From Gemmatimonadota bacterium (lineage in GTDB: Bacteria; Gemmatimonadota; Gemmatimonadetes; Longimicrobiales; Gaopeijiaceae), in the NCBI GenBank assembly GCA_022823225.1, contig JAJDXM010000079.1, positions 1-64,000 on the forward strand: a DNA stretch of 64,000 bases. The letters are read 5' to 3'. The translations under genes and the position numbers were made by a program. This document shows, in pieces, positions 1 through 64,000 of this stretch; positions within the stretch are counted from its first letter, which is position 1, and every line of letters starts with the position of its first letter. Under the pieces are notes generated by a model. That model made no database searches. It saw nothing but the letters and a program-made list of their open reading frames with translations, and had not been told where the DNA came from.

Positions 1-577
1 CGTCACCTGAATCCCCCTCCGCTCGCCATCCCTGCACCGTCACCGGCACTCCTCGCTCTCTCGTCACACGGTCCAACGGCACAATCACCACCCAGATACC
101 GCCCTCAGGTCGCTACCCTGGCTCCGTGTGAGAAATCCGGGCTAGCGGAAGGGAGAGCGCCTCCCCGGGCCTTCAAAGAGCATCGCCGCGACGCCCGCCT
201 CCAGCCGGTCAACATTCATTCAATTCCCAACCTATGGCTCCGCTGACGACTCGTGGGCGACAAACGGTGGCATGTTTATGATTTCCCGGCGATAATGAAA
301 GCCCGGATCCGTGCAGGACGGAATCCAAGCGTCGCGAGGAGGGCCAAAGTGGGTAGGGGCGTCTCAGCGTGCCATGGCGATCCCTCGTGGATTCCCGATG
401 TCAACTAGGGTTGACATTGTGTCAGGTTTAGTTGACATAGCGTTCACGGTCGGCATTCTGGCGTGCCCAGAAGTGGGTTGCTACGTTCGGCGCTGTTTCT
501 CCTTGAACCGCCAGACACGATCATCGCCCTGCTGGAACTGGTGATCGGCGTCGTCGGAACACGTACCCCCTGAAGCC
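1..577. other. Intergenic region before first recognised gene
   Basis: No convincing coding sequence is visible in this stretch. Short open frames exist but have neither a recognisable domain nor a good ribosome binding site. The last 180 bases hold a cluster of GTTGAC motifs that is listed separately and probably belongs to the promoter of the nuclease gene downstream. The left end may be the tail of a neighbouring gene outside the window, but no recognisable protein is encoded. Confidence 0.5.
400..438 (+). promoter_or_regulatory. GTTGAC inverted/direct repeat cluster, candidate operator
   Basis: A perfect 6-bp inverted repeat, GTCAAC-tagg-GTTGAC, lies at 400-415. A second GTTGACAT follows at 431-438, exactly 21 bp (about two helical turns) after the first GTTGAC. 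TTGACA is also the consensus -35 hexamer, so a promoter may overlap the repeats, although I see no good -10. It lies about 140 bp upstream of the nuclease operon. A role as repressor site is inference. Confidence 0.4.
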
Positions 578-1285
578 ATGTCGGTCGATCGAGTCAACTC
601 CTGGGATGCCCACATTCGTGCGATGGAAGCCGAGTGGGAAGAGATCTCCGCGCGCCAGGCGACGGCGCGCTTGGCCAATTGGAACGAAGCCATATCGGAG
701 ATGCGTCACCAGCAGGAGCGTCTCATCTCGGATGGGCTGTGGGTGAGTGGGCCGTCGGATTTCCTCGATGTCATCGGACTCGCCCGCGACGAAAACACTC
801 ACTCGCGCATGCTCGAGTGGCTCTTGAAGCCGACGGCGCGCCACGGCCTCGGATGCGGGCTTGTCAGGCGCTTGGTACGACGCTGCACCGGGGAGCCGGT
901 GTCGGCGCCGGTGGCAGTCAGGAAAGTGGTGTTCTCGTACTGGCGGAATGGCCGAGAGGCCGACCTAGTCGTGTGGGGCCGGAACTTCACGCTCATCATC
1001 GAGAACAAGGTCGACGCGTCAGAGCAACCCGACCAGTGCGACGACTTGTACGAGAACTTCAGGAGCGAGATCGCGCCGCTGTTCCTCTTCCTGACACCAG
1101 ACGGCGGCGAGCCGTTCACAGCGACCACACCGGAAGCCCAGCGGGCTTTCACGGCTATCTCGTGGCCCGAGGTGCGAGCAATGTTGGCCGCGGCACTAGA
1201 CGAATCACTGCCAGCGACCGCAGAGGCCGACGCGGTCGATGTCGTCAGAAACTACCTTCGCACGCTCAAGGAGCAGTTTGGATGA
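578..1285 (+). CDS. PD-(D/E)XK nuclease family protein (PDDEXK_4-like)
   Basis: This 235-residue protein matches the layout of the PDDEXK_4 nuclease family. An N-terminal helical region is followed by the family hallmark ENTHSRMLEWLL near residue 93, an EADLVVW strand supplying the acidic metal-binding residue (about residue 132), and an IENKVDA strand with the E-x-K catalytic pair (about residue 145). A QPDQCDDLY helix and a terminal FLFLTPDG strand follow. Such proteins are typical of defence islands and cleave DNA, but the target here is unknown. Its stop overlaps the next start in an ATGA, so both proteins are probably made together. A GTTGAC repeat cluster lies upstream. Confidence 0.85.
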   Translation: MSVDRVNSWDAHIRAMEAEWEEISARQATARLANWNEAISEMRHQQERLISDGLWVSGPSDFLDVIGLARDENTHSRMLEWLLKPTARHGLGCGLVRRLVRRCTGEPVSAPVAVRKVVFSYWRNGREADLVVWGRNFTLIIENKVDASEQPDQCDDLYENFRSEIAPLFLFLTPDGGEPFTATTPEAQRAFTAISWPEVRAMLAAALDESLPATAEADAVDVVRNYLRTLKEQFG

Positions 1286-1833
1286 ATCGGATCGAGAACG
1301 AACAGATCAAGTTCTTCTTCCAGCACGAAGAGCGGATCAGAGAGTGGGCTGGTCTGGAGACCGAAGTCATCAAGTTCGTGGACCGATTCTACCGGAGCCT
1401 TAAGGGCGATCTCGACGCGGCACTCGCGAACGGCAGGATCGCTGCCAACGGCGTCGAGTCGTTTCTCGTTGGAGGAGACTGGCCAGGAGTCGGCCTCCGT
1501 CGACGGGGTTGGCCCGAGGGCGACGACGACCCGGATGTGAGATTGGAATGGCAGCGCAAGAAAGCGCTCTTCCCTCCCCATGGTTGGCTGATCTGCGGAG
1601 TCAGGACGAACGTGAACGACTACAGAGCGCCATTCACCAAGGAGGCGCGGCCTGGTTATCCTCGGCAGACCCACGACTGGCCAGCATGCAAGAACGTTGA
1701 CCCGCCGGATGGCAGGTTCTGGGAGGGTGACAACCTCAAGGAATACCGCGCCCGTCTGGTGGAGACCATTTTCGAGGCGTGGGAAGAGCTTGCCCCGCTG
1801 GTGGATGAAGGCGTTGGTCGACGATCCGGTTGA
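1282..1833 (+). CDS. Unknown partner of PD-(D/E)XK nuclease
   Basis: This 183-residue protein starts at an ATG that overlaps the stop of the nuclease gene (ATGA), which strongly supports this start and translational coupling. I do not recognise a family. The protein is soluble, charged and rich in Trp and Arg, with a predicted N-terminal helical region (residues 1-50) and a C-terminal helix around the WEELAPLVDE segment. There is no signal peptide or membrane segment. The fixed pairing suggests it is a specificity, regulatory or immunity partner of the nuclease; that role is inference. It ends exactly where a broken FG-GAP fragment begins on the other strand. Confidence 0.7.
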   Translation: MNRIENEQIKFFFQHEERIREWAGLETEVIKFVDRFYRSLKGDLDAALANGRIAANGVESFLVGGDWPGVGLRRRGWPEGDDDPDVRLEWQRKKALFPPHGWLICGVRTNVNDYRAPFTKEARPGYPRQTHDWPACKNVDPPDGRFWEGDNLKEYRARLVETIFEAWEELAPLVDEGVGRRSG

Positions 1834-1849
1834 TTTCAAACCCTGTTCT

Positions 1850-2014
1850 GCGCCAGAAGGACGGCCACGTGGTCGGCCGTCGGAGTCGATGTCGTGCAGT
1901 CGAACGGCGTGCGAGGTCGGCAAGCCCATCCCCGTCGAGATCCGCGATGACCAGGTCCACCGGATTCTCGCCGGCGGCAACGGACCACGTTATTTCGAAG
2001 CGGTCGTCACCCCG
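1850..2014 (-). pseudogene. FG-GAP/VCBS repeat fragment, locus A part 1
   Basis: Read on the minus strand this encodes a piece of a calcium-binding beta-propeller repeat, with ENPVDLVIADLDGDGLADL followed, after a frame change, by HAVRLHDIDSDG. The same protein segments occur at 13790-14326, 24352-24490 and 29690-30011. Compared with the 13.8-14.3 kb copy, about 50 residues are deleted between the two repeats, and there is no start or stop of its own. It is therefore a remnant of a secreted FG-GAP protein. Confidence 0.75.
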
Positions 2015-2072
2015 GCCAAGCGGGCGCGGATGCGTGATGGGTCTTCCGGTCGGGCGCGTATGGGAGGGTACT

Positions 2073-2456
2073 ATGACCTTCGGCATCCCGATAATCGATT
2101 CGATCTTCTTCTCGAGCAACGCGAAGGTACACGCGGAAAGCGTGGTGGCCGCGATGGACGCGGAAGAGAGAGCATTCACTGGCCGGTCGCTGTATTACGA
2201 CATGATGGACGACGTGGAAACTCTCAACGTCCCGGCGCTCACGAACGGCCAGGTGGCCGCACTGTGGCTTGCCGCGCACCGGATCGGATACCCGTCCGCG
2301 CTGTGGCGGGACGGGGGCCGCTTGCTGGACGGCCACGATGACATGGCCGGTGACCTTCGCGCGGGCCTCGCGAACTGGGAAGCCAAGGCCACGGAGAGGC
2401 ACGGTCCGGACATCATTATGTCCGTGCTTGCCGGAGCGATCGCCCTGACGAGGTGA
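2073..2456 (+). CDS. Hypothetical 127-residue protein
   Basis: The ATG at 2073 is preceded by GGGAGGG at a good distance, which fixes this start. The protein begins with a short hydrophobic stretch (IPIIDSIFF) and continues as a mostly helical, acidic soluble protein. I do not recognise a family. The gene sits between two pieces of the same broken FG-GAP repeat (1850-2014 and 2462-2518), so it appears to have arrived inside that repeat. No partner gene is adjacent on this strand. A defence or toxin-antitoxin role is possible only from context. Confidence 0.6.
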   Translation: MTFGIPIIDSIFFSSNAKVHAESVVAAMDAEERAFTGRSLYYDMMDDVETLNVPALTNGQVAALWLAAHRIGYPSALWRDGGRLLDGHDDMAGDLRAGLANWEAKATERHGPDIIMSVLAGAIALTR

Positions 2457-2461
2457 CGCCA

Positions 2462-2518
2462 CTCAGTGGCCGCCGGAAACCACGAGGTCCAGCCGCCCGT
2501 CGCCATTCAGACAGGGTT
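2462..2518 (-). pseudogene. FG-GAP/VCBS repeat fragment, locus A part 2
   Basis: On the minus strand this encodes LNGDGRLDLVVSGGH, identical in sense to the start of the repeat kept whole at 29.8 kb and 14.3 kb. In those copies the segment continues directly into the DGHFEVTW / DGRFEVTW motif, which here lies about 450 bp away in part 1. The intervening DNA carries the 127-residue gene. Confidence 0.75.
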
Positions 2519-2542
2519 TGAGGGAGGCCGTACCCCTGCCAC

Positions 2543-3079
2543 CTACTGGTCCGGTCCAGTGACCTCCGCCCTGGGCTCGACCTCCTCATAGAGCGCCATT
2601 AGGATCTCCACTGCCTCGTCAAGGTCGTTCGGATTGGTGTTGAGCGGCCTGTCCTCCCAGGCGTATCTCCAGCCGACGAAGTCGTCCTTGTGCTTCGTCA
2701 GGGTGCTTTGGATGGAATCCATCCACTTGGCTGCGGCCTTCCGCTCGATCCGATTTCGGATGTCGTCATCCAGTGCGTCATACAGCGCGCGAAGATCATG
2801 TGTCCACTCGAACGCACCGGATCGCTTGAACGAGATCGCCTTCAATGAGAGTTCCGCCGCGAGAGCGCGCAGGATCGGCATCACCAGGATGGACGCTTCA
2901 AACCTGTCCTTCTCGTCGGGTGTGGCTGGCCGGGCGTCCGGTTGAATGCTGCGGTCGAACTCTGTGAAGAGGTCGTCCGCGGTGCGCCGCAACCCGCGAA
3001 TCTGGGATTCCAAGACATGGAGGTTCATATCGCGCTCCGTACTGTGACCCGTGGCGTCGCGCATCACAGGTGTCATCAT
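2543..3079 (-). CDS. HEPN-like domain protein
   Basis: This 178-residue all-helical protein has the ELSLKAI...HDLRALYDAL pattern (about residues 76-101), typical of the first helical hairpin of HEPN-type proteins such as AbiV-like families. A WRYAWED segment near residue 138 is also common in them. The same ELxLKAI/HDL pattern recurs in the fusion protein at 12195-13721. A canonical R-x4-6-H RNase motif is not evident, so nuclease activity is uncertain. Two starts are possible: the ATG at 3079, overlapping the upstream stop as ATGA, and an ATG at 3028 with a good GGAG site. The upstream gene (3076-3660) is coupled to it. Confidence 0.7.
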   Translation of the reverse strand: MMTPVMRDATGHSTERDMNLHVLESQIRGLRRTADDLFTEFDRSIQPDARPATPDEKDRFEASILVMPILRALAAELSLKAISFKRSGAFEWTHDLRALYDALDDDIRNRIERKAAAKWMDSIQSTLTKHKDDFVGWRYAWEDRPLNTNPNDLDEAVEILMALYEEVEPRAEVTGPDQ

Positions 3080-3660
3080 TCGCCCCGTTTGGCACTGGTA
3101 TGAACGAGCCCGCCGACGGGACGATTGTCGTCGATTCCTTGCTCCACCATGAAGTCCCTCGTCGTTTCAGCCCGCTGGCTCTTGATCTCGGCGCTGATCC
3201 TCATTCTCGCGACGCCGTAGGTCGGAGGGAATTCCTGCTTCGCCTTCCGGTATTCGCCCGAACGCATGAGCCTGCTCACCGATTGTACCGCCAGCCCGGT
3301 CTCCCGGCGTCGCTCCTCAGCCAGGGGCCCGAACACTTTCCCGTCCTTCATTGGCTTGTCGAAGGCATATAGCCATTCCGTAGACATCTCATCCTCGGAG
3401 AAAAGGTGGACGCCCAGCGGTCGGAGATCGTCCTGGAGGCCGCGGACCATCTCAACAATGTTGTCGACGGTTTCCACTCTATAGGAGGCGCGCTTATCCC
3501 GTTTTTGATCGTACTGCCAGGACTGCTGGAGGAACGAAATCTCCCGCGCGATGCCAACCGCTTCGTCCCGCAGCATCCTGAAGCGACGCTTCTTGTTGAC
3601 TCGGCAGTACAGCCACCTGACTCCGGCCCAGATCGGACCCCCCAGGGACACCACCGACAC
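3076..3660 (-). CDS. Unknown protein coupled to HEPN-like gene; possible interrupted 5' end
   Basis: The open frame from a GTG at 3660 gives 194 residues with a hydrophobic N-terminus (about residues 1-18) followed by a basic stretch, then a charged helical body. It may be a membrane-anchored partner of the HEPN-like protein, whose start it overlaps by ATGA. No family is recognised. The best translation signal is further upstream: AAGGAG and an ATG at 3708 in the same frame, separated from this frame by a TAG codon at 3688-3690. The gene may therefore be a recent nonsense mutant, or may use a weak internal GTG. Confidence 0.55.
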   Translation of the reverse strand: MSVVSLGGPIWAGVRWLYCRVNKKRRFRMLRDEAVGIAREISFLQQSWQYDQKRDKRASYRVETVDNIVEMVRGLQDDLRPLGVHLFSEDEMSTEWLYAFDKPMKDGKVFGPLAEERRRETGLAVQSVSRLMRSGEYRKAKQEFPPTYGVARMRISAEIKSQRAETTRDFMVEQGIDDNRPVGGLVHTSAKRGE

Positions 3661-3793
3661 CGTGGCAAGATTTCGGGTGATCGCATCCTAGATCAATGAC
3701 AAGTCCATCGCACGCTCCTTTCGTGTGCTCGATTCTGTCCGTCTACGAGGGTGACTGGTCTGCGCTTCAGGTACTGCCGGCCAAGCAAGGCAG

Positions 3794-4603
3794 ATGAGCC
3801 GTGGCGGGTGGGCTGACTCCCGTCGCCGAGCTCCGTGGTTGCCTGACTTGGTACGGGTTGCGACGAGGGCTGCTCGCGACGTAGCGTGGCCGATCTGCAA
3901 AGTCGAGGCTTGGGGCGAATACCACATGAGACCAATTGAAGGATTCCCGGGGTTCAGCCCCGTTGCTGACCATCAGGAGCAGGTGGAGCGTGCGATGGCC
4001 CTGCTGGGCCGCCGCCCCGACTTGGAGCACCGTCTCCGGATCAATCCTGATCCAGCGAGAAAGCTGCCGAAAGGTGGCTGGAGTGTGTTTGGGTTTCGGG
4101 GGTCCGTGGGCGCATTCAACGAGAGCCCGCACCTCTTGCTATACGTCGGAGACAGGGACGTATGCGCGAGAGTGGTCCTTCCGAACAAGGCACGGGGCGG
4201 ATTGTGGACCAAGCTGCGGTCTCGGAGCTTGGCTGGCATGATGTCCCAAGTGTCGCGGGACATGGCGCCTGCGATGGCGAATTGCCCGGGCATGGTGCCC
4301 GGCCTGGTTTTGAAGCAGCGGCATTGGCGTACGCGCAGAGGCCCGAGTTTTCAGGATGCCTACCTGGAAGTCGATCTGCGAACCCTCCGGGGAGACTCAG
4401 AATCGGGGGTGAAGAAGCAGCGCGAGTGGATCGAGACGGCCCAGCACGTCGTCGCCAATAGAGCTTCGAATCTCGAACTGCAGGTCGGTGCAACCTTCCC
4501 CTACGATCACTGCCCGGCGATTCAGACCTGTGACGCTCTCGACCACGTGGTGTCGGCTTGGATCGGTTCCCGTTCCTTCGTCAAGTGGCTCCTGACAGCG
4601 TAA
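3794..4603 (+). CDS. Hypothetical protein
   Basis: This frame of up to 269 residues has no domain I recognise. The first 44 residues are very arginine-rich and low in information, so the true start may be the ATG at 3926 (MRPIEGFPGFSPV), giving about 225 residues. The rest is a mixed alpha/beta soluble protein with a Gly/Phe-rich WSVFGFRG segment and an HLLLYVGD strand. There is no signal peptide. It is transcribed away from the HEPN-like pair, with about 85 bp between them. Confidence 0.5.
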   Translation: MSRGGWADSRRRAPWLPDLVRVATRAARDVAWPICKVEAWGEYHMRPIEGFPGFSPVADHQEQVERAMALLGRRPDLEHRLRINPDPARKLPKGGWSVFGFRGSVGAFNESPHLLLYVGDRDVCARVVLPNKARGGLWTKLRSRSLAGMMSQVSRDMAPAMANCPGMVPGLVLKQRHWRTRRGPSFQDAYLEVDLRTLRGDSESGVKKQREWIETAQHVVANRASNLELQVGATFPYDHCPAIQTCDALDHVVSAWIGSRSFVKWLLTA

Positions 4604-4737
4604 TGCCAATGGAGGCCGGATTGAAGTCCATTCCAATCAAGGTTCGTTAGGCACAGCCCGGTGAAGGCCGAGGTGGTGTTGCGGCTGCTTCGGGGTGTGC
4701 GCTGCGATGTGAAAGCGCCAATCGAACCGTCGAGACG
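4604..4737. other. Short gap between convergent genes
   Basis: This gap separates the plus-strand hypothetical gene from the minus-strand membrane protein. I see no clear hairpin terminator, repeat or small gene. Confidence 0.4.
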
Positions 4738-5514
4738 CTATGGTTCAACTGGGTCGTCTGCCTCACGCCAGGTAAATGGGCCTCTCGGAAGCCAGCCCTC
4801 GTATCGGGTCACGGATACCCTGAACTCCATGGCCCTATCCATTCCATTGAAATCCAACGTGTACTGAGATCCATTTCGCCATTTCGCGATTTGACTTGGG
4901 GTCATCCGCCCCGGTTCAGGGCTCTCCTCCGGGAAGAAGGGATAGCCTTCGCTGGAAAAGGTGAGCAGGTAGCCATCCCCCCGGACCCTAAAGCTGATCT
5001 TGAACCCATCCAAGGCAATGTGGTCCGCGAGTTCGGTCGGCCGAGTCTTTCTAGACGTGGCGCACTGGTTCGCGTTGATAACCGTGGAACGTCCAACACG
5101 TAGGCGTATTGAGCGCCCCGATTCGGCATCACGCGGGTGTGACAGAAGGTCCCCATCTTCACCGATGCTAGGCCCTTGGTGAGCCCAGTATTCGATGTAA
5201 ACGCCCCAGACAATCGAATCCACCCGCCACGCCAGACTCCTCAGCCCAGTTTGCCATCGGCGGAGCTGATGGCACAAACGCCGCCACCATCGCACTCCAC
5301 CCTTCACCAACCGGTCCAGGCTCACGAGGATCCAAGCAATCGCAGTCGCGCCCCAAGCGATGCGGATACCCCAACGAACGGGCTCCGTGAACACTCGATC
5401 CAACCATTGCTGTACGTCTTCCGGTGCGTTGATCGCACTAATCAGAGTCAGAATCGCAAGGAGCCATGTGGCACCAATCGCCAACCAACGCTTCGTGTCG
5501 CGCGTCGTTCGCAC
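4738..5514 (-). CDS. Two-TM membrane protein of unknown function
   Basis: This 258-residue protein begins at a GTG just downstream of the small gene at 5518-5745 and probably shares its transcript. Two hydrophobic helices are visible near residues 10-30 and 47-67. An arginine/tryptophan-rich cytoplasmic segment follows, then a soluble C-terminal domain of about 160 residues rich in beta strands. I do not recognise the family. Membrane anchoring plus a soluble domain is compatible with an effector or sensor in a conflict module, but nothing in the sequence proves that. Confidence 0.55.
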   Translation of the reverse strand: MRTTRDTKRWLAIGATWLLAILTLISAINAPEDVQQWLDRVFTEPVRWGIRIAWGATAIAWILVSLDRLVKGGVRWWRRLCHQLRRWQTGLRSLAWRVDSIVWGVYIEYWAHQGPSIGEDGDLLSHPRDAESGRSIRLRVGRSTVINANQCATSRKTRPTELADHIALDGFKISFRVRGDGYLLTFSSEGYPFFPEESPEPGRMTPSQIAKWRNGSQYTLDFNGMDRAMEFRVSVTRYEGWLPRGPFTWREADDPVEP

Positions 5515-5517
5515 TCT

Positions 5518-5745
5518 CTAACCCTCTAGCCTTCTGTCCACGAGGGCCCCAACTACCTCCTCGGGGTCGGTGTGCAACAGGACCGTTAGTGCAACGTCCA
5601 CGATTTCCTGCACGGTGACGCGCCCAGGGCAAGGGATGCCCCGGGCGTCGGTTTCGTCAACGATGTGGTCAACGACTTCGTGAATCAGATTGCGGGTTTG
5701 CGCTGACAGGCGCATGGTCTCGGGGGGAGGGGCGGGAAGTGTCAT
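5518..5745 (-). CDS. Small helical protein, possible regulator
   Basis: This 75-residue acidic helical protein has an excellent ribosome binding site (GGAGGT, 7 bases before the ATG), making it very likely real. The sequence resembles small antitoxin-like or ribbon-helix-helix-like proteins only vaguely, through the LSAQTRNLIHEVVDHIV helix and a VTVQEIVDVAL segment, so no family is assigned. Its stop lies 3 bases before the start of the downstream membrane protein, so the two form an operon. A role as antitoxin or regulator of that protein is inference. Confidence 0.65.
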   Translation of the reverse strand: MTLPAPPPETMRLSAQTRNLIHEVVDHIVDETDARGIPCPGRVTVQEIVDVALTVLLHTDPEEVVGALVDRRLEG

Positions 5746-5975
5746 TGTCGTTACCTCCGTAACTCAGGTGATTATCTCTGGCATCATGAATAGACATGTC
5801 ACGACTGTAACAGCCATGACCGCGAGAGTCAATAGGAAAGAGTGGCGATCGAAGGAGAGTGTCCGGCGGCCATTCGACGCGGGCACTCTTCCCTCATCCC
5901 ACAACTCGGCCCATCCGGCCATCGATCCGCCCAATCACCTCCGCGAACTTGGCGTCCCCCCTTCCCAGAGACGCG

Positions 5976-6613
5976 ATGCACGATCCCTTCCTCAAGTCGT
6001 TCTTCGCCGATCGCCGCATCGTCGGAATCCTGATCCGCGATCACGTGCTGCCAATAACCACATACACCGCGTTGGCGCTCGAGGGAATCGCAACCGGACC
6101 CGACTTCGGCCCCGGCGACGCGCTGCCGGAGTTCGTCTATCTCGTCCTCTACCACGGCGACGGTCCCTGGAGTGGTCCGGATCGCGTGGCCGACCTGTTC
6201 CAGCGTTCCGATCCGGGCCGGTTCCGCCTGGTGTCGTGGCGAGAAGGGGCGGGAACCGGTCGGCCGCTGGACGACATCACGGCGCTGGTGCTCGGGGTGG
6301 CCCGAAGCCACGGGCCTGAGGACATGGCTGAGCAGGTGGCAGCTCTGCGACTCAGGGTCGCGGAACTCGGCGACGCCAGCCTGGAACGCATTCGTGGTCG
6401 AGCGACTGGAGACGCTGTTAGAATTGTCGGACGCAGGGCCAGGCAATGGTCCTGCGTCGGCTGATCGCGCGGAGGTTCGGCGAGGCCACGGCGGGGCAAG
6501 TGTCCGACGCGGTTGAGGAGCTGACTGGCAATGAGGGCATCGACAAGGTGACCGACGCGCTGTTCGAGTGCGGCACCGGCGACGAGTTCATCGAACGGGT
6601 GCGTACGGCTTGA
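5976..6613 (+). pseudogene. Rpn-family nuclease remnant, copy 1
   Basis: The reading frame begins with MHDPFLKSFFADRR and jumps to ITTYTALALEG, DALPEFVYLVLYHGDG and ALVLGVARSHGPEDM, the N- and C-terminal hallmarks of Rpn (recombination-promoting nuclease / transposase_31) proteins. The central PD-(D/E)XK core is missing. Against copy 2 it has a one-base insertion near 6385 that shifts the frame, and about 100 bp are lost before the conserved tail (6446-6613, ending GDEFIERVRTA). It is inactive as a nuclease. Flanking DNA before the start is shared with copy 3 (28.5 kb). Confidence 0.8.
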
Positions 6614-6720
6614 CGACCGGGCGAACGGATCTGGGACGTGAGGTGGAAGCGGCACTTGGCGAGGTGCTTGCCCATGTGCGAGGAGAAACGTCGCTCCCGT
6701 GTCGGCCGGTGGAGCTGCGT
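6610..6720 (+). pseudogene. HigA-like antitoxin N-terminal fragment, copy 1
   Basis: A TTG overlapping the Rpn stop (TTGA) opens a frame reading TDLGREVEAALGEVLAHVRG, which matches the N-terminus of XRE-type HigA antitoxins (the DLGxE-x-LxEVxAHxxG pattern). The helix-turn-helix domain is absent; after about 35 residues the sequence runs into unrelated DNA. The same fragment follows Rpn copy 2. The family call rests on this short pattern only. Confidence 0.5.
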
Positions 6721-6789
6721 GGGCGCGGCCGCCGGAAGCGAGACCACGAATCCGGGGGTAGCCCGCGAAGTCTAATTCTAATTGCGTAC

Positions 6790-6997
6790 TCCGGTACTCT
6801 CTGGAAGAACGGCCGGGTGAAGTCCACGATGTCGGGCCGCTTGGTGTGGTGTCCCTCGACCGTGACCTCTTCAGCGATGGCGAAGTCGTTGGCGGCCGGG
6901 TTGTCCCAGTCGATCAGGTCGACGGTGACCGTGTGTGCCGGAAATGGTTGACGACCCGTTCCTGGGTGCGCCTTTCCAGCTCGCCGACGGCGGTCAC
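6790..6997 (-). pseudogene. hsdR: Type I restriction HsdR N-terminal fragment
   Basis: A GTG at 6997 overlaps the stop of the AlbA_2 gene (GTGA) and opens with TAVGELERRTQERVVNHFR, the usual first helix of HsdR. After a deletion and frame change it continues as TVDLIDWDNPAANDFAIAEE and EGHHTKRPDIV. This is the conserved HsdR N-terminal nuclease-domain signature (IDWDNP..NDF..RRPDIV). The following lobe (NGIPL..E-K) and the whole translocase are gone. It is the 3' end of a decayed hsdM-hsdS-AlbA_2-hsdR operon on this strand. Confidence 0.75.
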
Positions 6998-8458
6998 AGT
7001 ACTTCCCAATGGCCGACTCTGGATGAACCGACGCGCCGGATTGCGCCGGCCTCGCGCAGCTTGCGGAAGTGGTACTTCACTGCCCTGACAGATATTCCAA
7101 GACGCTTGGCGATCAAGGACTGAGTGATCCGGGGCTCGTCTCTCAGGACCGCGAGGATCCGCTCTGCCCCAGGCATCGGTTCAATGCTTCGGGTGGTCTT
7201 TGGGGAAGTCTTTGGGGCAATCTTTGGGGAAGTCTTTGGGGAAGTCGGTGACCCTTCGGCGGCCTTCTGGCGGTTGTCCGGCCATGTCCCTTCTCCCGCG
7301 TTTTCCTGGCTGTAGCCCGGTACTCCGCGGGCGGCGGCATCGGCCGCCAGGTAGGCCCCGGAGAACGGGAACCGCAGGCGGAGCACGCCGCCGGGTTCCC
7401 GGGCCCAGAGCGGCGCCGGGTTGCCAGCTTCGAGACACCGTTCGCGGATCTGGTGGATCCCTCGGCCCCATGCTTCGATCAGCCCGGCCCGAAAGAAGGC
7501 GTGGGCGACTCTCGGGTTGTGCGGGTCCGACAGCATTCCTCCGGTGGTGGAGACGTTCCATTCGACCGGAAGTTCGGCCGGATTGCGGATCGTGATGCGA
7601 TCATGGTACACGCGAATCTGCGTGGATGTCTGTCTGGCGTAGTCGCGATGGATGACGGCGTTGATGACAGCCTCCCGCATGGCTCTCCTTGGCACTGGGA
7701 AGGTCTCGACACGATAGATGCCGTCGTAGGAAACCACACCCCGGGTGTACTTGGTGTAGAGCAGGTCAAGCGTCCGGTCCACCTGTGCGAAAAGATCGCC
7801 CTCGATGACGTCCTGATAGATCAGTTCGGGACCCCTGAAGTGGCCGATCTTGACGTGGGAACCCATGAGGAATCGATGTGGCGACGGATGGAATAGCAGG
7901 ACGGCGGCCCGCTTCAGAAAGGCGCCGTCGCGGAGCTGGAGTCTCTCGATCACGTCCTCGTCCGAGTCGTCCAGTGCTTCCGACGGCAACCGCTCCGCCT
8001 GGACGCCTCGCCGTCGGAACCCATCGAATATCCGGCCGTCGAGCTCACCCAGCGTCACGCCGGGCAGGGCCACGTCATCCCACGTCCGGCCATGCTTTTC
8101 GAGCAGAAAGCGGGTCAGCGCCACGCCCTCCAGCACCTGCTTGGTGCTGCCGCTTCGGTAGTGGAACTTGCCCCGGTAGCTGATGGGGTTCGAGTGCGGC
8201 TCCACGACGATCTCGATGTACTCCAGACCGGACTCCGACTTCAGGTTCACGTCGACAACGATTCCGAGCAGCGCCCGCACCTTGCTCGGAATGTCCTCCA
8301 TCAGCGAAAGCACGTTGCGGACCCCGACGATGTCGCCCTTGTCGTCCTTGCCGATCTCAAGGGATGCCGCCCTGCGCGTTCGCGAAGCCGCAGATCCACG
8401 CGAGGTATTCGTCGCGCCAGGAGCGCTTCCACTCGACGTTCTGGGTCTCGGGTGTCAT
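6994..8458 (-). pseudogene. AlbA_2 (Schlafen-type) ATP-binding regulator, frameshifted
   Basis: The protein is a COG2865-type regulator: an N-terminal AlbA_2 domain, a HATPase_c_4-like middle (REAVINAVIHRDY motif, RNPAELP, GRGIHQI), a Ser/Pro/Lys/Thr repeat, and a C-terminal winged helix. The natural start is the ATG at 8458 (MTPETQNVEWKRSWRDEYL). One extra C near 8370 shifts the frame inside the AlbA_2 signature, so only a shorter product from 8313 remains open (439 residues). The start overlaps the upstream stop as ATGA, and its stop overlaps hsdR as GTGA. Such genes are common inside type I restriction operons. An assembly error remains possible for the single-base shift. Confidence 0.75.
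7195..7247 (-). repeat. Tandem 12-bp repeat coding for Ser-Pro-Lys-Thr units
   Basis: Four near-identical copies of a 12-bp unit (plus-strand form TTTGGGGAAGTC) lie inside the AlbA_2 gene and encode a TSPKTSPK-type linker before the winged helix. Similar Lys/Thr-rich linkers are usual in this protein family. A degenerate version at about 19490-19560 marks the remnant of the second AlbA_2 copy. Confidence 0.8.
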
Positions 8459-8880
8459 CGGCCGGCCTCGGTGGCGGATTCGTCCAGGACGCTCCAATGA
8501 CCACCTTTGTCGGGACCCACCCGCTCGATCTTCCCGGCCTCGCGCAACCTGTCCAGCCGATACCGGACGGTGGATCGCGTGGCGCCGAGGGTGGCGGCGA
8601 TTTCGCGGCGGCTGGCGGACGGGTTCTTCCGCAGGAAGGCGAGGATGCGGTCCCCAACTTTCTGGCGGTTTTCTGGCTGATCCCGATTTTCTGGTTGTTT
8701 TCTGGCTGATCTGCGCAGGTCCGCCAGACGGAGCAGGTCGGTCACCTCGATGGCCTCGCGGCGGATCTCCCGCCCGATCTCGACGACGCCGCCTCGACCG
8801 TTCGCGAGTCCGCAGATGCAGTCCAGGTGCTCGTCCCGCCAGGAGGATATCCGCTCGACTTGAGAAGGGTCAGGCGTCAT
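8455..8880 (-). CDS. Internally deleted AlbA_2/winged-helix protein
   Basis: The 141-residue product starts MTPDPSQVERISSWRDEHL. It keeps the AlbA_2 start (ICGLANGRGGVVEIG), then passes directly, after about 58 residues, into a C-terminal winged-helix domain (NPSASRREIAATLGATRSTV, LREAGKIERVG). The AlbA_2 second half and the ATP-binding core are deleted in frame. It therefore encodes at most a small DNA-binding protein. It overlaps the next AlbA_2 gene by ATGA. A closely related, differently deleted gene lies at 19654-20505. It may be a relic, or may still act as a repressor. Confidence 0.65.
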   Translation of the reverse strand: MTPDPSQVERISSWRDEHLDCICGLANGRGGVVEIGREIRREAIEVTDLLRLADLRRSARKQPENRDQPENRQKVGDRILAFLRKNPSASRREIAATLGATRSTVRYRLDRLREAGKIERVGPDKGGHWSVLDESATEAGR

Positions 8881-8965
8881 GTGCGTCGTCGTCCTCCGTG
8901 TCGTCGTCGGGGATGGGTAGCCGGATGGCACCGGTTAGGAGCTGCTGCATCATAACCCTGCTTGA
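8873..8965 (-). pseudogene. hsdS: Type I restriction HsdS C-terminal fragment
   Basis: The frame contains RVMMQQLLTGAIRLPIP, the usual C-terminal end of HsdS specificity subunits (LMQxLLTGxxRL). It is followed by an acidic tail DDDTEDDDAHDA that overlaps the start of the AlbA_2 gene. The target-recognition domains are missing. The acidic-tail DNA is repeated near 21133-21162. Confidence 0.65.
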
Positions 8966-9059
8966 TCGCGCGGGTTTTGTCGAGGCGGTGTGCGAGGGCT
9001 CTGCAACCCGTGCATTGACGTTGCCCTTGGTGACGCCGTTCTTTCCCTCCAATCCATTC

Positions 9060-9172
9060 AGCGCACCTTCGTCAGCGGTGTGGATCTCCGTCACCACCAG
9101 GTACACATCGTCGGAGAACGGGGGATTGGCGACAGTGAAGTCGAACCGCTTGAGGCGCCCCGGGCCGTCCGA
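9060..9172 (-). pseudogene. hsdM: Type I restriction HsdM fragment (NPPF motif)
   Basis: The minus strand reads LKRFDFTVANPPFSDD, matching the catalytic FDxxxxNPPF motif of N6-adenine methyltransferase subunits of type I systems. An in-frame TAG lies shortly before it, and the sequence after it (YLVVTEIHTADEGA) is not HsdM-like as far as I can tell. Only the motif region survives. Confidence 0.55.
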
Positions 9173-9258
9173 GTTCGCCTACGACCGATTGGGGATCCTT
9201 CGCGGGGAGGCCGAGTCCAGCGAGGCAACGCGACGCAATCCGGTTCACTCGCGTGGCC

Positions 9259-11736
9259 TCACCGCAGGACGTCTGCCGGCCCGCTCGACTCCGCCAAGAC
9301 GTTCGATTCGGCGCTGTAGCCGAGATTCCGATAGCCCGAGACCCGCTTCTCGCTCATGCGCTTGAGCATGGGGACGCACTCGTCAACATAGTCATAGACG
9401 CGCACCTCGCGCTTTTCAGGATGGAGGCGGTGGAGCCGGCCCACATACTGCGCGAGCGTCCCTCTCCAGGAGAACGGCATCGTCAGGAACAGCGTGTCGA
9501 GGCGGGCATCATCGAACCCCTCCCCGATGTATCGGCCGGTTGCGACCAGCACCCGCTCCTCGCCTTCCGGAATCTCCTCCAGGCGGTGCATCAACGCGCG
9601 ACGCTCCCGCGTCCCCATGCCCCCGCGAAGCACGAGCACGTTCTGCGCGGCGCGGGCCACCTTCTCGGCTAGATACCGGGCGTGCTCCCTGCGTTCGGTG
9701 AGAAGGATGGGTGAGCGTCCGGACTCGACCGCCGCTTGGACATCGTCAACGATCAGCCTGTTGCGTGTCTCGTCAACGGCCAGCGCGGCATACACCTGCT
9801 GGATGGGCGGTCGCTCGCCGTCCACGACCGCCGGCAGCCGGAACGAAGTCGGCCGGAGGATCGCTCGGTGCCGGAAGGGGCGCCGACGAGCCTGTGCCTT
9901 GGCGGTTGCCCGGTACCGTACGGGCCCGCACTGCATGAAGATGATGGGATGGTGACCATCCCGACGCGTAACGGTTGCCGACAGGCCGAGCACATATCTG
10001 GCCTTGGTGCGGCGTGCGACGGCCTCGAAGCTGACGGCGGGGAGATGGTGACACTCATCGACCACGAGATGTCCATAATCGGCCACCATGTCGTCTACTT
10101 CTCTGTTGCGCACCAAGCTCTGGATCACGCCAACATCGACCAGCCCGAGCGGTTTGCGCTTTCCGCCGCCGATCTGCCCGATGGACGCGGCGGGAAGATC
10201 GAGAAATGCCGCCAGCTGTGCGATCCACTGGTCCATGAGCTGCAGACGGTGAACCAGCACGAGCGTGCTCGTGCGGCGCGAGGCGATGACGGAAGCGGCC
10301 ACCACGGTCTTGCCGAACCCGGTGGCTGCAGCGAGGACGCCGGTTTCGTGCCGCAACAGCGCATCGGCGGCCGTATGCTGTTCAGGGGTCAATTGGCCGC
10401 GAAAGCTCGTCTCGACCGGGCGGCCGGAATCGCGCGCGTCCCGCACATCTACGCGAATGCCGAGCTCCTCGAGCATCGACTCCATCACCTCTCGGCAGCC
10501 TCGTGGCAGCGCGATGTGGTGCGATAGCAGTTCCGCGCACGCCACGATTCGGGGGACACCGAAGGTCGAACGCCGCATCGCCTGCGCACTGTAGTATGCC
10601 GGGTTCTGGAACGCCGCGACACGGATCAGCCGGTTGACCAGGCCGGGCGGGAGGTCAGCCCGCGGGATGTAGAGCTGGTCGCCCAGCACCGCGTTGATCC
10701 GTTCGGGCATTGCTCCGGAGATCTCGGGCAGCGGCAGGCGTCGTGAAGGCGGTGCCAGCCAGGGCTCCTCGTCCCGTTCTTCGAGCGGCAGGCGTAGACC
10801 GATGACGCGGCCCCGTCGACTCGCTTCGTCGGTGGCTAACGTGACTTCCGTAGGGGAAAGACGCCGAAGCGACGAAAGAAAGGCCCATTGGTCGCTGTAG
10901 GGCTCGAAATCACGGTCGAGGAACACGCTGTTGCCGATCCTGCGGGGCCCGCCTTGCAGAGGCAGCGCGATGAGGTTACCGAAGCCGCCCGTCGGGAGAG
11001 TATCCTGGCTTGGGAAGAAGCGGTCATAGGATGCAAACCCGATGTCGGGGTGGCACTCCATGGCTTCGGTCAGAAGATGGGCACCGAGACGGCGGGCGAG
11101 GGAGGCGGGGACCGGGTTGTCAAAGAAGATCCAGACATGTCCGCCGTTGCCCGAGCGGGAGCGCTCGAGCGCCGCCGGAATCTGCTTCGACCGACAGGCT
11201 TCGAGGAAGGCTCTCGCGTCTCGCCGCCACGTTTTCCTGTCGAAGTCGGCGGCGAGGAAACGGCAGGTGTCGTCTTTCCGGATCGGATAGACGCCGATCG
11301 TGTGACGACCGCGCAAGTGCCCCTCGATCACTTCGTCCGTCACGGGCAGGAAGGCCTGATTGGGGCAAGCTCCGCATTTGACCTTGGGCTTGCCACACAG
11401 GCGCGGTTTCCATTCGTTGGCGCACGCGGGCGCGTAGCCCGCCCGACCGGTTCGCGTGTTTTCCCAGCGCTTTGGAAACACGTCTTCACGACCGCAAAAC
11501 AGGGCCCGAAAGAGGGCGATCTTCTCGCTTGGCGTCGACGTCTTGGTCACGGGACCCGCGGGCTGCTTGCCATACCGGGTCGGAGGTTCACTCGCCTCCA
11601 GTTCTCCGAGTCGGGAAGTCAGATCAGCCGTCTCTGCCGCAAGCCGCGCCAGGCGTTCGCGAATACGTGCGGCTTCCTGCCTGCGAGAGTCTTCGTGTGC
11701 CAACCCGTTCTCCCGGCTCTCTTCGTCGTAAGGCAT
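9259..11736 (-). CDS. TOTE-type primase-helicase (AEP domain plus DEAD/DEAH helicase)
   Basis: The 825-residue protein starts with a coiled-coil (residues 10-50). A Cys cluster (C105, C114, C121, C124) follows, then an archaeo-eukaryotic primase domain with the D-x-D pair in FLAADFDRK (about 164-166), the SGNGGHVW His motif (about 200) and a FGNLIALPLQ strand. The C-terminal half is a superfamily 2 helicase: ATGFGKT (470-477), DECH (560-563), SAT (586-588) and a QYVGRLHR motif VI. This AEP-plus-helicase layout is known from TOTE conflict systems. The ATG at 11736 avoids overlap with DUF1828; an upstream start at 11799 would add 21 residues. It is the last gene of a four-gene operon. Confidence 0.85.
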   Translation of the reverse strand: MPYDEESRENGLAHEDSRRQEAARIRERLARLAAETADLTSRLGELEASEPPTRYGKQPAGPVTKTSTPSEKIALFRALFCGREDVFPKRWENTRTGRAGYAPACANEWKPRLCGKPKVKCGACPNQAFLPVTDEVIEGHLRGRHTIGVYPIRKDDTCRFLAADFDRKTWRRDARAFLEACRSKQIPAALERSRSGNGGHVWIFFDNPVPASLARRLGAHLLTEAMECHPDIGFASYDRFFPSQDTLPTGGFGNLIALPLQGGPRRIGNSVFLDRDFEPYSDQWAFLSSLRRLSPTEVTLATDEASRRGRVIGLRLPLEERDEEPWLAPPSRRLPLPEISGAMPERINAVLGDQLYIPRADLPPGLVNRLIRVAAFQNPAYYSAQAMRRSTFGVPRIVACAELLSHHIALPRGCREVMESMLEELGIRVDVRDARDSGRPVETSFRGQLTPEQHTAADALLRHETGVLAAATGFGKTVVAASVIASRRTSTLVLVHRLQLMDQWIAQLAAFLDLPAASIGQIGGGKRKPLGLVDVGVIQSLVRNREVDDMVADYGHLVVDECHHLPAVSFEAVARRTKARYVLGLSATVTRRDGHHPIIFMQCGPVRYRATAKAQARRRPFRHRAILRPTSFRLPAVVDGERPPIQQVYAALAVDETRNRLIVDDVQAAVESGRSPILLTERREHARYLAEKVARAAQNVLVLRGGMGTRERRALMHRLEEIPEGEERVLVATGRYIGEGFDDARLDTLFLTMPFSWRGTLAQYVGRLHRLHPEKREVRVYDYVDECVPMLKRMSEKRVSGYRNLGYSAESNVLAESSGPADVLR

Positions 11737-11743
11737 CTGCCGC

Positions 11744-12019
11744 TCAAGCCTTCGGCGCACCTTCGATGAGAAGCCCACGGCTTCCTGCCAGGAAGGCATC
11801 GATATCGTGGTCGTAACTGATCCGCATCAGGGTGTCGCCCTTGTCGGACAGCCGGACGCCGCCCGGCGCCTCCGACAAGTAGATGGGGTAGCGGTCCCCG
11901 TCGGGGAACTCGAAGTCGGCCTCGAGCATGACTTCGCCATCGGGACGCGGCTCCACGCGGACGGATGCGCAGAGTTGCTCGCATAGTCGTCTTTGCAGGT
12001 CGTCAGGGTTGATAGCCAT
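11744..12019 (-). CDS. Short DUF1828-like protein
   Basis: The 91-residue protein shows the DUF1828 pattern: an N-terminal helix, then DFEFPDGDRYPIYLSEAPGG strands and LSDKGDTLMRI. Full DUF1828/DUF1829 proteins are usually much longer. Here the frame ends after FLAGSRGLLIEGAPKA, so it is either a stand-alone single-domain form or truncated. Its start lies inside the end of the preceding 59-residue gene, and it ends 7 bases before the primase-helicase ATG, consistent with one operon. DUF1828 proteins recur in mobile and defence regions; their biochemical role is not established. Confidence 0.7.
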   Translation of the reverse strand: MAINPDDLQRRLCEQLCASVRVEPRPDGEVMLEADFEFPDGDRYPIYLSEAPGGVRLSDKGDTLMRISYDHDIDAFLAGSRGLLIEGAPKA

Positions 12020-12182
12020 TGAATGAACGGACTCGGATGATCGGGCTTGGCTCGTACTCCAGATAGTCTATGGTCTTCGAATAGGCACGCCAGAGCACCC
12101 TCGATAGTTTGTCCAAGGTAGCCAGCGCACGCAGATGATCTCCGGTCTTCCGGAGGTGGTCGTCGAGCTGGGCCGGCTGCAT
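12003..12182 (-). CDS. 59-residue operon protein of unknown function
   Basis: A short frame from the ATG at 12182 encodes a basic, helical protein (HLRKTGDHLRALATL, then a YSKTIDYLEYEP segment). It starts 12 bases after the stop of the zinc-ribbon/HEPN-like gene and overlaps the DUF1828 start by 17 bases. This tight packing in a single operon is the main evidence that it is real. I do not recognise a family. It could be a small toxin, antitoxin or adaptor of the flanking proteins. Confidence 0.5.
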   Translation of the reverse strand: MQPAQLDDHLRKTGDHLRALATLDKLSRVLWRAYSKTIDYLEYEPSPIIRVRSFNGYQP

Positions 12183-12194
12183 CTTGCATCCCGG

Positions 12195-13721
12195 CTACCG
12201 GGAATCTGAATCGTCGGGTGTCCGCCTCCGCCAAACAAATGCACTCTCGCCGGACTCGGCGGTAAGGCGGATGCCCTCTTGGAAGTCTCCGGCGGATGCT
12301 TTCTGGCCAAGGTTCCCCGTCCATGTTGCCTGCGGTCTTGAAATCAGTCTGCCTTCGAGCCCCGACATCTCGCACTCATCAAGAATCACTCTCGCTGCCT
12401 TTTCCAATTCGTGGATTCTCTCGTGGTGTAAGCCGCGCTCGATTGCCTCCTTGACGCTTGCAGAGTTCTGAAAGTACCGGGATTCGTGGAAGATCTTCCC
12501 AGGCTCCCTCAGTACGTTACCGATGTCGGTGTAGTCCGCTTCCAAACGCGCCCGGCTATCTTCTGGAAGGTCCGAGTACAGCTCCTGCACGTCGTGAATC
12601 CTCTTCGCCCGATGGCAGCGGGTCATTAGAATCGCCTTCAATGCCACCTCACAAGAGAATGCCGCCATCAGGCCGCGCATCATGAGTGCCCCCGCTCTCT
12701 CCTCCCAAGTGCCGGGGTCTGCCCGCGAAGCTACATCTACATCCAGGTGTATCCCCGACTCATCCAGGCGGTCGATTCGGAGCTTCAATGGCCCGGCGGG
12801 ATCCAGCTCATCCCAGCGGTGAATCGCCGTTTCGAACGGAAGGCTGCGGGCAGCTGCAGCGAGGAGCTTCGCCTGCAGATAGAGGTATCCAGCTTCGCCT
12901 GCGGGGATGGTATCGCGGGTGAGAAAGTGCGTGCGCCCCTCCTTTGCCGGAAGCCTGAGTGCCTGCTCTGCCCGCATGTCCCAGTGGGCCTGGTCGCGGG
13001 GCATGTCGGCGATGATCTTCGCCACGAACTTCGCCGCGGGGCGGTAGTCCGGTGTTTCCCCGCGCGCCATCTCAGCGAGATTGTGGGTCGCTTCTCGCTC
13101 CATCGCACTCCACTCAGCCATCGCCGCATCGTTCGATAGACTGCTCGTACAAAGCGCGCATCCGATTCTTGTGACCGTTCCGCTCTCAGAAGCGGAGAGA
13201 CGTGCGTCCCCCCAGCACGCCGTGCATCGCAATTTGACGATTGGGGGGGCCGTCCCATCGGTCATAACCGGCTCGAGGTTCGCGAATGACTTCGCCCGCA
13301 GGAAGATGGCCGGATCCTGAAGCAGTCTCAGGTGGCGGTCGTTGGCCACGTTCTGGATGATCTCGCGCGTTTCCCAGCGGGCGATCGACGACTCGCCGAG
13401 CCCGCTAATCCTCGCCAGCTCCGCTCGAGAGAGATCATACTTCGCCCGGAGATCACGAATCTCGATTGGCGTGAGAACACCCAGGTGCCGGCAGACTTCG
13501 TCGTGGCGGATGTCCTCGGCTTCGTCATCTGTGTAGGGTCCGCAAGAGGAGCAGGTCCGGACCGGGATGTCTACGACCAGCTCGACGCCTTCGTCGCCGG
13601 CGCCATAGATGAACGGGTCCCGAACGAGTTCGGTCTTGAGGCCCGGGGTCCCACACATATCACAGGTGTCGGGTCCGTCGAGCTCGCGGAGAACGGTGGG
13701 GGGAGATGCGACGCTAGGCAT
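12195..13721 (-). CDS. MqsA-like zinc-ribbon/HTH protein fused to HEPN-like domain
   Basis: The start at 13721 is set by GGAGG nine bases upstream; an in-frame ATG at 13730 abuts that site too closely. Residues 18-60 form an MqsA/YgiT-type zinc ribbon (C20, C23, C57, C60). It is followed by the LTPIEIRDLR / LSRAELARISG helix-turn-helix (about 83-122) typical of MqsA antitoxins. A second CxxC pair set (C166, C169, C188, C191) suggests another zinc ribbon. Residues about 350-455 form an HEPN-like helical domain with EVALKAI and RAKRIHDVQELY, which includes an R-x4-H spacing. The 508-residue fusion joins an antitoxin-type sensor to a possible RNase module and heads the operon that ends in the primase-helicase. 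Confidence 0.75.
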   Translation of the reverse strand: MPSVASPPTVLRELDGPDTCDMCGTPGLKTELVRDPFIYGAGDEGVELVVDIPVRTCSSCGPYTDDEAEDIRHDEVCRHLGVLTPIEIRDLRAKYDLSRAELARISGLGESSIARWETREIIQNVANDRHLRLLQDPAIFLRAKSFANLEPVMTDGTAPPIVKLRCTACWGDARLSASESGTVTRIGCALCTSSLSNDAAMAEWSAMEREATHNLAEMARGETPDYRPAAKFVAKIIADMPRDQAHWDMRAEQALRLPAKEGRTHFLTRDTIPAGEAGYLYLQAKLLAAAARSLPFETAIHRWDELDPAGPLKLRIDRLDESGIHLDVDVASRADPGTWEERAGALMMRGLMAAFSCEVALKAILMTRCHRAKRIHDVQELYSDLPEDSRARLEADYTDIGNVLREPGKIFHESRYFQNSASVKEAIERGLHHERIHELEKAARVILDECEMSGLEGRLISRPQATWTGNLGQKASAGDFQEGIRLTAESGESAFVWRRRTPDDSDSR

Positions 13722-13789
13722 GGTGGTCATCCTCCGAGTAGCTCGTCGGGCAAGTTCGCTCCTTCCGATGGTTTCATGAAGATAACTGC

Positions 13790-14326
13790 CCATATGACAT
13801 GCTACCGGCTCCTACGTGTGGCCGATCCTCCGCGACGACCGAGAATGGGCCGAAGCGCACCGGTAGGGTTGCCCGCGGTCGAAAGCCGCCGTTCCTGTCG
13901 GCGACAAGGACGACCACGTGGCCGGAATTCGGCGTGATCAGGTCCGCAAGGCCGTCACCCGTCACGTCGGCCAGACTCATGCCCCGGTTCGATGTCGCGC
14001 AGTCGAACGGCGTGCGGGTGCGGCGAGACGTCGACGCGGAATCTCGAGTGGTCCCGGCGTTCGAAGCCCCCTTCGGCGATCCCGAAGAGCAGCGTAACAT
14101 GGTCCGTCTCGTGGTTTGCGACCGCGAGGTCGGCAAGCCCGTCCTCGTCGAGATCCGCGATGGCCAAGTCCACCGGATTCTCGCCGGCGGGGCCGGACCA
14201 CGTCACTTCGAAGTGGCCGTCACCCTGGCCGGTCAGCACGAAGACGCTCTGGCCGCTGGAAACCACGAGGTCGAGGCGCCCGTCGCCATTCAGATCGCAA
14301 GCTTGGATCGGGGTGGACGACAAACG
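13790..14326 (-). pseudogene. FG-GAP/VCBS repeat protein fragment, locus B
   Basis: This is the longest surviving stretch of the recurring protein: LNGDGRLDLVVSSGQ, FEVTWSGPAGENPVDLAIAD, DEDGLADLAVANHE, LLFGIAEGGFERRDH and HAVRLRDIE. After a one-base frame change near 13985, SLADVTGDGLADLITPN follows. These are four successive Asp-rich FG-GAP/VCBS blades. It lacks a signal peptide and a proper end and lies exactly between the zinc-ribbon/HEPN operon and the STAND operon. Confidence 0.8.
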
Positions 14327-14386
14327 CCGCCCTCGCCTCCCATACAGCTGCTCGCTGGACGACCGGGGGGGACTACGTGTATCAAC

Positions 14387-16885
14387 TCAACTCTCAACCG
14401 ATGTCTCGTTGCTCAACTCATCCCGAATCTCCGCGAACTCGCGCTGGATGTCTTCCGCCACCTTGCGGACTTCGGTTGCGACCCTGGGCTTCTTTCCCAT
14501 TTCCCAATCAAGCGCGGTCGTGAGCGGGAGCAAATGGTCGGCGGACGGTGATTCTCGAATCACGGAGGCCATCCGGTGCACGCCCAGTGCCAAACTGGCT
14601 ACGAGCAGTGTCTGGATCGTACCCGCCGGCACCGCAGAGAGCTGCGGGAGTTTTCGAAGCATCTCCCGGACATCCGCGGTGGCATGGGCCAGATTCCCTT
14701 CCTCGATGTAGGTCAGGACCCTGATCGCGCGGGTGGCCAGACCCAGAATCAACACAGCCTCCGCACCGTCGTCACCCACTTCCCCGGCCGAGACGCGCTC
14801 ATCATGCCGGTCCAGTCTAGTCAACAGTTCCCGACAGGCTGAGAGATGTTCCCGAGTGCGCCCCAGCACGCTCAGAACTGCGCTCCTGGTAGCCATGACT
14901 CTCCACGTGGCTTGCTGAACGCGAAGCGATGGGTGCCTTCCGAGCCTGGCCAGGACACCCTCGCAGAGCTCTAGCGCCTCATTCCATCGCCGGAGGTTAA
15001 AGAGGGTCTCAGCCTTGTTGGCTTGCCCGTTCGCGACCGAGACCAGGACACTTGCCGATTCACTGAGCCCGAATCGGTCATTGAGTTTGCTATAGGACGC
15101 CAACGCCTCCTCCGCACGCCCCATCTCTTCGAGCATGCTACCGCGACTGAAGAGGGCGGAGGCCACAAACTCGGCAACCGTATCCGATCCATCACTGGGA
15201 AACCGTTTGATCAGGAGGTCGCAGACCTCGATTGCATGCCGTGTCCGCCCCAGGTTGGTGAGAACGTAGGACTTGTTCAACAGCGCCTTAGCCGCACCTG
15301 GGCGGAGTTCCGGCGAACCTGAAGTCTCGTATAGTGCGGCCGCCTCATCATATGCGGCCATCGCCTCCGAGCCCCGATCCAGACGCACTAGAATGACGCC
15401 CTTGTTCACGAGCGCGTTGACCACGCAGAACCGAACAGTGGGCGCCGTGTGCGTCTGGAACCTCTCCAGGAGATCCTCGAGGACCATCAGCGCTCCACGG
15501 AGATCGCCCTTCTCGAACTTGACCCCACCTCGTGTCAACAGGGCTGCCGCTTCCTCCGTGATCTCCCTCACCTCTCCAGGGAAGTGATCCCGGTGCTCCC
15601 GATACACGTGCCAGGCCAATTCCGGCAGGCTGCTGAACTGTTTCAACGCCGCCTCGTAGATCAGGCGCGTACAGTGATCGACGGCTCCCAACTCGGCCAC
15701 CATGTCGTCCACCATCCCTCGCAGTTCCGCGTGGGAATAGTACGCGTCCATGAACCGGACGAGTGCCCCCACCAGGTTGTCCGTGCCACGGCTCCGGCGA
15801 AGCAGGTAGTAGATGTTGTAGAGACGCTCGCTGACGTAGTACTGCTTCCTGCGGTCTGTTCCGCCGGCGTCCGACACCACGCCACGTCCCTTCAGTCGCC
15901 TGAGTTGCGCACTGCACTTGCTGGTTTCCATCCTGGCGCGCACGGCGACCTCGCGCGCGGTCGCCGGCTTCCATAATTCCGCTAGAGCGAGGTACACCCG
16001 CCGCTCCTGGGGGGCCAAGGACTCCAGATGGCTTTTGAAATAAGCCGTGTGCTCGTCGACAAGATCGAGCAGATCGGACAGAAGGGTGCGAAACGACCGT
16101 TCAGCTCCGAACCGGGCCACGATCGCGAGCAATCGGGGGCTTCCCCCGGTGAGGATCTGAAGGCGGCGGACCACGCCGTCGTCCAGGTCTTTCCCGGAAA
16201 CACTCTCGCACAGTACCGCACTCTCGTTTCGATCAAGCGGCCGCAACGTGAGTACCCGAAAGAGGTCGTAAAGCGCCCGGTCGGGCCTGTCGATTCCTCC
16301 GAACCTGCTTGTCGCGCTTCCGATCAACATGATTCGTGGCTCGGTCTGGAGCGTCTTTCTCAAGCACCATTCCGCGTCGGGGTCAGTCATGTCGGAGAAC
16401 AGCATGTTGAGGTTCTCGACGTGGAGCACCAGGCGTTTTCCTGCCTGTTCAGCAAAGTCGAGCACTGCACCGAGGCAGCGTTCGTGGAGTACACGGTCGT
16501 CCCGCTCCCTGCGCACATCCTCCACCGTGCGCCGGAGATCAAGTTCGCCGGAGCGGTAGGACTCCTTCAGGGCCAGGCGCGACAGACACTCCAGCCAGAA
16601 CTCGCCGCAGGTGCTCACCGAATAGCTCTCCTCTGCGAAGACGATCGGATGCAATCGCGACGAGAGTTCGGGATCCGACCGTACCTCCAGGGCGACGCGT
16701 AGCAACAGGGTCGTCTTGCCGCTGCCCCGCGGCCCGACCACGATCACGTGTTGGTTCGACTCGCCGGTGTTGTCGCGAAGGGTCTCAAGGAGCGATTCGA
16801 ACTCGCGGACTCTCACGCAGAACATCGTCCTGAGTTCGTCGTCCGTCAGGAATCCCGGGTTGTAACTCTTGGTCGCGATGGCCAT
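14387..16885 (-). CDS. STAND-like ATPase with winged helix and TPR repeats
   Basis: The ATG at 16885 has a GGGAGGG site upstream and lies 16 bases after the preceding ATPase gene. The 832-residue protein has a P-loop GPRGSGKT (51-58), a Walker B-like KRLVLHVEN strand and a PRIMLIGSATSRF sensor strand. A winged-helix segment follows (ATAREVAVRARMETSKC, about 355-400), then a long helical region with TPR-like repeats (about 500-760). No N-terminal effector domain is present, unlike most antiphage STAND proteins. A paralogue with the same architecture lies at 25716-28220. Likely roles are ligand-sensing regulation or defence; the choice is inference. Confidence 0.75.
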   Translation of the reverse strand: MAIATKSYNPGFLTDDELRTMFCVRVREFESLLETLRDNTGESNQHVIVVGPRGSGKTTLLLRVALEVRSDPELSSRLHPIVFAEESYSVSTCGEFWLECLSRLALKESYRSGELDLRRTVEDVRRERDDRVLHERCLGAVLDFAEQAGKRLVLHVENLNMLFSDMTDPDAEWCLRKTLQTEPRIMLIGSATSRFGGIDRPDRALYDLFRVLTLRPLDRNESAVLCESVSGKDLDDGVVRRLQILTGGSPRLLAIVARFGAERSFRTLLSDLLDLVDEHTAYFKSHLESLAPQERRVYLALAELWKPATAREVAVRARMETSKCSAQLRRLKGRGVVSDAGGTDRRKQYYVSERLYNIYYLLRRSRGTDNLVGALVRFMDAYYSHAELRGMVDDMVAELGAVDHCTRLIYEAALKQFSSLPELAWHVYREHRDHFPGEVREITEEAAALLTRGGVKFEKGDLRGALMVLEDLLERFQTHTAPTVRFCVVNALVNKGVILVRLDRGSEAMAAYDEAAALYETSGSPELRPGAAKALLNKSYVLTNLGRTRHAIEVCDLLIKRFPSDGSDTVAEFVASALFSRGSMLEEMGRAEEALASYSKLNDRFGLSESASVLVSVANGQANKAETLFNLRRWNEALELCEGVLARLGRHPSLRVQQATWRVMATRSAVLSVLGRTREHLSACRELLTRLDRHDERVSAGEVGDDGAEAVLILGLATRAIRVLTYIEEGNLAHATADVREMLRKLPQLSAVPAGTIQTLLVASLALGVHRMASVIRESPSADHLLPLTTALDWEMGKKPRVATEVRKVAEDIQREFAEIRDELSNETSVES

Positions 16886-16901
16886 GGTGCGCCCTCCCTT
16901 C

Positions 16902-18155
16902 TTATGCCTGTCGATCGCCGAAGAGGACGAACCCCCGGGCGTTGCGCGCGCGCCACCAGTCTTCAACCAGCCCCGAAACGAATTCGTAGCCGCCTTCGCG
17001 TCGGACCAGGTAGCCGTCGTGTTCCAGAACGTGCAGGACATCTCCGACTTGCCCACCGGACTCCCCGGACAGGACCGACCGGTAGGCGTCGTACTGCTGA
17101 ATCGAATCGTCGGTGAGCCGCCCACCGCTGACCGCTGCCTGCGTCAGCAATTCCAGAGCGACCACGTAGCCGTCATCGCCTAGAACCATGCGCAGCCGAC
17201 TCTGGTAGTGTTCGAGATACACCTGCCCCCGAACGCCGAGCATGTCCTGCGAATACACGGTGTCGATGTCATCCACGGACGCTTCGCGCCGATCGTTCCG
17301 CCGTAGATGCTCGTGGAGCTTGTCAAAGAACTGCTGCACGTGGTGCGGGATTCCACAGCGCAGGCGGCGGAACATGCCTGTCCGCACACGCTCCGGAACC
17401 TGAAGTCCGTAGGACGTGGCCAGTTCGCCAAGGCAGGCGACGGCAGTTTCTTCATCCCAGGGCCTCAGCTCGAACGGCGCGAACACGTTTGCGTGAGCGC
17501 TCAGCTCGGCCTGCTCAAGGATCGGCTCCAGGCCCACGCTGCCAGACACCACGAGTCGAATGCGCTCTCGATGTACCTGTGCATTCTTGCGAAGCCAGCT
17601 CAGGAATTCATCGGTGTCCCGTCGGCGCTGCGGCGTGATCTTGTAGTCGTGGCCCTTGAGAAGCCGGTTCACCAGGATCGGCAGCTCGTCGATCGCCAGA
17701 ACCATCGGTTTCTCGCTCGCAGCAAGCGATGCGAACAGTGCGTCGCCTTGGGCACGCCACCGTCCCGCATCGATTCCGGCCCGGAGCTTGACTCTGAGTT
17801 CGCTGACCCCCAGTTCGTCGATTCGATCCATGGTTCCGGCTGACACCTTCCCGGCCCAGTTCATTACGCGGGTCCATAGGCCCCGAATGTCTCGGAACGC
17901 AGCCGCAATCTCTACCACGGCGTCCGCCGCAGTGGTGCAATCCTCCAGATCGACGAACACCGTCTCGAAGTCGCCGGTTTCGTCGAGGCGCCGGAGCAGT
18001 TCGCGCACCAGGCTGGTCTTTCCCATCCGCCGCTGGGCGGTCACGAGGGTATGGATTCTGTCCTCCACCCGCTCGATGAGCGCCTCGATCTCGACCTCCC
18101 GGTCGAAGAAGCTGTCCCCCGCGACCCAGTTCCCCCCCGCTTTTCGTAAGCCCAT
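16902..18155 (-). CDS. AAA-type ATPase (ATPase_2/COG1672-like)
   Basis: This 417-residue protein carries a P-loop TAQRRMGKTSLV near residue 39, the QRRxGKTS form typical of archaeal-type ATPase_2 proteins. It also has an AIDELPIL Walker B, a VVSGSVGLEPIL sensor strand and a C-terminal winged-helix-like region (VLEHDGYLVRR). Of several in-frame Met codons, the one at 18155 is preferred because GGAGG lies eight bases before it. It is the first gene of the operon with the STAND-TPR gene. Three GTTGGCAAC-type repeats lie just upstream. It may pass signals to, or load, its TPR partner; that is inference. Confidence 0.75.
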   Translation of the reverse strand: MGLRKAGGNWVAGDSFFDREVEIEALIERVEDRIHTLVTAQRRMGKTSLVRELLRRLDETGDFETVFVDLEDCTTAADAVVEIAAAFRDIRGLWTRVMNWAGKVSAGTMDRIDELGVSELRVKLRAGIDAGRWRAQGDALFASLAASEKPMVLAIDELPILVNRLLKGHDYKITPQRRRDTDEFLSWLRKNAQVHRERIRLVVSGSVGLEPILEQAELSAHANVFAPFELRPWDEETAVACLGELATSYGLQVPERVRTGMFRRLRCGIPHHVQQFFDKLHEHLRRNDRREASVDDIDTVYSQDMLGVRGQVYLEHYQSRLRMVLGDDGYVVALELLTQAAVSGGRLTDDSIQQYDAYRSVLSGESGGQVGDVLHVLEHDGYLVRREGGYEFVSGLVEDWWRARNARGFVLFGDRQA

Positions 18156-18172
18156 TCCCATTCCTCCCATCA

Positions 18173-18216
18173 GATTTGTTGGCAACGATTTTGTTGGCAA
18201 CAGAAATGTTGGGAAA
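18173..18216 (-). promoter_or_regulatory. Three-unit GTTGnCAAC array upstream of ATPase operon
   Basis: The palindrome GTTGGCAAC occurs at 18178-18186 and 18193-18201, with a half unit GTTGGG from 18208. The spacing is exactly 15 bp and the intervening 6-base spacers are AT-rich. The nearest unit ends 22 bp before the start codon of the minus-strand ATPase. An array of the same motif and period precedes the paralogous gene at 25716. A tandem operator for a dimeric regulator is the natural reading. Confidence 0.65.
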
Positions 18217-18247
18217 ACTGGCGGCGCGGTCAAGACCCTACGGACGC

Positions 18248-18858
18248 GGCGTCAAGGCCCCGGCGACGCGCTTCCGGAGTTCGTCTACCTCGTCTTCTAC
18301 CACGGCGACGGTCCCTGGGGTGGTCCGGATCGCGTGGCCGACCTGTTCCAGCGTTCCGATCCGGGCCGGTTCCGCCTGGTGTCGTGGCGAGAAGGGGCGG
18401 GAACCGGTCGGCCGCTGGACGACATCACGGCGCTGGTGCTCGGGGTGGCCCGGAGCCACGGGCCGGAGGACATGGCTGCGCAGGTGGCAGCTCTGCGACT
18501 CAGGGTCGCGGAACTCGGCGATGCCAGCCTGGACGCGTTCGTGGTCGAGCGACTGGAGACGCTATTAGAATTGAGAGGCTACACGGAGGCATTGGAGCTG
18601 GGATGAGCGAAGACGATGGACGAGTTGACGGAGAGGTTTCAGCGGGGTCTGGAAGAGCTGGTGCAGAGGGGTGCCCGGCAGGGCTAGGCAATGGTCCTGC
18701 GTCGGCTGATCGCGCGGAGATTCGGCGAGGCCACGGCGGGGCAAGTGTCCGACGCGGTTGAGGAGCTGAGTGGCAATGAGGGCATCGACAAGGTGACCGA
18801 CGCGCTGTTCGAGTGCGGCACCGGCGACGAGTTCATCGAACGGGTGCGGACGGTTTGA
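18248..18858 (+). pseudogene. Rpn-family nuclease remnant, copy 2
   Basis: This copy lacks the whole N-terminal third and begins at DALPEFVYLVFYHGDG. It then keeps the Rpn C-terminal region through LGDASLDAFVVERLETLLEL and the tail ending GDEFIERVRTV. Two in-frame stops interrupt it: TGA at 18604-18606, where copy 3 has GGA, and TAG at about 18684, just before the AMVLRRLIAR segment. It is almost identical in DNA to copy 1 over the shared part, including DNA beyond the stop. Confidence 0.8.
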
Positions 18859-19076
18859 CTACCGGGCGAACAGATCTGGGACGTGAGGTGGAAGCGGCTC
18901 TGGGCGAAGTGCTTGCCCATGTGCGAGGAGAGGCGTCGCTCCCGTGCAGAACGGTTGGTGAGCCTGCGGTGGAGCGCACGTCGGCGGTTGACCGTCAGCG
19001 ACCGCGGTCGCTGAAGCGCGACGGCGATGCATCGGACAGCGCGTTCGACGGCCGCCGCCGGAGAAAATCCCCATGA
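18855..19076 (+). pseudogene. HigA-like antitoxin fragment, copy 2
   Basis: As in copy 1, a TTG overlapping the Rpn stop opens TDLGREVEAALGEVLAHVRG, here followed by SLPCRTVGEPAVERT, further into the usual N-terminus of this antitoxin type. From about residue 45 the sequence no longer resembles an XRE helix-turn-helix, probably because of a frame change. The frame runs on by chance to 19076, touching the DUF2283 start. Confidence 0.5.
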
Positions 19077-19288
19077 AGCTTCACTACTATCCCGAGACCG
19101 ACAGTCTCTACATCGAGTTCAGCGAAGGGCCCGGCGTGGAGACCAGGGAAGTGTCCGAGGGCGTGAATGTGGATATCGATGCCCACGGGAACCTGGTTGG
19201 CTTCGACATCGATCGCGCCGCGAACCATCTCGATCTTTCCGCACTGGAGACAACCGCACTGCCGCTCCGCTCGTACAGGATCGGGTAG
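19073..19288 (+). CDS. DUF2283 protein, possible orphan antitoxin
   Basis: The 71-residue protein shows the DUF2283 pattern YYPETDSLYIEFSEGPG...VNVDIDAHGNLVGFDI, with a C-terminal extension ending SYRIG. DUF2283 proteins are often encoded next to a DUF4258-type toxin and are thought to be antitoxins. No such toxin is adjacent, so this would be an orphan. The upstream GGAGAAAA is a usable ribosome site. The last 45 bp of the gene are repeated, without the rest, at 28257-28303. Confidence 0.75.
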   Translation: MKLHYYPETDSLYIEFSEGPGVETREVSEGVNVDIDAHGNLVGFDIDRAANHLDLSALETTALPLRSYRIG

Positions 19289-19394
19289 GGGGTCACCGCC
19301 CCACCATTCGCGCTGTCCGTGACCCGGGCGGCGTAGCCTCTAGAGAGGGGGCATCCGCTTCATTGAGCCACCGAGACTCCGGAGGTTAGGCACG

Positions 19395-19517
19395 ATGAGC
19401 AAGAAGAGCCCGCAGCCTCGCTGTGAGCATTGCGACCGTAACGTCGCTCGGAGAACGACTCCGCCACAGGCATCGCTTCAGTGCTTCGGGACATCTTTGG
19501 GACAGTCTTTGGTGTAG
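19395..19517 (+). pseudogene. Truncated CxxC protein, possible HNH-type N-terminus
   Basis: After a perfect GGAGG site, an ATG at 19395 encodes 40 residues beginning MSKKSPQPRCEHCDRNV. The CEHC motif followed by a Thr-rich stretch recalls the start of HNH-type nucleases, but the histidine motifs are absent. The frame runs into the 12-bp repeat DNA of the broken AlbA_2 gene and stops there. It is most likely the 5' end of a gene cut off by rearrangement. Confidence 0.35.
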
Positions 19518-19657
19518 TCTTCGGGACGTCTTTGGTGCAGTCTTTGGTGCAGTCGCTGGCCCTTTTCGGTGGTGGAGCCGCTCCTATCGACCCGGAGCTC
19601 GGCGGGATTCCGAGTCGTCCAGCGCTTCCACTCGACGTTCCGGGTCTCGGGCGTCAT
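19478..19657 (-). pseudogene. AlbA_2 gene remnant (second copy of the 7-8.4 kb gene)
   Basis: The frame starts MTPETRNVEWKRW, the same start as the AlbA_2 gene at 8458, then jumps to TTRNPAELRV (from the ATP-binding core). It ends in degenerate repeats related to the 12-bp Ser-Pro-Lys-Thr repeat. More than 300 residues have been lost. Its start overlaps the stop of the next AlbA_2 gene by ATGA, exactly as in the first locus. Confidence 0.75.
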
Positions 19658-20505
19658 CGACCGGCCTCGGCGCCGGATTCCCCCAGCACCCTCCAATGCC
19701 CCCCCTTGTCGGGACCGACCCGCTCGATCTTCCCGGCCTCGCGCAGCCTGTCCAGCCGGTACCGGACGGTGGATCGCGTGGTGCCGAGGGCGGCGGCGAT
19801 TTCGCGGCGGCTGGCGGACGGGTTCCGCCGGAGGAGCGAGAGAATGCGGTCGGAAAGCGACGCGGATTCCGGCGACGGATGCCCGCTTCCGGCGGTCTTC
19901 TGGTTGTCTTCTGGCAGTGTTCTGGTTGTTTTCTGGCTGATTGCGGACTGCGCGCTCCCTCGGTCCCGGTGCTCGGCGGCCCCGCCATCGTCGTATTCGC
20001 CGGCCTCCACATCGGGATCCTCGATCACTTCCCAGCGTCCCCCCCTGTCCGGCCCGATGCGACGTAACCTCCGAGTCTCCTTGAGCTTATCGATCCGATA
20101 CCGGACGCTCCCCTCGGTGACACCCGCAAGTGCCCCGGCGATTTCGCGGCGGCTGGCGGACGGGTTCTCCCGCAGGAAGGCGAGGATGCGGTCCCCGACT
20201 TTCTGGCGGTTTTCTGGCTGATCCGGGCTGACCCTCTCCGGATGGGAAGGGACGTCGATCCGCAGATAGTCGCGCCCGCGATCGCTCCTCACATGCACGT
20301 TGACGACGATGCTGAGGACCGACCGCACCTTGTCGGGTATCTCATCCGCCAGACGGAGAAGGTCGGTCGCCCCGATGGCCTCGCGGCGGCGCTCCCGTCC
20401 GATCTCGAGCACGCCGCCCCGACCGCTCGCGAGTCCGCAGATGCAGTCCAGATGCTCGTCCCGCCAGGAGGATCTCCGCTCGATTTGAGGAGGGTCAGGC
20501 GTCAT
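19654..20505 (-). CDS. Rearranged AlbA_2 protein with two winged helices
   Basis: The 283-residue protein opens MTPDPPQIERRSSWRDEHL and retains most of the AlbA_2 domain (to about residue 95). It then jumps in frame to a winged helix (NPSASRREIAGALAG, about 110-160), an acidic linker, and a second closely similar winged helix (NPSASRREIAAALGTTRSTV, about 225-280). The ATP-binding core is missing. It is the homologue of 8455-8880 with a different deletion and an extra winged helix. The frame is fully open, so it may be a functional DNA-binding derivative. The family normally acts as transcription regulator or nuclease-linked factor. Confidence 0.65.
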   Translation of the reverse strand: MTPDPPQIERRSSWRDEHLDCICGLASGRGGVLEIGRERRREAIGATDLLRLADEIPDKVRSVLSIVVNVHVRSDRGRDYLRIDVPSHPERVSPDQPENRQKVGDRILAFLRENPSASRREIAGALAGVTEGSVRYRIDKLKETRRLRRIGPDRGGRWEVIEDPDVEAGEYDDGGAAEHRDRGSAQSAISQKTTRTLPEDNQKTAGSGHPSPESASLSDRILSLLRRNPSASRREIAAALGTTRSTVRYRLDRLREAGKIERVGPDKGGHWRVLGESGAEAGR

Positions 20506-20578
20506 GGGGTGTTATCGCAGACTCCCCGCTAGACGAAACGGGCAGTTGAACTCCAACCGTTGCATCGCCGATTCCCGG

Positions 20579-20797
20579 CTACTCGAATTCCGAGCGAGGC
20601 AGCCCGGTTTGCCGGATGATCGACCTCAAGGTGCCGACGCGGACCTCACGGTGGTCCGGCACTGGGACCGTGATGGTGCCCCTCGGCGCGGCTTTCTGCA
20701 TGACCACATGGCTGCCGCGGCGTCGTACCTCGGCGAATCCATGAGAGGCGAGAATACGACATATTTGGCGACCTGAAAGAACGCGCAGCCTACCCAA
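20579..20797 (-). CDS. hicA: HicA-type mRNA interferase toxin
   Basis: The 72-residue protein matches HicA: VLSGRQICRILASHGFAEV, the catalytic-His motif RRRGSHVVMQ, TVPVPDHREVRVGTLRSI and a final EF. HicA cleaves mRNA as a toxin. No ATG exists in frame; a TTG at 20797 overlapping the end of hicB by 8 bp gives the usual N-terminus and translational coupling. The antitoxin gene is first, so the order is hicB-hicA. The pair looks intact. Confidence 0.85.
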   Translation of the reverse strand: MGRLRVLSGRQICRILASHGFAEVRRRGSHVVMQKAAPRGTITVPVPDHREVRVGTLRSIIRQTGLPRSEFE

Positions 20798-21011
20798 CCG
20801 CGACCTCGACGTGGGTGACGTAGACCTCGCTGCGCAGGCGCCGCTCGATTTCCTCTTCGGGGGCAACCTCGAAGAACAGGGCCAGCGCTTCTTCGAGGTT
20901 CTTCCGGGCCTCGGAGACGGAGTCCCCCTGGCTGGCGACATCGACCTCCGGGCACAGCGCGACGTACCCGCTGCCCTCCCGTTCCACGATCGCGGTCAGT
21001 TGTCTTCTCAT
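20790..21011 (-). CDS. hicB: HicB-type antitoxin
   Basis: The 73-residue protein has the HicB partial RNase H-like fold signature: LTAIVEREGSGYVALCPEVDVASQGDSVSEARKNL broken over residues 4-40, then an EALALFFE helix and a VTHVEV terminal strand. It lacks a separate C-terminal DNA-binding domain, as is common in short HicB proteins. AAGGAG lies five to six bases before the ATG at 21011. It neutralises the HicA toxin encoded immediately after it. Confidence 0.85.
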   Translation of the reverse strand: MRRQLTAIVEREGSGYVALCPEVDVASQGDSVSEARKNLEEALALFFEVAPEEEIERRLRSEVYVTHVEVAVG

Positions 21012-22359
21012 CCGTACTCTCCTTCGTGTCCCGGAAAGGTGGGAGCCTGACCGGTGCGCGGCAAGCCACGAGGTCGAGCCGCCCCTCGCCATTCCGGTTG
21101 TGAGCCTCGATCACCGTCGGCTTTGACGGCGTCATGGGCGTCGTCGTCCTCCGTGTCGTCATCTCGCGCTTCACCCATCGTCGACCGACCGCGCCTCAAT
21201 CGCAACGCCCGCCCTCCAACTGCCCCAATCTCCCGCCGAACCTGCGCCACCTGATCCGCGAGCTCCTCCGGCGACGGCAGATACAGCTGGTACTCCGATG
21301 CGTAGATGTTGGCGTCCTCGGGCAGCGTCAGCTCGACAACGGCGTCGTTCTTGTGATCGCAGAGCAGGATCCCGACCGTCGGCAGTTCGCCGTCGATCTT
21401 CACGTAGCGGTCGAAGTAGTTCACGTACATCTGCATCTCCGCTGGCCGAGGTCCTGATGGGTCAGCTTACCGGTCTTGAGATCGATCAGCACGTAGCAGC
21501 GAAGCAGCCGGTTGTAGAACACCAGGTCCACGAAGAAATGACTGTCGTCGAAGCTGAAGCGCTTCTGGCGGGCCTCGAACAGGAATCCCTTGCCGAGTTC
21601 GAGCAGGAACTGTTGGAGCCGGTCGATGATCGCGGTCTCCAGATCGCTCTCGGAGTAGGCCGGTGTCTCCTCCAGGCCGAGGAACTCCAGCACCACCGGG
21701 TCCTTGATGAGGTCCGACGCCTTTTCGACCACATGTCCCTCACGGGCCAGGCGGCGGACTTCGTGCTTGTCGCGGCTGAGCGCGAGCCGCTGGTACAGGG
21801 AGCTGTCGAGCTGGCGCTTGAGTTCGCGGACGCTCCAGCCGTTCTCCGCCGCCTCGATCTCGTAGAATCGGCGGGCCTCGGGGTCGGATACGGACAGGAG
21901 GGTGACGTAGTGGGACCAGCCGAGGGGGAGGCGGTGAATCAAAGTGGCGGAAGCAGACCGCAGCGCTTGCGACATGCCCGCTCCTGATGCAGTGGATTTC
22001 GCAGACGGTGTCTGCGGATTCTGAGCAGCGGCGGAAATCGCAGACAGTGTTTGCGTTTTTCCGGCTTGTGGCAGGATCTCTTCGGATTGCAGGTAGAAGC
22101 GTCGAAACTGCTCGGGGGATCGCAAGGAAAACCCCCGCCCGATCCTCTCCTTCAGGGCCGCGGACAGTCTCTTCAGGGTCTGCGCGCCATACTCTGCCCG
22201 ATCCGCGCCGCTCTGCTCATACTCCACGATGTACCATCCGAACAGCCAGTTCCGGACGACCAGCGAGCGGTCGACGGCGCGGGCCGCGGAGCGCCGAGTT
22301 TCCTCATGGGTCTGCTGGCACAGCTCGACCAGACGCTCTAAATCGAATCGCTTCTCCAT
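21008..22359 (-). pseudogene. DUF1016 (YhcG-like) PD-(D/E)XK nuclease, frameshifted
   Basis: The N-terminal DUF1016_N domain (LVVRNWLFGWYIVEYEQ, LKRLSAALKERIGRGFS) and the C-terminal nuclease domain are both present. The nuclease domain includes FFVDLVFYNRLLRCYVLIDLK with its catalytic D and D-x-K, and LTHQDLGQ. Just after LTHQDLGQ a net +2 insertion near 21436 shifts the frame; the remainder (MQMYVNYFDRYVKIDGE, GILLCDHKNDAVVE) is open in the next frame. The tail past about 21170 is read through a foreign 30-bp repeat and FG-GAP DNA, so the true C-terminus is replaced. DUF1016 nucleases often accompany type I restriction systems. Confidence 0.8.
21046..21122 (-). pseudogene. FG-GAP/VCBS repeat fragment, locus C
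   Basis: A short stretch encodes IEAHNRNGEGRLDLVACRAPV, a diverged version of the repeat segment LNGDGRLDLVVSGG found at the other loci. It lies between hicB and the broken DUF1016 gene, joined to the 30-bp sequence shared with 8.87 kb. Confidence 0.55.
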
Positions 22360-22484
22360 ACTTCACCCCCATATCGTTCCATTGAATTTGAACTTCGAAC
22401 CGGGACTCCGGTCCCCATAATCTCCGACGGTTACCTCTCTCAGTGAAACGAGCGCCCTCGCAGAGAATACGACCTCGTATCGGG

Positions 22485-22763
22485 TCACAACTCCAAGCCC
22501 AGCTCCTCGGCCACGCTACGGATCGCTTCTCTCGCGGGAATCCCTGGCTCTCCGGCCCGGTGAGCCCGAATCGCCTCGCGCCACATGTGTCCACGCTCAG
22601 CCGAATGGACCAGGAAGTCGTACCGCTCGGGACTCATGACGACCATGGCGGCCTGGCCATTCTGGGTGATTGTCTCAACCCGCCCCTCTCGAATCCGGTC
22701 GAGGTGTTCGCTCGTGCGTTGCCGAAAATGGCTCAGCGAATACGTGTCTTGAGTGCGGTGCAT
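22485..22763 (-). CDS. Phd/YefM-type antitoxin, orphan
   Basis: The 92-residue protein has the Phd/YefM pattern: a DTYSLSHFRQRTSEHLDRI N-terminal dimer/DNA-binding region, then VETITQNGQAAMVVMSPERYDFL and a C-terminal helix ending AEELGLEL. GGAGG before the ATG at 22763 selects that start over an upstream ATG at 22775. No ParE/RelE toxin is adjacent. A 117-bp fragment of the same gene is present at 25534-25650. It would act as a DNA-binding antitoxin and autorepressor if active. Confidence 0.8.
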   Translation of the reverse strand: MHRTQDTYSLSHFRQRTSEHLDRIREGRVETITQNGQAAMVVMSPERYDFLVHSAERGHMWREAIRAHRAGEPGIPAREAIRSVAEELGLEL

Positions 22764-22939
22764 GTCGGCCTCCATACGTTATTCGGATTGAATTCAGTAT
22801 GGCTCACTTTGCCTGGGCTGTCCAGTTCCTGCCGGGAACCGATGTGCTCGCACCCCCCTTCTCAAGTCCGTCTTCACCGACCGGCAGAACGTCCCACGCC
22901 CCCTCCCCTCGCTTGGCCACTGGTATCAATAGTGCTATT

Positions 22940-23026
22940 ATGAAGCAACGAAACGTGCTGGCAGCCCTCAACGACTTCGAAGGCCAGGTCATTCGGGCGA
23001 TCGAAGAGCTGGAGGGAACACCGTGA
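22940..23026 (+). CDS. 28-residue ORF coupled to HicB-like gene
   Basis: A small frame (MKQRNVLAALNDFEGQVIRA plus 8 residues) ends with TGA overlapping the GTG start of the HicB-like gene (GTGA). The overlap suggests it is translated and couples the two genes, either as a leader or as the remnant of a toxin gene. No ribosome binding site is obvious. The family is not recognised. Confidence 0.35.
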   Translation: MKQRNVLAALNDFEGQVIRAIEELEGTP

Positions 23027-23349
23027 GCGACCACTACACCTACCGGATCACCTGGTCGGCTGATGACGGGGAGCACGTGGGCCTATGTGCCGAGTTCCCG
23101 TCGCTGAGCTGGCTGGCACCTGCGCCGGAGGACGCACTGGCGGGCATCCGGAGCCTCGTGTCCGACAGCGTGTCCGACATGCGGACCACTGGCGAGCCGA
23201 TTCCGGAGCCGTTTGGAGACCGTTCCTACAGCGGGAAGTTCATGGTTCGGGTGCCGCCGGAACTGCACCGCGCGCTGGCCCTTCGGGCGGCCGAGCAGGG
23301 CGTCAGCATGAATCGCCTGGTGAGCGCCCGGCTCGCGCGAGAGGGTTAA
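23023..23349 (+). CDS. HicB-family protein with ribbon-helix-helix
   Basis: The 108-residue protein has an N-terminal HicB-like domain (YTYRITWSADDGEHVGLCAE, then APEDALAGIRSLV) and a C-terminal ribbon-helix-helix (KFMVRVPPELHRALALRAAEQGVSMNRLV). This is the long HicB form that binds its own operator. No HicA toxin flanks it; upstream is only the 28-residue frame. The last 60 bp of the gene recur alone at 28309-28366. The start is GTG. Confidence 0.8.
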   Translation: MSDHYTYRITWSADDGEHVGLCAEFPSLSWLAPAPEDALAGIRSLVSDSVSDMRTTGEPIPEPFGDRSYSGKFMVRVPPELHRALALRAAEQGVSMNRLVSARLAREG

Positions 23350-23404
23350 GGGCGCGAAAGGACCCACCGGCAAGCTCGTGCGCCCCTGGGCCCTACCCTG
23401 ACCG

Positions 23405-24346
23405 TTACCCCTCCGTGCCCTCCCGCAGAAAGCCGGAGAGAGGGTTCGGAAGAGGCTTCGGGCTGGAAAACCCCCCACCGGTCTCGATGTCGACCGCTAT
23501 CGAGCCGATCAGGTTCCGGATGGCCTTCTCGCCACGGCCCAACCCCCACCGATACAAGCGGCGCCAGCCCAGCATCGCCACTGATCCGCCAGCGAGGAAA
23601 CCGGCTACAGCCGCGCCGGCTGCGAGACCTCCAATCCCGAGTGCGACGCCCGCGGCCGCGCCCACGAAACCGCCGCCGACGCCGAACACACCCGAGACGC
23701 TGCCCCCGACCCACAGAGCGAGCTTGTGGCTGTGCGTCACGCTCGCGCGAACGGTCAACTCCGTCGAGGGCGGACTGGTGTCCAGGCGCCGGAGGCTGAA
23801 GAGCAGCTGCTTCAGGTCTGCCAGGGCCATCTCGTACGCGAAGGACTGGTCTGCCGTGGTCGGAGTGTACGAGTAGGCAGGGGTCTTGAATACCAGCACG
23901 CCACCGTCGAGGGGATCGGCCCCGTGGTGATCGACAAGACTCAGGCGAAACGGGCGCTTCGGGAGGATGCGCTGCATGCCGGCGTAGACCTCTTCCGCCG
24001 GGGCGCGGATCACTCGCGAAACCTCCAGCGTGAGCGGTGGGTTACCCAGGAAGCGGGCCGCCACCACCGATCGTTGCTCCCGCGCTCCTTGGGCAAGGGT
24101 CTCGCTGCGAGCCTCCACTAGAGCATGATCGACAAACTCGGGCGAAATCCCGGCTTCTTCCGCGGCGGCCCGAACATCCTCGAGGCGGAACCCATCGACC
24201 TCCGCCGGGTCGGTGGCATCCCCCCGGGGGGCCAGCTGTCTCGAACGCGCTTCGAGGCGGCGGGCGGCCTCTGCCTGAAGCTCGGCCGCACGGCGCCAGA
24301 GCGCGCGCGCCTGCTCCTCGGAGATGCGGGTTTCGTCGTCGCTCAT
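23405..24346 (-). CDS. Membrane protein with glycine-rich hairpin, unknown function
   Basis: The ATG at 24346 (MSDDETRISEEQ) gives 313 residues. The N-terminal third is a charged helix with a GFRLEDVRAAAEEAGISPEFV motif, a short domain I have seen only in uncharacterised proteins. The middle is a beta-rich soluble domain. Two glycine/alanine-rich hydrophobic helices lie at about residues 218-262, resembling a membrane hairpin. Upstream DNA is an FG-GAP fragment. No enzymatic motif is visible. It may be a resident chromosomal gene between island modules. Confidence 0.55.
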   Translation of the reverse strand: MSDDETRISEEQARALWRRAAELQAEAARRLEARSRQLAPRGDATDPAEVDGFRLEDVRAAAEEAGISPEFVDHALVEARSETLAQGAREQRSVVAARFLGNPPLTLEVSRVIRAPAEEVYAGMQRILPKRPFRLSLVDHHGADPLDGGVLVFKTPAYSYTPTTADQSFAYEMALADLKQLLFSLRRLDTSPPSTELTVRASVTHSHKLALWVGGSVSGVFGVGGGFVGAAAGVALGIGGLAAGAAVAGFLAGGSVAMLGWRRLYRWGLGRGEKAIRNLIGSIAVDIETGGGFSSPKPLPNPLSGFLREGTEG

Positions 24347-24351
24347 GGGAT

Positions 24352-24490
24352 CGAAGGTAACTGCGGCGAGACGTCGACGCGGAACCATGAGTGGTCCCGG
24401 CGTTCGAACGCCCCTCCGGCGATCCCGAAGAGCAGCGTGACATGGTTCCGTCTCGTCGTTCGCGACTGCCAGGTCGGCCTGGCCGCAGCG
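24352..24490 (-). pseudogene. FG-GAP/VCBS repeat fragment, locus D
   Basis: The minus strand encodes NHVTLLFGIAGGAFERRDHSW and FRVDVSPQL, the same blade and linker as at locus B (LLFGIAEGGFERRDHSRFRVDV). Adjacent DNA at about 24490-24540 also matches 14310-14370 (the ACAAACGCCGCCCT block), so the two loci share the border as well. Confidence 0.7.
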
Positions 24491-24577
24491 ACAAACGCCG
24501 CCCTCCTCTCCCAATCCGGCGCTTGCTGGACGACGACGCTGGAATGCGTGTCTACTTGATCGCCGGAATCCAGTTGG

Positions 24578-25174
24578 CTAAACGGCCCGGGCAATCGCCT
24601 CCAGTTGCCGCTGCCGCTCTCTTGCGCCATCGTCGAGCACATCTTCCTTCGCCGCCACGATTGCGCCTCGAACCATATCGCTCTTGGTGGCTCCTTCCGT
24701 AACGACCGCGATGTCGCGCAACCGCACAACAAGCTCTCGCTGTATCCTCAAGCGCAGATCCTTCTGACACCTCCCCGTCGCCAATCGGCTCCTGGAGAGC
24801 GTATTCAGGCGCTGAGCCATGTCGGCATTCGCGCAAGCCAACGTGAGGTAGTATCGAATAACCGCGGGAGCGAACTGCTTGGGCGCCACGCGATAGCGGT
24901 CCGCCACGAGATGAAGCACGTCGTCGAGCTCCCGCGGCATCCGCACACTCATCACCTCCTCCTTCTTCGCTTCCCTCGCTGCTTTCAGCTTCGGCGTCGA
25001 TTGGGCTGGCACCGTCAGGACTTCTCCGGTTTCGGCATCGACGCCGACGAGGACGTTCCTGACCGTGGCCTTCGACTCCTCGAGTTCGACAGTTCGGTAC
25101 TCGTAAACGATCTCGACCCGCCCGCGTTCCGGCGCAAGAGCGTACCCGCGATCTCCTTCCCGCAAGATCTTCAT
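24578..25174 (-). CDS. Probable antitoxin of MqsR-like toxin
   Basis: The 198-residue protein begins one base after the stop of the MqsR-like gene, with AAGGA before its ATG, so the two are co-translated. The N-terminal 60 residues are beta-rich (VEIVYEYRTVELEESKATVR, DAETGEVLTV). Then comes a basic linker and a helical region with an MSVRMPRELDDVLHLVA segment that resembles a ribbon-helix-helix or CopG-like regulator. It is unlike MqsA, lacking zinc-binding cysteines. An antitoxin role follows from order and overlap, not from family identity. Confidence 0.6.
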   Translation of the reverse strand: MKILREGDRGYALAPERGRVEIVYEYRTVELEESKATVRNVLVGVDAETGEVLTVPAQSTPKLKAAREAKKEEVMSVRMPRELDDVLHLVADRYRVAPKQFAPAVIRYYLTLACANADMAQRLNTLSRSRLATGRCQKDLRLRIQRELVVRLRDIAVVTEGATKSDMVRGAIVAAKEDVLDDGARERQRQLEAIARAV

Positions 25175-25175
25175 C

Positions 25176-25496
25176 TCAGTTCCTTGCTCGATGAACGCTT
25201 ATGGACATCGCTTTCCAGTCGTCCCCGTCTGTCTCCACGAAATACACCTTGATGTACCACCGTTCCTCTCGCACCGTTGGCGTAAACGTGTGCACCATCA
25301 CGGATTCGTCCCAGTGGTGGGGCGATTCCCGGTAGTCTTCAGAGCGAGTCTTGAGCACGAGTGCTGCAACCTCGTTCGCATCGACATCGCCAACCGCCAG
25401 TAGGTTCTTCTCCGCGAGGGCGTCGCGAGCCTCGTGCTCGAAGTTACCTTCGTGAAGAGCCGCCACCACCACCGCCTTCGCCTCCGAGAATCCCAT
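25176..25496 (-). CDS. MqsR-like toxin candidate
   Basis: The 106-residue protein follows the MqsR pattern: an N-terminal helix, an A-x-x-ALAEKNLLAVGDVDANEV segment, a Leu/Thr-rich helix, SEDYRESPHHWDESV, and final strands with ERWYIKVYF and AMSISVH. In MqsR the equivalent is SDFYKSM and YLKI strands ending in SFK. MqsR is an mRNA interferase. Similarity is by pattern only, and other BECR-fold toxins could look alike. Its frame is open upstream into a broken Phd gene, so the start at 25496 is inferred from the end of similarity. The next gene is its likely antitoxin. Confidence 0.55.
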   Translation of the reverse strand: MGFSEAKAVVVAALHEGNFEHEARDALAEKNLLAVGDVDANEVAALVLKTRSEDYRESPHHWDESVMVHTFTPTVREERWYIKVYFVETDGDDWKAMSISVHRARN

Positions 25497-25533
25497 GCGG
25501 AATGGTACTACATTCGCAGTACGTGAGCAAGGA

Positions 25534-25650
25534 GTGTCATAGTGCTCCGGGCTCATGACGACCAATGGCGGCCTGGCCATTCTGGGTGATCGTCTCCACC
25601 CGTCTTTCTCGAATCCGGTCGAGGTGCTCGCCCAGGCGTTTCCGGAGGGA
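25534..25650 (-). pseudogene. Phd/YefM antitoxin internal fragment
   Basis: This encodes LGEHLDRIRERRVETITQNG and AAMVVMSPEHYD, nearly the same as residues 15-50 of the Phd gene at 22485-22763. It lacks both ends and is fused in frame to the DNA upstream of the MqsR-like gene. It is one of several antitoxin scraps at module borders. Confidence 0.75.
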
Positions 25651-25664
25651 AAGCCGCCGCGATC

Positions 25665-25703
25665 ATACACAACAAATCGGTTGACAACGAATCTGTTGTG
25701 TGT
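25665..25703 (+). promoter_or_regulatory. GTTGnCAAC array and promoter of STAND gene
   Basis: GTTGACAAC at 25680-25688 is flanked at exactly 15-bp steps by a half unit ACACAAC (ending 25673) and a half unit GTTGTG (starting 25695), with AT-rich 6-base spacers. TTGACA at 25681-25686 is a perfect -35 hexamer, and TATCTT 16 bases later is a plausible -10, so the array would overlap RNA polymerase. The coding start is 12 bp after the last unit. The layout matches 18173-18216, in the same orientation relative to the gene. Confidence 0.65.
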
Positions 25704-25715
25704 ATCTTCTGGTCC

Positions 25716-28220
25716 ATGGCCACCCAACCCGTCCCAGCCATCCGCAAGTTCAACCCCGGCCTCTTCCAGTCGGATCAGGAGGTCAGGAAGCAGTTCGTGG
25801 TCCGCAATCACGAACTCGGTCTCCTGCTCGATGACCTTCGGAGCAACATCAGTTCCCCATCGTGCCAGCACATTCTCGTAGTGGGGCCGCGCGGGCGGGG
25901 TAAGACCATGCTCCTTGCGCGCGTCGCGGCAGAGCTGCGCAGCAACGGGGAATTCGCCGGTTCGCTGCTGCCGGTTCGGTTCATGGAAGAGAGCCCGGAG
26001 ATCTTCGGTCTCACAGACTTCTGGCTGGAGACCTTGTTCCATCTGGCCAACGAGGTCGATGAGCACGATGCCGCGATGGCACGGCAACTCCGCGACACCC
26101 ACGCTACGCTGTCATCGCGGTGGCGGGAGCAGATCACCGTGGCGCAGGCCCGCGCTGCCGTGCTGGACGCCGCGGATCAACTGGGGAAGCAGCTCGTTCT
26201 CTTCGTGGAGAACCTGCAGTCACTCCTCCGGGACGCTCACGACGATTTTGCCTGGCAACTTCGCGAAGTCCTTCAGACCGAACCGCAGATCATCCTGCTG
26301 GCCTCGGCCACCAGCCGCTTCCGCGAATTGGACGACGTTGCCGAGCCGTTCTTCAAAATGTTCCGCATCGTCGGGCTGGGGCCCCTGAACACCGAGGAGT
26401 GCGTTCGCCTGTGGGAAGTCGTGAGCGGGAGACGGGCGAGCCAGTCCGAAGTCAGGCCGCTCCATATCCTCACGGGCGGCAATCCTCGCTTGCTGGTGAT
26501 GGCGGCCGAGTTTGCGCGTCATCGTTCCGTTCGTCGGCTGATGTCCGAGCTGGTCACCATGATCGACGAGCACACCGAGTACTTCCGAGGTCACCTGGAG
26601 GCCCTGCCCAAGACGGAACGGCGTGTGTACGTGGCGGTGATCGACCTCTGGCAGCCCTCCTCCGCGAGCGAAATCGCGGCCCGGGCGCGCGTGGACATCC
26701 GGGTGGTATCGACCATGCTCGGGCGGCTGGTCGAACGCGGGGTGGTCGTCCGGCAGGGTTGGGGCCGGAAGCGGCTGTACGCCGCCGCCGAGCCATTGTA
26801 CAGCATGTACTACAAGCTGCGGCGGGAGCGGGACGACGCTGCGGTCGTGGAGAATCTGATCCGGTTCATGGTGGCGTGCTATGGGGTTGGGGATCTATGG
26901 AAGTTCTCGGTGTGGCTGACCGGTGTGGCGGCGGAGTCGGAAGCTCTACGACGCGGAATCCGGCAGGCGCTCTTGAGCAGACCGCCCCTCGGCGACTGTC
27001 TTGTCGACAGGAAGTGGGATGCCATCCAACGGGCTTCGGAACATGCGAGGACCCGCGTGGAGGCCAAGGCGATCGAGGACCTGGAGAAAGCCGTTGCGGC
27101 GGCGGTTGACGCGGAAGAGTTCGAAAGAGTCATCGAGCTCGTGGACGAGGATCTCTCGTCTCGATCACAGGAGACCCAGGAGCCCCCGACTGATTCGTAC
27201 ACTGCGTGGACGAGGTATCTGAAGGCGTTCGCCCATGAACAGTTGGGGAATGCGCGCGCCGTACTGGCGCTCTCCGACCAGGCGGTGGGGCTTGCTAACA
27301 GCCGCGACGAGATGGTCCAACTGTGGACGGCCCTGACGCTGGCCATGAGGGGAGGCGCACAGCACAGCCTTGGCGACCATGTTGCCGCCATTGGGACCTG
27401 TGACGAATTCATGCGTCGGTTCGGGTCCTGGCATCATGACCGATTTGAAGCGGCGATCGCGGAGACGCTTGTGACGCGCGGGTGCTGCAAGGCGCATCTT
27501 GGCGACCATCCCGGAGCCATCCGTGACTACGACGATGTGGTGGTTCAATTCGACGGTACCCGTCACCCCGAAACCCAACCGAGCATCGTAGCCGCGCTGA
27601 TGAGTAAGGCCCTGACATGCCGGCGCCTCGGCAACATCGAAGAGGAGATCCGCAGCTACGATGCTGTCATCGCCCGCTTCCAATCCTCTGATGTCCTGGA
27701 CCTCCGGCGGCAAGCGGCGGTCGCCCTGAGCTGGAAGTGCATGGCGCAGGCCGAATCCGGCCTTGCTGACGAGGCTCTCGTAAGTTGCAAGAGGTTGGAA
27801 GAGACAGTTCGAACCTGGCCCGGGAATAGGGAAGATCTCTCGGCGGGACCTTGGGTCGAGTGGTTGGCTTGGCGCGCCGAGAGTGCCCGGTCACTGGCCC
27901 TGGCCGTCCAGAAGAACCATCGGGCTGCGCTGGACTCGTTTCAGGCTGCCTACGCCGTGTTTTTTCCCGACGATGAAGTGACGATGCGGGAGATGCTGGA
28001 TCTGGTGGCCAACTTGGTCGCGAGAGGTGCGGCGCCCCATGACCTGTTGGCCGTCCTCTCGGCCGACACCGCCAAATCCGCGAGCCTGCGTCCGCTGATC
28101 GTCGCCCTGCACCAGCGCGCGGGCGACCGGGTGCGCGCTCCGAGGGAAGTCCAGGAGGTGGCTGTCGATATTCGTGGGCGGTTTCGCGAGGCTGAGGAGC
28201 GGATGGGAGTGGTGCGGTGA
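25716..28220 (+). CDS. STAND-like ATPase with winged helix and TPR repeats (paralogue)
   Basis: The 834-residue protein is a paralogue of 14387-16885 over its full length. Shared features are the NPGLF/NPGFL start, P-loop GPRGRGKT (57-64), KQLVLFVEN Walker B-like strand, PQIILLASATSRF sensor, SASEIAARARVDIRVVSTML winged helix (about 325-360) and C-terminal TPR-like helices (about 480-720), ending in a VQEVAVDIRGRFREAEE helix. The first ATG at 25716 fits the promoter spacing. Unlike its paralogue it has no upstream ATPase_2 partner. The shared operator array suggests one regulator controls both loci. Function is unknown; regulation or defence are the likely classes. Confidence 0.75.
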   Translation: MATQPVPAIRKFNPGLFQSDQEVRKQFVVRNHELGLLLDDLRSNISSPSCQHILVVGPRGRGKTMLLARVAAELRSNGEFAGSLLPVRFMEESPEIFGLTDFWLETLFHLANEVDEHDAAMARQLRDTHATLSSRWREQITVAQARAAVLDAADQLGKQLVLFVENLQSLLRDAHDDFAWQLREVLQTEPQIILLASATSRFRELDDVAEPFFKMFRIVGLGPLNTEECVRLWEVVSGRRASQSEVRPLHILTGGNPRLLVMAAEFARHRSVRRLMSELVTMIDEHTEYFRGHLEALPKTERRVYVAVIDLWQPSSASEIAARARVDIRVVSTMLGRLVERGVVVRQGWGRKRLYAAAEPLYSMYYKLRRERDDAAVVENLIRFMVACYGVGDLWKFSVWLTGVAAESEALRRGIRQALLSRPPLGDCLVDRKWDAIQRASEHARTRVEAKAIEDLEKAVAAAVDAEEFERVIELVDEDLSSRSQETQEPPTDSYTAWTRYLKAFAHEQLGNARAVLALSDQAVGLANSRDEMVQLWTALTLAMRGGAQHSLGDHVAAIGTCDEFMRRFGSWHHDRFEAAIAETLVTRGCCKAHLGDHPGAIRDYDDVVVQFDGTRHPETQPSIVAALMSKALTCRRLGNIEEEIRSYDAVIARFQSSDVLDLRRQAAVALSWKCMAQAESGLADEALVSCKRLEETVRTWPGNREDLSAGPWVEWLAWRAESARSLALAVQKNHRAALDSFQAAYAVFFPDDEVTMREMLDLVANLVARGAAPHDLLAVLSADTAKSASLRPLIVALHQRAGDRVRAPREVQEVAVDIRGRFREAEERMGVVR

Positions 28221-28254
28221 TAGGCCTCCTACGATGCGGGTTCTGGGGCGAGGT

Positions 28255-28366
28255 CACCCTGGAGACAACCGCACTGCCGCTTCGCTCCTACAGGATCGGG
28301 TAGCGCGAGAGCAGGGCGTCAGCATGAATCGCCTGGTCAGCGCCCGGCTCGCGCGAGAGGGGTAGG
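28255..28366 (+). pseudogene. Fused tails of DUF2283 and HicB genes
   Basis: Bases 28257-28303 repeat the last 45 bp of the DUF2283 gene (LETTALPLRSYRIG plus stop). Bases 28309-28366 repeat the last 60 bp of the HicB-like gene at 23.3 kb (EQGVSMNRLVSARLAREG plus stop), and similarity continues past that stop. Neither gene has its body here. The two scraps abut directly, just after the STAND gene and before Rpn copy 3. Confidence 0.75.
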
Positions 28367-28520
28367 GGCGCGAAACGACCCGTCGGCAAACCCGTCCCAG
28401 GTCGCCTGCGAACGCGCGCCTTCTCCGCACGCGGCCGCCACATCCTGACGACCGTCTCATCCAACCATTCGTCCGCCCGCCCACCCCCGCGAACTTGGCG
28501 TCCCCTCACCCGGAGACGCA

Positions 28521-29157
28521 ATGCACGACCCCGTACTCAAGTCGGTCTTCGCCGACCGCGACATGATCGGGATCCTGATCCGCGACCGCGTTCCCGAATG
28601 GGCCGGTGCGATCGATTTCGCGACGTTCCAGCGGACGGCCGAGCGTGACCGATCTCTTCAAGCGCTCCGACCCGGGCCGCTTCCTCCTGGTCTCGTGGAA
28701 GGAAGAGGAGGGATTCGCTCAGCCTCGGAACGACATCACGGCGCTGGTGCTGGGCCTGGCCCGGAACCTGTCGCCCGAGGACATGGCCGAGCAGGTAGCC
28801 GCCCTGCGGCGGAGGGTCGCGGAGCGGGGGGACGCAAGGCTGGGCGCGTTCCTGGCCGATAGGGTGATGACGATGCTAGAATTGAGAGGCTACACGCAGG
28901 AACTGCAGCTGGGAGGAGCGAAGACGATGGACGAGTTGGACGACAGATTCCAGCGGGGATTGGACGAACTGGTGCAGAGGGGTCGAACGCAGGTTCTGCG
29001 GCGGCAGATCGCCCGGAAGTTCGGTGAGGAAACGGCGGGACAGGCGTCCCAGGTGCTGGAGGGGCTACCTGGCCCCGACGGCATCGACCGGGTGACAGAC
29101 GCTCTGTTCGAGTGTGGCACCGGCGACGAGTTCATCGAGCGGGTGCGGATGGCCTGA
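28521..29157 (+). pseudogene. Rpn-family nuclease remnant, copy 3
   Basis: It keeps the N-terminus MHDPVLKSVFADRDMIGILI and RVPEWAGAIDF. Near 28640 it passes, with a frame change and a deletion of the nuclease core, into TDLFKRSDPGRFLLVSWKEE. From there the C-terminal region is fully open to GDEFIERVRMA, so the tail half (from about 28646) could still be translated. The sequence before the start matches that before copy 1. Copies 1 and 2 are closer to each other than to this one. Confidence 0.8.
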
Positions 29158-29319
29158 GTCTCCGGAGTGGGCTCCCGCTCGGTGGGGCCGGCACGTCGGA
29201 TGCGATCCGCCGCTCTGTTCAAGCGCGGCACCGGCGATGAGGTTGACCACGACGGCCGCACTAGACCCTAACAATCCTGCAGATGATGAGAAGCGGCATC
29301 CTCGCAAGGAGATCCGGGC
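29158..29319. other. Gap after Rpn copy 3
   Basis: No gene is recognised. A few codons near 29218-29245 repeat the end of the Rpn tail (FKRGTGDEV-like), suggesting a decayed partial duplication of that tail. Confidence 0.3.
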
Positions 29320-29688
29320 GTGAACCCCTACGACGCATATGACCCCTTCGCGCGCGTCTACAACCAGCACTGGGGTTTCTTCGCGACCAAGGCGTACCCG
29401 ATCTTCGAACAGCTGGTGTTGGAGAAACTCCCGCCCGGATGCGCCGTCACCCTGTTCGAGTTGGACGGCTCGCGCTGGGTGCGGACGGACTTCCCCTTGA
29501 TTCAACGGTGGTATGAGGAAGTTGAAATCAAGGAACGACTGCGGAAGGCAGGATTCGAAGAGCTACAGTCTTTCGATGGGAACGAACCCATGTTTGAGGG
29601 CTCGGTACATGAAGGCCGGATGTTCTTCGTCGGAAAAAAGCGCGACGCCCGTCAGCCCCACGGCCGGGTCAGAAAAACGCTGACGTAG
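29320..29688 (+). pseudogene. Class I SAM methyltransferase with core deleted
   Basis: The 122-residue frame starts with YDPFARVYNQHWGFFATKAY and FEQLVLEKLPPGCAV, the usual opening of a Methyltransf-type protein up to the point where the glycine-rich SAM-binding motif should begin. It then jumps in frame to TLFELDGSRWVRTDF, WYEEVEIKERLRKAGF and a final MFFVGKK strand, the C-terminal part of the same fold. Roughly 100 residues with the SAM-binding and catalytic motifs are missing. It cannot be an active methyltransferase. The GTG start has a GGAG site. Confidence 0.65.
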
Positions 29689-29689
29689 T

Positions 29690-30011
29690 CCACCCCATCG
29701 TTCGCCATCGCGAAATCCACCCGCCCATCCCCATCGAAGTCACCCGTCCCCGTCGAAATCCGCGATGGCCAGGTCCACCGGATTCTCGCCGGCGGCACCG
29801 GACCAGGTCACCTCGAAGCGGCCGTCACCCTGGCCGATCAGCACGAAGACGCTTTGGCCGCCGGAAACCACGAGGTCCAGCCGTCCGTCGCCATTCAGAT
29901 CGCGAGCCTGGATCGCGGTGGTAGGGCTTCCGACAGCGGCCGAAGGAGAGTTTGTGCGGTGGCGGCCGGTGGAGCGGCGAGGGCGAGGGTGGCGGAAGCG
30001 AGGAGGGCAAA
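29690..30011 (-). pseudogene. FG-GAP/VCBS fragment with signal peptide, locus E
   Basis: This is the only locus keeping the N-terminal part. A secretory signal-like stretch (ALLASATLALAAPPAATA) is followed, after a one-base frame change, by AIQARDLNGDGRLDLVVSGG, a VFVLIGQGDGRFEVTW segment and ENPVDLAIADFDGDG. The fragment ends abruptly at about 29690. The signal peptide shows the ancestral protein was exported. Its first codons are fused to a CopG-type antitoxin tail. Confidence 0.75.
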
Positions 30012-30148
30012 CCGTCCCGACAGGTACTTGTGGATGACGCTCGACAGCAGTGTCTGGCAGGGAATGCCCTCCTCGCGGGCCCGAGCGTGCGCTCGATTGA
30101 AGTCACGTCTGGAGTCCCGACGGGCCGACGCTTCGAACCATTCACCAA
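30012..30148 (-). pseudogene. CopG-type antitoxin C-terminal fragment
   Basis: The minus strand reads EWFEASARRDSRRDFNRAH and REEGIPCQTLLSSVIHKYLS. This matches the conserved end of CopG/BrnA-type antitoxins (AxxEGIPYQTLISSIIHKYxxG). No start codon and no toxin are present. The frame continues into the FG-GAP signal peptide. Confidence 0.65.
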
Positions 30149-31632
30149 CCGGCCGAAAGCCGCAGATGGCCGCCGTCGAACGCCTCTCGCAAGAAGTTGT
30201 CCAGGTCCCAGCGGAGCCCGGCCGTCACCTCGAAGCCCGACCGGAACCGGTGTCCCGCTTCCATGATCAGTCGCTGACTCTGCGAGGTGAGCCAGGGCGC
30301 CCGGGAGCCCGCATCGCGGTCCAGAACGGCGAAGGCCAGGCGGCCCGTCCATCCCGCCTCCGGGTATCGGACGAGGGCCGCCCGGGCGAACAACTCACGA
30401 TCGCGGTGTTCACGGCGAGCGCCCCCTCCCGGCGTTCGCCATTCGGGTCGCCCCACCCGCGCCAGCTCCGTCTCGACCGCCCATAGCGGGTTCAGGCGGG
30501 TCCGTGCGCGGGCGCCCATAGTCACCGTCTGCTCGCGCAAATTGAAGCCGGGGCCGCTCGCGGACGACCGCCGCTCGGTGTCTGCCGTCGCCCAGGTGCC
30601 GTACAGCGCCAGCGTCAAGCGCTCGAGCGGCGTGACCTGGAGGAGTGCTCCCAGGAACGCGACCTGTTCGATCTGGGTGAACGGAGCCTGACCGGTTGCC
30701 GGAAAGGTCACCTGTACCTCGCTTCTTCGGCTCGATCCCGCGTGCAGCTCCGCTCGCCAGCGTGACGCCGCGGCTCTCAGGGTCGTGCGAGCGGCGAGGG
30801 GAGCCTCCGCGTAGTCGTAGTGGGCGTCCACGTCGTCCGCCCTCACTCCCAGGCTCTGGAAGATCGCGTCGTTGAAGGCGTCGAGCGCTGCGAGCCGCAC
30901 CTCCAGCGTCCACCTCCGGTCTCCCCCGTCCCTCCAGGAGCGTGCCAGGGCGACCTCTACGTCTGCGGACGGCTTGAAGAAGTGGACGCCGAGCCCGATC
31001 TGCACGGTCCACGGCGTCCCGAGCGCGTCGCGCCACTGCATGCCGACCCATGGGTAGTCGCGCCGTGCCGTAAGCGATCGCTCCCTGCGGTAGCGTGCCA
31101 TCAGGTCCACGGGCCCGGAGACATGGATCTCCTGGCGCCAGTCCAGGACGTGGAGGATGTACGGATTGCTGATCGAGGCCCCGGCAAGCCGAAAGCCGTT
31201 CGGCAGCTTGGCCCAGCGTGCGTCCTCACCGGGATCGAAGAGGCTCGAGCGGACATCCAGCTCGTATTCGTGGTCCATTTCAAGGCTGAGCCGCTGGAAG
31301 ATGCCCTCCTCCGCCAGGCGGCCGTAGTAGGCGCCGTCGCGGTCGAGCAGGGACAGCCACACCTGATCCGCCCACGCCGCGAGAGTCGCGATAGCCGCCG
31401 AGTCGGGCTGGGCCGCAGGGGAGGTCGCGGATCGCTCTGCGCCGGCCTGGGCACGGAGCGACGGCACGGCGAGGAGGGAAGCTCCGGCCAGTACGGCTGC
31501 CAGCGGTCCGTGGATCAAGCCCCGCGAGCACCGAGAGCGGCGAGGCGCCGCGGCCAGACCCACTGCCTCCCAACCACCCAACCCCGGAGAAGGGCCTGCG
31601 TCCCTGGCGAGATCGTGGGAGTCGTCGGTCAT
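30142..31632 (-). CDS. Outer-membrane beta-barrel protein
   Basis: The 496-residue protein from the ATG at 31632 has an N-terminal segment, then a signal-like hydrophobic stretch (GPLAAVLAGASLLAVPSLRA, about residues 40-60). A long series of alternating amphipathic strands follows, ending in a C-terminal aromatic (...LRLSAGW) typical of barrels inserted by BAM. Long basic sequence before the signal peptide suggests that a later start, not visible as ATG, may be used. No specific porin family is recognised. It is followed on the same strand by nothing but antitoxin and FG-GAP scraps, so it marks the right border of the island. Confidence 0.6.
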   Translation of the reverse strand: MTDDSHDLARDAGPSPGLGGWEAVGLAAAPRRSRCSRGLIHGPLAAVLAGASLLAVPSLRAQAGAERSATSPAAQPDSAAIATLAAWADQVWLSLLDRDGAYYGRLAEEGIFQRLSLEMDHEYELDVRSSLFDPGEDARWAKLPNGFRLAGASISNPYILHVLDWRQEIHVSGPVDLMARYRRERSLTARRDYPWVGMQWRDALGTPWTVQIGLGVHFFKPSADVEVALARSWRDGGDRRWTLEVRLAALDAFNDAIFQSLGVRADDVDAHYDYAEAPLAARTTLRAAASRWRAELHAGSSRRSEVQVTFPATGQAPFTQIEQVAFLGALLQVTPLERLTLALYGTWATADTERRSSASGPGFNLREQTVTMGARARTRLNPLWAVETELARVGRPEWRTPGGGARREHRDRELFARAALVRYPEAGWTGRLAFAVLDRDAGSRAPWLTSQSQRLIMEAGHRFRSGFEVTAGLRWDLDNFLREAFDGGHLRLSAGW

Positions 31633-31690
31633 GGGGTTGTCACGGGAATGGTGATGAGTACGCGGGGGGCCGGCGGCGCCAGGCATCCCG

Positions 31691-32473
31691 TCAACTGCCT
31701 GGATTCCGCTCCAGCGTTTCCAGCCAGCGGTAGCCCCAGGCCGGAACGTGGGGGGCGCCGGTCACACCCTCGGGAAACATGTCGAACCGCTCGACGCGCA
31801 GGCGGTAGCTGTCCTCGTGCCGTGGGTGGAATCCGACGATCTCGCCTCGGAAAGGGGCGCCGTTGACCACCTTGCAGTACCCGGGATGGCCGTCACCGCA
31901 CGGTACCCGGTGACGATCGATGGTGATCTCCTCTTCCACGCCCGCCGCCCTGGTTCTCGAAGAGACTTCACTCAGCACGTACCGGCCGTCGCGATACCTG
32001 TCGGCGTCCAGGATGTAGTGATCGCCGGCCTCGAATTCGAAGCTGGTGATCATGTCGTCGTACAGCCCTCCGTCCACCACCAGGCAGAAGTCGTCGCCGT
32101 GAACGCATGTCACCCGGGACGGCGCCAACGCCAGGGTGGCGGGCGTGGACGTTGCGGGGGTCTTCTTCAGCAACTCCAGCAGACGGTAGGCGTACCGGCC
32201 GGCATCCTGCGGCGGTTCCTTCCCGCCCCAGGGATCGTGCTTGCCGATCCTGAGACGATAGTCGTAGCCGGCCTCCCAGGTGAACCCCTCGATTCCGTCG
32301 TAGAAGAACTCGCCATCGACCACCATGCATGACTGCGGGCCTGCGCCCTGGCACCTGGCCAGCGTGGGGCCGACGGTCACCTCGCGTATCTCGAGGTATT
32401 CGGGCCCGAAGAGGCCACAGCCGGCAAAAACCGGGGCCAGCAGGCAGAGCGGAGCCGAGCTTCGGGTGCGCAT
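31691..32473 (-). CDS. Lipoprotein with three DUF4377 repeats
   Basis: AAGGAGG before the ATG at 32473 selects this start. A lipobox (PVFAGC, Cys about residue 19) follows the signal segment. Three repeats each carry a pair of cysteines about eight to ten apart, a VVDG or VVNG turn, an aromatic FxxxIxGF-type segment and a YxL-V strand (about residues 30-110, 115-185 and 185-255). This is the DUF4377 pattern, usually present once or twice. It is expected to be anchored in the envelope; no enzymatic role is known. It is followed 4 bp before the region of the outer-membrane barrel gene and may share a transcript with it. Confidence 0.75.
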   Translation of the reverse strand: MRTRSSAPLCLLAPVFAGCGLFGPEYLEIREVTVGPTLARCQGAGPQSCMVVDGEFFYDGIEGFTWEAGYDYRLRIGKHDPWGGKEPPQDAGRYAYRLLELLKKTPATSTPATLALAPSRVTCVHGDDFCLVVDGGLYDDMITSFEFEAGDHYILDADRYRDGRYVLSEVSSRTRAAGVEEEITIDRHRVPCGDGHPGYCKVVNGAPFRGEIVGFHPRHEDSYRLRVERFDMFPEGVTGAPHVPAWGYRWLETLERNPGS

Positions 32474-32572
32474 TGCAATCCTCCTTCGCGCCAACTGGCG
32501 CCGCTACGGCAGTTCCCGTGTCGTGCTCCGGCGATTCCGGTGGGGCGCCGCCAGGCATGAACAATAGGAGGA

Positions 32573-32890
32573 ATGCGTGGGCAGGTGCCAGGAGGATGTA
32601 CTCGCTATCGATTCTGCAGTGTCCTTCCGCCCGCCGGCGCCCGCGAGCTGCATCGGCTCTACCTGATCAAAGGTGTCCGGGCAACGACCGCGATCGAGGG
32701 GAACACGCTCGGCGAGGAACAGATCGCGGCGCAGCTGGAGGGGGAACTGGAGCTCCCGCTGTCCCAGGAATACCTGAAGCGGGAGGTCGAGAACGTCCTG
32801 GCGGCCGTCAATGAGATCTTCGGCGGAATCATGGGTGGAGAGCCGCCGGCTCTGACGCCGGACTGGATCGCCAGAGCGAATCGGCGCCTG
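32573..32890 (+). pseudogene. Fic-family N-terminal fragment
   Basis: The frame encodes LHRLYLIKGVRATTAIEGNT, a LPLSQEYLKREVENVLAAV segment and LTPDWIARANRRLL. This is the N-terminal and inhibitory-helix region of Fic proteins (SSxIEGNxL). The catalytic HPFxxGNGR core is missing. The piece lies antisense to, and overlaps, the 3' end of the YheT gene. Confidence 0.7.
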
Positions 32891-33872
32891 CTTGCCGCGG
32901 GCGTAGGCGCCCCGCCAGAAACTCCGCCGCCGTCCGCTCCGCCCAGAAAAGCCGGCGCCAGGGGAAGGCTCCTTCCACGAACCCGAGATGGCCTCCCAGG
33001 TCGGTGAACGCCGCCGAGATGTGCGGGTTGGCGGCGGCTGCGGCCTCGGGGATCGTGCCCTCGGGCAGAAAGGGATCGTCGCGGGACTGAACCAAAAGCG
33101 TCGGCACCCGGATGTCCGCGAGGTGGCGCCGCGCATCGGCCCGGTCGTAGTAGTCGTCGGCCCCGGCGAAGCCGTGCAGGGGCGCCGTCAGCGCGTCGTC
33201 GTAGTCGATGAGCGTTCGGGCCGCAAGGACGCGCTCGACGTCGACCACGCCGGCGAGCAACCGTCGCTTCGCGCGGACCTTTCGCTTGAGGGCGCGCAGG
33301 AAGTGGGAGCCGTACGTGCGTCCCGCCAGACCGCGCGAGAGCCGCGCCGCGCAACCCGCCAGATCGAAGGGCACCGATACGGCCACGGCGGCCGCGAGTC
33401 CCGAATCGTGGCCGCGCTCCCCGAGATGTTTGAGGAGCACGTTGCCTCCGAGGCTGAATCCCGCCGCTCCGATCGGGCACCCGGGGTGACGCGCGCTCAG
33501 CTCCGCGACCACATGTGCGAGGTCGCCCGTCTCGCCGGAGTGATAGAAGCGCGGGACACGGTTGGGCTCTCCGCCGCAGCCGCGGAAGTTCATCCCCACG
33601 CCCCGAATGCCCCGGACGAGGAGATGATGGAACATCTCGGACATGTAGCCCCGCTGCGCCGAGCCCTCGAGTCCATGCAGCAGCACGACGATGGGCGCCC
33701 GCGGCGAGGGTTCCGGCGCCTGGTCCAGATCCAGAAAATCGCCGTCCGGAGTCCCGATCCGGCACCGCTCCAGCGCGACGGCGGCGCGGGGTCGCAGGTA
33801 CCTCCCCGCAAAGGTCTGCGCGTGCGCGTTGCGCAGCCACCATGCGGGCCGGAAGGTGGGGGAAGAGGGCAT
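32829..33872 (-). CDS. YheT-family alpha/beta hydrolase
   Basis: From the ATG at 33872 (MPSSPTFRPAWWLRNAHAQT) the 347-residue protein has all marks of the COG0429/YheT family: VLLHGLEGS (oxyanion loop), GVGMNFRGCGGE, nucleophile GFSLGGN (Ser about residue 146), the acid in SRDDPFLP and the base in GGHLGF. It is a cytosolic esterase/lipase-type hydrolase of unknown natural substrate. The last about 24 residues are antisense to the Fic fragment, so the original C-terminus may have been replaced. Confidence 0.85.
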   Translation of the reverse strand: MPSSPTFRPAWWLRNAHAQTFAGRYLRPRAAVALERCRIGTPDGDFLDLDQAPEPSPRAPIVVLLHGLEGSAQRGYMSEMFHHLLVRGIRGVGMNFRGCGGEPNRVPRFYHSGETGDLAHVVAELSARHPGCPIGAAGFSLGGNVLLKHLGERGHDSGLAAAVAVSVPFDLAGCAARLSRGLAGRTYGSHFLRALKRKVRAKRRLLAGVVDVERVLAARTLIDYDDALTAPLHGFAGADDYYDRADARRHLADIRVPTLLVQSRDDPFLPEGTIPEAAAAANPHISAAFTDLGGHLGFVEGAFPWRRLFWAERTAAEFLAGRLRPRQAGADSLWRSSPASEPAALHP

Positions 33873-33981
33873 TGGGCGGCCACGTTGGCGGATTCGCGCG
33901 GGTGCGTCAACAGGATCGAGGTATTGGGCGGGTCCCCGCGGACGTAGCTGCGTCCCTCCCTCTCGCTGGTAGATTTCGGGA

Positions 33982-36900
33982 ATGCGACCTCGATTCCCCA
34001 TCCGCCGGCGCCGCGCAATGCTCGTTGCCGTGCCCGTTGCCGTTGCCCTGTCGGCGCTGCCGGCCGCGTCGCAAACGATCACCTACGAGGTACGGTTCGA
34101 AGGCAACTGGACGTTGGCGAGCACGCCCGGAGGCGTGGTGCGCGGGGCGCACTTCACGACGCTGATCGGCGGCGTGCACGGGAGTGGTGTCGCCTTCTGG
34201 GAGGCCGGCAGGCAAGCCAGTCCCGGTGTCGAACTGGTGGCGGAGTTGGGCTCCACACCGACCTTCCGCGGCGAAGTCGCCGCCAGCCCGCACACGCTGT
34301 CCGTCATTCAGCAAGGGGTCGCGGGAGGCGGCACCGGCACTGCGACGTTCAACATCGACGTCACGAGGACGCATCCCCTGGTGACGCTCCTGTCCATGAT
34401 CGCTCCCAGTCCCGACTGGTTCGTCGGTGTGTCGGGAGTGTCCCTGCTGGACGGCTCGGGTCGGTGGCGGCAATCGCATGTGGTGGACCTCTTTCCTTAC
34501 GATGCCGGCACCGAGGAGGGGACGGAGTTCTCGCTGTCCAATCCCGACACGAACCCGCAGGGCGTCATCACGCGGATTGCGGGAACGGGGGAGTTTTCCA
34601 ACGAGCGCATCGCGAGGCTCACCTTCACCAGAAAGACGGCGCCCCCTCCCCCGCCACCGCCGCCGGTGAGCCTGTCGGTCTCCCCGAACCCGGTGGACGA
34701 GGGACAGCCGGTGACCGTGACGGCGAGGCTGTCCGGCGCGTTGGCGAACAGCGTGTCGATCCCGCTGGCGCTGACTGCCGGCACCGCCGAGGCGGGCGAT
34801 TTCGGGACGCTGGCGAACATCACGATCGCCGCCGGACGGACGACCGGCTCCGGCACGATCGCGACGGCCCAGGACGCCGATGAGGACGACGAGACGTTCA
34901 CGGTGTCGCTGGGCGCGCTTCCGCGGGAGGTCACGATGGGCGACCCGTCGTCGGTCGAGGTGACGATCATCGACGACGACTTCACGCCGCCGCCTGCGCC
35001 GAACCATCCGCCCACCGTCCAGGCGACCTGCGCGCCCTGCTCGGTTCCGCGCGGCGGCGAGGTGCGGCTCAGGGCCGTCGCCTCGGACCCGGACGGCGAC
35101 TCGATCTCGTACCGGTGGAGCACCGCGCGGGGGACGTTCGTCGGGGCGACCGACGGGCCGGACGCGCGATGGACGGCACCGGACCGGGTCGGAATCGTCG
35201 TCATCCGGGTCGAAGTCGCCGACGGCCGGGGCGGGACGGCGGCCGCGGAACTGGCGATCAACGTCGGGAACCGCTCACCGGTGTTCGGGCCTCCGCTTCG
35301 CTTCGAGATTGCCGAGAACCGCGACGGCCGTGGGGCGCCTGTGACGCTCGGCCGGATTCTGGCGAGCGATCCCGACGGCGACGATGTCGAGATGACGTTG
35401 GGGTCGGGCAGCGACCGCTTCGCCATTGATGGGGCGACGGGGGCTCTGAGCTACTTCGGCCCGGGCGAGGACTTCGAGGCCGATCCGAACCGCTACGCGC
35501 TGGCCGTGAGGGCGGCGGACACGCTGGGCGCCGAAGCGTATGCGGAGGTCGTGGTGGACGTGGTCGATGTGAACGAACATCCGGCGGCCGCGGACGACAC
35601 GCTGAGCGTGGCCGAGGACGGGAAGGCAAGGGTGGAAGTCCTGGCCAACGATGACGATCCGGATCGAGGGGACCGGATTCGTGTGGTTTCGGTCGGCGCA
35701 CCCGCACACGGGCAGGGACAGGTTGTCGGCGCCGGGGCGGCGGTGGAGTATGTGCCGGATCCGAACTACCACGGCCCCGACAGATTCGCCTACGTGGTTG
35801 CCGACGCGGCGGGCCTCGCCGACACCGCGACGGTCGAGGTGACGGTGACTCCGGTCAACGATGGCCCCGAGGCCGCGGACGACCGGGCGATCAAGCCGGA
35901 GGACGAGGCGGTCGAGATCCCCGTGCTAAACAACGACACGGATCTCGACGGCGACCGGCTTCGGGTCCGAAGCGTGTCGCCCGCCGGGCATGGTGCGGCG
36001 GAGGTCACGGCGAACGGCACGACCGTCACCTACACGCCCGACCCGAACTACCACGGCCCCGACCGCTTCACCTACGTCGTCGTCGACCCGGACGGCCTCG
36101 CGGACACCGCCAGGGTCGAGGTCACCGTGGTTCCGGTCAACGATGGCCCCGAGGCGGCCGGCACCATTCCCGATCAGCGGCTGGACGAGGGCGGCGACGG
36201 GGCGACGGTGGACCTCACGCCCTTCTTCACCGACATCGATGGCGATCCGCTGGTTTTCAGTGCCGAAACCTCGAATGCGGACGTCGTCACCGCCGCGGTG
36301 CAGGGAGCCGCGCTCGTCCTGCTTCCGGTGGCCTACGGGGACGCAGCGGTCATCGTCACGGCCACGGACCCCGGTGGACTGGCCGCGACCCAGCGCTTGG
36401 CCGTCGGCGTGAGTGACCGGGCGGGGCGGGCCGTGCTAAGCGACGCACTGGCCGCCACGGCGCGGTCCTATCTGTCGAGCGCCCGCATGACGCTCGAGCG
36501 TCGCGCCGCGCTCGCCACCCACGCAGGAAGCACCGATGCGGGTCGGCAGTCGGGGCTGCGCGTTGGAGGCAGGTCCGTGGCGCTCCCGGACAGGCACGCG
36601 TTATGGGACGCGGCGAAGCAGATCGCGGCGGAGTGGCTGCCCGACCCCGGGGGGAGCCCGCTGAACCGTATCCGCCCCCCTGCCGTAATCTCCGGCACGG
36701 ACTTCACGCTTGCCTGGGGCGGCCAGGTCACCGACTCGGCCCGTCCGGGAATCTCCTGGTCGCTGTGGGGTCAGGCGGACGTGCAGCGCTACGACGGCGG
36801 CACCGCCGAACCGGGATCGGGGCTGGCCGGCATCGACGGCGACTACGACGGAGACCTCCGTGTCCGATACCTGGGGCTCGACGCACAGCTTCCGAACTGG

Positions 36901-37779
36901 CTCTTCGGCCTCGCGCTGGGAAGTAGCCGCGGCGCCGGCAACTGGTACGCCGGGACGGCGGCCGGCCGGCTGAGCACCACGATGACGTCGTTGCATCCGT
37001 ACCTGCGCTGGTCCAGCGGGGCCACTTCGTTCTGGACGACCTTCGGCGCGGGAAGGGGGGAGGCCCGGAATGAACGGACTGCGACGGGCCGCATGGGCAC
37101 GAGTCCGCTGGACCTCGCCATGGGGCTCGTCGAGTTCCGGCGGCGGCTGGGACCGGCGGGCGGACCGGTCGCATTCGGGCTGAGGGCCGACGCGGGGTGG
37201 GCCAACCTGTCGACCGGCGAGGGGACGGAGACGATCGACGACCTGCGCGGACGAGTGCACCAGGCCCGCCTCGGCCTCGATGTGCGAAGCGAGATGCGGG
37301 TGGGTGGCGCGGAACTCGCCCCGTTCGGTGCCGTGCACCTGCGAAACGACGGGGGCGATGGCCGGACCGGACGCGGCGTGGAGCTCTCCGGCGGACTCCG
37401 TACGCGGATCGGCGTCGTCGGCCTTGACGCGCAGGGGCGATGGCTCGCCTACCATTCGGCGACCGGCTACGGCGAGAGCGGCGCGGGCTTGACGGTGACG
37501 CTGGGCGGACGCGAGCCAGAGGGGTTCTCGCTGTCCGCGTCGCCTCACTGGGGTGGTGAGACCGGAGGCGGCCACGCGCTCTGGCGGGAGCGCGCGCCAG
37601 GCATGACGCCGGGACCGGACGCCCCCCCCGCAGGCTGGACGATGGACGTGAGCGGCGCGTACCGGGCCCGGCTGGGCGGCCGGCTGCTCGAAGTCGCCAC
37701 GGCGTACGATCAAACATCGGGTGGCCATCGCCTGCAACTGACGGGACAGATCGGCCTCGGGCTCTCCGACCAACGGTGA
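33982..37779 (+). CDS. Spondin-N, Calx-beta, cadherin-like autotransporter adhesin
   Basis: The 1265-residue secreted protein has a signal peptide (residues 1-30) and a Spondin_N domain (33-220; HFTTLIGGVHGSG, SMIAPSPDWFVGVSG). A proline linker, a Calx-beta domain (229-335), a PKD-like domain (345-425) and a cadherin-like domain (430-530) follow. Two near-identical cadherin/tandem-95 repeats (534-718, NYHGPDRFxYVV) and a further Ig-like domain (720-805) come next. The C-terminal 430 residues are an autotransporter-like barrel rich in alternating Gly/aromatic strands. It should pass the outer membrane by type V secretion and display calcium-binding domains. Its ATG has no strong ribosome site. 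It is divergent from YheT. Confidence 0.85.
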   Translation: MRPRFPIRRRRAMLVAVPVAVALSALPAASQTITYEVRFEGNWTLASTPGGVVRGAHFTTLIGGVHGSGVAFWEAGRQASPGVELVAELGSTPTFRGEVAASPHTLSVIQQGVAGGGTGTATFNIDVTRTHPLVTLLSMIAPSPDWFVGVSGVSLLDGSGRWRQSHVVDLFPYDAGTEEGTEFSLSNPDTNPQGVITRIAGTGEFSNERIARLTFTRKTAPPPPPPPPVSLSVSPNPVDEGQPVTVTARLSGALANSVSIPLALTAGTAEAGDFGTLANITIAAGRTTGSGTIATAQDADEDDETFTVSLGALPREVTMGDPSSVEVTIIDDDFTPPPAPNHPPTVQATCAPCSVPRGGEVRLRAVASDPDGDSISYRWSTARGTFVGATDGPDARWTAPDRVGIVVIRVEVADGRGGTAAAELAINVGNRSPVFGPPLRFEIAENRDGRGAPVTLGRILASDPDGDDVEMTLGSGSDRFAIDGATGALSYFGPGEDFEADPNRYALAVRAADTLGAEAYAEVVVDVVDVNEHPAAADDTLSVAEDGKARVEVLANDDDPDRGDRIRVVSVGAPAHGQGQVVGAGAAVEYVPDPNYHGPDRFAYVVADAAGLADTATVEVTVTPVNDGPEAADDRAIKPEDEAVEIPVLNNDTDLDGDRLRVRSVSPAGHGAAEVTANGTTVTYTPDPNYHGPDRFTYVVVDPDGLADTARVEVTVVPVNDGPEAAGTIPDQRLDEGGDGATVDLTPFFTDIDGDPLVFSAETSNADVVTAAVQGAALVLLPVAYGDAAVIVTATDPGGLAATQRLAVGVSDRAGRAVLSDALAATARSYLSSARMTLERRAALATHAGSTDAGRQSGLRVGGRSVALPDRHALWDAAKQIAAEWLPDPGGSPLNRIRPPAVISGTDFTLAWGGQVTDSARPGISWSLWGQADVQRYDGGTAEPGSGLAGIDGDYDGDLRVRYLGLDAQLPNWLFGLALGSSRGAGNWYAGTAAGRLSTTMTSLHPYLRWSSGATSFWTTFGAGRGEARNERTATGRMGTSPLDLAMGLVEFRRRLGPAGGPVAFGLRADAGWANLSTGEGTETIDDLRGRVHQARLGLDVRSEMRVGGAELAPFGAVHLRNDGGDGRTGRGVELSGGLRTRIGVVGLDAQGRWLAYHSATGYGESGAGLTVTLGGREPEGFSLSASPHWGGETGGGHALWRERAPGMTPGPDAPPAGWTMDVSGAYRARLGGRLLEVATAYDQTSGGHRLQLTGQIGLGLSDQR

Positions 37780-37810
37780 GGCTCGCATGGGAGGACCGAC
37801 GGCTGGTTCC

Positions 37811-39018
37811 CTACCGCTCCAGCGACCACATGTGCACCGTCGGCACGTCCATTTCGTCCCGAACCGTCCCCAGGATGTAGTCCTCGCCGATTTCGTAGAC
37901 CGCCATCCCCTCCGGCGTCTCGAAGTGCCCCAGCACCCGGCCCTCGGGATCGAAGATCGTCCAGAGCCTCCCGGGCACGTCTTCTCCGGGGGCCTCGTAT
38001 TCCCGAACCCAAAGGTTGTCCAGGGCATCGGTCTCGATCCAGGCGAAGGCGGGCAGGTACTCGGCGACCTGGGCCTCGCGGAACCTCCTTCGCAGTCGCA
38101 CGACGGATTCGCTGTCTCCCCGGCCCGCGCGCCGGTCGATCTCCGCTGCGACGTGGGCTCGGGTCGGTGCGCGCAATTCGTGGTCGAGGCGGACGATCCG
38201 CGCCAGCGAGCCGTCCAGCGCGAACACCCGGAACTCGTAGCGGCGGTTCGTGCCGACGATGAAATGATCGCCCCAGGGCTGTCGCATCACGCTGTAGCCC
38301 AGGATCACGGGATCGGGATCGTTCTCGTCCCGTTCACGGTCCAACTCCCTGCCCGGATGCATTCCGAGCGAACCCCGAAGCTGTCCCGCCGCGTCCCAGA
38401 CCTCCACCACTCCGGGGTCGTGGTAGACGTCGTCCTGGCCGGCCAGAACCAGGCCATCGCGTGACACCGCGAGCGGCCATAGATGACTGCGTCGATCCCA
38501 GGTGTCCCACATGGCCCTTTCCGGCATGAAGCGGCGCAGGGCCTCTCCGTCCGGTCCGAAGGCCTGCATCCCCGGATACCAGAAGTGCCAAACGATGATG
38601 GAATCGCCCGGCAGCCTGGCCAGCCCCCAGAGCTGGTTGCCCCGCCCGAGTTCCCCCGGCCCTTCCCCGTGTCCTCCCCAGGTCTCCAGGTGATTTCCCT
38701 GCTGATCGAAGACCCGCAACTCCTTGGCTCCTTCGTCTCCGATCACGATCCGACCGTCGGAGAGCCTCGCAAGCCCGAAGACCCGTGAAAAGAGGTAGGG
38801 GTCCTCGTCCCCCATCGTGCTGCCTATGGAGACGATGGGCTCCGCGCCGATCCGCCAGTCCAGCTGCGAACCCTCCGGCGGACGAGTGTTCTCGACGATC
38901 CGGATGCCGGCGCTGTCGCGGAAGGCGGTCTGCTGCGGCCAGGTTGCCGCGTCGATCGCCGATGTTCCCGTGCCGAACACCGCCGCGACCGCGACGAGAG
39001 CGTGAGCAATGCGAATCC

Positions 39019-39022
<4 letters not shown>
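37811..39022 (-). CDS. Secreted six-bladed beta-propeller protein
   Basis: The 403-residue protein has a signal peptide (residues 1-26) and repeated blade motifs such as [40 protein letters not shown] and [13 protein letters not shown]. This is the NHL-like layout of the six-bladed propeller family. The family is secreted or periplasmic with no known enzyme activity. Its ATG overlaps the stop of the upstream propeller gene (ATGA), so both are co-translated. It converges with the autotransporter gene, leaving a 31-bp gap. Confidence 0.8.
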
Positions 39023-42565
<3,543 letters not shown>

Positions 42566-42670
42566 TTCATGCGCGGGGGCGATCGCTTGAGGAGTCGTCC
42601 ATTCCTGAGCGGCGCCGCGCTTGAGGCTCGCCCCCTGTTCCGGTAAGGTGCCAACGGTGGAAGTTGCATC

Positions 42671-43534
42671 ATGGACGTTTGCCACGGAGGGGACAAGTTG
42701 CGTTTGTGGGCGCTGTCCGACCTGCACGTCTCCCATGCGGAGAACCGGTCGTCGCTGGACAGCCTGCCTGCCTTGCCGGACGACTGGCTGATCCTGGCCG
42801 GGGACGTGACGCACGGCCCCGGGCGGCTTGACCGGTGCTTCCGGCGACTGACGCCGAAGTTCCGCCAGGTCGTGTGGGTGCCCGGAAACCACGAACTCTG
42901 GACCGTCCCCAAGGCTCCCCCGCGGCTCGGCGGGGTCGCGCTCTACGAGCGGCTCGTCGAAGTCGCCCGTTCCCACGGTGTTCTCACCCCGGAGGACCCG
43001 TACCCGGTCGTCGAGCACCCGGTCGGTCCGGTTCTGGTCGCGCCGCTCTTCCTGCTCTACGACTACAGCTTTCGGCCGCGCCACGTGGGGCGCGACGAGG
43101 TCCTGCGGTGGGCCCGCGAAGACGGCGCGGTCTGCTCCGACGAATACATGCTGCATCCCGACCCCTATCCGGACCGGGATTCATGGTGCGCCGCACGCTG
43201 CAGGGACACCGCCGCCCGGCTCGCGTCGTATCCGGCCGATTTGCCGAAGGTTCTGATCAATCACTTTCCCCTCGAGGAGGAACACGCGGTGCTGCCCCGG
43301 ATTCCCCGGTTCACGCCGTGGTGCGGAACCCGCAGGACCCGGGGCTGGCACCGCCGGTTCAATGCCTGCGCGGTGGTTTACGGCCACCTGCACATCCGCG
43401 GCACGCGTTGGCTTGACGGCGTGCCGTTCGAGGAGGTTTCCCTGGGATACCCCGGGCAGTGGGACCGGGGGCGCGGAATCGGCGCCTACCTGCGGAAGGT
43501 GACGCCGGCCGTTCGGGGAGCGGCCGTCCGATGA
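42671..43534 (+). CDS. Calcineurin-like metallophosphoesterase
   Basis: The 287-residue cytosolic protein has all five metallophosphoesterase motifs: SDLHVSH, LAGDVTHG, PGNHELW, INHFP and GHLH. The substrate is unknown. Its stop overlaps the start of a phosphopantetheinyl transferase (ATGA). This arrangement is seen in other bacteria and hints at a link to carrier-protein metabolism, such as removal of the prosthetic group; that link is inference. The true start could also be the TTG/ATG region slightly downstream (KLRLWALSDLH). Confidence 0.85.
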   Translation: MDVCHGGDKLRLWALSDLHVSHAENRSSLDSLPALPDDWLILAGDVTHGPGRLDRCFRRLTPKFRQVVWVPGNHELWTVPKAPPRLGGVALYERLVEVARSHGVLTPEDPYPVVEHPVGPVLVAPLFLLYDYSFRPRHVGRDEVLRWAREDGAVCSDEYMLHPDPYPDRDSWCAARCRDTAARLASYPADLPKVLINHFPLEEEHAVLPRIPRFTPWCGTRRTRGWHRRFNACAVVYGHLHIRGTRWLDGVPFEEVSLGYPGQWDRGRGIGAYLRKVTPAVRGAAVR

Positions 43535-44292
43535 CCTTCGACGACGCCTGGTGGAGCCGATGGCGCGAGTCCGGGAACTCGCTCATCCTCCACGTCGACC
43601 TCCGCCCGGACCGCGAGCGCCAGGAGCGGGCGTTCGCGCTCCTCGACGAAGAGGAGCGGGCCCGATGGGAGCGCTTCGTGCACGAGGGCGCCCGGCGCCG
43701 GTTTGCGCTCTGCCGCGCGGCGCTCCGGATCAACCTCTGCGGCCGTCTGGGGTGTTCCAACCGGGAGCTGTCCTTCGGCTACCTCGAGCATGGCAAGCCG
43801 TTCGCCATCGTGAACGGAATCCCCTCGGATGCGAGCTTCAACGTGAGCCACAGCGATCGGCACGGACTGATCGGGTTCGCGAAACGGGACGGACTCGGGG
43901 TGGACGTGGAGGTGCGCGCTCCGGGACGGGACTTCGACGCCATCGGGAGCCGGGTCTACACCGCGCGCGAACGGCGTGCCCTGTCCGCGACGGCGGGGGA
44001 CCGGAAGGCGGACCTCTTCTACCGTTTGTGGAGCCTCAAGGAGGCGCTCATCAAGGCGCTGGGCACCGGTTTCTCGCTGAATCCGTCCCGCTTCGAAGTG
44101 CCGCCGCCGATGCTCGACGGTGAGTGTGCAGCTGCTTTTCGCTTTCCGCACCTGCCGGCCGACCGGTTCTGGCTGGAGGACCTGGGGGAACCCCGGTTCG
44201 CCGCGGCGCGCGCCTGCCGGCTGGCGGAGGACGACCTCACCGCGCATACCACGCAACAGGATCGAAAGGAACGCCACCATGAAGAGACGTGA
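43531..44292 (+). CDS. Sfp-type 4'-phosphopantetheinyl transferase
   Basis: The 253-residue protein transfers phosphopantetheine from CoA to carrier-protein serines. It has FNVSHSDR, the GLGVDVEV magnesium-binding motif (about residue 130) and the FYRLWSLKEALIKALGTGF (W-x-x-K-E) motif (about residue 170), in the two-lobe length typical of Sfp rather than AcpS. No polyketide or non-ribosomal peptide genes are in the window. It overlaps the genes on both sides (4 bp upstream, 14 bp downstream), so the three are one translational unit. Confidence 0.9.
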   Translation: MTFDDAWWSRWRESGNSLILHVDLRPDRERQERAFALLDEEERARWERFVHEGARRRFALCRAALRINLCGRLGCSNRELSFGYLEHGKPFAIVNGIPSDASFNVSHSDRHGLIGFAKRDGLGVDVEVRAPGRDFDAIGSRVYTARERRALSATAGDRKADLFYRLWSLKEALIKALGTGFSLNPSRFEVPPPMLDGECAAAFRFPHLPADRFWLEDLGEPRFAAARACRLAEDDLTAHTTQQDRKERHHEET

Positions 44293-45574
44293 TTTCGTAA
44301 GGACCGCCGCCGCGGGAGTGGCCGCCGGTGCCGTTGGGGACATGGCGACGCCCGGCGGAGCCACCGCGCTAGCGCCCGCCGCCGCCGCGCCCACCACCCC
44401 ACCCTCCGCCCCCGCCGTCCACACCCGTCTCACCCGGCCCGTTCTCGTCGCGGACGTGTCCTCGATCCGGTACCGGAACGGTGGCCCCGAGAGCGCGATC
44501 GAGCGCGCATTTCGCGGGATCACCGAAGGGGAGGACATCCTGGACGCATGCGTTGCGGGGGTGAACATCCCCGAACTGGACCCCGAGGAGCGCGGCATCG
44601 GGTACGGCGGCCTCCCCAACGCGGACGGCGTGGTGCAGCTCGATTCGTGCCTGATGCACGGGCCGCGCCGGTGGGCGGGCGGGGTTGCGGCTCTCGAAGG
44701 CGTGAAGACCCCGTCGCTCGTGGCCAAGGCGGTCGCCGAACTCACCGACCACCACCTGATCGTCGGGAAGGGTGCGCAGGAGTTCGCGCGGGCGCTCGGC
44801 TTCGAGATCCACGATGACCTCAACACCGACGCCTCCCGCGAACTGTGGCTGGAGTGGCGCCGCCGGGTGGACCCGGCGCACTGGCTGGACCCGGCGGAGC
44901 GGCTGCGCGGCACCGGCCGCCCCGGCGAGGACACCGACCCGGATGCGATCCGGCGTGGCCGCCGGGGAAGCCCGGGCCGCCCTGAGCCCGTCCGCCCGCC
45001 CGACCCCGACCACGCCGCCCGCCTTCGCCGCCACAACGACGCTGCGCTCGCCGCCGGACTCTCCATGGTTGACGATGGCCTCATCGACGCGGACTCCTTC
45101 TGGGGAACGACCAGCCTCGAGGCCGTCTCCCCCGACGGGGACATCTGCGGCGTCACCACGACCAGCGGCCTCTCCTGGAAGATTCCCGGCAGAGCGGGGG
45201 ACTCCCCGATCCTCGGCGCGGGCCAGTACGTGGACAACGACATCGGCGCGGCGGGCTCGACCGGCCGCGGGGAGGCCAACCTCTACAACCTGAGCTGCTT
45301 CATGATCGTCGAGTTCATGCGCCAGGGCATGTCGCCCCGGGACGCGGGCATGGCCGTGCTGCAGCGGGTCCGGGACAACACGATCGAGTCCCGGCTCCGG
45401 AACTCGCGTGGCCTGCCGAGCTTCGACCTGCGCTTCTTCATCGTCAACAAGTCGGGCGAATATGCGGGCGTGGCCATGTACGGATCGGCCGAGTCGGCCT
45501 TCGCGGTGTGCGACGAGAACGGCGCCCGCGAAGAGCCGCTCGAAGGTCTGCTGGACGGCTCGCCGCGCGACTGA
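44279..45574 (+). CDS. Tat-exported glycosylasparaginase-like Ntn hydrolase
   Basis: The 431-residue protein begins MKRRDFVRTAAAG, a twin-arginine signal. It then follows the N4-(beta-N-acetylglucosaminyl)-L-asparaginase family: GITEGEDILDACVAG, GIGYGGLPN, a cleavage-site region FWGTTSLEAV (Thr nucleophile, about residue 280) and the SWKIPGRAGDSPILGAGQYV motif. Such enzymes self-cleave and split GlcNAc-Asn bonds of glycoproteins. An Arg/Pro-rich insertion of about 40 residues precedes the nucleophile. The substrate would be periplasmic or external. AAAGGAA precedes the ATG; the gene overlaps the transferase gene by 14 bp. Confidence 0.85.
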   Translation: MKRRDFVRTAAAGVAAGAVGDMATPGGATALAPAAAAPTTPPSAPAVHTRLTRPVLVADVSSIRYRNGGPESAIERAFRGITEGEDILDACVAGVNIPELDPEERGIGYGGLPNADGVVQLDSCLMHGPRRWAGGVAALEGVKTPSLVAKAVAELTDHHLIVGKGAQEFARALGFEIHDDLNTDASRELWLEWRRRVDPAHWLDPAERLRGTGRPGEDTDPDAIRRGRRGSPGRPEPVRPPDPDHAARLRRHNDAALAAGLSMVDDGLIDADSFWGTTSLEAVSPDGDICGVTTTSGLSWKIPGRAGDSPILGAGQYVDNDIGAAGSTGRGEANLYNLSCFMIVEFMRQGMSPRDAGMAVLQRVRDNTIESRLRNSRGLPSFDLRFFIVNKSGEYAGVAMYGSAESAFAVCDENGAREEPLEGLLDGSPRD

Positions 45575-45738
45575 AGCGAAGGGCCGCTACCGTCGGTCGG
45601 GCTGGTCCGCCGGTCGGGCACGTCCGCCAATCCGGGCGGATCCGTGTCCGCCAGGACCCACTTCGATGCCGTGGCTCGGGCCCCGACGGTATGGATCGAC
45701 GGGGAGCTTCTCCTGGCGGACGGAAAGTCATGCCCGGT

Positions 45739-45849
45739 CTACCTTCGTTCGCGTATCCGCAGAACGACCAGGTGCTCCACGTCCATCAGGTCTCCCGGAT
45801 CGCACCCGGCCGCCGTGATCAGGACGGACAGGGTGGCAAGGAGGCTCAC
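45739..45849 (-). CDS. Short lipoprotein-like peptide
   Basis: A GTG at 45849 opens a 36-residue frame with a hydrophobic stretch and lipobox-like end (LLATLSVLITAAGC), followed by 21 mostly charged residues. It begins 21 bases after the DUF1080 stop on the same strand. It may be a small lipoprotein, or the truncated start of a larger one. No clear ribosome site is visible. Confidence 0.3.
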   Translation of the reverse strand: MSLLATLSVLITAAGCDPGDLMDVEHLVVLRIRERR

Positions 45850-45869
45850 CCGCGGGGGCGACGGAGACC

Positions 45870-47261
45870 TCACCCCCCCAGGTCCACCACCTCGAGATTC
45901 CGCCACCTCACCTTGATCCCGCCCCCGTCGTGGATCTGGAGCGCGATCGACCCCTCGGCCGCGCCGATCTGCTCGTCGGTGATGTCCACCATGCGCGTCC
46001 CGTTCAGCCATGTGGTGACCCGGTCTCCCACGGCGCGCACCCGCATCGTGTTCCAGTCGCCCATGCGCAGCGCCTCGTCGAGTTCCGGGTCGGGCTGCAC
46101 GAGCCATCCCCGTCCGTACGACTCGTAGATCCCGCCGCTGAAGAGTCCGGGCGGCGCCACCTCCGCCTGCCAGCCGCTGACGATCGTGCCTTCCACGCTG
46201 GAGCGGAAGAAGATGCCGCTGTTGCCGTCGGACTCCTGCATGAAGTCGACGCTCAGGTCGAAGTCGCGGAAACGTCGTTCGGTCTTCAGGTACCCGTACT
46301 GGGCGTCCGGGCCGCTCTCGCACACCAGCTCGCCGCCCTCGACGTACCAGCGCTCGGTGCCGTGCACCTGCCAGCCGTCGAGGTTCTCGCCGTTGAAGAG
46401 CGAGACCGGTCCCAGCGGCAGGACCTTGATGTTGCGGTAGAAGACGTTGCGACCGTGGTCCTGCAGCCCGATCGGGCCCGACGCCGCCCGGCCGTACCGG
46501 GGGAAGGGCTCGAACTTGCTCGCCGCGACGAGCGCCTCCCACTCCGGCGAGCCGAGCATGTATTCCACCGTCTTGACGCCGTTCAGCCAGTGCTCGACGT
46601 GGTTGTTTGCGATCCGGATGCGGGCGCTGTTCCACTCGCCGGGCCCGTGCAGCGTCTTCTCGCCGGCCGAGTGCAGGTCGTAGTTGTCGCCGGTGAGGTG
46701 CGTGTTCATGTCCATCGTGCCCATCTCGACATACGCCGGATCGTCGAGGACCTGGTACTCGGGCGCGTTGTTCCAGATCGCGAAGCCGTCGGCCTCGATC
46801 ACGCGGTAGAGGACGCCGCTGTTGGCCACGTCGGACAGCATGAAGTCGAACTTCAGGTCGAAGTCCGAAAAGGATTCGGTGGTGACGATGTCCCCGCCGA
46901 TCGCCACGTCCGGGTCGCCCGCGGTCGCGCCGACGACCAGCATGCCGTCGACCACCGCCCACCCGGTGTCGGGGAACGCCTCGCGGTTGTAGCCGCGCCA
47001 GCCGGCGGTGGTCTCGCCGTCGAAGAGGAGGCGCCAGCCGGCGTTGCGCTCGGCTTCGGTGAGGGTGTTGGGGGGTGGGTCGGTGGCGTCGCCGCCGCCT
47101 TCCGCGCCGGGCTGGCCGCCGGAGTCGCCTTGGCAGGCGGCAGCCAGGAGGACGGCCGCCAGCGTCGCGGCGAGCCGCGCAGACCACGACGGATGCGGGT
47201 GCGCGGGCGTCGCAATGGCCGGATCGGCCGCCAAATTACACAAAATATGTAAATTACGCAT
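45870..47261 (-). CDS. Lipoprotein with two DUF1080 domains
   Basis: The 463-residue protein has a lipobox (AVLLAAAC, about residue 43) followed by a Gly/Pro-rich linker. Two DUF1080 (3-keto-disaccharide hydrolase-like) domains follow at about 70-280 and 285-463, each opening LLFDGETTAGWRG or SLFNGENLDGWQV, with DLKFDFMLSDVANSGVLYR and DLSVDFMQESDGNSGIFFR repeats. It is a lectin-like jelly-roll family linked to sugar oxidation pathways. Its ATG overlaps the stop (TAATG) of the Gfo/Idh/MocA gene, which could supply keto-sugars. The first codons are unusually AT-rich. Confidence 0.85.
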   Translation of the reverse strand: MRNLHILCNLAADPAIATPAHPHPSWSARLAATLAAVLLAAACQGDSGGQPGAEGGGDATDPPPNTLTEAERNAGWRLLFDGETTAGWRGYNREAFPDTGWAVVDGMLVVGATAGDPDVAIGGDIVTTESFSDFDLKFDFMLSDVANSGVLYRVIEADGFAIWNNAPEYQVLDDPAYVEMGTMDMNTHLTGDNYDLHSAGEKTLHGPGEWNSARIRIANNHVEHWLNGVKTVEYMLGSPEWEALVAASKFEPFPRYGRAASGPIGLQDHGRNVFYRNIKVLPLGPVSLFNGENLDGWQVHGTERWYVEGGELVCESGPDAQYGYLKTERRFRDFDLSVDFMQESDGNSGIFFRSSVEGTIVSGWQAEVAPPGLFSGGIYESYGRGWLVQPDPELDEALRMGDWNTMRVRAVGDRVTTWLNGTRMVDITDEQIGAAEGSIALQIHDGGGIKVRWRNLEVVDLGG

Positions 47262-48679
47262 TACATCAGCCTCATCTCGTCAGGGTCCCACCGCACGATC
47301 CGGTCCTCGAAGTAACTGGTGTTGCACGCCAGCGCCGGGGCCGCGGCCCGCAGCCCGAAGCTCGCATCCTCGCGCACCGGCGGACCGCCCCGGATCGCCT
47401 CGAAGAAGTTGTTGAAGTGGTCGACGTGGGCGCCGCGATAGCCCCGCTCGACCTGGTAGCGGACCTCGGCCGGCGGCAGCATCCGCACCCGCGCGGGCAG
47501 TCCACCCTCGTCCGCGGCCGCCTCGGCCATCTTCTCCTGGCTGAAGGCGTCCATCGGGTCGACCGCGACGTTCTTGCGCAGCACCACATCGGTCCAGGTC
47601 ACGTCCATCGCGCCCTCGCTCCCCACCAGGCGCAGGAAGGTGCTGCCCGACGTCCCGTCCACGAAGTTGACCCGCAGCGACAGGTTGAAGCCGGGGTGCG
47701 TGGCGGTCTCGGGGTAGTCGAAGACGCCGAGGAGCACGTCCGGCACCTCGCGGCCGTCCTTCCAGTAGCGGAGCCCGCCCGCCGCCTGAACGCGCGTGGG
47801 CCCATTCGAGCTCACCACGAAGTGGAGGCTGGAGAAGAGGTGCACGAAGAGGTCGCCGGCGACACCGGTCCCGTAGTCGCGGTAGTTGCGCCAGCGGAAG
47901 ATTCGGAGCGGGTCGTAGGGGCGGTCCGGGGCCGGGCCCAGGAAGCGCTGCCAGTCCACCGTCTCCGCCGACGCTTCGGCTGGAATGGGATACTGCCATG
48001 CGCCGATGGGATCGTTGCGCGCCCAGAAGCCCTCCGCGTAGTTGAGCTGGCCGATCGCGCCTTCCTCGTACAGCTCCTTGGCCTTCTCGTTGCCGAGCGA
48101 ACTCATCCCCTGGCTGCCGACCTGGAAGACCTTGCCCGATTCCTGTTCCGCCCGGATCAGGTCGCGGCCCTCCGCAATGTCGTGCACCATCGGCTTCTCG
48201 CAGTAGACGGACTTGCCGGCTCGGAGCGCGGCGACCGAAATGGGCTGGTGCAGGTGGTCGGGCGTGCCCACGATCACCGCGTCGACATCGTCCCGGGCGA
48301 GCACCTCGGTGTAGTCGCGCGTCGTGAAGATCTCGCCGTGGCGCTCCCGCGCGGCATCGAGACGCCCGTCGAAGACGTCACACGCTGCCACCAGCTCCAC
48401 CCCGGGGATCCGCAGCGCGGTGTTCACATCGGCCATCCCCATTCCCCCGGCGCCGATCACGGCCAGGCCGACACGATCGGAGGGCGGCACCTGCCTGCGC
48501 CCGGGCTTACGGGTCAGTGGCCGCCGGACGGCGCCCGGCGCCTCGGCCGACACCAGGGAGGGGAACCCGGTCAGAGCGGATCCCGCGGCCAGCGCCGAAC
48601 CAGCCGCAACGGACTTGACGAACTTGCGCCGACTACTGGCGGGGCCGGGCTTCGAACTGGACTTTTTCCTGTCGCTCAT
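47261..48679 (-). CDS. Tat-exported Gfo/Idh/MocA-family oxidoreductase
   Basis: The ATG at 48679 gives 472 residues with a twin-arginine signal (SRRKFVKSVAAGSAL). The Rossmann domain has GLAVIGAGGMGMADV, VELVAACDV, DAVIVGTPDHLH and the catalytic YCEKPMVHD motif; a C-terminal beta-sheet substrate domain follows. Members oxidise or reduce sugars with tightly bound NAD(P). Export by Tat with bound cofactor is typical in Planctomycetes- and Gemmatimonadota-like bacteria. It is co-translated with the DUF1080 protein, suggesting a joint sugar-processing step outside the cytoplasm. Confidence 0.9.
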   Translation of the reverse strand: MSDRKKSSSKPGPASSRRKFVKSVAAGSALAAGSALTGFPSLVSAEAPGAVRRPLTRKPGRRQVPPSDRVGLAVIGAGGMGMADVNTALRIPGVELVAACDVFDGRLDAARERHGEIFTTRDYTEVLARDDVDAVIVGTPDHLHQPISVAALRAGKSVYCEKPMVHDIAEGRDLIRAEQESGKVFQVGSQGMSSLGNEKAKELYEEGAIGQLNYAEGFWARNDPIGAWQYPIPAEASAETVDWQRFLGPAPDRPYDPLRIFRWRNYRDYGTGVAGDLFVHLFSSLHFVVSSNGPTRVQAAGGLRYWKDGREVPDVLLGVFDYPETATHPGFNLSLRVNFVDGTSGSTFLRLVGSEGAMDVTWTDVVLRKNVAVDPMDAFSQEKMAEAAADEGGLPARVRMLPPAEVRYQVERGYRGAHVDHFNNFFEAIRGGPPVREDASFGLRAAAPALACNTSYFEDRIVRWDPDEMRLM

Positions 48680-48858
48680 GATGCGCTTGTGTTGGGAGTG
48701 GGTGTGCACGCGAATCTCGCCTGGGCTGATCCCACAACGTAAGCGCGCTCCGATCCGGTCGGCAAAGGAGAGTAGGGTAACCGAGGGGGGCGAACTGCTC
48801 GCGCAGGTCTCTGTACCGAACGCAACACACGGGCGGGCAGGTACAACGGGCGACGGCA

Positions 48859-48872
48859 GCTGAAATTTCAGC
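48859..48872. promoter_or_regulatory. Perfect 14-bp palindrome in divergent promoter region
   Basis: GCTGAAATTTCAGC is a perfect palindrome lying between the divergent Gfo/Idh/MocA gene (start 48679) and the TPR-thioredoxin gene (start 48968). It is AT-richer than its surroundings and well placed as an operator for a dimeric regulator of either gene. No T-tract follows, so it is not a terminator. Confidence 0.4.
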
Positions 48873-48967
48873 ACCATGTTGCTGTGTCCGCATCTACCTT
48901 GTTACCGTGCAATCCGACCCTGCTCCGCCCGGCCGCTCTGCCACACCATCCAACAGTGAGGTACCAC

Positions 48968-50785
48968 ATGACCGGACTGTCTCGGCTCAACCCCGGCTTG
49001 GTGCTTTCCGTTCTGCCATTGCTCGCCTGCGCACGGGATAGCGGGCTTCGCTTCTCACCTGAAAGCCCGTCGGCGGGCTCCGAGATCAACGTCGAATACG
49101 TAACGTCTTCCACCCTCGCGGACGAATCCGAGCTTGTGTTGCGCGGCACCTACCGGACCGCTGCCGGGGTGGTTGAGTTGCTCACAATCCCGACGATGCA
49201 GCCGGGATCCGGAAACACCTTCACCACCCGGTTCAGGCTGCCGGAAACGGCCGTGTACGCTGCTTTCGTGGTCGAGGACGCCGCTGGCCAGCACCTCGAC
49301 ACCAACGGCGCCAATCTCTTCGATCTGCTGGTGCACGATGCGGATGGAAGGCCGCTCTACCGTGGACTCGTGGCGCGGGCCGACGAGTTCGAAGACCGGA
49401 ACGTGTATACGTCACTGGAGGCGCTCCGTCGTGCCATGGAGCTCTACCCGGATTCACTCGATGGCTGGGGTCGGCTTCGCTCGCTGGAGAGACGGGCGCT
49501 GGGATCAAGCCGAGGCGACAGCCTGTTCGTCTGGCACCAGGAGAACTTCGCCGGGATTGACGAGCGCTACAGGGATCGCGAGGACCTGCCGCTTGTAACG
49601 GTTGAGGCGATCCTGGACTATGCCGGGGAGGTGGGTGAAGCGACAGCCCGAGACCATTGGGACACACGCCTCGATGAGACGGTGGGCTCATTCTCCTGGT
49701 CTCAATCCGTCACATTGCCGATTCTCCGTCAGTGGCAAGCCGACAGGAACTCCGCAGCGGCACTCGATGCATGGGAAGCGTACTGGCCGGCCGCTCAGAA
49801 GGGCCAGATCGCCGATTATGCGATGCAGATAGCCATTGGGTCGAAGAATGGCGAAGCGGCGGATCGATGGATCCAGCGCGCCCTCGTGCGCTACAACGAC
49901 TTCTGGATAGCGGGAATGATCGCCGATTGGTTCCCGGAACACTGTGAACGCGCCGTGGAGATCGCGCGCGCGGACTTCGAGCAGACGCGCGCCATCCGTC
50001 CGCTCGGCCGCACCGTCGACGAACACGCCCAGTCCATGGTGTCGGCGCAGGCGCCCCTGTGGAACGACTACGCTAGGTTGTTGCGCCGGTGTGCGAGCGC
50101 GGACGAGGCCCTCGCGGTTGTGGAGGAGGCGACCGCCCGGAATCCCAGCCCCGATCTCTTTGAGGCCCTCGGCGAGCTGAAGCTCGGCGAAGGGGACATC
50201 GATGGCGCCGCGCGCGCCTACGCGGTGGTGGTATCCGATCCGGGGACTCCCCAGCCCAGGGCCGATTCGCTTGCGTCACTGGTCGGTTACACCCCCGAAA
50301 GTCCGGAGTGGGGCGCATTGCTCGAATCCGCGCGCGCGCAAGTGCTGGCGCTGGTTCTCTCCCAGGCCGACGATTGGACCCCCGCAGCGAGCCATGTGAC
50401 CGACGAGACCGGGGAGCGCCACCTCCTGGCCGACCTGAGCGCGGGCAAGCCCACCGTTCTCGTCTTCTGGGCCCGGTGGTGCGGGCCGTGCATCGAGAAG
50501 ATCCCCGATGTCGTGCGCCTCCAGGAGATCCTGGAGCCCCTGGGCGCACAGGTGCTGTCCATCGCATGGAGGGATCCGCCCGGCGCCGACATGGATGCGT
50601 TCATCGCGGAGCACGGGATCGACTATCCCGTCTACCACGACCTCGAGGACTCGGCGACGGATGCCTTCGGGGTGTCTGCCATCCAGACGAACTTCGTCCT
50701 CGACGCCGAGGGTCGCGTGCGTTTCCCCCGGACCGAACTCGTCGACGTTCCCCGGCAGGTGGAGGCGTTGGTCCGGCAGCGCTGA
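48968..50785 (+). CDS. Lipoprotein with TPR-like region and TlpA-type thioredoxin domain
   Basis: GTGAGG precedes the ATG at 48968. The 605-residue protein has a lipoprotein signal (VLSVLPLLAC) and an N-terminal beta-sandwich-like region. A long helical middle with TPR-like repeats (about 280-440) follows, then a C-terminal thioredoxin fold (about 460-600) with FWARWCGPCIEK (the CxxC active site), SIAWRDPPGADM and a cis-Pro region (VSAIQTNFVLD). It should act as an envelope thiol-disulfide oxidoreductase of the TlpA/ResA kind. Confidence 0.8.
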   Translation: MTGLSRLNPGLVLSVLPLLACARDSGLRFSPESPSAGSEINVEYVTSSTLADESELVLRGTYRTAAGVVELLTIPTMQPGSGNTFTTRFRLPETAVYAAFVVEDAAGQHLDTNGANLFDLLVHDADGRPLYRGLVARADEFEDRNVYTSLEALRRAMELYPDSLDGWGRLRSLERRALGSSRGDSLFVWHQENFAGIDERYRDREDLPLVTVEAILDYAGEVGEATARDHWDTRLDETVGSFSWSQSVTLPILRQWQADRNSAAALDAWEAYWPAAQKGQIADYAMQIAIGSKNGEAADRWIQRALVRYNDFWIAGMIADWFPEHCERAVEIARADFEQTRAIRPLGRTVDEHAQSMVSAQAPLWNDYARLLRRCASADEALAVVEEATARNPSPDLFEALGELKLGEGDIDGAARAYAVVVSDPGTPQPRADSLASLVGYTPESPEWGALLESARAQVLALVLSQADDWTPAASHVTDETGERHLLADLSAGKPTVLVFWARWCGPCIEKIPDVVRLQEILEPLGAQVLSIAWRDPPGADMDAFIAEHGIDYPVYHDLEDSATDAFGVSAIQTNFVLDAEGRVRFPRTELVDVPRQVEALVRQR

Positions 50786-50877
50786 CTCACCGGCACCTCA
50801 CTCCCGCGTCGGCCTGGCAACGACACCCACATTGTCCGTTCTCGTCGGTGCCGAAGGTCGCCAGTCAATCTGCAGTC

Positions 50878-52128
50878 CTACCTCACCCCTTCCGGCACCC
50901 TCTTCACCACGATCGACGGGACATCCATCTCGTCCACCTCCCAGTACGCGACCAGGCCGTCCGGGCCGAAGGCGCTCGGTATCCTCGTCGCGCCCGGGGC
51001 GTAGGTGCCGACGTAGTTGCGGCCGGGGCCGAAGACGTCGATCGGGCCGTTGTTCGCCCAGGGCTCCTCGCCGCGCCTGCGGACCCACAGGCCGCCTTCC
51101 CAGGTGGCCCGGAGCCACCGGATGACCGGCACCTCGGGGTAGAATTCGCGCTCTTCCATGATTTCGAGGAGAATCGGCGACGATGGTCGCTTGAACTGAT
51201 CGAGCTCGCGCTCCATCAGGTCCCCATGCATCCGCCCGGTGACGGCCTCCGGGACGAACGGGCGCCGCAACTCGCCGCGCGGGGCGCCGTCGGCCGCAAC
51301 GAACCGGACCACGTAGGCCGACGAGTCGGAGTAGGCGAGCGTGCCGTCCGGCAGGACGTCCCAGTGGAACTTCGGCTCAAGGATCATGTCGTCCAGGAAA
51401 ACCCTCAATATGTCCCCCGATTCCAGCGCGTCCGGAAGTGGTTCGCGAGGCGATTCGCGGGGCGCGCGCCACCCCTTCAGCGCGGTTTCCGCAACGACCC
51501 TGTCGGCACGAACGTCGAACCGCTCGATCGTGCGGTCGTCGGCTCCCATTGAATCGGGATGCGTACCCCACGAGGCCATGGCCCGATGCGCGTAGATCGC
51601 GCCCTGCGCGTACAGGGAGACGCCGTCCGGGTGAGGCTCCATTCGGCGTTGCAGCGTGAGTTGCTGGAGTTGGAACGGTCTGAACTCCGTGTTCATCCGG
51701 GCAAAGTGATCGGGCGAGCCGTCCGCGCCGAACACCTGGATGGCCCAGTGATCTCCGTCCGCCACCGCAAAGCGCCCGTCGCGCCAGACCACGAGGGCCG
51801 TCGGGGCCCGGAAGTCTCCCGGTCCCTCGCCTCGTTGGCCCACGGTCCTGACCAGGTTGCCCGCGGGGTCGATCACGACCACCCGGAAAGCCTCCGCGTC
51901 GAGGACGTACAGATTCCCGGCGGCGTCGAAACCCAGGTCGCCGCGCTCGGTGAATTGGGCCCATTCGGGGGCGGCCAGACCGCCCACGCGGTACACCTCC
52001 GGAAAGTCTGCGGTCAGCGGGCGATCCTGGGCGGTTGCCGGTGAGAGAGTCGGGGCAAGGCTGACCAGAAAGGTGACGAGGATCGTTGCGGGGCTGGGCC
52101 GCGGACGGGACTCTCGTTGCTGGCTCAT
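50878..52128 (-). CDS. Secreted six-bladed beta-propeller protein
   Basis: The 416-residue protein has a signal peptide (about 1-33, ending SPATAQ) and then [20 protein letters not shown], the family opening also used by the protein at 55617. Blades include LYVLDAEAFRVVVIDPAG and LVRTVGQRGEGPGDF. The last 70 residues (RRRGEEPW, GPIDVFGPGRNYVGTY, SAFGPDGLVAYWEVDE) are close to the paralogues even in DNA sequence. Start codon ATG at 52128. It stands alone, divergent from the cyclophilin gene. Confidence 0.8.
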   Translation of the reverse strand: MSQQRESRPRPSPATILVTFLVSLAPTLSPATAQDRPLTADFPEVYRVGGLAAPEWAQFTERGDLGFDAAGNLYVLDAEAFRVVVIDPAGNLVRTVGQRGEGPGDFRAPTALVVWRDGRFAVADGDHWAIQVFGADGSPDHFARMNTEFRPFQLQQLTLQRRMEPHPDGVSLYAQGAIYAHRAMASWGTHPDSMGADDRTIERFDVRADRVVAETALKGWRAPRESPREPLPDALESGDILRVFLDDMILEPKFHWDVLPDGTLAYSDSSAYVVRFVAADGAPRGELRRPFVPEAVTGRMHGDLMERELDQFKRPSSPILLEIMEEREFYPEVPVIRWLRATWEGGLWVRRRGEEPWANNGPIDVFGPGRNYVGTYAPGATRIPSAFGPDGLVAYWEVDEMDVPSIVVKRVPEGVR

Positions 52129-52254
52129 GGTTCGCGCGGCGTTGCAGGGTGGGCGTGCGGGGGGCATGATGCGATGGGACGCGTGTTCAGCCTGGGGCGC
52201 GTCCGATAAGGTAACGCGATGCGGACGCAGTAAGAGAAGATTGGGGGTGATGAA

Positions 52255-53010
52255 GTGCGAAGATCCGAAACGCGGCCGAGTCGGTCGCCCGAGCGGGTGC
52301 GAGCCGGGTCGCGCCACCGGGTGCGATCGGCCATCCCCCCCGCGTCGCGCCCTGCCAGCCCCGCGCCTCGCCGCCTTCGTTGCCGCGCGGGGGCGATCCA
52401 CGGACTGCTCGCCCTTGCGCTCCTCGGCGCCTTCCGCTCCCCCGGCTTTCTGCCCGGCGCGAGCGATCCCGTGCGGGTCGTCGTCGAGACCGAACTGGGC
52501 TCCCTGGAGCTGGAAGTCGATGTCGACCGGGCGCCCGTGACCGGCGCGAACTTTCTGCGCTACGTCGACGGGGGCCACTACGACGGCGGCACCTTCTACC
52601 GCACCGTCCACGCGGACAACCAGCCCAGCGACTCGATCCGCATCGCGGTGATACAGGCCGGCCGCAATCGGGAGGCGGGCGCCGCGACCTTCCCCCCGAT
52701 CGCGCTGGAGCGCACCGGCGCCACCGGCCTCGCGCACCTCGACGGCACCATCTCGATGGCGCGGGGCGGCCCCGATTCGGCCACGCACAGCTTCTTCATC
52801 TGCATCGGCGACCAGCCGTCGCTCGACCAAGGCGGGATGCGCAACGCGGACGGGCAGGGGTTCGCGGCCTTCGGCAGGGTGGTCGCGGGGATGGACGTGG
52901 TGCGCGCGATCCACGCGGCGCCGTACGAAGGCCAGCGGCTGAGGCCGCCGGTGGGAATCGTGAGGGCGTACCGGAAGGACGGGCCGGCTGGGGCGGTGCC
53001 GGGAACGTGA
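52255..53010 (+). CDS. Exported cyclophilin-type peptidyl-prolyl isomerase
   Basis: The 251-residue protein has an Arg-rich N-terminus, a hydrophobic segment (AIHGLLALALLGAF, about 47-60) and a cyclophilin domain (about 72-240). The domain has VETELGSLELEVDVDRAP, NFLRYVDGGHYDGGTFYR, MARGGPDSATHSFFI and FAAFGRVVAGMDVV. The segment suggests periplasmic export or membrane anchoring. The GTG start at 52255 is inferred; the basic leader could be shorter. Its stop overlaps the start of the symporter gene (GTGA). Confidence 0.85.
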   Translation: MRRSETRPSRSPERVRAGSRHRVRSAIPPASRPASPAPRRLRCRAGAIHGLLALALLGAFRSPGFLPGASDPVRVVVETELGSLELEVDVDRAPVTGANFLRYVDGGHYDGGTFYRTVHADNQPSDSIRIAVIQAGRNREAGAATFPPIALERTGATGLAHLDGTISMARGGPDSATHSFFICIGDQPSLDQGGMRNADGQGFAAFGRVVAGMDVVRAIHAAPYEGQRLRPPVGIVRAYRKDGPAGAVPGT

Positions 53011-54215
53011 ACACCCGCGCCATTCTCGTCGGGCTGGGGCTGGGGTTGGGGCTGGGGGTCGCCGCGTCCGCGACCGGATCTCCGTCCCTCCTCCGGGCGG
53101 CCGAGGCCGTGGAGCCGCTGGGCCAGGTCTTCCTGCGCGCGATCCAGATGGTCGTCATTCCGCTGGTGGCTGCGGTGGTCTTCGTGGGTGTTGCACGAAT
53201 CGGAAACCTGCGCAAGCTCGGTCGGCTGGGGGGGCTCTCGGTCGGCTTCTTCTGGGTGACGACGCTGCCGGCGATCCTGATCGGGATGGGTGTGATGACG
53301 CTGGCGCTGACCTTCACTGCGCCGGTGCCGCCGCCCACGCAGGTGGCGGATCTGGACACGCAGGCGCCCGGCATGGTCGACTTTCTCGTCAACCTCGTGC
53401 CGAGGAATCCGGTCCAGGTCGCCGCCGACGGATCCCTTCTCTCGCTGCTCATCTTCGTCGTTCTTCTCGCCGCCGCGACGACGACGCTGCCCGCGGACAG
53501 GCAGGAGAAGCTCACTTCGCTCGCCGAGACGCTCGGGGACGCGCTGATCAAGCTCATGACGTGGATTCTCTGGACGGCGCCCGTGGGCGTCTTCGGCCTC
53601 GCGGCACCGGTGATCGCGCAGACGGGGGTGGCCATGCTCCAGAACCTGGCCGTCTTCATCGTCGCCGTCGTGGTGGGACTCTTCATCCTCAAGGGTCTGG
53701 TGCTGCTGCCGCTCGTCCGGGTCCTGGGCGGGGTCCGGCCGGGGCGGTTCATCCGGGGCACGGTGGGCAGCTACACGGTGGGCTTCACTACGACCACCTC
53801 GGTGGGGACGCTTCCGATGATGCTGCAGGAGGCGGAGAAGCTGGGTCTGTCGAAGCGAAACTTCACGCTGGTGCTGCCGCTCGCGGCATCGATCAACCGT
53901 CCCGGCAGCGCGCTGTTCCAGAGCGCGTCGCTGGTGTTCCTTGCCGCCATGTACGGGGTGCCGCTCGACGCGGGGCTGGTTGCGGCGGCGGTGCTGGCGA
54001 TCTTCCTCGCCGCGATGACGGTCGCGCCCGTGCCCAGCGCCAGCATTGTGTCGATGGTGCCGGCGCTTGATGTGGTGGGCGTCCCGGTCGCGGGCCTCGG
54101 CATTCTGCTCGGGATCGACCGGGTGCCGGACGTGTTCCGTTCCGCGGCCAATGTGTTCGGCCACATGTCCGCCGCGACCACGGTCGACGCAATGTCCGGG
54201 AAGGGGAGGGGGTAG
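53007..54215 (+). CDS. Dicarboxylate/amino acid:cation symporter
   Basis: The 402-residue membrane protein belongs to the DAACS/GltPh family: about eight hydrophobic segments, the first loop VVIPLVAAVVF and the serine-rich hairpin region GFTTTTSVGTLPMML. The substrate region has PLAASINRPGSALFQ and PVPSASIVSM. These bind aspartate, glutamate or C4-dicarboxylates with sodium or protons. The family's NMDGT motif is replaced by the INRPGS sequence, so the substrate may differ. The GTG start overlaps the cyclophilin stop. Confidence 0.85.
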   Translation: MNTRAILVGLGLGLGLGVAASATGSPSLLRAAEAVEPLGQVFLRAIQMVVIPLVAAVVFVGVARIGNLRKLGRLGGLSVGFFWVTTLPAILIGMGVMTLALTFTAPVPPPTQVADLDTQAPGMVDFLVNLVPRNPVQVAADGSLLSLLIFVVLLAAATTTLPADRQEKLTSLAETLGDALIKLMTWILWTAPVGVFGLAAPVIAQTGVAMLQNLAVFIVAVVVGLFILKGLVLLPLVRVLGGVRPGRFIRGTVGSYTVGFTTTTSVGTLPMMLQEAEKLGLSKRNFTLVLPLAASINRPGSALFQSASLVFLAAMYGVPLDAGLVAAAVLAIFLAAMTVAPVPSASIVSMVPALDVVGVPVAGLGILLGIDRVPDVFRSAANVFGHMSAATTVDAMSGKGRG

Positions 54216-54225
54216 AAGTCCCGGG

Positions 54226-55254
54226 TCAGGCTGTGCCGTCGATGTCGGTCCGCTGCTCCTCCCCGCCTCCGTCTACGAATTCGGCCGCCCCCCTCGGCAG
54301 CAGCAGATTGTCCGAGATCGCCGCGATTTCTTCGGCCTCACGCCAGGCCTGCTCCAGCCGCCAAAGCTCGCCTTCCAGCGCCCGGCGCTCCTGTTCCTCA
54401 TGCAGCGCCATCTCCAGGGCGAGGCGCGTCGGCTTCGGGAGCCAGCGGACATCCACGCCGTGGTCGGCATACGGCCTTCGCACTACCAGCTCGCTGACGA
54501 AGCGGTGCGGCCGCCCGCTCGACTCGATCTCTGCGACGGCGGACTGCACGGCGCCGCGCGAGCCGCCCAATGCGTTGATCGGGGGCAGGGCGACGCTGAG
54601 AACGCGCAGGGCGTCCTCACCCAGGAACTGCTCCCTCCTCTTGACGAGGACGTGTCTGGCCACCGCGTCGACACAGAGTTCGCGCCCCTCGCCCACTGCG
54701 GTCAGCCTCAACCCGGCCAGCGCATTCCGGTTCATCCACATGGTGCGTCCGTCTCTCGTTCGAAAGACGGCGATGGGCCGGAAGCTGTTGAAGACCGTGG
54801 CGTAGTTCACGCTGTTCAGGCCCAGAAGCACGCCGGCCAGGCCCCCGACCGCGCCGCCGACCGCCACACCCCCGGCCAGCGCGACACCCGCCGCCGACCA
54901 GCGCACGACGCTGCGCCGCCGCCGTCGTCCGAACTGGTCTCCGTAACGCCACGCCGCGAACTCGGGCCTGAGCGGCTTCCCGATCCGCACCAGCTCCAGC
55001 CCCTCCGCGTGCCGCGCCAGCCCGATGTGCTCGGTCGAGGTGCGGATCCGCGTCTCGCGAAACAGCTTCTCGCACATCTCGACCGCTTCCCAGCGTTCTT
55101 CCAGAGGCGTGAGGTTCCAGCGCTCGCACTTCCGGCAAACCACCCACAGCCGCCCCCTGGCCGCGTCGAAGGCGAGGCGGCGGCCGACCGGAAAGGCCTC
55201 CACGACCTCGTTGGCGCCGAGGGGCCTGGTGCAGAACATGCATGTCTGGTACAT
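54226..55254 (-). CDS. Zinc-ribbon membrane protein, unknown function
   Basis: The 342-residue protein begins with a zinc-ribbon (CMFC at 5-8 and CRKC at about 40-43). A charged region, one glycine-rich hydrophobic hairpin (GVALAGGVAVGGAVGGLAGVLLG, about 122-145), a beta-rich region and a C-terminal coiled coil (MALHEEQERRALEGELWRLE) follow. I do not recognise a named family. It is convergent with the symporter gene (10-bp gap). Two further minus-strand genes upstream may belong to the same operon. Confidence 0.6.
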   Translation of the reverse strand: MYQTCMFCTRPLGANEVVEAFPVGRRLAFDAARGRLWVVCRKCERWNLTPLEERWEAVEMCEKLFRETRIRTSTEHIGLARHAEGLELVRIGKPLRPEFAAWRYGDQFGRRRRRSVVRWSAAGVALAGGVAVGGAVGGLAGVLLGLNSVNYATVFNSFRPIAVFRTRDGRTMWMNRNALAGLRLTAVGEGRELCVDAVARHVLVKRREQFLGEDALRVLSVALPPINALGGSRGAVQSAVAEIESSGRPHRFVSELVVRRPYADHGVDVRWLPKPTRLALEMALHEEQERRALEGELWRLEQAWREAEEIAAISDNLLLPRGAAEFVDGGGEEQRTDIDGTA

Positions 55255-55274
55255 GACCGTATGGTTCCAATGGC

Positions 55275-55568
55275 TCAGCGAACCGACTCGTCCGTCCCCG
55301 TCCGCGAGCGGTCCACGCTGAAGGGCCGCTCGCCCACCGCCGGCGACCCGTCCGGACCGGCGACCCGGATTCTGAGTATGTAGTCCCCATCCTCAAGGTC
55401 GGCGATGTCCACCGTGATCGCCATCGGTTGCGCCGATGTCGCCAGGGTCTCCGTCCACGAGACCTCCGGTACCCGTGAAGCCGACCTGATCCGGACCGCT
55501 TGCAAGCCGCGGGTGAACCACCCGGGTCGCTCGCCCTCGATCGAAATCGTGAACCGCAGGGGCCGCAC
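55275..55568 (-). CDS. Small beta-sandwich-like protein
   Basis: A GTG at 55568 gives 97 residues with an Ig-like strand pattern (LRFTISIEG, MAITVDIADLEDGDYILRI, SPAVGERPFSV). This resembles the last domain of larger bacterial secreted proteins. It lies 48 bp after, and in the same reading frame as, the stop of the beta-propeller gene. It may be a separate small protein or a detached domain. It has no signal peptide, so on its own it would stay in the cytoplasm. Confidence 0.45.
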   Translation of the reverse strand: MRPLRFTISIEGERPGWFTRGLQAVRIRSASRVPEVSWTETLATSAQPMAITVDIADLEDGDYILRIRVAGPDGSPAVGERPFSVDRSRTGTDESVR

Positions 55569-55616
55569 CCTCGGTGCTCCGTCGCCCGGCGGCCGCTGAA
55601 CGAAGAGCGCGCGCCC

Positions 55617-57017
55617 CTACCTGACCTCCACCGGCAGTCTCTTCACGACGATGCTTGGGACATCCAGCTCGTCGAACTCCCAGAAGGCCGCGAGTCCGTC
55701 CGGGCCGAAGGCGGCCGGCATCCCCGTGTCGCCGGGGTCGTAGGTGCCGACGTAGCTGCGATCGGACCCGAAGACGTCGATCGGGCCATCATCGTCCCAG
55801 GGGTCCACGCCACGCCGCTGGATCCACAGAGCGCCCGCCCAGGCGGCCCGGATCGCCCGCACGACCGGAACTTCGGTAAAGAAGGGCCGGTTCTCGATCT
55901 GCTCCCGGCTGGAGTTGATGAACGCCGACAGCAGGGCAGCCGCCAATTCGTTGTCGGATTCACCCGCCAGTCCCTCGTTTGCCAGTTCCAGTTCCCGGAT
56001 TTCGTGCTCGATGACCCGGGAACGGATGCGCCGGTCCACCGCTTCGGGCGCATGGGGCCGGCGCAGCACCTCGACCACCGGCCCGCCGCCGGCTTCGGCC
56101 AGCTTGATCTCGTAGGTCGACGAGTCGGTGTAGGCGATCGTGCCGTCCGGAAGAACATCCCAGTGGAACCTGGGCGCGAGGTGGAGATCGGCAAACAGCT
56201 CCCCTATCACCTTGTCGGCGACTCGGCGGGTGTTCTGCACATCGTTTTGCGAAAGCGCCTCGACTTCCTCGCGCGTCATGCGCCACCCCTGCAACACCGC
56301 TTCACTGACGGCGACATCGCCGCTCAGATCGATTCGCTCCACGCCGTACTCATCGACCCCTGTTCGCTCGGCCTCTCGTTCCTGCATGCCCAGCAGTTGG
56401 CCCAGATTCCCCAGGAGATTGCCGACCCCGGTCGGCGCGCCCTGCGCCAACAGACCCGTGCCGTGCGGATCCGGCCGCTGGAGGATTCGCATGCCGTCGA
56501 TTCCCGAAAGGAGATCATCCTGTTCGCCCATCCGGACGAAACGCACGAGTTCTCCGTCCGGACCGAATACCTGGTAGGCGCGGTGACGCATGTCGGCCAC
56601 GACGAAGTGCCCGTCGCGCCACACCACCAGCCCCGTCGGAGCACTGAACTCGCCCGGTCCTCCGCCCTGCCGGCCCACTGTCCTGATGAGCTCGCCATCC
56701 GGGCCGATCACGACGACCTGCGATGCCTCAACGTCGAGATAGTGCAGTCTGCCGGCGCCGTCGAAGGCCAGGTCCCCCGAGTCGCTGAACAGTGCCCAGT
56801 CCGGCGCGTCCAGCCCGCCCACCCGGTACACCTCGGGGAAATCGGCACTCAGCGGCCGGTCCTGCGCGGCGGCCGGAAACCATACGGCGGCGAGCGCGGC
56901 CAACAGCATGGCGAGCGTGAACGCGAGTGCGGGCAGCCAGATCGGCGCCTTGGGTTTCGGCGGCGCGGCCACCCGCTGAACGACACGCCCGCTTCGAGTG
57001 TATCTGGAACGGTCCAT
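55617..57017 (-). CDS. Secreted or anchored six-bladed beta-propeller protein
   Basis: GAGG six bases before the ATG at 57017 selects this start over the ATG at 57023. The 466-residue protein has a basic N-terminus and one hydrophobic segment ([19 protein letters not shown], about 28-47) that may be an uncleaved anchor. Then come [20 protein letters not shown] and propeller blades ([30 protein letters not shown]). It is the closest relative of the protein at 50878. Function is unknown, as for the whole family. Confidence 0.8.
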
Positions 57018-57284
57018 CGGCATCCTCGGTTGGAAGGCTCATCGTGTGCAACCGGCACCCCGTCCGCCCGCGACCACCCTATCCCCGGAATACGAACAGG
57101 AGGAGCGGAAGATTCAATCGCGGCACGCCGGTCCGCGCCCGTCCGCCCCGCCCCCGCTTTCGCGCGACCGGACCCACCATGTACCTTTCACCGTCTGTTT
57201 CCGTTCCCGGTTTCCGCCCCGCCCACGGCAGTCGCGGGCCCGAAGCCGGGAGCGACGTGGGACCCACGCAAGGAGCATTGCCAC

Positions 57285-58250
57285 GTGTCATCCGCGGCGC
57301 ATTTCGCTTTCGAGCGGGACATCGTCGAGATGGAGGGCCAGATCGTGCGGCTGCGCGAGATGGCGGCGCAGCGGGGCCTGGACGTCAGCGACGAGGTCCG
57401 GGTGCTGACCGCCAAACTCGAGGATCTCCGCGAGGAGACCTATCGGAACCTGGACGCGATGGAGCAGGTTCAGGTGGCGCGTCATCCCCGCCGTCCATAC
57501 ACCCTGGACTATATCGAGACCATCTTCACCGACTGGTTCGAGCTCAAGGGCGATCGGTGTTTTCGCAACGACGAGGCAATCGTCGGCGGGTGGGCCCGCC
57601 TCGACGATCGGTCCGTCATGGTGATCGGCCACCAGAAGGGCCGGGACATGAAGGACAACCTGCGGCGCAATTTCGGCATGCCGCACCCCGAGGGGTACCG
57701 CAAGGCCCTTCGCCTGATGAAGATGGCCGAGAAGTTCGGCCGGCCGGTGGTCACGCTGATCGACACGCCGGGCGCATATCCGGGCTTCGGCGCCGAGGAG
57801 CGCGGGCAGGCCGAGGCGATCGCGACGAACCTGCGCGAGATGGCCCGGCTGCGGGTTCCCACCGTCTCCGTCGTGATCGGAGAGGGCGGGTCGGGCGGTG
57901 CGCTGGCCCTCGGGGTAACGGACCGGATCCTCCTGCTCGAGCACTCGGTGTACTCGGTGATTTCGCCGGAGGGGTGCGCGGCGATCCTGTGGCGCTCGGC
58001 GGAGCGGCGTGCCGATGCCGCACGCGCGCTGCGGCTGACCTCGTCGGACCTGCTCAAGCTGGGGGTGGCGGACGAGATCATCCCCGAGCCGCCGGGCGGG
58101 GCGCACGCCGATCCGCCCACCACGATGGCCCGCGTCAGCGAGGTGCTGACCCGCCACTTGGCCGAGCTGGCCCGTGCGAAGACCGACCGCCTGCTGCGGG
58201 AGCGCTGGGCCAAGTACGAGGCTCTGGGCACCTGGATCGAGGACGGCTGA
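57285..58250 (+). CDS. accA: Acetyl-CoA carboxylase carboxyltransferase subunit alpha
   Basis: The 321-residue protein is the alpha half of the carboxyltransferase that makes malonyl-CoA, the first step of fatty acid synthesis. It has the N-terminal coiled-coil and FERDIVEMEGQI start, RPYTLDYIETIFTDWFELKGDR, LIDTPGAYPGFGAEERGQ and GEGGSGGALALGVTDR with the oxyanion glycines. AAGGAG nine bases before the GTG at 57285 sets the start. No accD is in the window. It is followed after 2 bp by ricT. Confidence 0.93.
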   Translation: MSSAAHFAFERDIVEMEGQIVRLREMAAQRGLDVSDEVRVLTAKLEDLREETYRNLDAMEQVQVARHPRRPYTLDYIETIFTDWFELKGDRCFRNDEAIVGGWARLDDRSVMVIGHQKGRDMKDNLRRNFGMPHPEGYRKALRLMKMAEKFGRPVVTLIDTPGAYPGFGAEERGQAEAIATNLREMARLRVPTVSVVIGEGGSGGALALGVTDRILLLEHSVYSVISPEGCAAILWRSAERRADAARALRLTSSDLLKLGVADEIIPEPPGGAHADPPTTMARVSEVLTRHLAELARAKTDRLLRERWAKYEALGTWIEDG

Positions 58251-58252
58251 CG

Positions 58253-59089
58253 ATGTCCGGCTTCGCCGAAGTGAGCTTCAAGGGCACGCGCCGGGGCTAC
58301 TTCCGGTTTGACGCGCTCAATCTGACCCCCGGGGATCATGTCATCGTACAGGCGGACCGGGGCGAAGACATGGGCGAAGTCACTGCGGTCGGCAACATCG
58401 CCGAGCGGAAGTGCTCGTCGTCGGGGGGGTGCGCCACGCCCACGCCCACGCAGCGCGTTCTTCGCATGGCGGGCCCGGAAGAGATCGGGCGGGCCCGTCA
58501 CAAGGCGGACGACGAGCGGCGCGCGCGCCGGGAGACCCGCAGGCACGTGGCCCGCCACGGCCTCAAGATGAAGGTCACCGAGACGGAGTGGCAGTTCGAC
58601 CGCAAGAAGCTCATCGTGTACTTCACCGCCGAGAAGCGGGTCGACTTCCGCTCGCTGGTGCGCGACCTCGCCCGGGCCTTCCGCACTCGGATCGAACTCA
58701 GGCAGATCGGCGTCAGGGACGAGGCCGCGCTCCTGGGCGGGGTGGGGCGGTGCGGGCGCGAACTCTGCTGCTCCACATGGCTCCCGGAGCTGAAGCCGGT
58801 CAGTCTGCAGCTGGCGAAGGACCAGAGCCTGTCGCTCAATCCCGCCCAGATATCGGGGTGCTGCGGCCGCCTCATGTGCTGCCTGATGTACGAGCACAAC
58901 AGCTACGTGGAATCGCGGCGCCGGTTCCCCCGCGAGGGACGCTCCCTCAAGACGGCCCTGGGCTACGAGAAGGTGCTGAGTGTAAACATCTTCAGCGATA
59001 CCATCACATTGAGGAATGACGAAGGCGAGCAGCGCGTCGTCAAGGTGGATGAACTCAAGCGGGAAATGGCTGCCCGCCGGAGGAACTGA
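58253..59089 (+). CDS. ricT: PSP1-domain protein RicT
   Basis: The 278-residue protein has the PSP1 domain (about 40-150) and the Cys-rich signature CGRELCCSTWLPELKPVS, then CCGRLMCCL. These match the iron-sulfur-binding cysteines of RicT (YaaT), part of a complex controlling RNase Y and mRNA maturation in Bacillus. It begins two bases after accA. A strong ribosome site for the next small gene lies within its last codons. The name is by family; partners RicA and RicF are not in the window. Confidence 0.88.
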   Translation: MSGFAEVSFKGTRRGYFRFDALNLTPGDHVIVQADRGEDMGEVTAVGNIAERKCSSSGGCATPTPTQRVLRMAGPEEIGRARHKADDERRARRETRRHVARHGLKMKVTETEWQFDRKKLIVYFTAEKRVDFRSLVRDLARAFRTRIELRQIGVRDEAALLGGVGRCGRELCCSTWLPELKPVSLQLAKDQSLSLNPAQISGCCGRLMCCLMYEHNSYVESRRRFPREGRSLKTALGYEKVLSVNIFSDTITLRNDEGEQRVVKVDELKREMAARRRN

Positions 59090-59092
59090 TCC

Positions 59093-59254
59093 TTGCCGGA
59101 CTCGATCCTGCCGCCACAGCCGCCGAAGCCGCCGAAGCCCCCGCCCCCGCCGAGCCCTCCACGGCCGCCGTCGGGCCCACCACGCCCGGTGCCGCGCGGG
59201 GCGGGCACTCCGGCTCGCAATGCGCTTTTCGTGATGCCGCCGGGGGCGTCGTGA
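59093..59254 (+). CDS. Proline-rich 53-residue coupling ORF
   Basis: A perfect GGAGG site inside the end of ricT stands nine bases before a TTG at 59093. The frame encodes a strongly proline-rich peptide (PPQPPKPPKPPPPPSPPRPP), then a short NALFVMPPGAS end. Its TGA overlaps the GTG start of potA. The good site and the overlap argue for translation, which would couple ricT to potA. No family is known; it may be a leader rather than a functional protein. Confidence 0.45.
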   Translation: MPDSILPPQPPKPPKPPPPPSPPRPPSGPPRPVPRGAGTPARNALFVMPPGAS

Positions 59255-60354
59255 GCGGAAACGATGTCCACGTCGAGTTCGCCGGCGTCAGCAAGAGCTA
59301 CGATGGGCGCACACTGGTCGTAAGGGACCTCGATCTGAGCGTCCGCACCGGCGAATTCGTCACGCTGCTCGGGCCATCCGGATCGGGCAAGACGACGATC
59401 CTGATGATGCTGGCCGGGTTCCAGACGCCGACCGGCGGCGAGATCCGCATCGGGGGCCGGCCGATTCAGAACCTGCCGCCCCGCAAGCGCGGGATCGGGA
59501 TGGTGTTCCAGAATTACGCGCTCTTTCCGCACATGAGCGTGGGGGCCAACCTCGCGTTCCCGCTCGAGGTACGGGGAATGGCGGCCGAGGAGCGGCAGGC
59601 GCGGGTGGGGCGGGCGCTGGCGCTGGTTCGGCTGGAGGAACTCTCGGACCGGCGGCCGGGGCAGCTCTCGGGAGGACAGCAGCAGCGCGTCGCGATCGCG
59701 CGCGCGCTGGTCTTCGAACCCGAACTCGTGCTGATGGACGAGCCTCTGGGGGCGCTCGACCGCAGCCTGCGAGAGGAGATGCAGTACGAGATCCGCCGGA
59801 TTCATCGCAGCCTGGGGGTCACGATCGTGTACGTGACCCACGACCAGCAGGAGGCGATGGTGATGTCGGACCGGATCGCCGTGCTGCGCGACGGCGTGGT
59901 CGAACAGATCGCGCCGCCGGAGGGGCTCTACGAGGAGCCGGAGCGGGCATTCGTAGCCAGCTTCATCGGCGAGAACAACCGGCTGCACGGGCGGGTCGCG
60001 GGGATGGTCGACCGGGACGTGTGCGAGGTCGAGACGGGTGGCGAGATGGTGCGTGCCCTCAAGGTCGCTCCGTGTGAGGTGGGGGACCACGTCACCCTGT
60101 CCATCCGGCCCGAGCGCGTCGAGATCAACCCGGAGCCCGGGCGCTACCGCAACGAACTGCGCGCGGAAGTGGAGGACCTGACCTTCCTCGGCGACCATCT
60201 GCGCGTGCGGCTGGCGGCGTGCGCGCGCGAAGACTTCATCGTGAAGATCCCGAACGTGCTCGGGCACGGCGGCCTGCTGGAGGGGGACGCTGTGCGGATA
60301 GGGTGGACCGCCAGCGACTGCCGCGCACTCAACCATGAAGGAGGAGATGAATGA
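59251..60354 (+). CDS. potA: Polyamine-type ABC transporter ATP-binding protein
   Basis: The 367-residue ATPase drives import through PotB/PotC. It has Walker A GPSGSGKT (about 44-51), Q-loop VFQNYALFPHM, signature LSGGQQQR, Walker B ELVLMDEPLGALD, the H-loop VTHDQQEA, and a C-terminal TOBE domain (about 245-360; VTLSIRPERVEI). It is close in layout to PotA/FutC-type spermidine/putrescine or iron importers. The neighbours favour polyamines. Its end overlaps potD by ATGA. Confidence 0.88.
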   Translation: MSGNDVHVEFAGVSKSYDGRTLVVRDLDLSVRTGEFVTLLGPSGSGKTTILMMLAGFQTPTGGEIRIGGRPIQNLPPRKRGIGMVFQNYALFPHMSVGANLAFPLEVRGMAAEERQARVGRALALVRLEELSDRRPGQLSGGQQQRVAIARALVFEPELVLMDEPLGALDRSLREEMQYEIRRIHRSLGVTIVYVTHDQQEAMVMSDRIAVLRDGVVEQIAPPEGLYEEPERAFVASFIGENNRLHGRVAGMVDRDVCEVETGGEMVRALKVAPCEVGDHVTLSIRPERVEINPEPGRYRNELRAEVEDLTFLGDHLRVRLAACAREDFIVKIPNVLGHGGLLEGDAVRIGWTASDCRALNHEGGDE

Positions 60355-61439
60355 GGGTGAATATGCCCGGATTGCTGGCGGCGGTGCTGGCGATGGCCGC
60401 GTGCGGGACCGGATCCGACGCGCCCCGGTCCATCACCACGGTGTCCTGGGGAGGCTCGTACGGGCGGGCGGTCAACGAAGGCGCGAACATTCCGTTCGCG
60501 GAACAGACCGGTATCCGCGTTGAGGTCGAGGATTACAACGGCGGACTCGCCCAGATCCGGGCGCAGGTGGACATCGGCGAGATCCACTGGGACGTGGTGG
60601 ACCTGGAGATCGCCGATGCCGTGCGGGGGTGCGACGAGGGGTTGCTCGAGCGGATCGACATCACTTCGCTGCCGCCGGGGGCGGACGGAACACCCGCCGA
60701 GGAGGACTTCGTTGACGATGGTCGAACCGAGTGCGGCGTGGGCAATCTGTACTGGTCCACCGTGTATGCCTACAACGCGGACAACATTCCGGGCGAAAAG
60801 CCGGCGACGATGGCCGATTTTTTCGACCTTGAGAAGTTCCCCGGCCGCCGGGGAATGCGGCGCGTCCCGAAGGTGAACCTGGAGTTCGCGCTAATCGCCG
60901 ATGGCGTCCCGCTCGATCAGGTCTACGCCACCATGGACACTCCCGAGGGGCTTGACCGGGCCTTCGCGAAACTGGAAACGATCAAGGACGAGGTGATCTG
61001 GTGGGAGGCGGGCGCCCAGCCGCCGCAGATGCTCGCCGACGGTGAAGTGGTGATGACCACCGCCTACAACGGCCGGATCTTCAACGCGCAGGTGCTCGAG
61101 AACCAGCCGCTGGTGATCGTCTGGGACGGGCAGCTGCTCGATGTGGGCCAGGTGGGGATCGTCGCGGGTACGCCGAGGCTGGAGGAGGCGCTGCAGTATC
61201 TGGCCTTCGCGACCAGCGCCGAATCGATGGTGCGGATCGCGCGCCGGATCTCGTACTCGCCCATGCGCAAGTCGGGGATGCCGCTGGTGACCACGCACGT
61301 CGTGGCTGGAGTGGAGATGGAGCCGCACATGCCGGCCAGTCCTGCCAATGTCGCGCGGGCCCTGCGCTACGACTGGGCCTGGTGGGTCGATCACGCGGAC
61401 GAACTCAACGAACGCTTCAGCGCCTGGCTGGCCCGCTGA
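60351..61439 (+). CDS. potD: Polyamine-type ABC transporter substrate-binding lipoprotein
   Basis: The 362-residue protein has a lipobox (AAVLAMAAC, Cys about residue 18). It then has the PotD-type binding fold: SITTVSWGGSYGRAVNEG, IHWDVVDLE, GNLYWSTVYAYNAD, EVVMTTAYNGRIFNAQ and a final YDWAWW region. Aromatic and acidic residues along the cleft fit a polyamine or related cation, but ligand cannot be fixed from sequence. It overlaps potA by 4 bp and is followed after 5 bp by the permease. Confidence 0.85.
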   Translation: MRVNMPGLLAAVLAMAACGTGSDAPRSITTVSWGGSYGRAVNEGANIPFAEQTGIRVEVEDYNGGLAQIRAQVDIGEIHWDVVDLEIADAVRGCDEGLLERIDITSLPPGADGTPAEEDFVDDGRTECGVGNLYWSTVYAYNADNIPGEKPATMADFFDLEKFPGRRGMRRVPKVNLEFALIADGVPLDQVYATMDTPEGLDRAFAKLETIKDEVIWWEAGAQPPQMLADGEVVMTTAYNGRIFNAQVLENQPLVIVWDGQLLDVGQVGIVAGTPRLEEALQYLAFATSAESMVRIARRISYSPMRKSGMPLVTTHVVAGVEMEPHMPASPANVARALRYDWAWWVDHADELNERFSAWLAR

Positions 61440-61444
61440 GAACC

Positions 61445-62662
61445 ATGGCCGGCAACCCTGCCCGACGTGCACGGTTGCGCGCGCTGGCGCTGGTCGCACC
61501 GCTCCTGATCTTTGTTGGCGTGACCTTCGTCGCGCCGCTCGCCACCATGCTGATGCGCAGCGTGCACGATCCGGTGGTGGCGGACGCGCTGCCCGAGACG
61601 CTGGCGCTACTGGAGGGGTGGGATGGGGACGGCCTCCCGGCCGAGGCCGTGTACGAGACGGCGGCACGCGAACTGGAGCGGTCGAACGAGGAGAGGACGA
61701 TCGGCCAGGTGGCGGGTCGCGTGAACCGGGTGCAGGGGGGGTTGCGCAGCGTCTTCACGAGCACGGCCCGGGAGTTGCGGGACGCGCGTCTCGACACGGG
61801 GGCGGCGCAGGACACCTGGCGCGGCACGATGACGGCCATCGACTCGGCGTGGGCCGATCCCGCACCCTGGCACGCGCTCCGTACCGCGGGCGAGCGCTTC
61901 ACGTCGCGTCACTACCTGAACGCGGTGGACATGGAGCGCCTCCCGGACGGCGCGATCGGCCGGCAGCCCGAGGAACGGCGCATCTACCTGCGCCTCTTCG
62001 GCCGCACCATGCTGGTCAGCGGCGCGATCACGGTGCTGTGCCTGCTGCTCGGCTACCCGATCGCGCATCTGATCGCCCGGGCCCCGCCCGGCCGCGCGGA
62101 CCTGCTGCTCGTGCTGGTGCTGGTCCCTTTCTGGACCTCGCTGCTTGTGAGGACCACTTCATGGATCGTGCTGCTGCAGACGCAGGGCGTGATCAACGAC
62201 GTCCTCGTCGCGATCGGGCTGGTCGGCGACGACGGCCGACTGGCGATGGTCTACAACATGACCGGCACCCTCATCGCCATGACCCATGTGTTGCTCCCCT
62301 TCATGGTCCTGCCGCTTTACTCGGTCATGCGGGGCATTCCGCCGCAGTACATGAGCGCGGCGGCTTCGCTCGGCGCCACGCCGCTGCAGGCCTTCCTTCG
62401 CGTGTACCTGCCGCAGTCGCTGCCCGGGGTCGGGGCCGGGGCGCTCCTCGTCTTCATCCTGTCGATCGGCTTCTACATCACTCCGGCGCTGGTCGGCGGT
62501 AGCGACGGACAGCTGATCTCCAACATGATCGCGTACCACATGCAGACGTCGCTGAACTGGGGTCTGGCCGGCGCGCTGGGCGGAATCCTGCTGGTTGGCG
62601 TGCTCGTTCTCTACATGGTGTACGACCGGCTCGTCGGGGTCGAGCGGATGGGGCTGAGCTGA
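61445..62662 (+). CDS. potB: Polyamine-type ABC transporter permease with large periplasmic loop
   Basis: The 405-residue permease has a first TM helix (about 12-33) and a long hydrophilic insert (about 38-175). Five more helices follow, with the EAA loop SAAASLGATPLQAFLRVYLP before the fifth, which contacts PotA. Typical PotB proteins are about 280-300 residues; the extra 120-130 residues lie on the outside between TM1 and TM2, where no domain is recognised. It should pair with the downstream permease. Confidence 0.85.
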   Translation: MAGNPARRARLRALALVAPLLIFVGVTFVAPLATMLMRSVHDPVVADALPETLALLEGWDGDGLPAEAVYETAARELERSNEERTIGQVAGRVNRVQGGLRSVFTSTARELRDARLDTGAAQDTWRGTMTAIDSAWADPAPWHALRTAGERFTSRHYLNAVDMERLPDGAIGRQPEERRIYLRLFGRTMLVSGAITVLCLLLGYPIAHLIARAPPGRADLLLVLVLVPFWTSLLVRTTSWIVLLQTQGVINDVLVAIGLVGDDGRLAMVYNMTGTLIAMTHVLLPFMVLPLYSVMRGIPPQYMSAAASLGATPLQAFLRVYLPQSLPGVGAGALLVFILSIGFYITPALVGGSDGQLISNMIAYHMQTSLNWGLAGALGGILLVGVLVLYMVYDRLVGVERMGLS

Positions 62663-62663
62663 G

Positions 62664-63536
62664 ATGGCGGCGCAGCACCCCGGGGGCCGCGGCTCGCCGC
62701 GCGTGATCGCCGCACCCGGCCGCGCTGCCCTGGCGCCGCGGCTGGGCCGCTTCGCCTACTTCGGCTTTTGCGCGGCCGTGTTCTTCTTCCTGGTCGCGCC
62801 GATCCTGGTGATCGTGCCGCTCAGCTTCAACGCGGAACCGTACTTCACCTTCACCGAGGGGATGCTGCGGCTCGATCCGGACGCGTACTCGCTGAGGTGG
62901 TACCGGGAGATCATCGCGAACGAGGCGTGGACGGGGAGCCTGGTGAACAGCCTGGTGATCGGGGTCAGCGCCACGGTGGTCGCCACCGTGCTGGGCACAC
63001 TGGCGGCGCTCGGGCTCGCGAGCCCGGCCGTCCCCGCCCGGCGCGTCATCACGGGCATCCTGATTTCACCGATGGTGACGCCGGTGATCATCTCGGCGGC
63101 AGGCATGTTCTTCTTCTATTCGAATCTGGGACTCGGCCAGACGCACCTCGGGATCATCCTTGCGCACGCCACGCTTGGCGTCCCTTTCGTGGTCGTCACG
63201 GTGACCGCCACGCTGGCCGCCTTCGACCGCAACCTGACCCGCGCGGCGGCCAGCCTGGGCGCGGGACCGTGGACCGCCTTCCGGCGCGTCCAGCTCCCCC
63301 TGATCGCGCCCGGGGTGATCTCGGGGGCCATCTTCGCCTTCGCCGTCTCCTTCGACGAGGTGGTGGTGGTGCTCTTCATGGGCGGCATCGAGCAACGCAC
63401 GATCCCGCGACAGATGTGGTCGGGGATACGTGAGCAGATCAGTCCCGCGATCCTGGCGGTGGCAACGTTCCTGATCGTGTTTGCGGTGCTTCTTCTGGTC
63501 GTGGTCGCGTGGCTGCGGAGGCGGACGCCGCGCTGA
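62664..63536 (+). CDS. potC: Polyamine-type ABC transporter permease
   Basis: The 290-residue permease has six hydrophobic helices and the EAA loop RAAASLGAGPWTAFRRVQLP. The start is the ATG at 62664, one base after the potB stop codon. The first 28 residues are a basic cytoplasmic tail before TM1 (YFGFCAAVFFFLVAP). With the preceding gene it forms the membrane channel of the importer. It is convergent with the cytochrome gene (35-bp gap). Confidence 0.87.
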   Translation: MAAQHPGGRGSPRVIAAPGRAALAPRLGRFAYFGFCAAVFFFLVAPILVIVPLSFNAEPYFTFTEGMLRLDPDAYSLRWYREIIANEAWTGSLVNSLVIGVSATVVATVLGTLAALGLASPAVPARRVITGILISPMVTPVIISAAGMFFFYSNLGLGQTHLGIILAHATLGVPFVVVTVTATLAAFDRNLTRAAASLGAGPWTAFRRVQLPLIAPGVISGAIFAFAVSFDEVVVVLFMGGIEQRTIPRQMWSGIREQISPAILAVATFLIVFAVLLLVVVAWLRRRTPR

Positions 63537-63570
63537 TCACGGCACCCCGCACGGCAGCCCGCACGACGAA

Positions 63571-63999
63571 TCAGTTGTTCTTCGCGCCCTCCTCGATCCA
63601 CTGTCGAATCACCGCGATCTCCTCCTCCGGAACCTTGTCGCCCTCGCCCTCCGGCGGCATGTCGCCCTCGGTGATCATCTCCAGAAGCCAGCTGTCCGCT
63701 GGATCCCCGGCGGTGATGACCGGACCGAATTCCGACCCCATCATCAGCCGCTCGTAGTTGATGAGGATCAGGCTGACCTCCGCCACCACCTCTCCTTCCT
63801 CATCCTCGGCGCCGTGGCACCGGGCACAGCGCGCCTGGAAGATCGGCAGCACGTCCTCCTTGTAGCTGACCGTGTCGGCGGCGGGCGCGGACAGATCGTG
63901 GGTCGCCGCGCCGCCCGGGCTTGCGGCCTGGCCGGCAACGAGCGCTCCAGCGACGGCGGCCACCCCCACCGCGCACAGCACTCCCCCTGCTGATGGCAT
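63571..63999 (-). CDS. Short exported cytochrome c-like protein
   Basis: The 142-residue protein has a signal-like N-terminus (about 5-28), one haem-binding motif CARCH (about 58-62) inside YKEDVLPIFQARCARCHG, and a distal methionine in EGDMPPEG. It ends EEEIAVIRQWIEEGAKNN. This is the PSCyt1/planctomycete-type cytochrome c domain, usually an electron carrier or the start of a larger protein. The ATG lies one base from the window edge, so a further upstream start outside the window is possible. Confidence 0.8.
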   Translation of the reverse strand: MPSAGGVLCAVGVAAVAGALVAGQAASPGGAATHDLSAPAADTVSYKEDVLPIFQARCARCHGAEDEEGEVVAEVSLILINYERLMMGSEFGPVITAGDPADSWLLEMITEGDMPPEGEGDKVPEEEIAVIRQWIEEGAKNN

Positions 64000-64000
64000 C

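Follow-up and report, generated by a model that had tools for sequence, protein, structure and literature searches.

The closest described relatives of the locus studied here are proteins with the PDDEXK_4 nuclease domain (PF14281), which are mostly made as single chains, and PDC-S26, a phage-defence candidate in PADLOC that is called where one protein matches a model of 351-451 positions end to end. According to PMC12988326, PDCs are putative candidates derived from "guilt by embedding" and still unvalidated, and PMC11514479 lists other PDC genes in Streptococcus thermophilus. The literature searched contained no paper on PDC-S26, PDDEXK_4 or PF14281. Among heterodimeric restriction enzymes, the small subunit of R.BspD6I is a nuclease subunit working with a separate chain, the large subunit, which itself has a nuclease domain. 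Small, coupled and mobile two-gene units are also typical of toxin-antitoxin modules, most of which are antitoxin-first, and of nuclease-immunity pairs.

A sequence-only reading of the window, a stretch of 64,000 nucleotides of Gemmatimonadota DNA, had proposed a two-gene cassette in which a PD-(D/E)XK nuclease is coupled by ATGA to a partner. Both genes and the overlap are indeed present, and the features of the locus are as follows:

578..1285, forward strand: PDDEXK_4 nuclease gene (proposed catalytic subunit), 235 aa, with PF14281 and PADLOC PDC-S26 matches and an invariant active-site set
791..1036, forward strand: codons of active-site E72, D129, E142, K144 and Q153, from the alignment, with positions computed from the start at 578
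1282..1285, forward strand: ATGA start/stop overlap, translational coupling, a 4-base overlap being found in 11 of 13 pairs
1282..1833, forward strand: partner gene (proposed regulatory or targeting subunit), 183 aa, of no family in the searched libraries, adjoining the nuclease in 13 pairs
561..1834, forward strand: typical extent of the DNA common to relatives at other sites, by blastn with nine close loci

The nuclease matches PF14281 with an E-value of 4e-16 and 59.9 bits against a curated cut-off of 22.3, and it keeps the active-site residues. In an alignment of 10 rows, one of them from the window, E72 with H75-S76, D129, E142-N-K144 and Q153 form a complete and invariant set; the positions E72, D129, E142-x-K144 and Q153, which we take to be the catalytic ones of the PD-(D/E)XK superfamily, thus bear out the complete active-site signature claimed beforehand. 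Furthermore, the nuclease matches two PADLOC models of PDC-S26, PDLC04972 (E 3.6e-19) at model positions 33-207 of 397 only, and PDLC04977 (E 4.3e-18) at positions 34-208 of 400 only. The likeness to PDC-S26 is therefore confined to the first half of the models, whereas the partner matches no PADLOC model, and neither protein spans a PDC-S26 model end to end.

The predicted core of the nuclease, taken from a weak model (mean pLDDT 60.1), runs helix-helix-three strands-helix-strand, an order that fits a restriction-like fold. In VIA comparisons of this model, the top row was the R.BspD6I small subunit (2p14, Z 7.7, 3.5 A over 128 residues), with EcoT38I (Z 7.2), FokI (6.0) and MspJI (5.7) as further leading rows and with Can2 and Card1 (Z 5.4-6.4), SduA (4.7) and NucC (4.6) also matched, all at Z below 8, a range that by the tool's own note may reflect nothing beyond a common fold. 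Foldseek with the same model gave a best E-value of 0.013, and the nuclease profile found no convincing solved relative by sequence; the likeness to the R.BspD6I small subunit is one of predicted structure.

How firmly the two genes belong together was apparent from their relatives. The nuclease-first search, which covered 98 genomes of relatives as well as genome contigs (L002 and L008 are one contig and were counted once), found eight other close nucleases with 67-80% identity to that of the window, and in all eight, distributed over three phyla, the partner adjoins the nuclease, the partners being 62-72% identical. A partner missing beside other nucleases of the subfamily had been named as the observation that would speak against a functional pair; the neighbourhood analysis backs such a pair, as the partner is never missing from these eight and the DNA common to the sites amounts to these two genes. 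An extra pair (L059) was found when the five genomes that hold L009-L013 were searched with the partner, and three distant pairs (L057, L077, L078) came from partner-first searches, with L057 being 36% identical to the window in the nuclease and 30% in the partner. This gives 13 pairs in total, the window's included, with the partner frame of L078 cut by a contig end. Nuclease and partner are coupled beyond chance, since they overlap by four bases in 11 of these 13 pairs (9 ATGA, 2 GTGA); in the other two, gaps of 16 and 12 bases separate the ORF coordinates. Against nine relatives, both genes evolve under purifying selection, with dN/dS values of 0.25-0.31 for the nuclease and 0.21-0.36 for the partner, the latter marking the partner as a real gene. 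In addition, the pairwise distances of nuclease and partner correlate with r 0.81 over 45 pairs, which stem from 10 loci and are not independent of one another.

The two genes are a real, conserved and mobile unit. In blastn comparisons of window positions 1-9000 with 12 loci, each of the nine close loci produced one aligned block, which starts at 516-589 and ends at 1831-1843; it thus opens at most 62 bp ahead of the nuclease gene or 11 bp into it, and closes at the stop of the partner. Outside this block, L061 gave three short matches and L062 one, and the distant locus L085 matched weakly within it. According to blastn, the block contains no third gene, and since the shared DNA holds two genes only, neither of which matches a methyltransferase, the unit differs from type II restriction-modification systems in having no cognate DNA methyltransferase. 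The two copies of G335 (L013, L014) have about 1,257 bp in common and differ in their flanks, and L012 and L059 have 1,400 bp in common; L011 with L013, and L009 with L010, have flanks in common and occupy common sites.

The close form occurs in 3 of 23 same-genus genomes, including that of the window. Its other copies belong to Gemmatimonadota (L008), Chloroflexota (L009, L010) and Actinomycetota (L011); G335 falls in the class of L011's genome, G334 (L012, L059) in the same phylum sample as G335, and both carry two copies each. Copies in other phyla are separated from the window by dS values of 0.59-0.81 for the nuclease and 0.63-0.99 for the partner, which argues for transfer of the cassette between phyla. 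The isolate names suggest that several of the copy-bearing bins come from sponges. Defence-related features are, by the title of PMC5099237, enriched in sponge-associated metagenomes.

Among plasmid records, the nuclease of the window matched five, all of them distant, and neither its partner nor the L057 partner had a match; phages, searched with the nuclease as the only query, gave no match to it. Viral contigs held no relatives for the queries A1, A2, L071, L057 nuclease and A7, and a scan with A5 returned one single-chain relative, L075, which as a query led back to the same contig only. In this IMG/VR contig (L075:1171-3679), the single-chain PDDEXK_4 relative of 407 aa lies beside a frame reading by eye as a tyrosine integrase.

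Searches of Pfam, NCBIfam and PHROGs at E 1 and of PADLOC at E 0.1 gave no match for the partner, and its earlier description as belonging to no known family stands with regard to these libraries; it needs amending in that the protein seems to be related to an undescribed domain of other PDDEXK_4 proteins. Its best model, built from 8 rows with a mean pLDDT of 79.2 (the other four had 36-67), consists of a long helix (3-49), five strands and a second helix (150-182), and an alignment of 10 rows with distant members shows W22, W77, W90, W133, W147 and W167, among other residues, to be invariant. Foldseek returned best E-values of 0.54 in PDB and 0.039 in viral models, and the partner profile yielded no convincing solved relative by sequence. 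VIA matches to CapZ (Z 7.3) and to the McrB DNA-binding domain (Z 5.5, 118 residues, 3.9 A) were set aside as signs of kinship, as values in this range may mean a common arrangement and nothing further, and no function was drawn from them. The R.BspD6I large-subunit chains were absent among the VIA matches listed for the partner, an absence that excludes nothing.

At four places a partner homologue was found with no nuclease, intact at one (L079/L082) and fragmentary at three (L080/L084, L081/L083, L092). The intact one has 214 aa, and no nuclease match was found across its whole 11.6-kb contig. There (L082:3876-9136), genes for a MoxR-type AAA protein, a DUF2201 metallopeptidase-like protein and a protein with an S-adenosylmethionine synthetase domain precede the solo homologue, which overlaps by ATGA the end of the last of these genes. 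The contigs of the fragments, L083 (9 kb, with a frameshifted homologue), L084 (5 kb) and L092 (3.4 kb), likewise gave no nuclease match; at L083:1165-3131, a frame with weak ABC/SMC-type ATPase matches adjoins the frameshifted homologue. Weak partner-HMM matches at L018 and L019 were rejected, as they run antisense to long frames.

Among PDDEXK_4 proteins the split arrangement is the exception. The phylum sample contained 39 PF14281 places in 24 of 298 genomes, of which three have the split form, with open frames of 246, 284 and 246 aa from stop to stop, whereas at the other 36 places 34 frames measure at least 333 aa and the remaining two 134 and 270 aa, again from stop to stop. Likewise, among 12 plasmid relatives chosen from 5 + 23 matching records, 11 have frames of 384-469 aa (with a script-chosen start), and one is cut by the record end. 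Three of seven single chains scanned (L020, L071, L064) match PDC-S26 models end to end, and L025 and three chains of group A match them in part. Hence the cassette differs from most other PDDEXK_4 matches in that its nuclease is short and the proposed counterpart of the C-terminal half is encoded by a separate gene.

That the partner is this counterpart is suggested by profile comparison. In hhalign, a 14-row partner profile aligned with nine group A single chains at E 3.2e-6 over 150 columns, reaching both C-termini, and with the C-terminal halves of group A at E 8.9e-7 locally (score 49.1, 150 columns) and E 6e-8 globally (174 columns). Shuffling the partner columns gave best scores of 27.3 against 49.5 (100 shuffles) and 25.2 against 49.1 (300 shuffles), and the score was 43.0 when the solo homologue was left out. 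The match hangs on the distant partners, since it fell to E 0.024 without L057 and L077 and to 0.013 with the 10 close rows alone; earlier partner profiles of 9 and 10 rows had given E 0.023 and 0.0028. A profile of the joined pair aligned with group A over 372 columns, with a score that includes the nuclease half. At the level of single chains, the partner HMM reached 9.8 bits at best, where the three top chains belong to group A and match at the right place; the reverse search with a group A HMM found no partner (best 1.0 bit). Altogether, a remote relationship seems to link the partner to the C-terminal half of the single chains in group A.

No match to the partner was found in the C-termini of groups B, C and D (E 0.037 or worse, where three of the seven group B rows had been truncated at a fixed position), and a profile mixed from A and C aligned with it over 26 columns at E 0.019. 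The C-termini of the groups also failed to match each other, except for B with C at E 0.003. In a tree of the nuclease domain (43 rows), the split clade (support 93/91) falls on the C and B side rather than the A side, and thus the C-terminal half may either evolve very fast family-wide or have been exchanged. Either fission or fusion may have given rise to the two forms, since group A is not the nearest nuclease clade and the C-termini of the nearer clades are without a match.

We consider it moderately probable that this mobile cassette specifies a two-subunit restriction-like nuclease with a catalytic and a separate regulatory or targeting subunit, as group A carries a C-terminal half with which the partner aligns, and single chains prevail among the other PDDEXK_4 matches in the phylum sample. 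In our model, the first protein would be the PD-(D/E)XK catalytic subunit and the second the counterpart of the C-terminal domain that group A nucleases carry in cis. With their stop and start codons overlapping, the two subunits would be produced together and form a complex. Within it, the partner would keep the nuclease silent, or steer it, up to the recognition of a target; this target is most probably phage or plasmid DNA, which would then be cut. Assembly, target, DNA cutting and a part in defence are what we infer for the pair. Of the two roles first suggested for the partner, specificity or immunity, the former, in the sense of targeting or regulation, gains support from the alignment with group A, and the latter persists as a rival.

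Under that rival, the pair would be toxin-antitoxin-like, with a nuclease that harms its own cell and a partner that neutralises it, which we regard as possible, if unlikely. The asymmetry of the two genes fits it well, as none of the eight other close nucleases lacks the partner, yet the partner has homologues at four places without a nuclease; an immunity gene could give the same partner-only asymmetry, and this keeps the explanation alive, as does the likeness of a small, coupled and mobile cassette to such pairs. However, the nuclease gene comes first, unlike in most such modules, and the second gene resembles a region that single-chain nucleases carry in cis, which suits a working part better than an inhibitor. 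Nor is the partner consistently acidic, its calculated pI ranging from 5.0 to 9.3 across 14 homologues.

A broader, and in our judgement rather doubtful, extension is that the partner represents a portable module, undescribed so far, which would serve bacterial conflict systems in sensing or targeting, one that acts in trans to the split PDDEXK_4 nuclease, in cis in group A, and is coupled to the MoxR-type AAA/DUF2201/S-adenosylmethionine synthetase-domain operon of L082.

A defence role of the cassette is likely because of the surroundings of the distant pairs and of the window. Restriction-type genes lie beside two of the three distant pairs: the G1032 pair adjoins an SNF2/ResIII helicase, an N6/N4 methylase and a Res protein, and at G1038 a ResIII-domain gene comes directly before the nuclease gene, which overlaps its end. 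The single neighbour scanned for the third pair (G591, L058) had no match. Near the cassette of the window, within 23 kb, defence-type genes encode an AEP-TOTE primase-helicase, a HEPN protein and a YhcG nuclease. That the pair instead serves DNA repair or replication, as a nuclease and its accessory factor, seems quite improbable to us: PDC-S26 is a candidate label only, and the neighbours of close copies elsewhere often read by eye as house-keeping genes (metabolic or ribosome-related), but the cassette behaves as accessory genes do, with a patchy presence within the genus, the cross-phylum dS values given above and double copies in G334 and G335. Finally, two independently acting genes that happen to travel together are a very improbable explanation, for although a partner homologue also occurs alone, once overlapping an S-adenosylmethionine synthetase-domain gene (L082), the two genes adjoin in 13 pairs down to the 36% nuclease identity of L057, share a 4-base overlap in 11, and have a region related to the partner in cis in group A.

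Several neighbouring genes were recorded in their own right. On L089 (203-9916), genes for an SNF2-like helicase, an N6/N4 methylase and a Res protein come after the partner of a distant split pair. On the reverse strand of the window, positions 2543-3079 encode a HEPN-domain protein (E 4e-6) that overlaps by four bases an unmatched 194-aa frame at 3076-3660, so that 2543-3660 holds another coupled pair downstream of the cassette. Positions 9259-11799, also reverse, encode a TOTE conflict-system component of 846 aa that carries an AEP-TOTE primase domain (E 7.7e-100) and a ResIII helicase domain; 12195-13793 (reverse) encodes 532 aa whose MqsA-antitoxin, HTH and HEPN matches are weak and fall short of the curated cut-offs, and 21421-22359 (reverse) a YhcG/DUF1016 PDDEXK nuclease (E 1.2e-32). 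On the forward strand, 33982-37779 encodes a possible surface adhesin of 1265 aa, in which Spondin_N, PKD and cadherin-like repeats were matched.

Following from our analysis, the cassette is most likely the split, two-gene variant of a candidate defence nuclease whose usual form is a single chain. Screens that look for a full-length gene would register only a short nuclease and overlook the partner, as the PADLOC models do here. For the PDDEXK_4 family, the two-gene version separates the catalytic from the non-catalytic half, so that each can be removed, swapped or purified alone, and this natural split makes the role of the second half directly testable.

Follow-up and report, generated by a model that had tools for sequence, protein, structure and literature searches.

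The FG-GAP pieces in the window (bases 1-64000 of contig C90, the whole stretch of 64,000 bases analysed here, from a 4.19-Mb genome in 97 contigs) are most likely pseudogene relics of an old multi-copy gene, eroding between the modules of an accessory island. What had been noticed at these borders is correct and amounts to pseudogene erosion of a fairly ordinary kind, though the setting is unusual; the relics look like an old gene wearing away, not like purpose-built recombination sites.

FG-GAP pieces and their intact parent

The first-pass annotation had described five loci as fragments that derive from a single FG-GAP gene and all lie on the minus strand. Both points are borne out by blastn and by a nucleotide profile built from the sister-species genes, on which gene positions are counted over 1113 bases. 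The coordinates given at the time were correct to within about 35 bases, and two pieces could be added, one at 28367-28463 (copy B) and a weaker one at 6699-6777 (copy z). The inventory is as follows:

29668-30011, minus strand: FG-GAP copy A; 30011-29743 corresponds to gene positions 31-312 and 29747-29668 to 1027-1106 (profile), with an upstream remnant at 30010-30048
28367-28463, minus strand: FG-GAP copy B; gene positions 749-846, between the 3' end of HicB and the start of an Rpn-type gene
24335-24551, minus strand: FG-GAP copy C; upstream remnant X (24489-24551) and a profile match, 24484-24335, to gene positions 310-465, of which true homology stops at about position 433
21057-21112, minus strand: FG-GAP copy D; a 56-base remnant 3' of the DUF1016 gene, found by blastn only (79-82%)
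13824-14380, minus strand: FG-GAP copy E; 14319-13989 corresponds to gene positions 131-461 and 13990-13824 to 582-748, with upstream remnant X at 14318-14380
6699-6777, minus strand: probable FG-GAP copy z; gene positions 4-83, weak (77% identity to G003, E 8e-6), abutting the 3' end of an Rpn-type gene
1853-2511, minus strand: FG-GAP copy F; 2511-2443 corresponds to gene positions 156-227, 2018-1911 to 219-326 and 1913-1853 to 434-487; the first piece is loose beyond about position 201 and is followed by an insert of ~450 bases (2019-2466)

The pieces share about 78-98% identity and lie between 1853 and 30048, all in the same direction. When 13790-14326 was used as a blastn query against its own genome, matches were obtained on this contig only (E 1e-5 to 1e-66), and a search of the whole 4.19-Mb genome found no further pieces outside 1853-30048; they are thus confined to one locus and not spread evenly across the genome. 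Gene positions around 160-200 occur in copies A, D, E and F, and copies B and C stand in an order that cannot be derived from those four. This overlap, together with the order of B and C, indicates at least five former copies, and probably seven if copy z is included. The repeated sequence X was considered as a conserved cassette end and rejected, as it is the upstream region of the FG-GAP gene itself.

The annotation had proposed that an intact gene be sought in related genomes, and such a gene was found in five sister species (G003, G020, G013, G007 and G019). It is an open reading frame of ~370 codons whose product has a signal-peptide-like start and FG-GAP repeats (PF13517, E 2e-44; PF01839, E 1e-23). 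Pairwise dN/dS values between the intact genes range from 0.18 to 0.36, showing that the gene is maintained by selection, and compared with this parent under purifying selection the pieces in the window are truncated or frame-broken, as pseudogenes are. Relatives beyond the genus are few, at 33-35% identity among the 78 family genomes sampled. The solved relatives by sequence give only weak matches, to the lectins 4tqj and 2bwm, which suggest that the protein may bind at the surface.

The island and its modules

The island occupies bases 1-30140, where G+C is about 60-66%; rightward it is mostly 67-72%, and a chromosomal block kept in most of the genus follows. Accessory genes fill the island, among them genes for a PDDEXK nuclease, HEPN, AlbA/RecG-like and MqsA/HTH proteins, a TOTE primase-helicase, AAA ATPases, DUF1016, HicB and toxin-antitoxin-like pairs, besides broken Rpn-type genes. 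The clustering of TOTE, DUF1016/PDC-S02, PDDEXK/PDC-S26 and HicB identifies the region as a defence island. The modules to which the analysis refers are:

562-1834, plus strand: PDDEXK_4 nuclease module, neighbour of copy F
5907-6701, plus strand: decayed Rpn-type (Transposase_31) gene, an intact relative of which (L085:11406-12305) matches PF04754
9259-11826, minus strand: TOTE conflict-system primase-helicase gene (PF22548, E 8e-100)
12188-13741, minus strand: MqsA/HTH and HEPN-like module
14387-18251, minus strand: two AAA ATPase genes, one with TPR repeats
18241-18955 and 28453-29254, plus strand: further broken Rpn-type copies
21204-22372, minus strand: DUF1016/YhcG nuclease gene, broken at its 3' end; 92% identity in G014
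23383-24334, minus strand: module MEM, a gene with a membrane-like segment and no family match; 94-95% identity in G009, G012 and G021
24578-25534, minus strand: module M1, two small genes; 96% identity in G014, flanked there by FG-GAP pieces on both sides

The FG-GAP pieces had been said to lie nearly all between such modules, which is correct and expected in any case, since a pseudogene relic necessarily falls between intact genes. Module M1 gave no Pfam match and may be a toxin-antitoxin-like pair. The Rpn-type copies searched in the window are broken and gave no match to PF04754, and their intact relatives in G016 do match it. In this respect the intact relatives resemble the recombination-promoting nuclease (Rpn) genes described in PMC10327210, from which the window copies differ in being broken. 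The Rpn-type family recurs in most of the sister islands read. Two related AAA ATPase genes (14387-17143 and 25590-28220) stand in opposite directions within the island. A 36-base stretch (DDTEDDDAHDA) is common to 8870-9178 and 21008-21174, where type I methylase-like sequence (VANPPFSDDVY) adjoins it; these are perhaps relics of a restriction-modification locus.

Differing erosion at orthologous junctions

If the borders had been formed at fixed positions of the gene, as the annotation proposed to examine, the ends of the pieces should coincide, and in the window they do not: of pairs no more than 10 nt apart, there is none among the 5' ends (0.83 expected) and one among the 3' ends (0.84 expected). 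Genus-wide, the 3' ends show a mild excess, with 10 close pairs compared to 3.75 expected (P 0.009). This excess is accounted for by deletions shared between copies, by one orthologous pair (copy B and its counterpart in G012, both ending at 846) and by an FG-GAP motif (gene positions 312-326), at which six of the 3' ends fall.

At orthologous junctions, the part of the gene that survives differs from species to species. At the position of copy A, 31-312 and 1027-1106 remain here, whereas G012 retains 1-155 and 339-1113 adjoining the same MTase-like/Rpn block; copy B consists of 749-846 here and of 679-846 in G012. Beside MEM, copy C runs from 310 to about 433 here, G021 has 93-320 and 741-828, and no piece was detected in G012. 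Copy D, of which 56 bases are left here, is mostly erased in G012, although the sequence that flanks it on one side is 97% identical. Such differences point to independent deletion as the origin of the borders, and short overlaps are found at deletion junctions (13989-13991 and 29743-29747 in the window, 6106-6108 in G012). An overlap in the profile at the copy F insert was considered as a target-site duplication and rejected as loose alignment.

Elsewhere in the genus, the same positions hold a complete or nearly complete gene. An intact FG-GAP gene stands alongside the MqsA-like neighbour of copy E in G020 (G020:C5), the gene beside the PDDEXK neighbour of copy F has a single internal deletion in G018 (1-713/909-1113), and the gene beside the MTase/Rpn neighbours of copy A likewise has one deletion in G012, which argues that an old multi-copy family has decayed differentially. 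Similarity among the window copies does not exceed their similarity to copies of other species, so that the family is either old or exchanged; the tree of the copies is poorly resolved, as the pieces are short.

In the history that we favour, an ancestor of the genus would have had a hypervariable toxin-antitoxin/defence island next to the conserved chromosomal block, and in it a secreted FG-GAP propeller gene in several copies facing the same way. Since no genome with all copies intact was found, we infer this array from its remains, and its copies may have arisen by tandem or ectopic homologous duplication. Most copies would then have died species by species, worn down as deletions arose between short repeats (frequently the FG-GAP motifs of the gene itself), with occasional insertions adding to the erosion, and the intact copy retained would differ from species to species. 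Selection that keeps the neighbouring modules would presumably limit this process, halting it at their edges and leaving scraps as border markers. Truncated overlapping copies, short-repeat deletions and an intact parent in relatives are all features of pseudogene relics in hypervariable islands; what sets the present case apart is that five or more copies lie between unrelated modules over 28 kb and in one direction. A limited literature search on FG-GAP relics in defence islands gave nothing on point.

Module movement, strand and rival explanations

The annotation's preferred mechanism, in which the FG-GAP copies act as direct-repeat homology for RecA-type shuffling, gain and loss of modules, is possible, but we consider it improbable. 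Several observations agree with it. Within any one contig the FG-GAP copies always share one strand, and an FG-GAP piece follows each of M1 and DUF1016 in the window genome (G000) as well as in G014, the two modules standing in swapped order. Identity to G014 is 96% for M1 and 92% for DUF1016, compared to 83-86% for the core genes tested, so that segments probably move between species and part of the array appears to have come sideways, not by descent alone, which counts against the history favoured above. The best-matching genome also switches across copy C, from G012, G009 and G021 for MEM/HicB to G014 for M1. Finally, among the matches listed, the strand of the modules is as in the window (562-30140) in 125 of 126 homologous non-FG stretches (22 contigs, 18 genomes), with M1 as the exception (7 of 8 flipped), while their order varies, 252 pairs standing in the same order and 131 of 383 reversed. 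These counts were typed by hand among the matches listed, with some families counted more than once, and the repeated families inflate both order counts.

Homologous exchange through direct repeats would give such a strand lock and random insertion would not; the lock is in keeping with recombination that preserves orientation by way of direct repeats generally (Rpn, HicB and FG-GAP). The FG-GAP copies are nevertheless not required for shuffling, since the same modules make up the same kind of island in stretches where no copy was detected: G001 and G005:C180 hold several with no FG-GAP in the stretch read, M1 has none detected alongside in G020:C98 and G016:C222, and the orientation lock holds there as well. 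Several module borders in the window lack FG-GAP, and of the borders at which the best-matching genome changes only some carry it, AAA-TPR/Rpn and M1/AAA2 being without. Short, ~90%-identical repeats are poor substrates for RecA recombination, and the pieces are 45-330 bases long and mostly about 90% identical. A non-systematic look revealed no hybrid FG-GAP copy in which a crossover was evident. Together with edges that vary between species, the stretches with no FG-GAP detected and the borders lacking it leave the claim that FG-GAP homology drives the shuffling without support. It is similarly doubtful that the island works as a bank of modules locked in orientation and shuffled in order, with direct-repeat relics of FG-GAP, Rpn and HicB supplying the homology by which sister species exchange modules ectopically, modules moving almost without inverting and dead copies being kept for that exchange.

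The annotation had also suggested that the island grew by insertion into a tandem family. Growth around a multi-copy family agrees with the data, but strict serial splitting of a single gene or tandem pair by inserted modules is decidedly unlikely. The ~450-base insert that splits copy F and the position of MEM in G021, between FG-GAP 93-320 and 741-828, are what such splitting would produce; the five or more overlapping copies are not, the order is wrong for one split gene (704-819 upstream of 529-584, reference coordinates), and copy F has no target-site duplication. Even less probable is an integron-like or other site-specific array of cassettes that would use FG-linked sequence for attachment. 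Gain and loss of modules at a fixed orientation recall integron cassettes, and X recurs before several FG-GAP copies, but X is the upstream region of the FG-GAP gene, the modules use both strands, an exact-motif search found no recurrent short motif in the island that could be a common recombination site, and the 34 tyrosine-recombinase matches genome-wide include none on C90, a contig without the island's left end. The lack of an integrase match on the contig also separates the island from other defence islands and hotspots, which it resembles in carrying TOTE, DUF1016, PDDEXK, Rpn-type and toxin-antitoxin-like genes beside a conserved block, as does the genus-wide fixed strand of module families whose order shuffles. 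Nor does the island look like an Rhs/CDI-type array of orphan toxin ends, in which variable ends are fused in frame behind a conserved piece: the FG-GAP frames are broken where the pieces stop, and the adjoining genes may lie on one strand or the other. Assembly artefact is the most improbable reading of all: the contig of this metagenome-type draft begins at a repeat with which four others also end, but similar pieces with similar neighbours are found in the separate assemblies G012, G014 and G021.

On the preferred reading, the erosion of an old multi-copy gene, the seams of a defence island can be marked by dead copies of a single gene, which also keep a record of the modules gained. The part most worth following is the strand lock: conservation of strand despite changing order would, if it holds in finished genomes, limit the mechanisms by which such islands are built.

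The edges of the island carry features of their own. Bases 1-148 are a repeat with 99% identity to the ends of C77, C57, C23 and C22 of the same genome, probably a multi-copy element that breaks the assembly, so that the island's left end is missing. The gene adjoining copy A (30142-31686) has its sister homologue away from the conserved block (e.g. G014:C73:176303, G021:C82), so the right edge seen here may be a rearrangement. Beside the island, 33982-37779 encodes a 1265-aa protein with Spondin_N and cadherin-like repeats, whose relatives in a database search are mostly from Gemmatimonadota metagenome assemblies; sponge Gemmatimonadota have a literature of their own (Palauibacterales). A DNA repeat within that gene (35754-36158) matches extra copies in the sister loci.

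Follow-up and report, generated by a model that had tools for sequence, protein, structure and literature searches.

The analysed window is a stretch of 64,000 nt of a Gemmatimonadota contig (JAJDXM010000079.1). On its forward strand, P0001 (25716-28220) encodes a STAND NTPase of 834 aa that combines an AAA_16/NACHT domain (Pfam, 1.2e-10 and 1.2e-5, respectively), a TrmB/MarR-like winged helix-turn-helix (wHTH) and a TPR-like C-terminal region. The wHTH covers residues 299-360 (26610-26795, forward strand), matches Pfam TrmB (1.2e-5) and the MarR-family chain 2fa5 (E=0.003), and carries a basic wing, GRGRKR, that is conserved in the wHTH alignment of the A class described below. It is the proposed DNA-reading domain, with P0001 as the proposed reader of the array upstream of the gene. 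The motifs GPRGRGKT and GGNPRLL are present in the STAND alignment. TPR repeats are clear in the paralogue P0002 and its relatives and weak in P0001, for which the TPR assignment rests mainly on these relatives. Compared with its closest orthologue (L074), P0001 shows a dN of 0.07 and a dS of 0.24 (dN/dS ~0.29), i.e. the solo gene is under purifying selection.

A putative operator array with an orthologous footprint precedes P0001 at positions 25667-25701 of the forward strand. Its sequence is ACACAAC-AAATCG-GTTGACAAC-GAATCT-GTTGTGT, and 28 of the 35 positions obey dyad symmetry. The array consists of two tandem CAAC-N6-GTTG dyads with ACA/TGT flanks, namely CAACAAATCGGTTG (25670-25683) and CAACGAATCTGTTG (25685-25698), both recovered from the sequence and a genome scan and assigned to neither strand. 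The units are 1 base apart, which gives a 15-bp step, and the half-sites likewise fall at 15-bp steps. An earlier note on this DNA had placed an operator array with such steps at 25665-25703. Array and step are both present; the wording of the repeat as ACACAAC...GTTGTG is correct as sequence, and the unit had to be corrected to CAAC-N6-GTTG, as the arrays start with CAAC and end with GTTG. The 35-bp pattern occurs a single time in the window and in none of 100 dinucleotide shuffles, and a control search with the reversed pattern gave no match. For the exact 29-bp array, the chance expectation at this base composition is ~6e-6 per window and 4e-4 per genome.

The array overlaps a sigma-70-like promoter (25681-25708, forward strand), in agreement with the earlier note. 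Its centre holds TTGACA (25681-25686), which is the -35 box of the P0001 promoter and is followed by a 16-bp spacer and the -10 box TATCTT (25703-25708). In a promoter scan, TTGACA-16-TATCTT reached a score of 10/12, with none found in 50 shuffles. The ATG of P0001 lies 7 bases past the -10 box and, judged from this distance, the transcript is probably leaderless. An RNA element or attenuator was considered for the A-type array and rejected: with the -35 box inside the array, its left half lies upstream of any transcript. An Rfam search of the window returned no match.

The second array of the window is located at 18165-18214 on the reverse strand and reads CCCAAC-ATTTCT-GTTGCCAAC-AAAATC-GTTGCCAAC-AAATCT-GATGGG. 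It is of the C type, with CC/GG flanks, and comprises three dyads (18168-18181, 18183-18196 and 18198-18211) as opposed to two at 25667-25701. This array is conserved in the orthologues L005, L006 and L008. It lies just upstream of P0003 (16902-18155, reverse strand; start picked from homologues), an ATPase_2/AAA_22 ATPase and gene 1 of the C-type operon. Gene 2 of this operon is P0002 (14387-16885, reverse strand), a STAND NTPase with wHTH and TPR and a paralogue of P0001 (34% identity over 855 columns). In BLAST, P0003 shares no similarity with P0001 beyond the P-loop. The assertion that the same array stands upstream of a STAND paralogue therefore needs a partial revision: the array is indeed shared, the gene that adjoins it at 18 kb is P0003, and the paralogue P0002 comes second in the operon. 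The usual unit is an operon of a P0003-like gene 1 and a P0001/P0002-like gene 2; P0001 is a solo gene 2. A DUF2283-like gene (start MKLHYYPET), some 0.9 kb away from the 18-kb array, runs from window position 19073 onward on the forward strand, and a similar gene start adjoins an orphan array in another genome (L156, see below).

Relatives were sought within the family and then in a named set of about 85,000 species genomes. The operon is found in about ten phyla in all, namely Gemmatimonadota, Acidobacteriota, Latescibacterota, Pseudomonadota, Chloroflexota, Chlorobiota, Rhodothermota, Thermodesulfobacteriota, Myxococcota and Synergistota, as well as in one Phycisphaerales genome; most genomes compared are metagenome-assembled. 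A strict array, defined by ≤1 mismatch in 16 fixed bases, is present at the operon promoter in 38 distinct loci, compared with ~50 homologous loci that have >300 bases upstream. Inside the counting box are 34 of these loci, one or two of which may not belong to the ~50-locus set. The arrays of the other four (L075, L084, L096 and L107) fall just outside it, as the mechanically called ORF begins too far upstream. Two more arrays, a second one in L088 and an additional one in L075, also lie outside the box and are not accounted for by a misplaced ORF start. Unit spacings among strict arrays are 15 and 30 bp, and shuffled upstream sequence yielded no strict array in 20 repeats. The array is typically located just upstream of the first gene, that is, about 1310-1380 bases before gene 2 when gene 1 is present. 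Of the loci left without a strict array, most show looser dyads or a single unit, or their upstream region is cut short. L089 and L122, two diverged gene-2 loci whose upstream region is available, have no dyad, and both look truncated.

The upstream comparison that the earlier note had called for thus shows the array in front of homologous genes elsewhere, and its distribution characterizes it as a putative operator that travels with the gene family. A recent duplication of the segment was rejected as the source of the likeness between the two window arrays: the flanks are unalignable, the proteins share 34% identity, and each type has its own orthologues in other genomes.

The promoter overlap recurs among the relatives. 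Counted in the gene direction, the centre base of A- and T-type arrays is A in 23 of 24, which makes TTGACA; the one exception, with G, is the additional, distant array in L075. Most A- and T-type arrays have a -10-like hexamer 16-18 bp past TTGACA, e.g. TTGACA-17-TATATT in L083, and this hexamer is TAAATT in L082 and L085. In C-type arrays the centre base is C in nine and G in five. The deep C-type members L109, L113, L118 and L129 have dyads on both sides of a TTGACA promoter. Operator sites on or around the core promoter are a hallmark of repression.

More distant or differently organized loci carry other repeats. A Moraxella relative with 22% identity (L134) has three TTAACTAT-N6-ATAGTTAA units, the middle one of which contains a TTGACT -35 box; in this locus (L134:2665-2745, Moraxella osloensis plasmid pNP7-2) a set of three palindromes of the TTAACTATAAAATTATAGTTAA type is arranged in tandem across the promoter at a 27-bp step. 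L127 and L128 (28% identity) have TTTGCGC-type repeats. In an acidobacterial locus (L086, ~3650-3740) the layout is inverted across the promoter region, GTTGACAAC-AAAATTGATATC-N9-GATATCAGTTTT-GTTGTCAAC.

Gene 2 is the likeliest candidate for the reader of the array, since the array persists without gene 1 in a single-contig genome and on two plasmids. In the single-contig genome (G058), gene 2 is preceded by a perfect array, and a profile search at E<=1e-4 detected no gene 1; among the genomes compared, the absence of gene 1 is firm in this one only. Plasmids of Agrobacterium (L132) and Sphingobium (L133) carry a solo gene 2 with dyads, and a search of the plasmids found no gene 1. In L046, L079 and L054, gene 1 is a remnant. 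Among the solo gene-2 loci (the window, L074, L077, L084 and L075) the alignment is restricted to array and promoter; almost nothing can be aligned 5' of the array, except in the near-identical L075/L084 pair and along a short window/L074 stretch. The wHTH of gene 2 matches the TrmB and MarR DNA-binding families. It occupies the place where Apaf-1-type STAND proteins bear a non-DNA-binding winged helix. Autoregulation by the winged helices, which the earlier note had raised as possible, gains strength from the arrays kept where gene 1 is absent and is now the best-supported mechanism.

Alternatively, gene 1, or a complex of gene 1 and gene 2, could read the DNA, with the solo loci as relics. 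In nearly all phyla gene 1 is the gene closest to the promoter, and it resembles the archaeal Walker ATPases 2fna/2qen. However, a Pfam search of gene 1 gave no HTH match, and intact arrays and purifying selection on gene 2 are seen in lineages without gene 1, which makes this reading unlikely.

Further evidence on the reader comes from the base outside CAAC, which is clade-specific and defines three classes: A (25667-25701), C (the 18-kb array) and T. The two window loci accordingly show A-CAAC...GTTG-T and C-CAAC...GTTG-G. On a maximum-likelihood tree of gene 2, the flank class changes twice in 47 labelled rows, which is the minimum (shuffled mean 20.2), and host phyla are mixed on the same tree. 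The classes are kept distinct in genomes with several operons, namely in the window genome, G173 and G098 (A and C), G061 (A and T), G349 (C and T) and G346 (T, T and C). The element thus changes with the protein it travels with, which suggests that the reader is encoded in the operon and argues against one regulon. Within the wHTH, the recognition-helix positions 329 and 334 discriminate the operator classes; class-discriminating columns there amount to 1/22 and 1/10, i.e. no enrichment, in a covariation test that has low power because just two class changes exist.

The earlier note had concluded that the two loci share a control element and form one regulon. The first part holds, as a CAAC-N6-GTTG array is found at both loci, linked to the promoter and conserved in homologues. 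One regulon is not supported and was rejected on the basis of the flank classes, each conserved with its own protein clade and distinct within one genome, together with the genome-wide scan. As each clade has its own flank specificity, the sequence comparison points to separate, parallel self-control circuits at the two window loci. Cross-talk between them may occur via the shared CAAC core.

The genome (4.19 Mb in 97 contigs) contains three copies of the exact 29-bp array, where 0.0004 would be expected by chance. Two of the occurrences are those at P0001 (25667-25701 locus) and at the C-type operon (18183-18211). The third, found in the search for further arrays proposed by the earlier note, is an orphan T-type array on contig 35 (C35:90142-90170, L130). 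The syntenic locus in G064 is a full T-type operon of gene 1 and gene 2, and the homology between the two stops exactly at the array. Beyond the C35 array lie a TIGR04255-like gene and a helix-turn-helix gene, both named by eye. Similarly, the array of L149 is followed by pieces of a decayed gene 2; both this array and the one on C35 remain from operons that were lost or have decayed. In L075 (genome G139), a C-type array at 3644-3672 precedes the A-type solo gene by ~1.3 kb, and no C-type genes were detected at this site; the array is probably also left over from a lost operon. Exact arrays for which no operon was detectable are L147:5058-5086, L154:4228-4256 and L156:6016-6044, the last ~40 bases before a gene whose product resembles DUF2283. 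These three could be fossils or trans targets, and given the exact arrays that stand without an operon (C35, L147, L154 and L156), a trans target for the array is possible.

The orphan arrays, and the core common to all classes, would also fit an unlinked host regulator that reads CAAC-N6-GTTG and joins both loci in one regulon. Yet genomes contain one to a few arrays, nearly all on these operons, the flank bases are clade-specific and distinct inside one genome, the array moves between phyla with the operon, and two of the orphans, C35 and L149, are operon remains. Such a regulator is therefore regarded as quite improbable.

Taken together, the array is most likely the place where the ATPase shuts off its own gene. 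We consider it likely, from the sequence evidence, that it acts as a self-repression operator to which the wHTH of the STAND protein itself binds cooperatively, with one circuit per flank class. P0001, or a dimer or oligomer thereof, would read X-CAAC-N6-GTTG-X' via its internal winged helix. Each dyad, with half-site centres 10 bp and hence one helical turn apart, would accommodate one gene-2 dimer, and two to four dimers would fill the array cooperatively at the 15-bp step. The bound protein would cover the -35 box and block its own transcription, and ligand sensing by the TPR region together with the nucleotide switch would relieve or strengthen binding. The clades A, T and C would each have their own flank specificity.

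Two readings of the array assume other functions. STAND proteins such as MalT are activators, and the protein could likewise activate via the array, as MalT does at its boxes; here, however, the sites are placed at the -35 box or enclose the core promoter from both sides, instead of preceding it, and activation has a low probability, comparable to that of the unlinked regulator. That the array is a transposon end or a site of recombination or insertion, as suggested by its position at the 5' edge of homology between solo loci and the exact stop of the C35/G064 homology, is highly improbable and largely refuted by the promoter embedding. The asymmetric centre base is tuned to TTGACA and the -10 spacing, no operon has a matching copy on its 3' side, and no integrase or transposase is constantly linked (phage integrase in 3 of 89 neighbours).

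The neighbours of the operon are mixed and include some defence genes; among 89 neighbours, no conserved neighbour or effector gene was found. A phage or plasmid origin was rejected, with no relative in the phage records and viral contigs searched and six plasmid records with a relative. Both plasmid copies of the solo gene 2 adjoin nucleotide-cyclase (Pycsar-like) genes. In the Agrobacterium tumefaciens plasmid pAtCFBP7129a (L132:3905-3986), a divergent operon faces the solo gene 2 and comprises genes for two nucleotide cyclases and a ThiF-family protein; the dyads occupy the intergenic region between them, and the array could control this operon as well. In the Sphingobium baderi plasmid (L133:1043-5413), the solo gene 2 has as neighbours a nucleotide-cyclase gene and one with the annotation Pycsar effector. 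From this genomic context, a defence role of the operon is plausible. A more far-reaching and tentative proposal, on balance doubtful, is that a STAND immune-type sensor serves as its own repressor: it would sit as a cooperative oligomer on the array until an invader-triggered nucleotide switch frees the promoter, a neighbouring defence operon would be under the same array in some hosts, and the A, T and C flank codes would keep the circuits apart.

Many immune sensors belong to the STAND NTPases, a large class of switch proteins, and little is known about how bacteria keep the expression of this class down. The locus ties a cis element to its probable reader across about ten phyla, and the three natural specificity classes make both the reader and its code accessible to direct testing. 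CAAC-N6-GTTG-N-CAAC-N6-GTTG at a promoter further provides a DNA signature for finding the family.

Gene 2 belongs to the STAND NTPases according to its AAA_16/NACHT P-loop, the wHTH after the NTPase, a GxP-type motif and the C-terminal repeats. Within this class its family is unnamed and uncharacterised: PADLOC and NCBIfam gave no relative above the P-loop, wHTH or TPR level, the PADLOC matches to known anti-phage systems are weak and partial, and hits of a literature search for the motif look like primers. In MalT-type STAND regulators, the NTPase and helical sensor repeats are coupled to DNA binding at repeated boxes. MalT, however, is an activator with a C-terminal LuxR-type HTH, for which no family match was found in Pfam or NCBIfam, whereas in the present family the wHTH comes immediately after the NTPase and the promoter is covered by the sites.

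A mobile two-gene operon with two STAND-like NTPases is described in the available part of PMC8195603, which mentions no operator. In that operon, one NTPase has eroded and forms a fusion with GT4 or HEPN effectors; in the present family, by contrast, both P-loops are conserved, gene 2 ends in TPR, and no GT4 or HEPN domain was matched. BrxR and CapW (PMC9122601, PMC9122588) are WYL repressors of defence operons, i.e. dedicated regulators carried with mobile defence-type genes. No WYL domain was matched in the present family, and sensor-ATPase and repressor would be one protein.

The closest mechanistic precedents, by analogy and with a family match to neither, appear to be NanR and type Ia ParA. 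Dimers of the repressor NanR (PMC8012715) bind side by side on a short tandem repeat operator; NanR differs in being a GntR-family protein without ATPase that controls catabolic genes from a (GGTATA)3 repeat. Type Ia ParA (PMC8465637) is a deviant-Walker ATPase whose primary site consists of two hexamers 28 bp apart, as opposed to a STAND protein with 14-bp dyads at 15-bp steps. ParB and a centromere belong to ParA systems and are not found here, where the partner gene encodes an ATPase_2 protein, and Pfam and NCBIfam gave no ParA-family match. Like the protein proposed here to repress its own gene cooperatively, type Ia ParA is an ATPase with a winged HTH, and it represses the two-gene operon that encodes it, with several dimers bound cooperatively to overlapping inverted repeats across the promoter.
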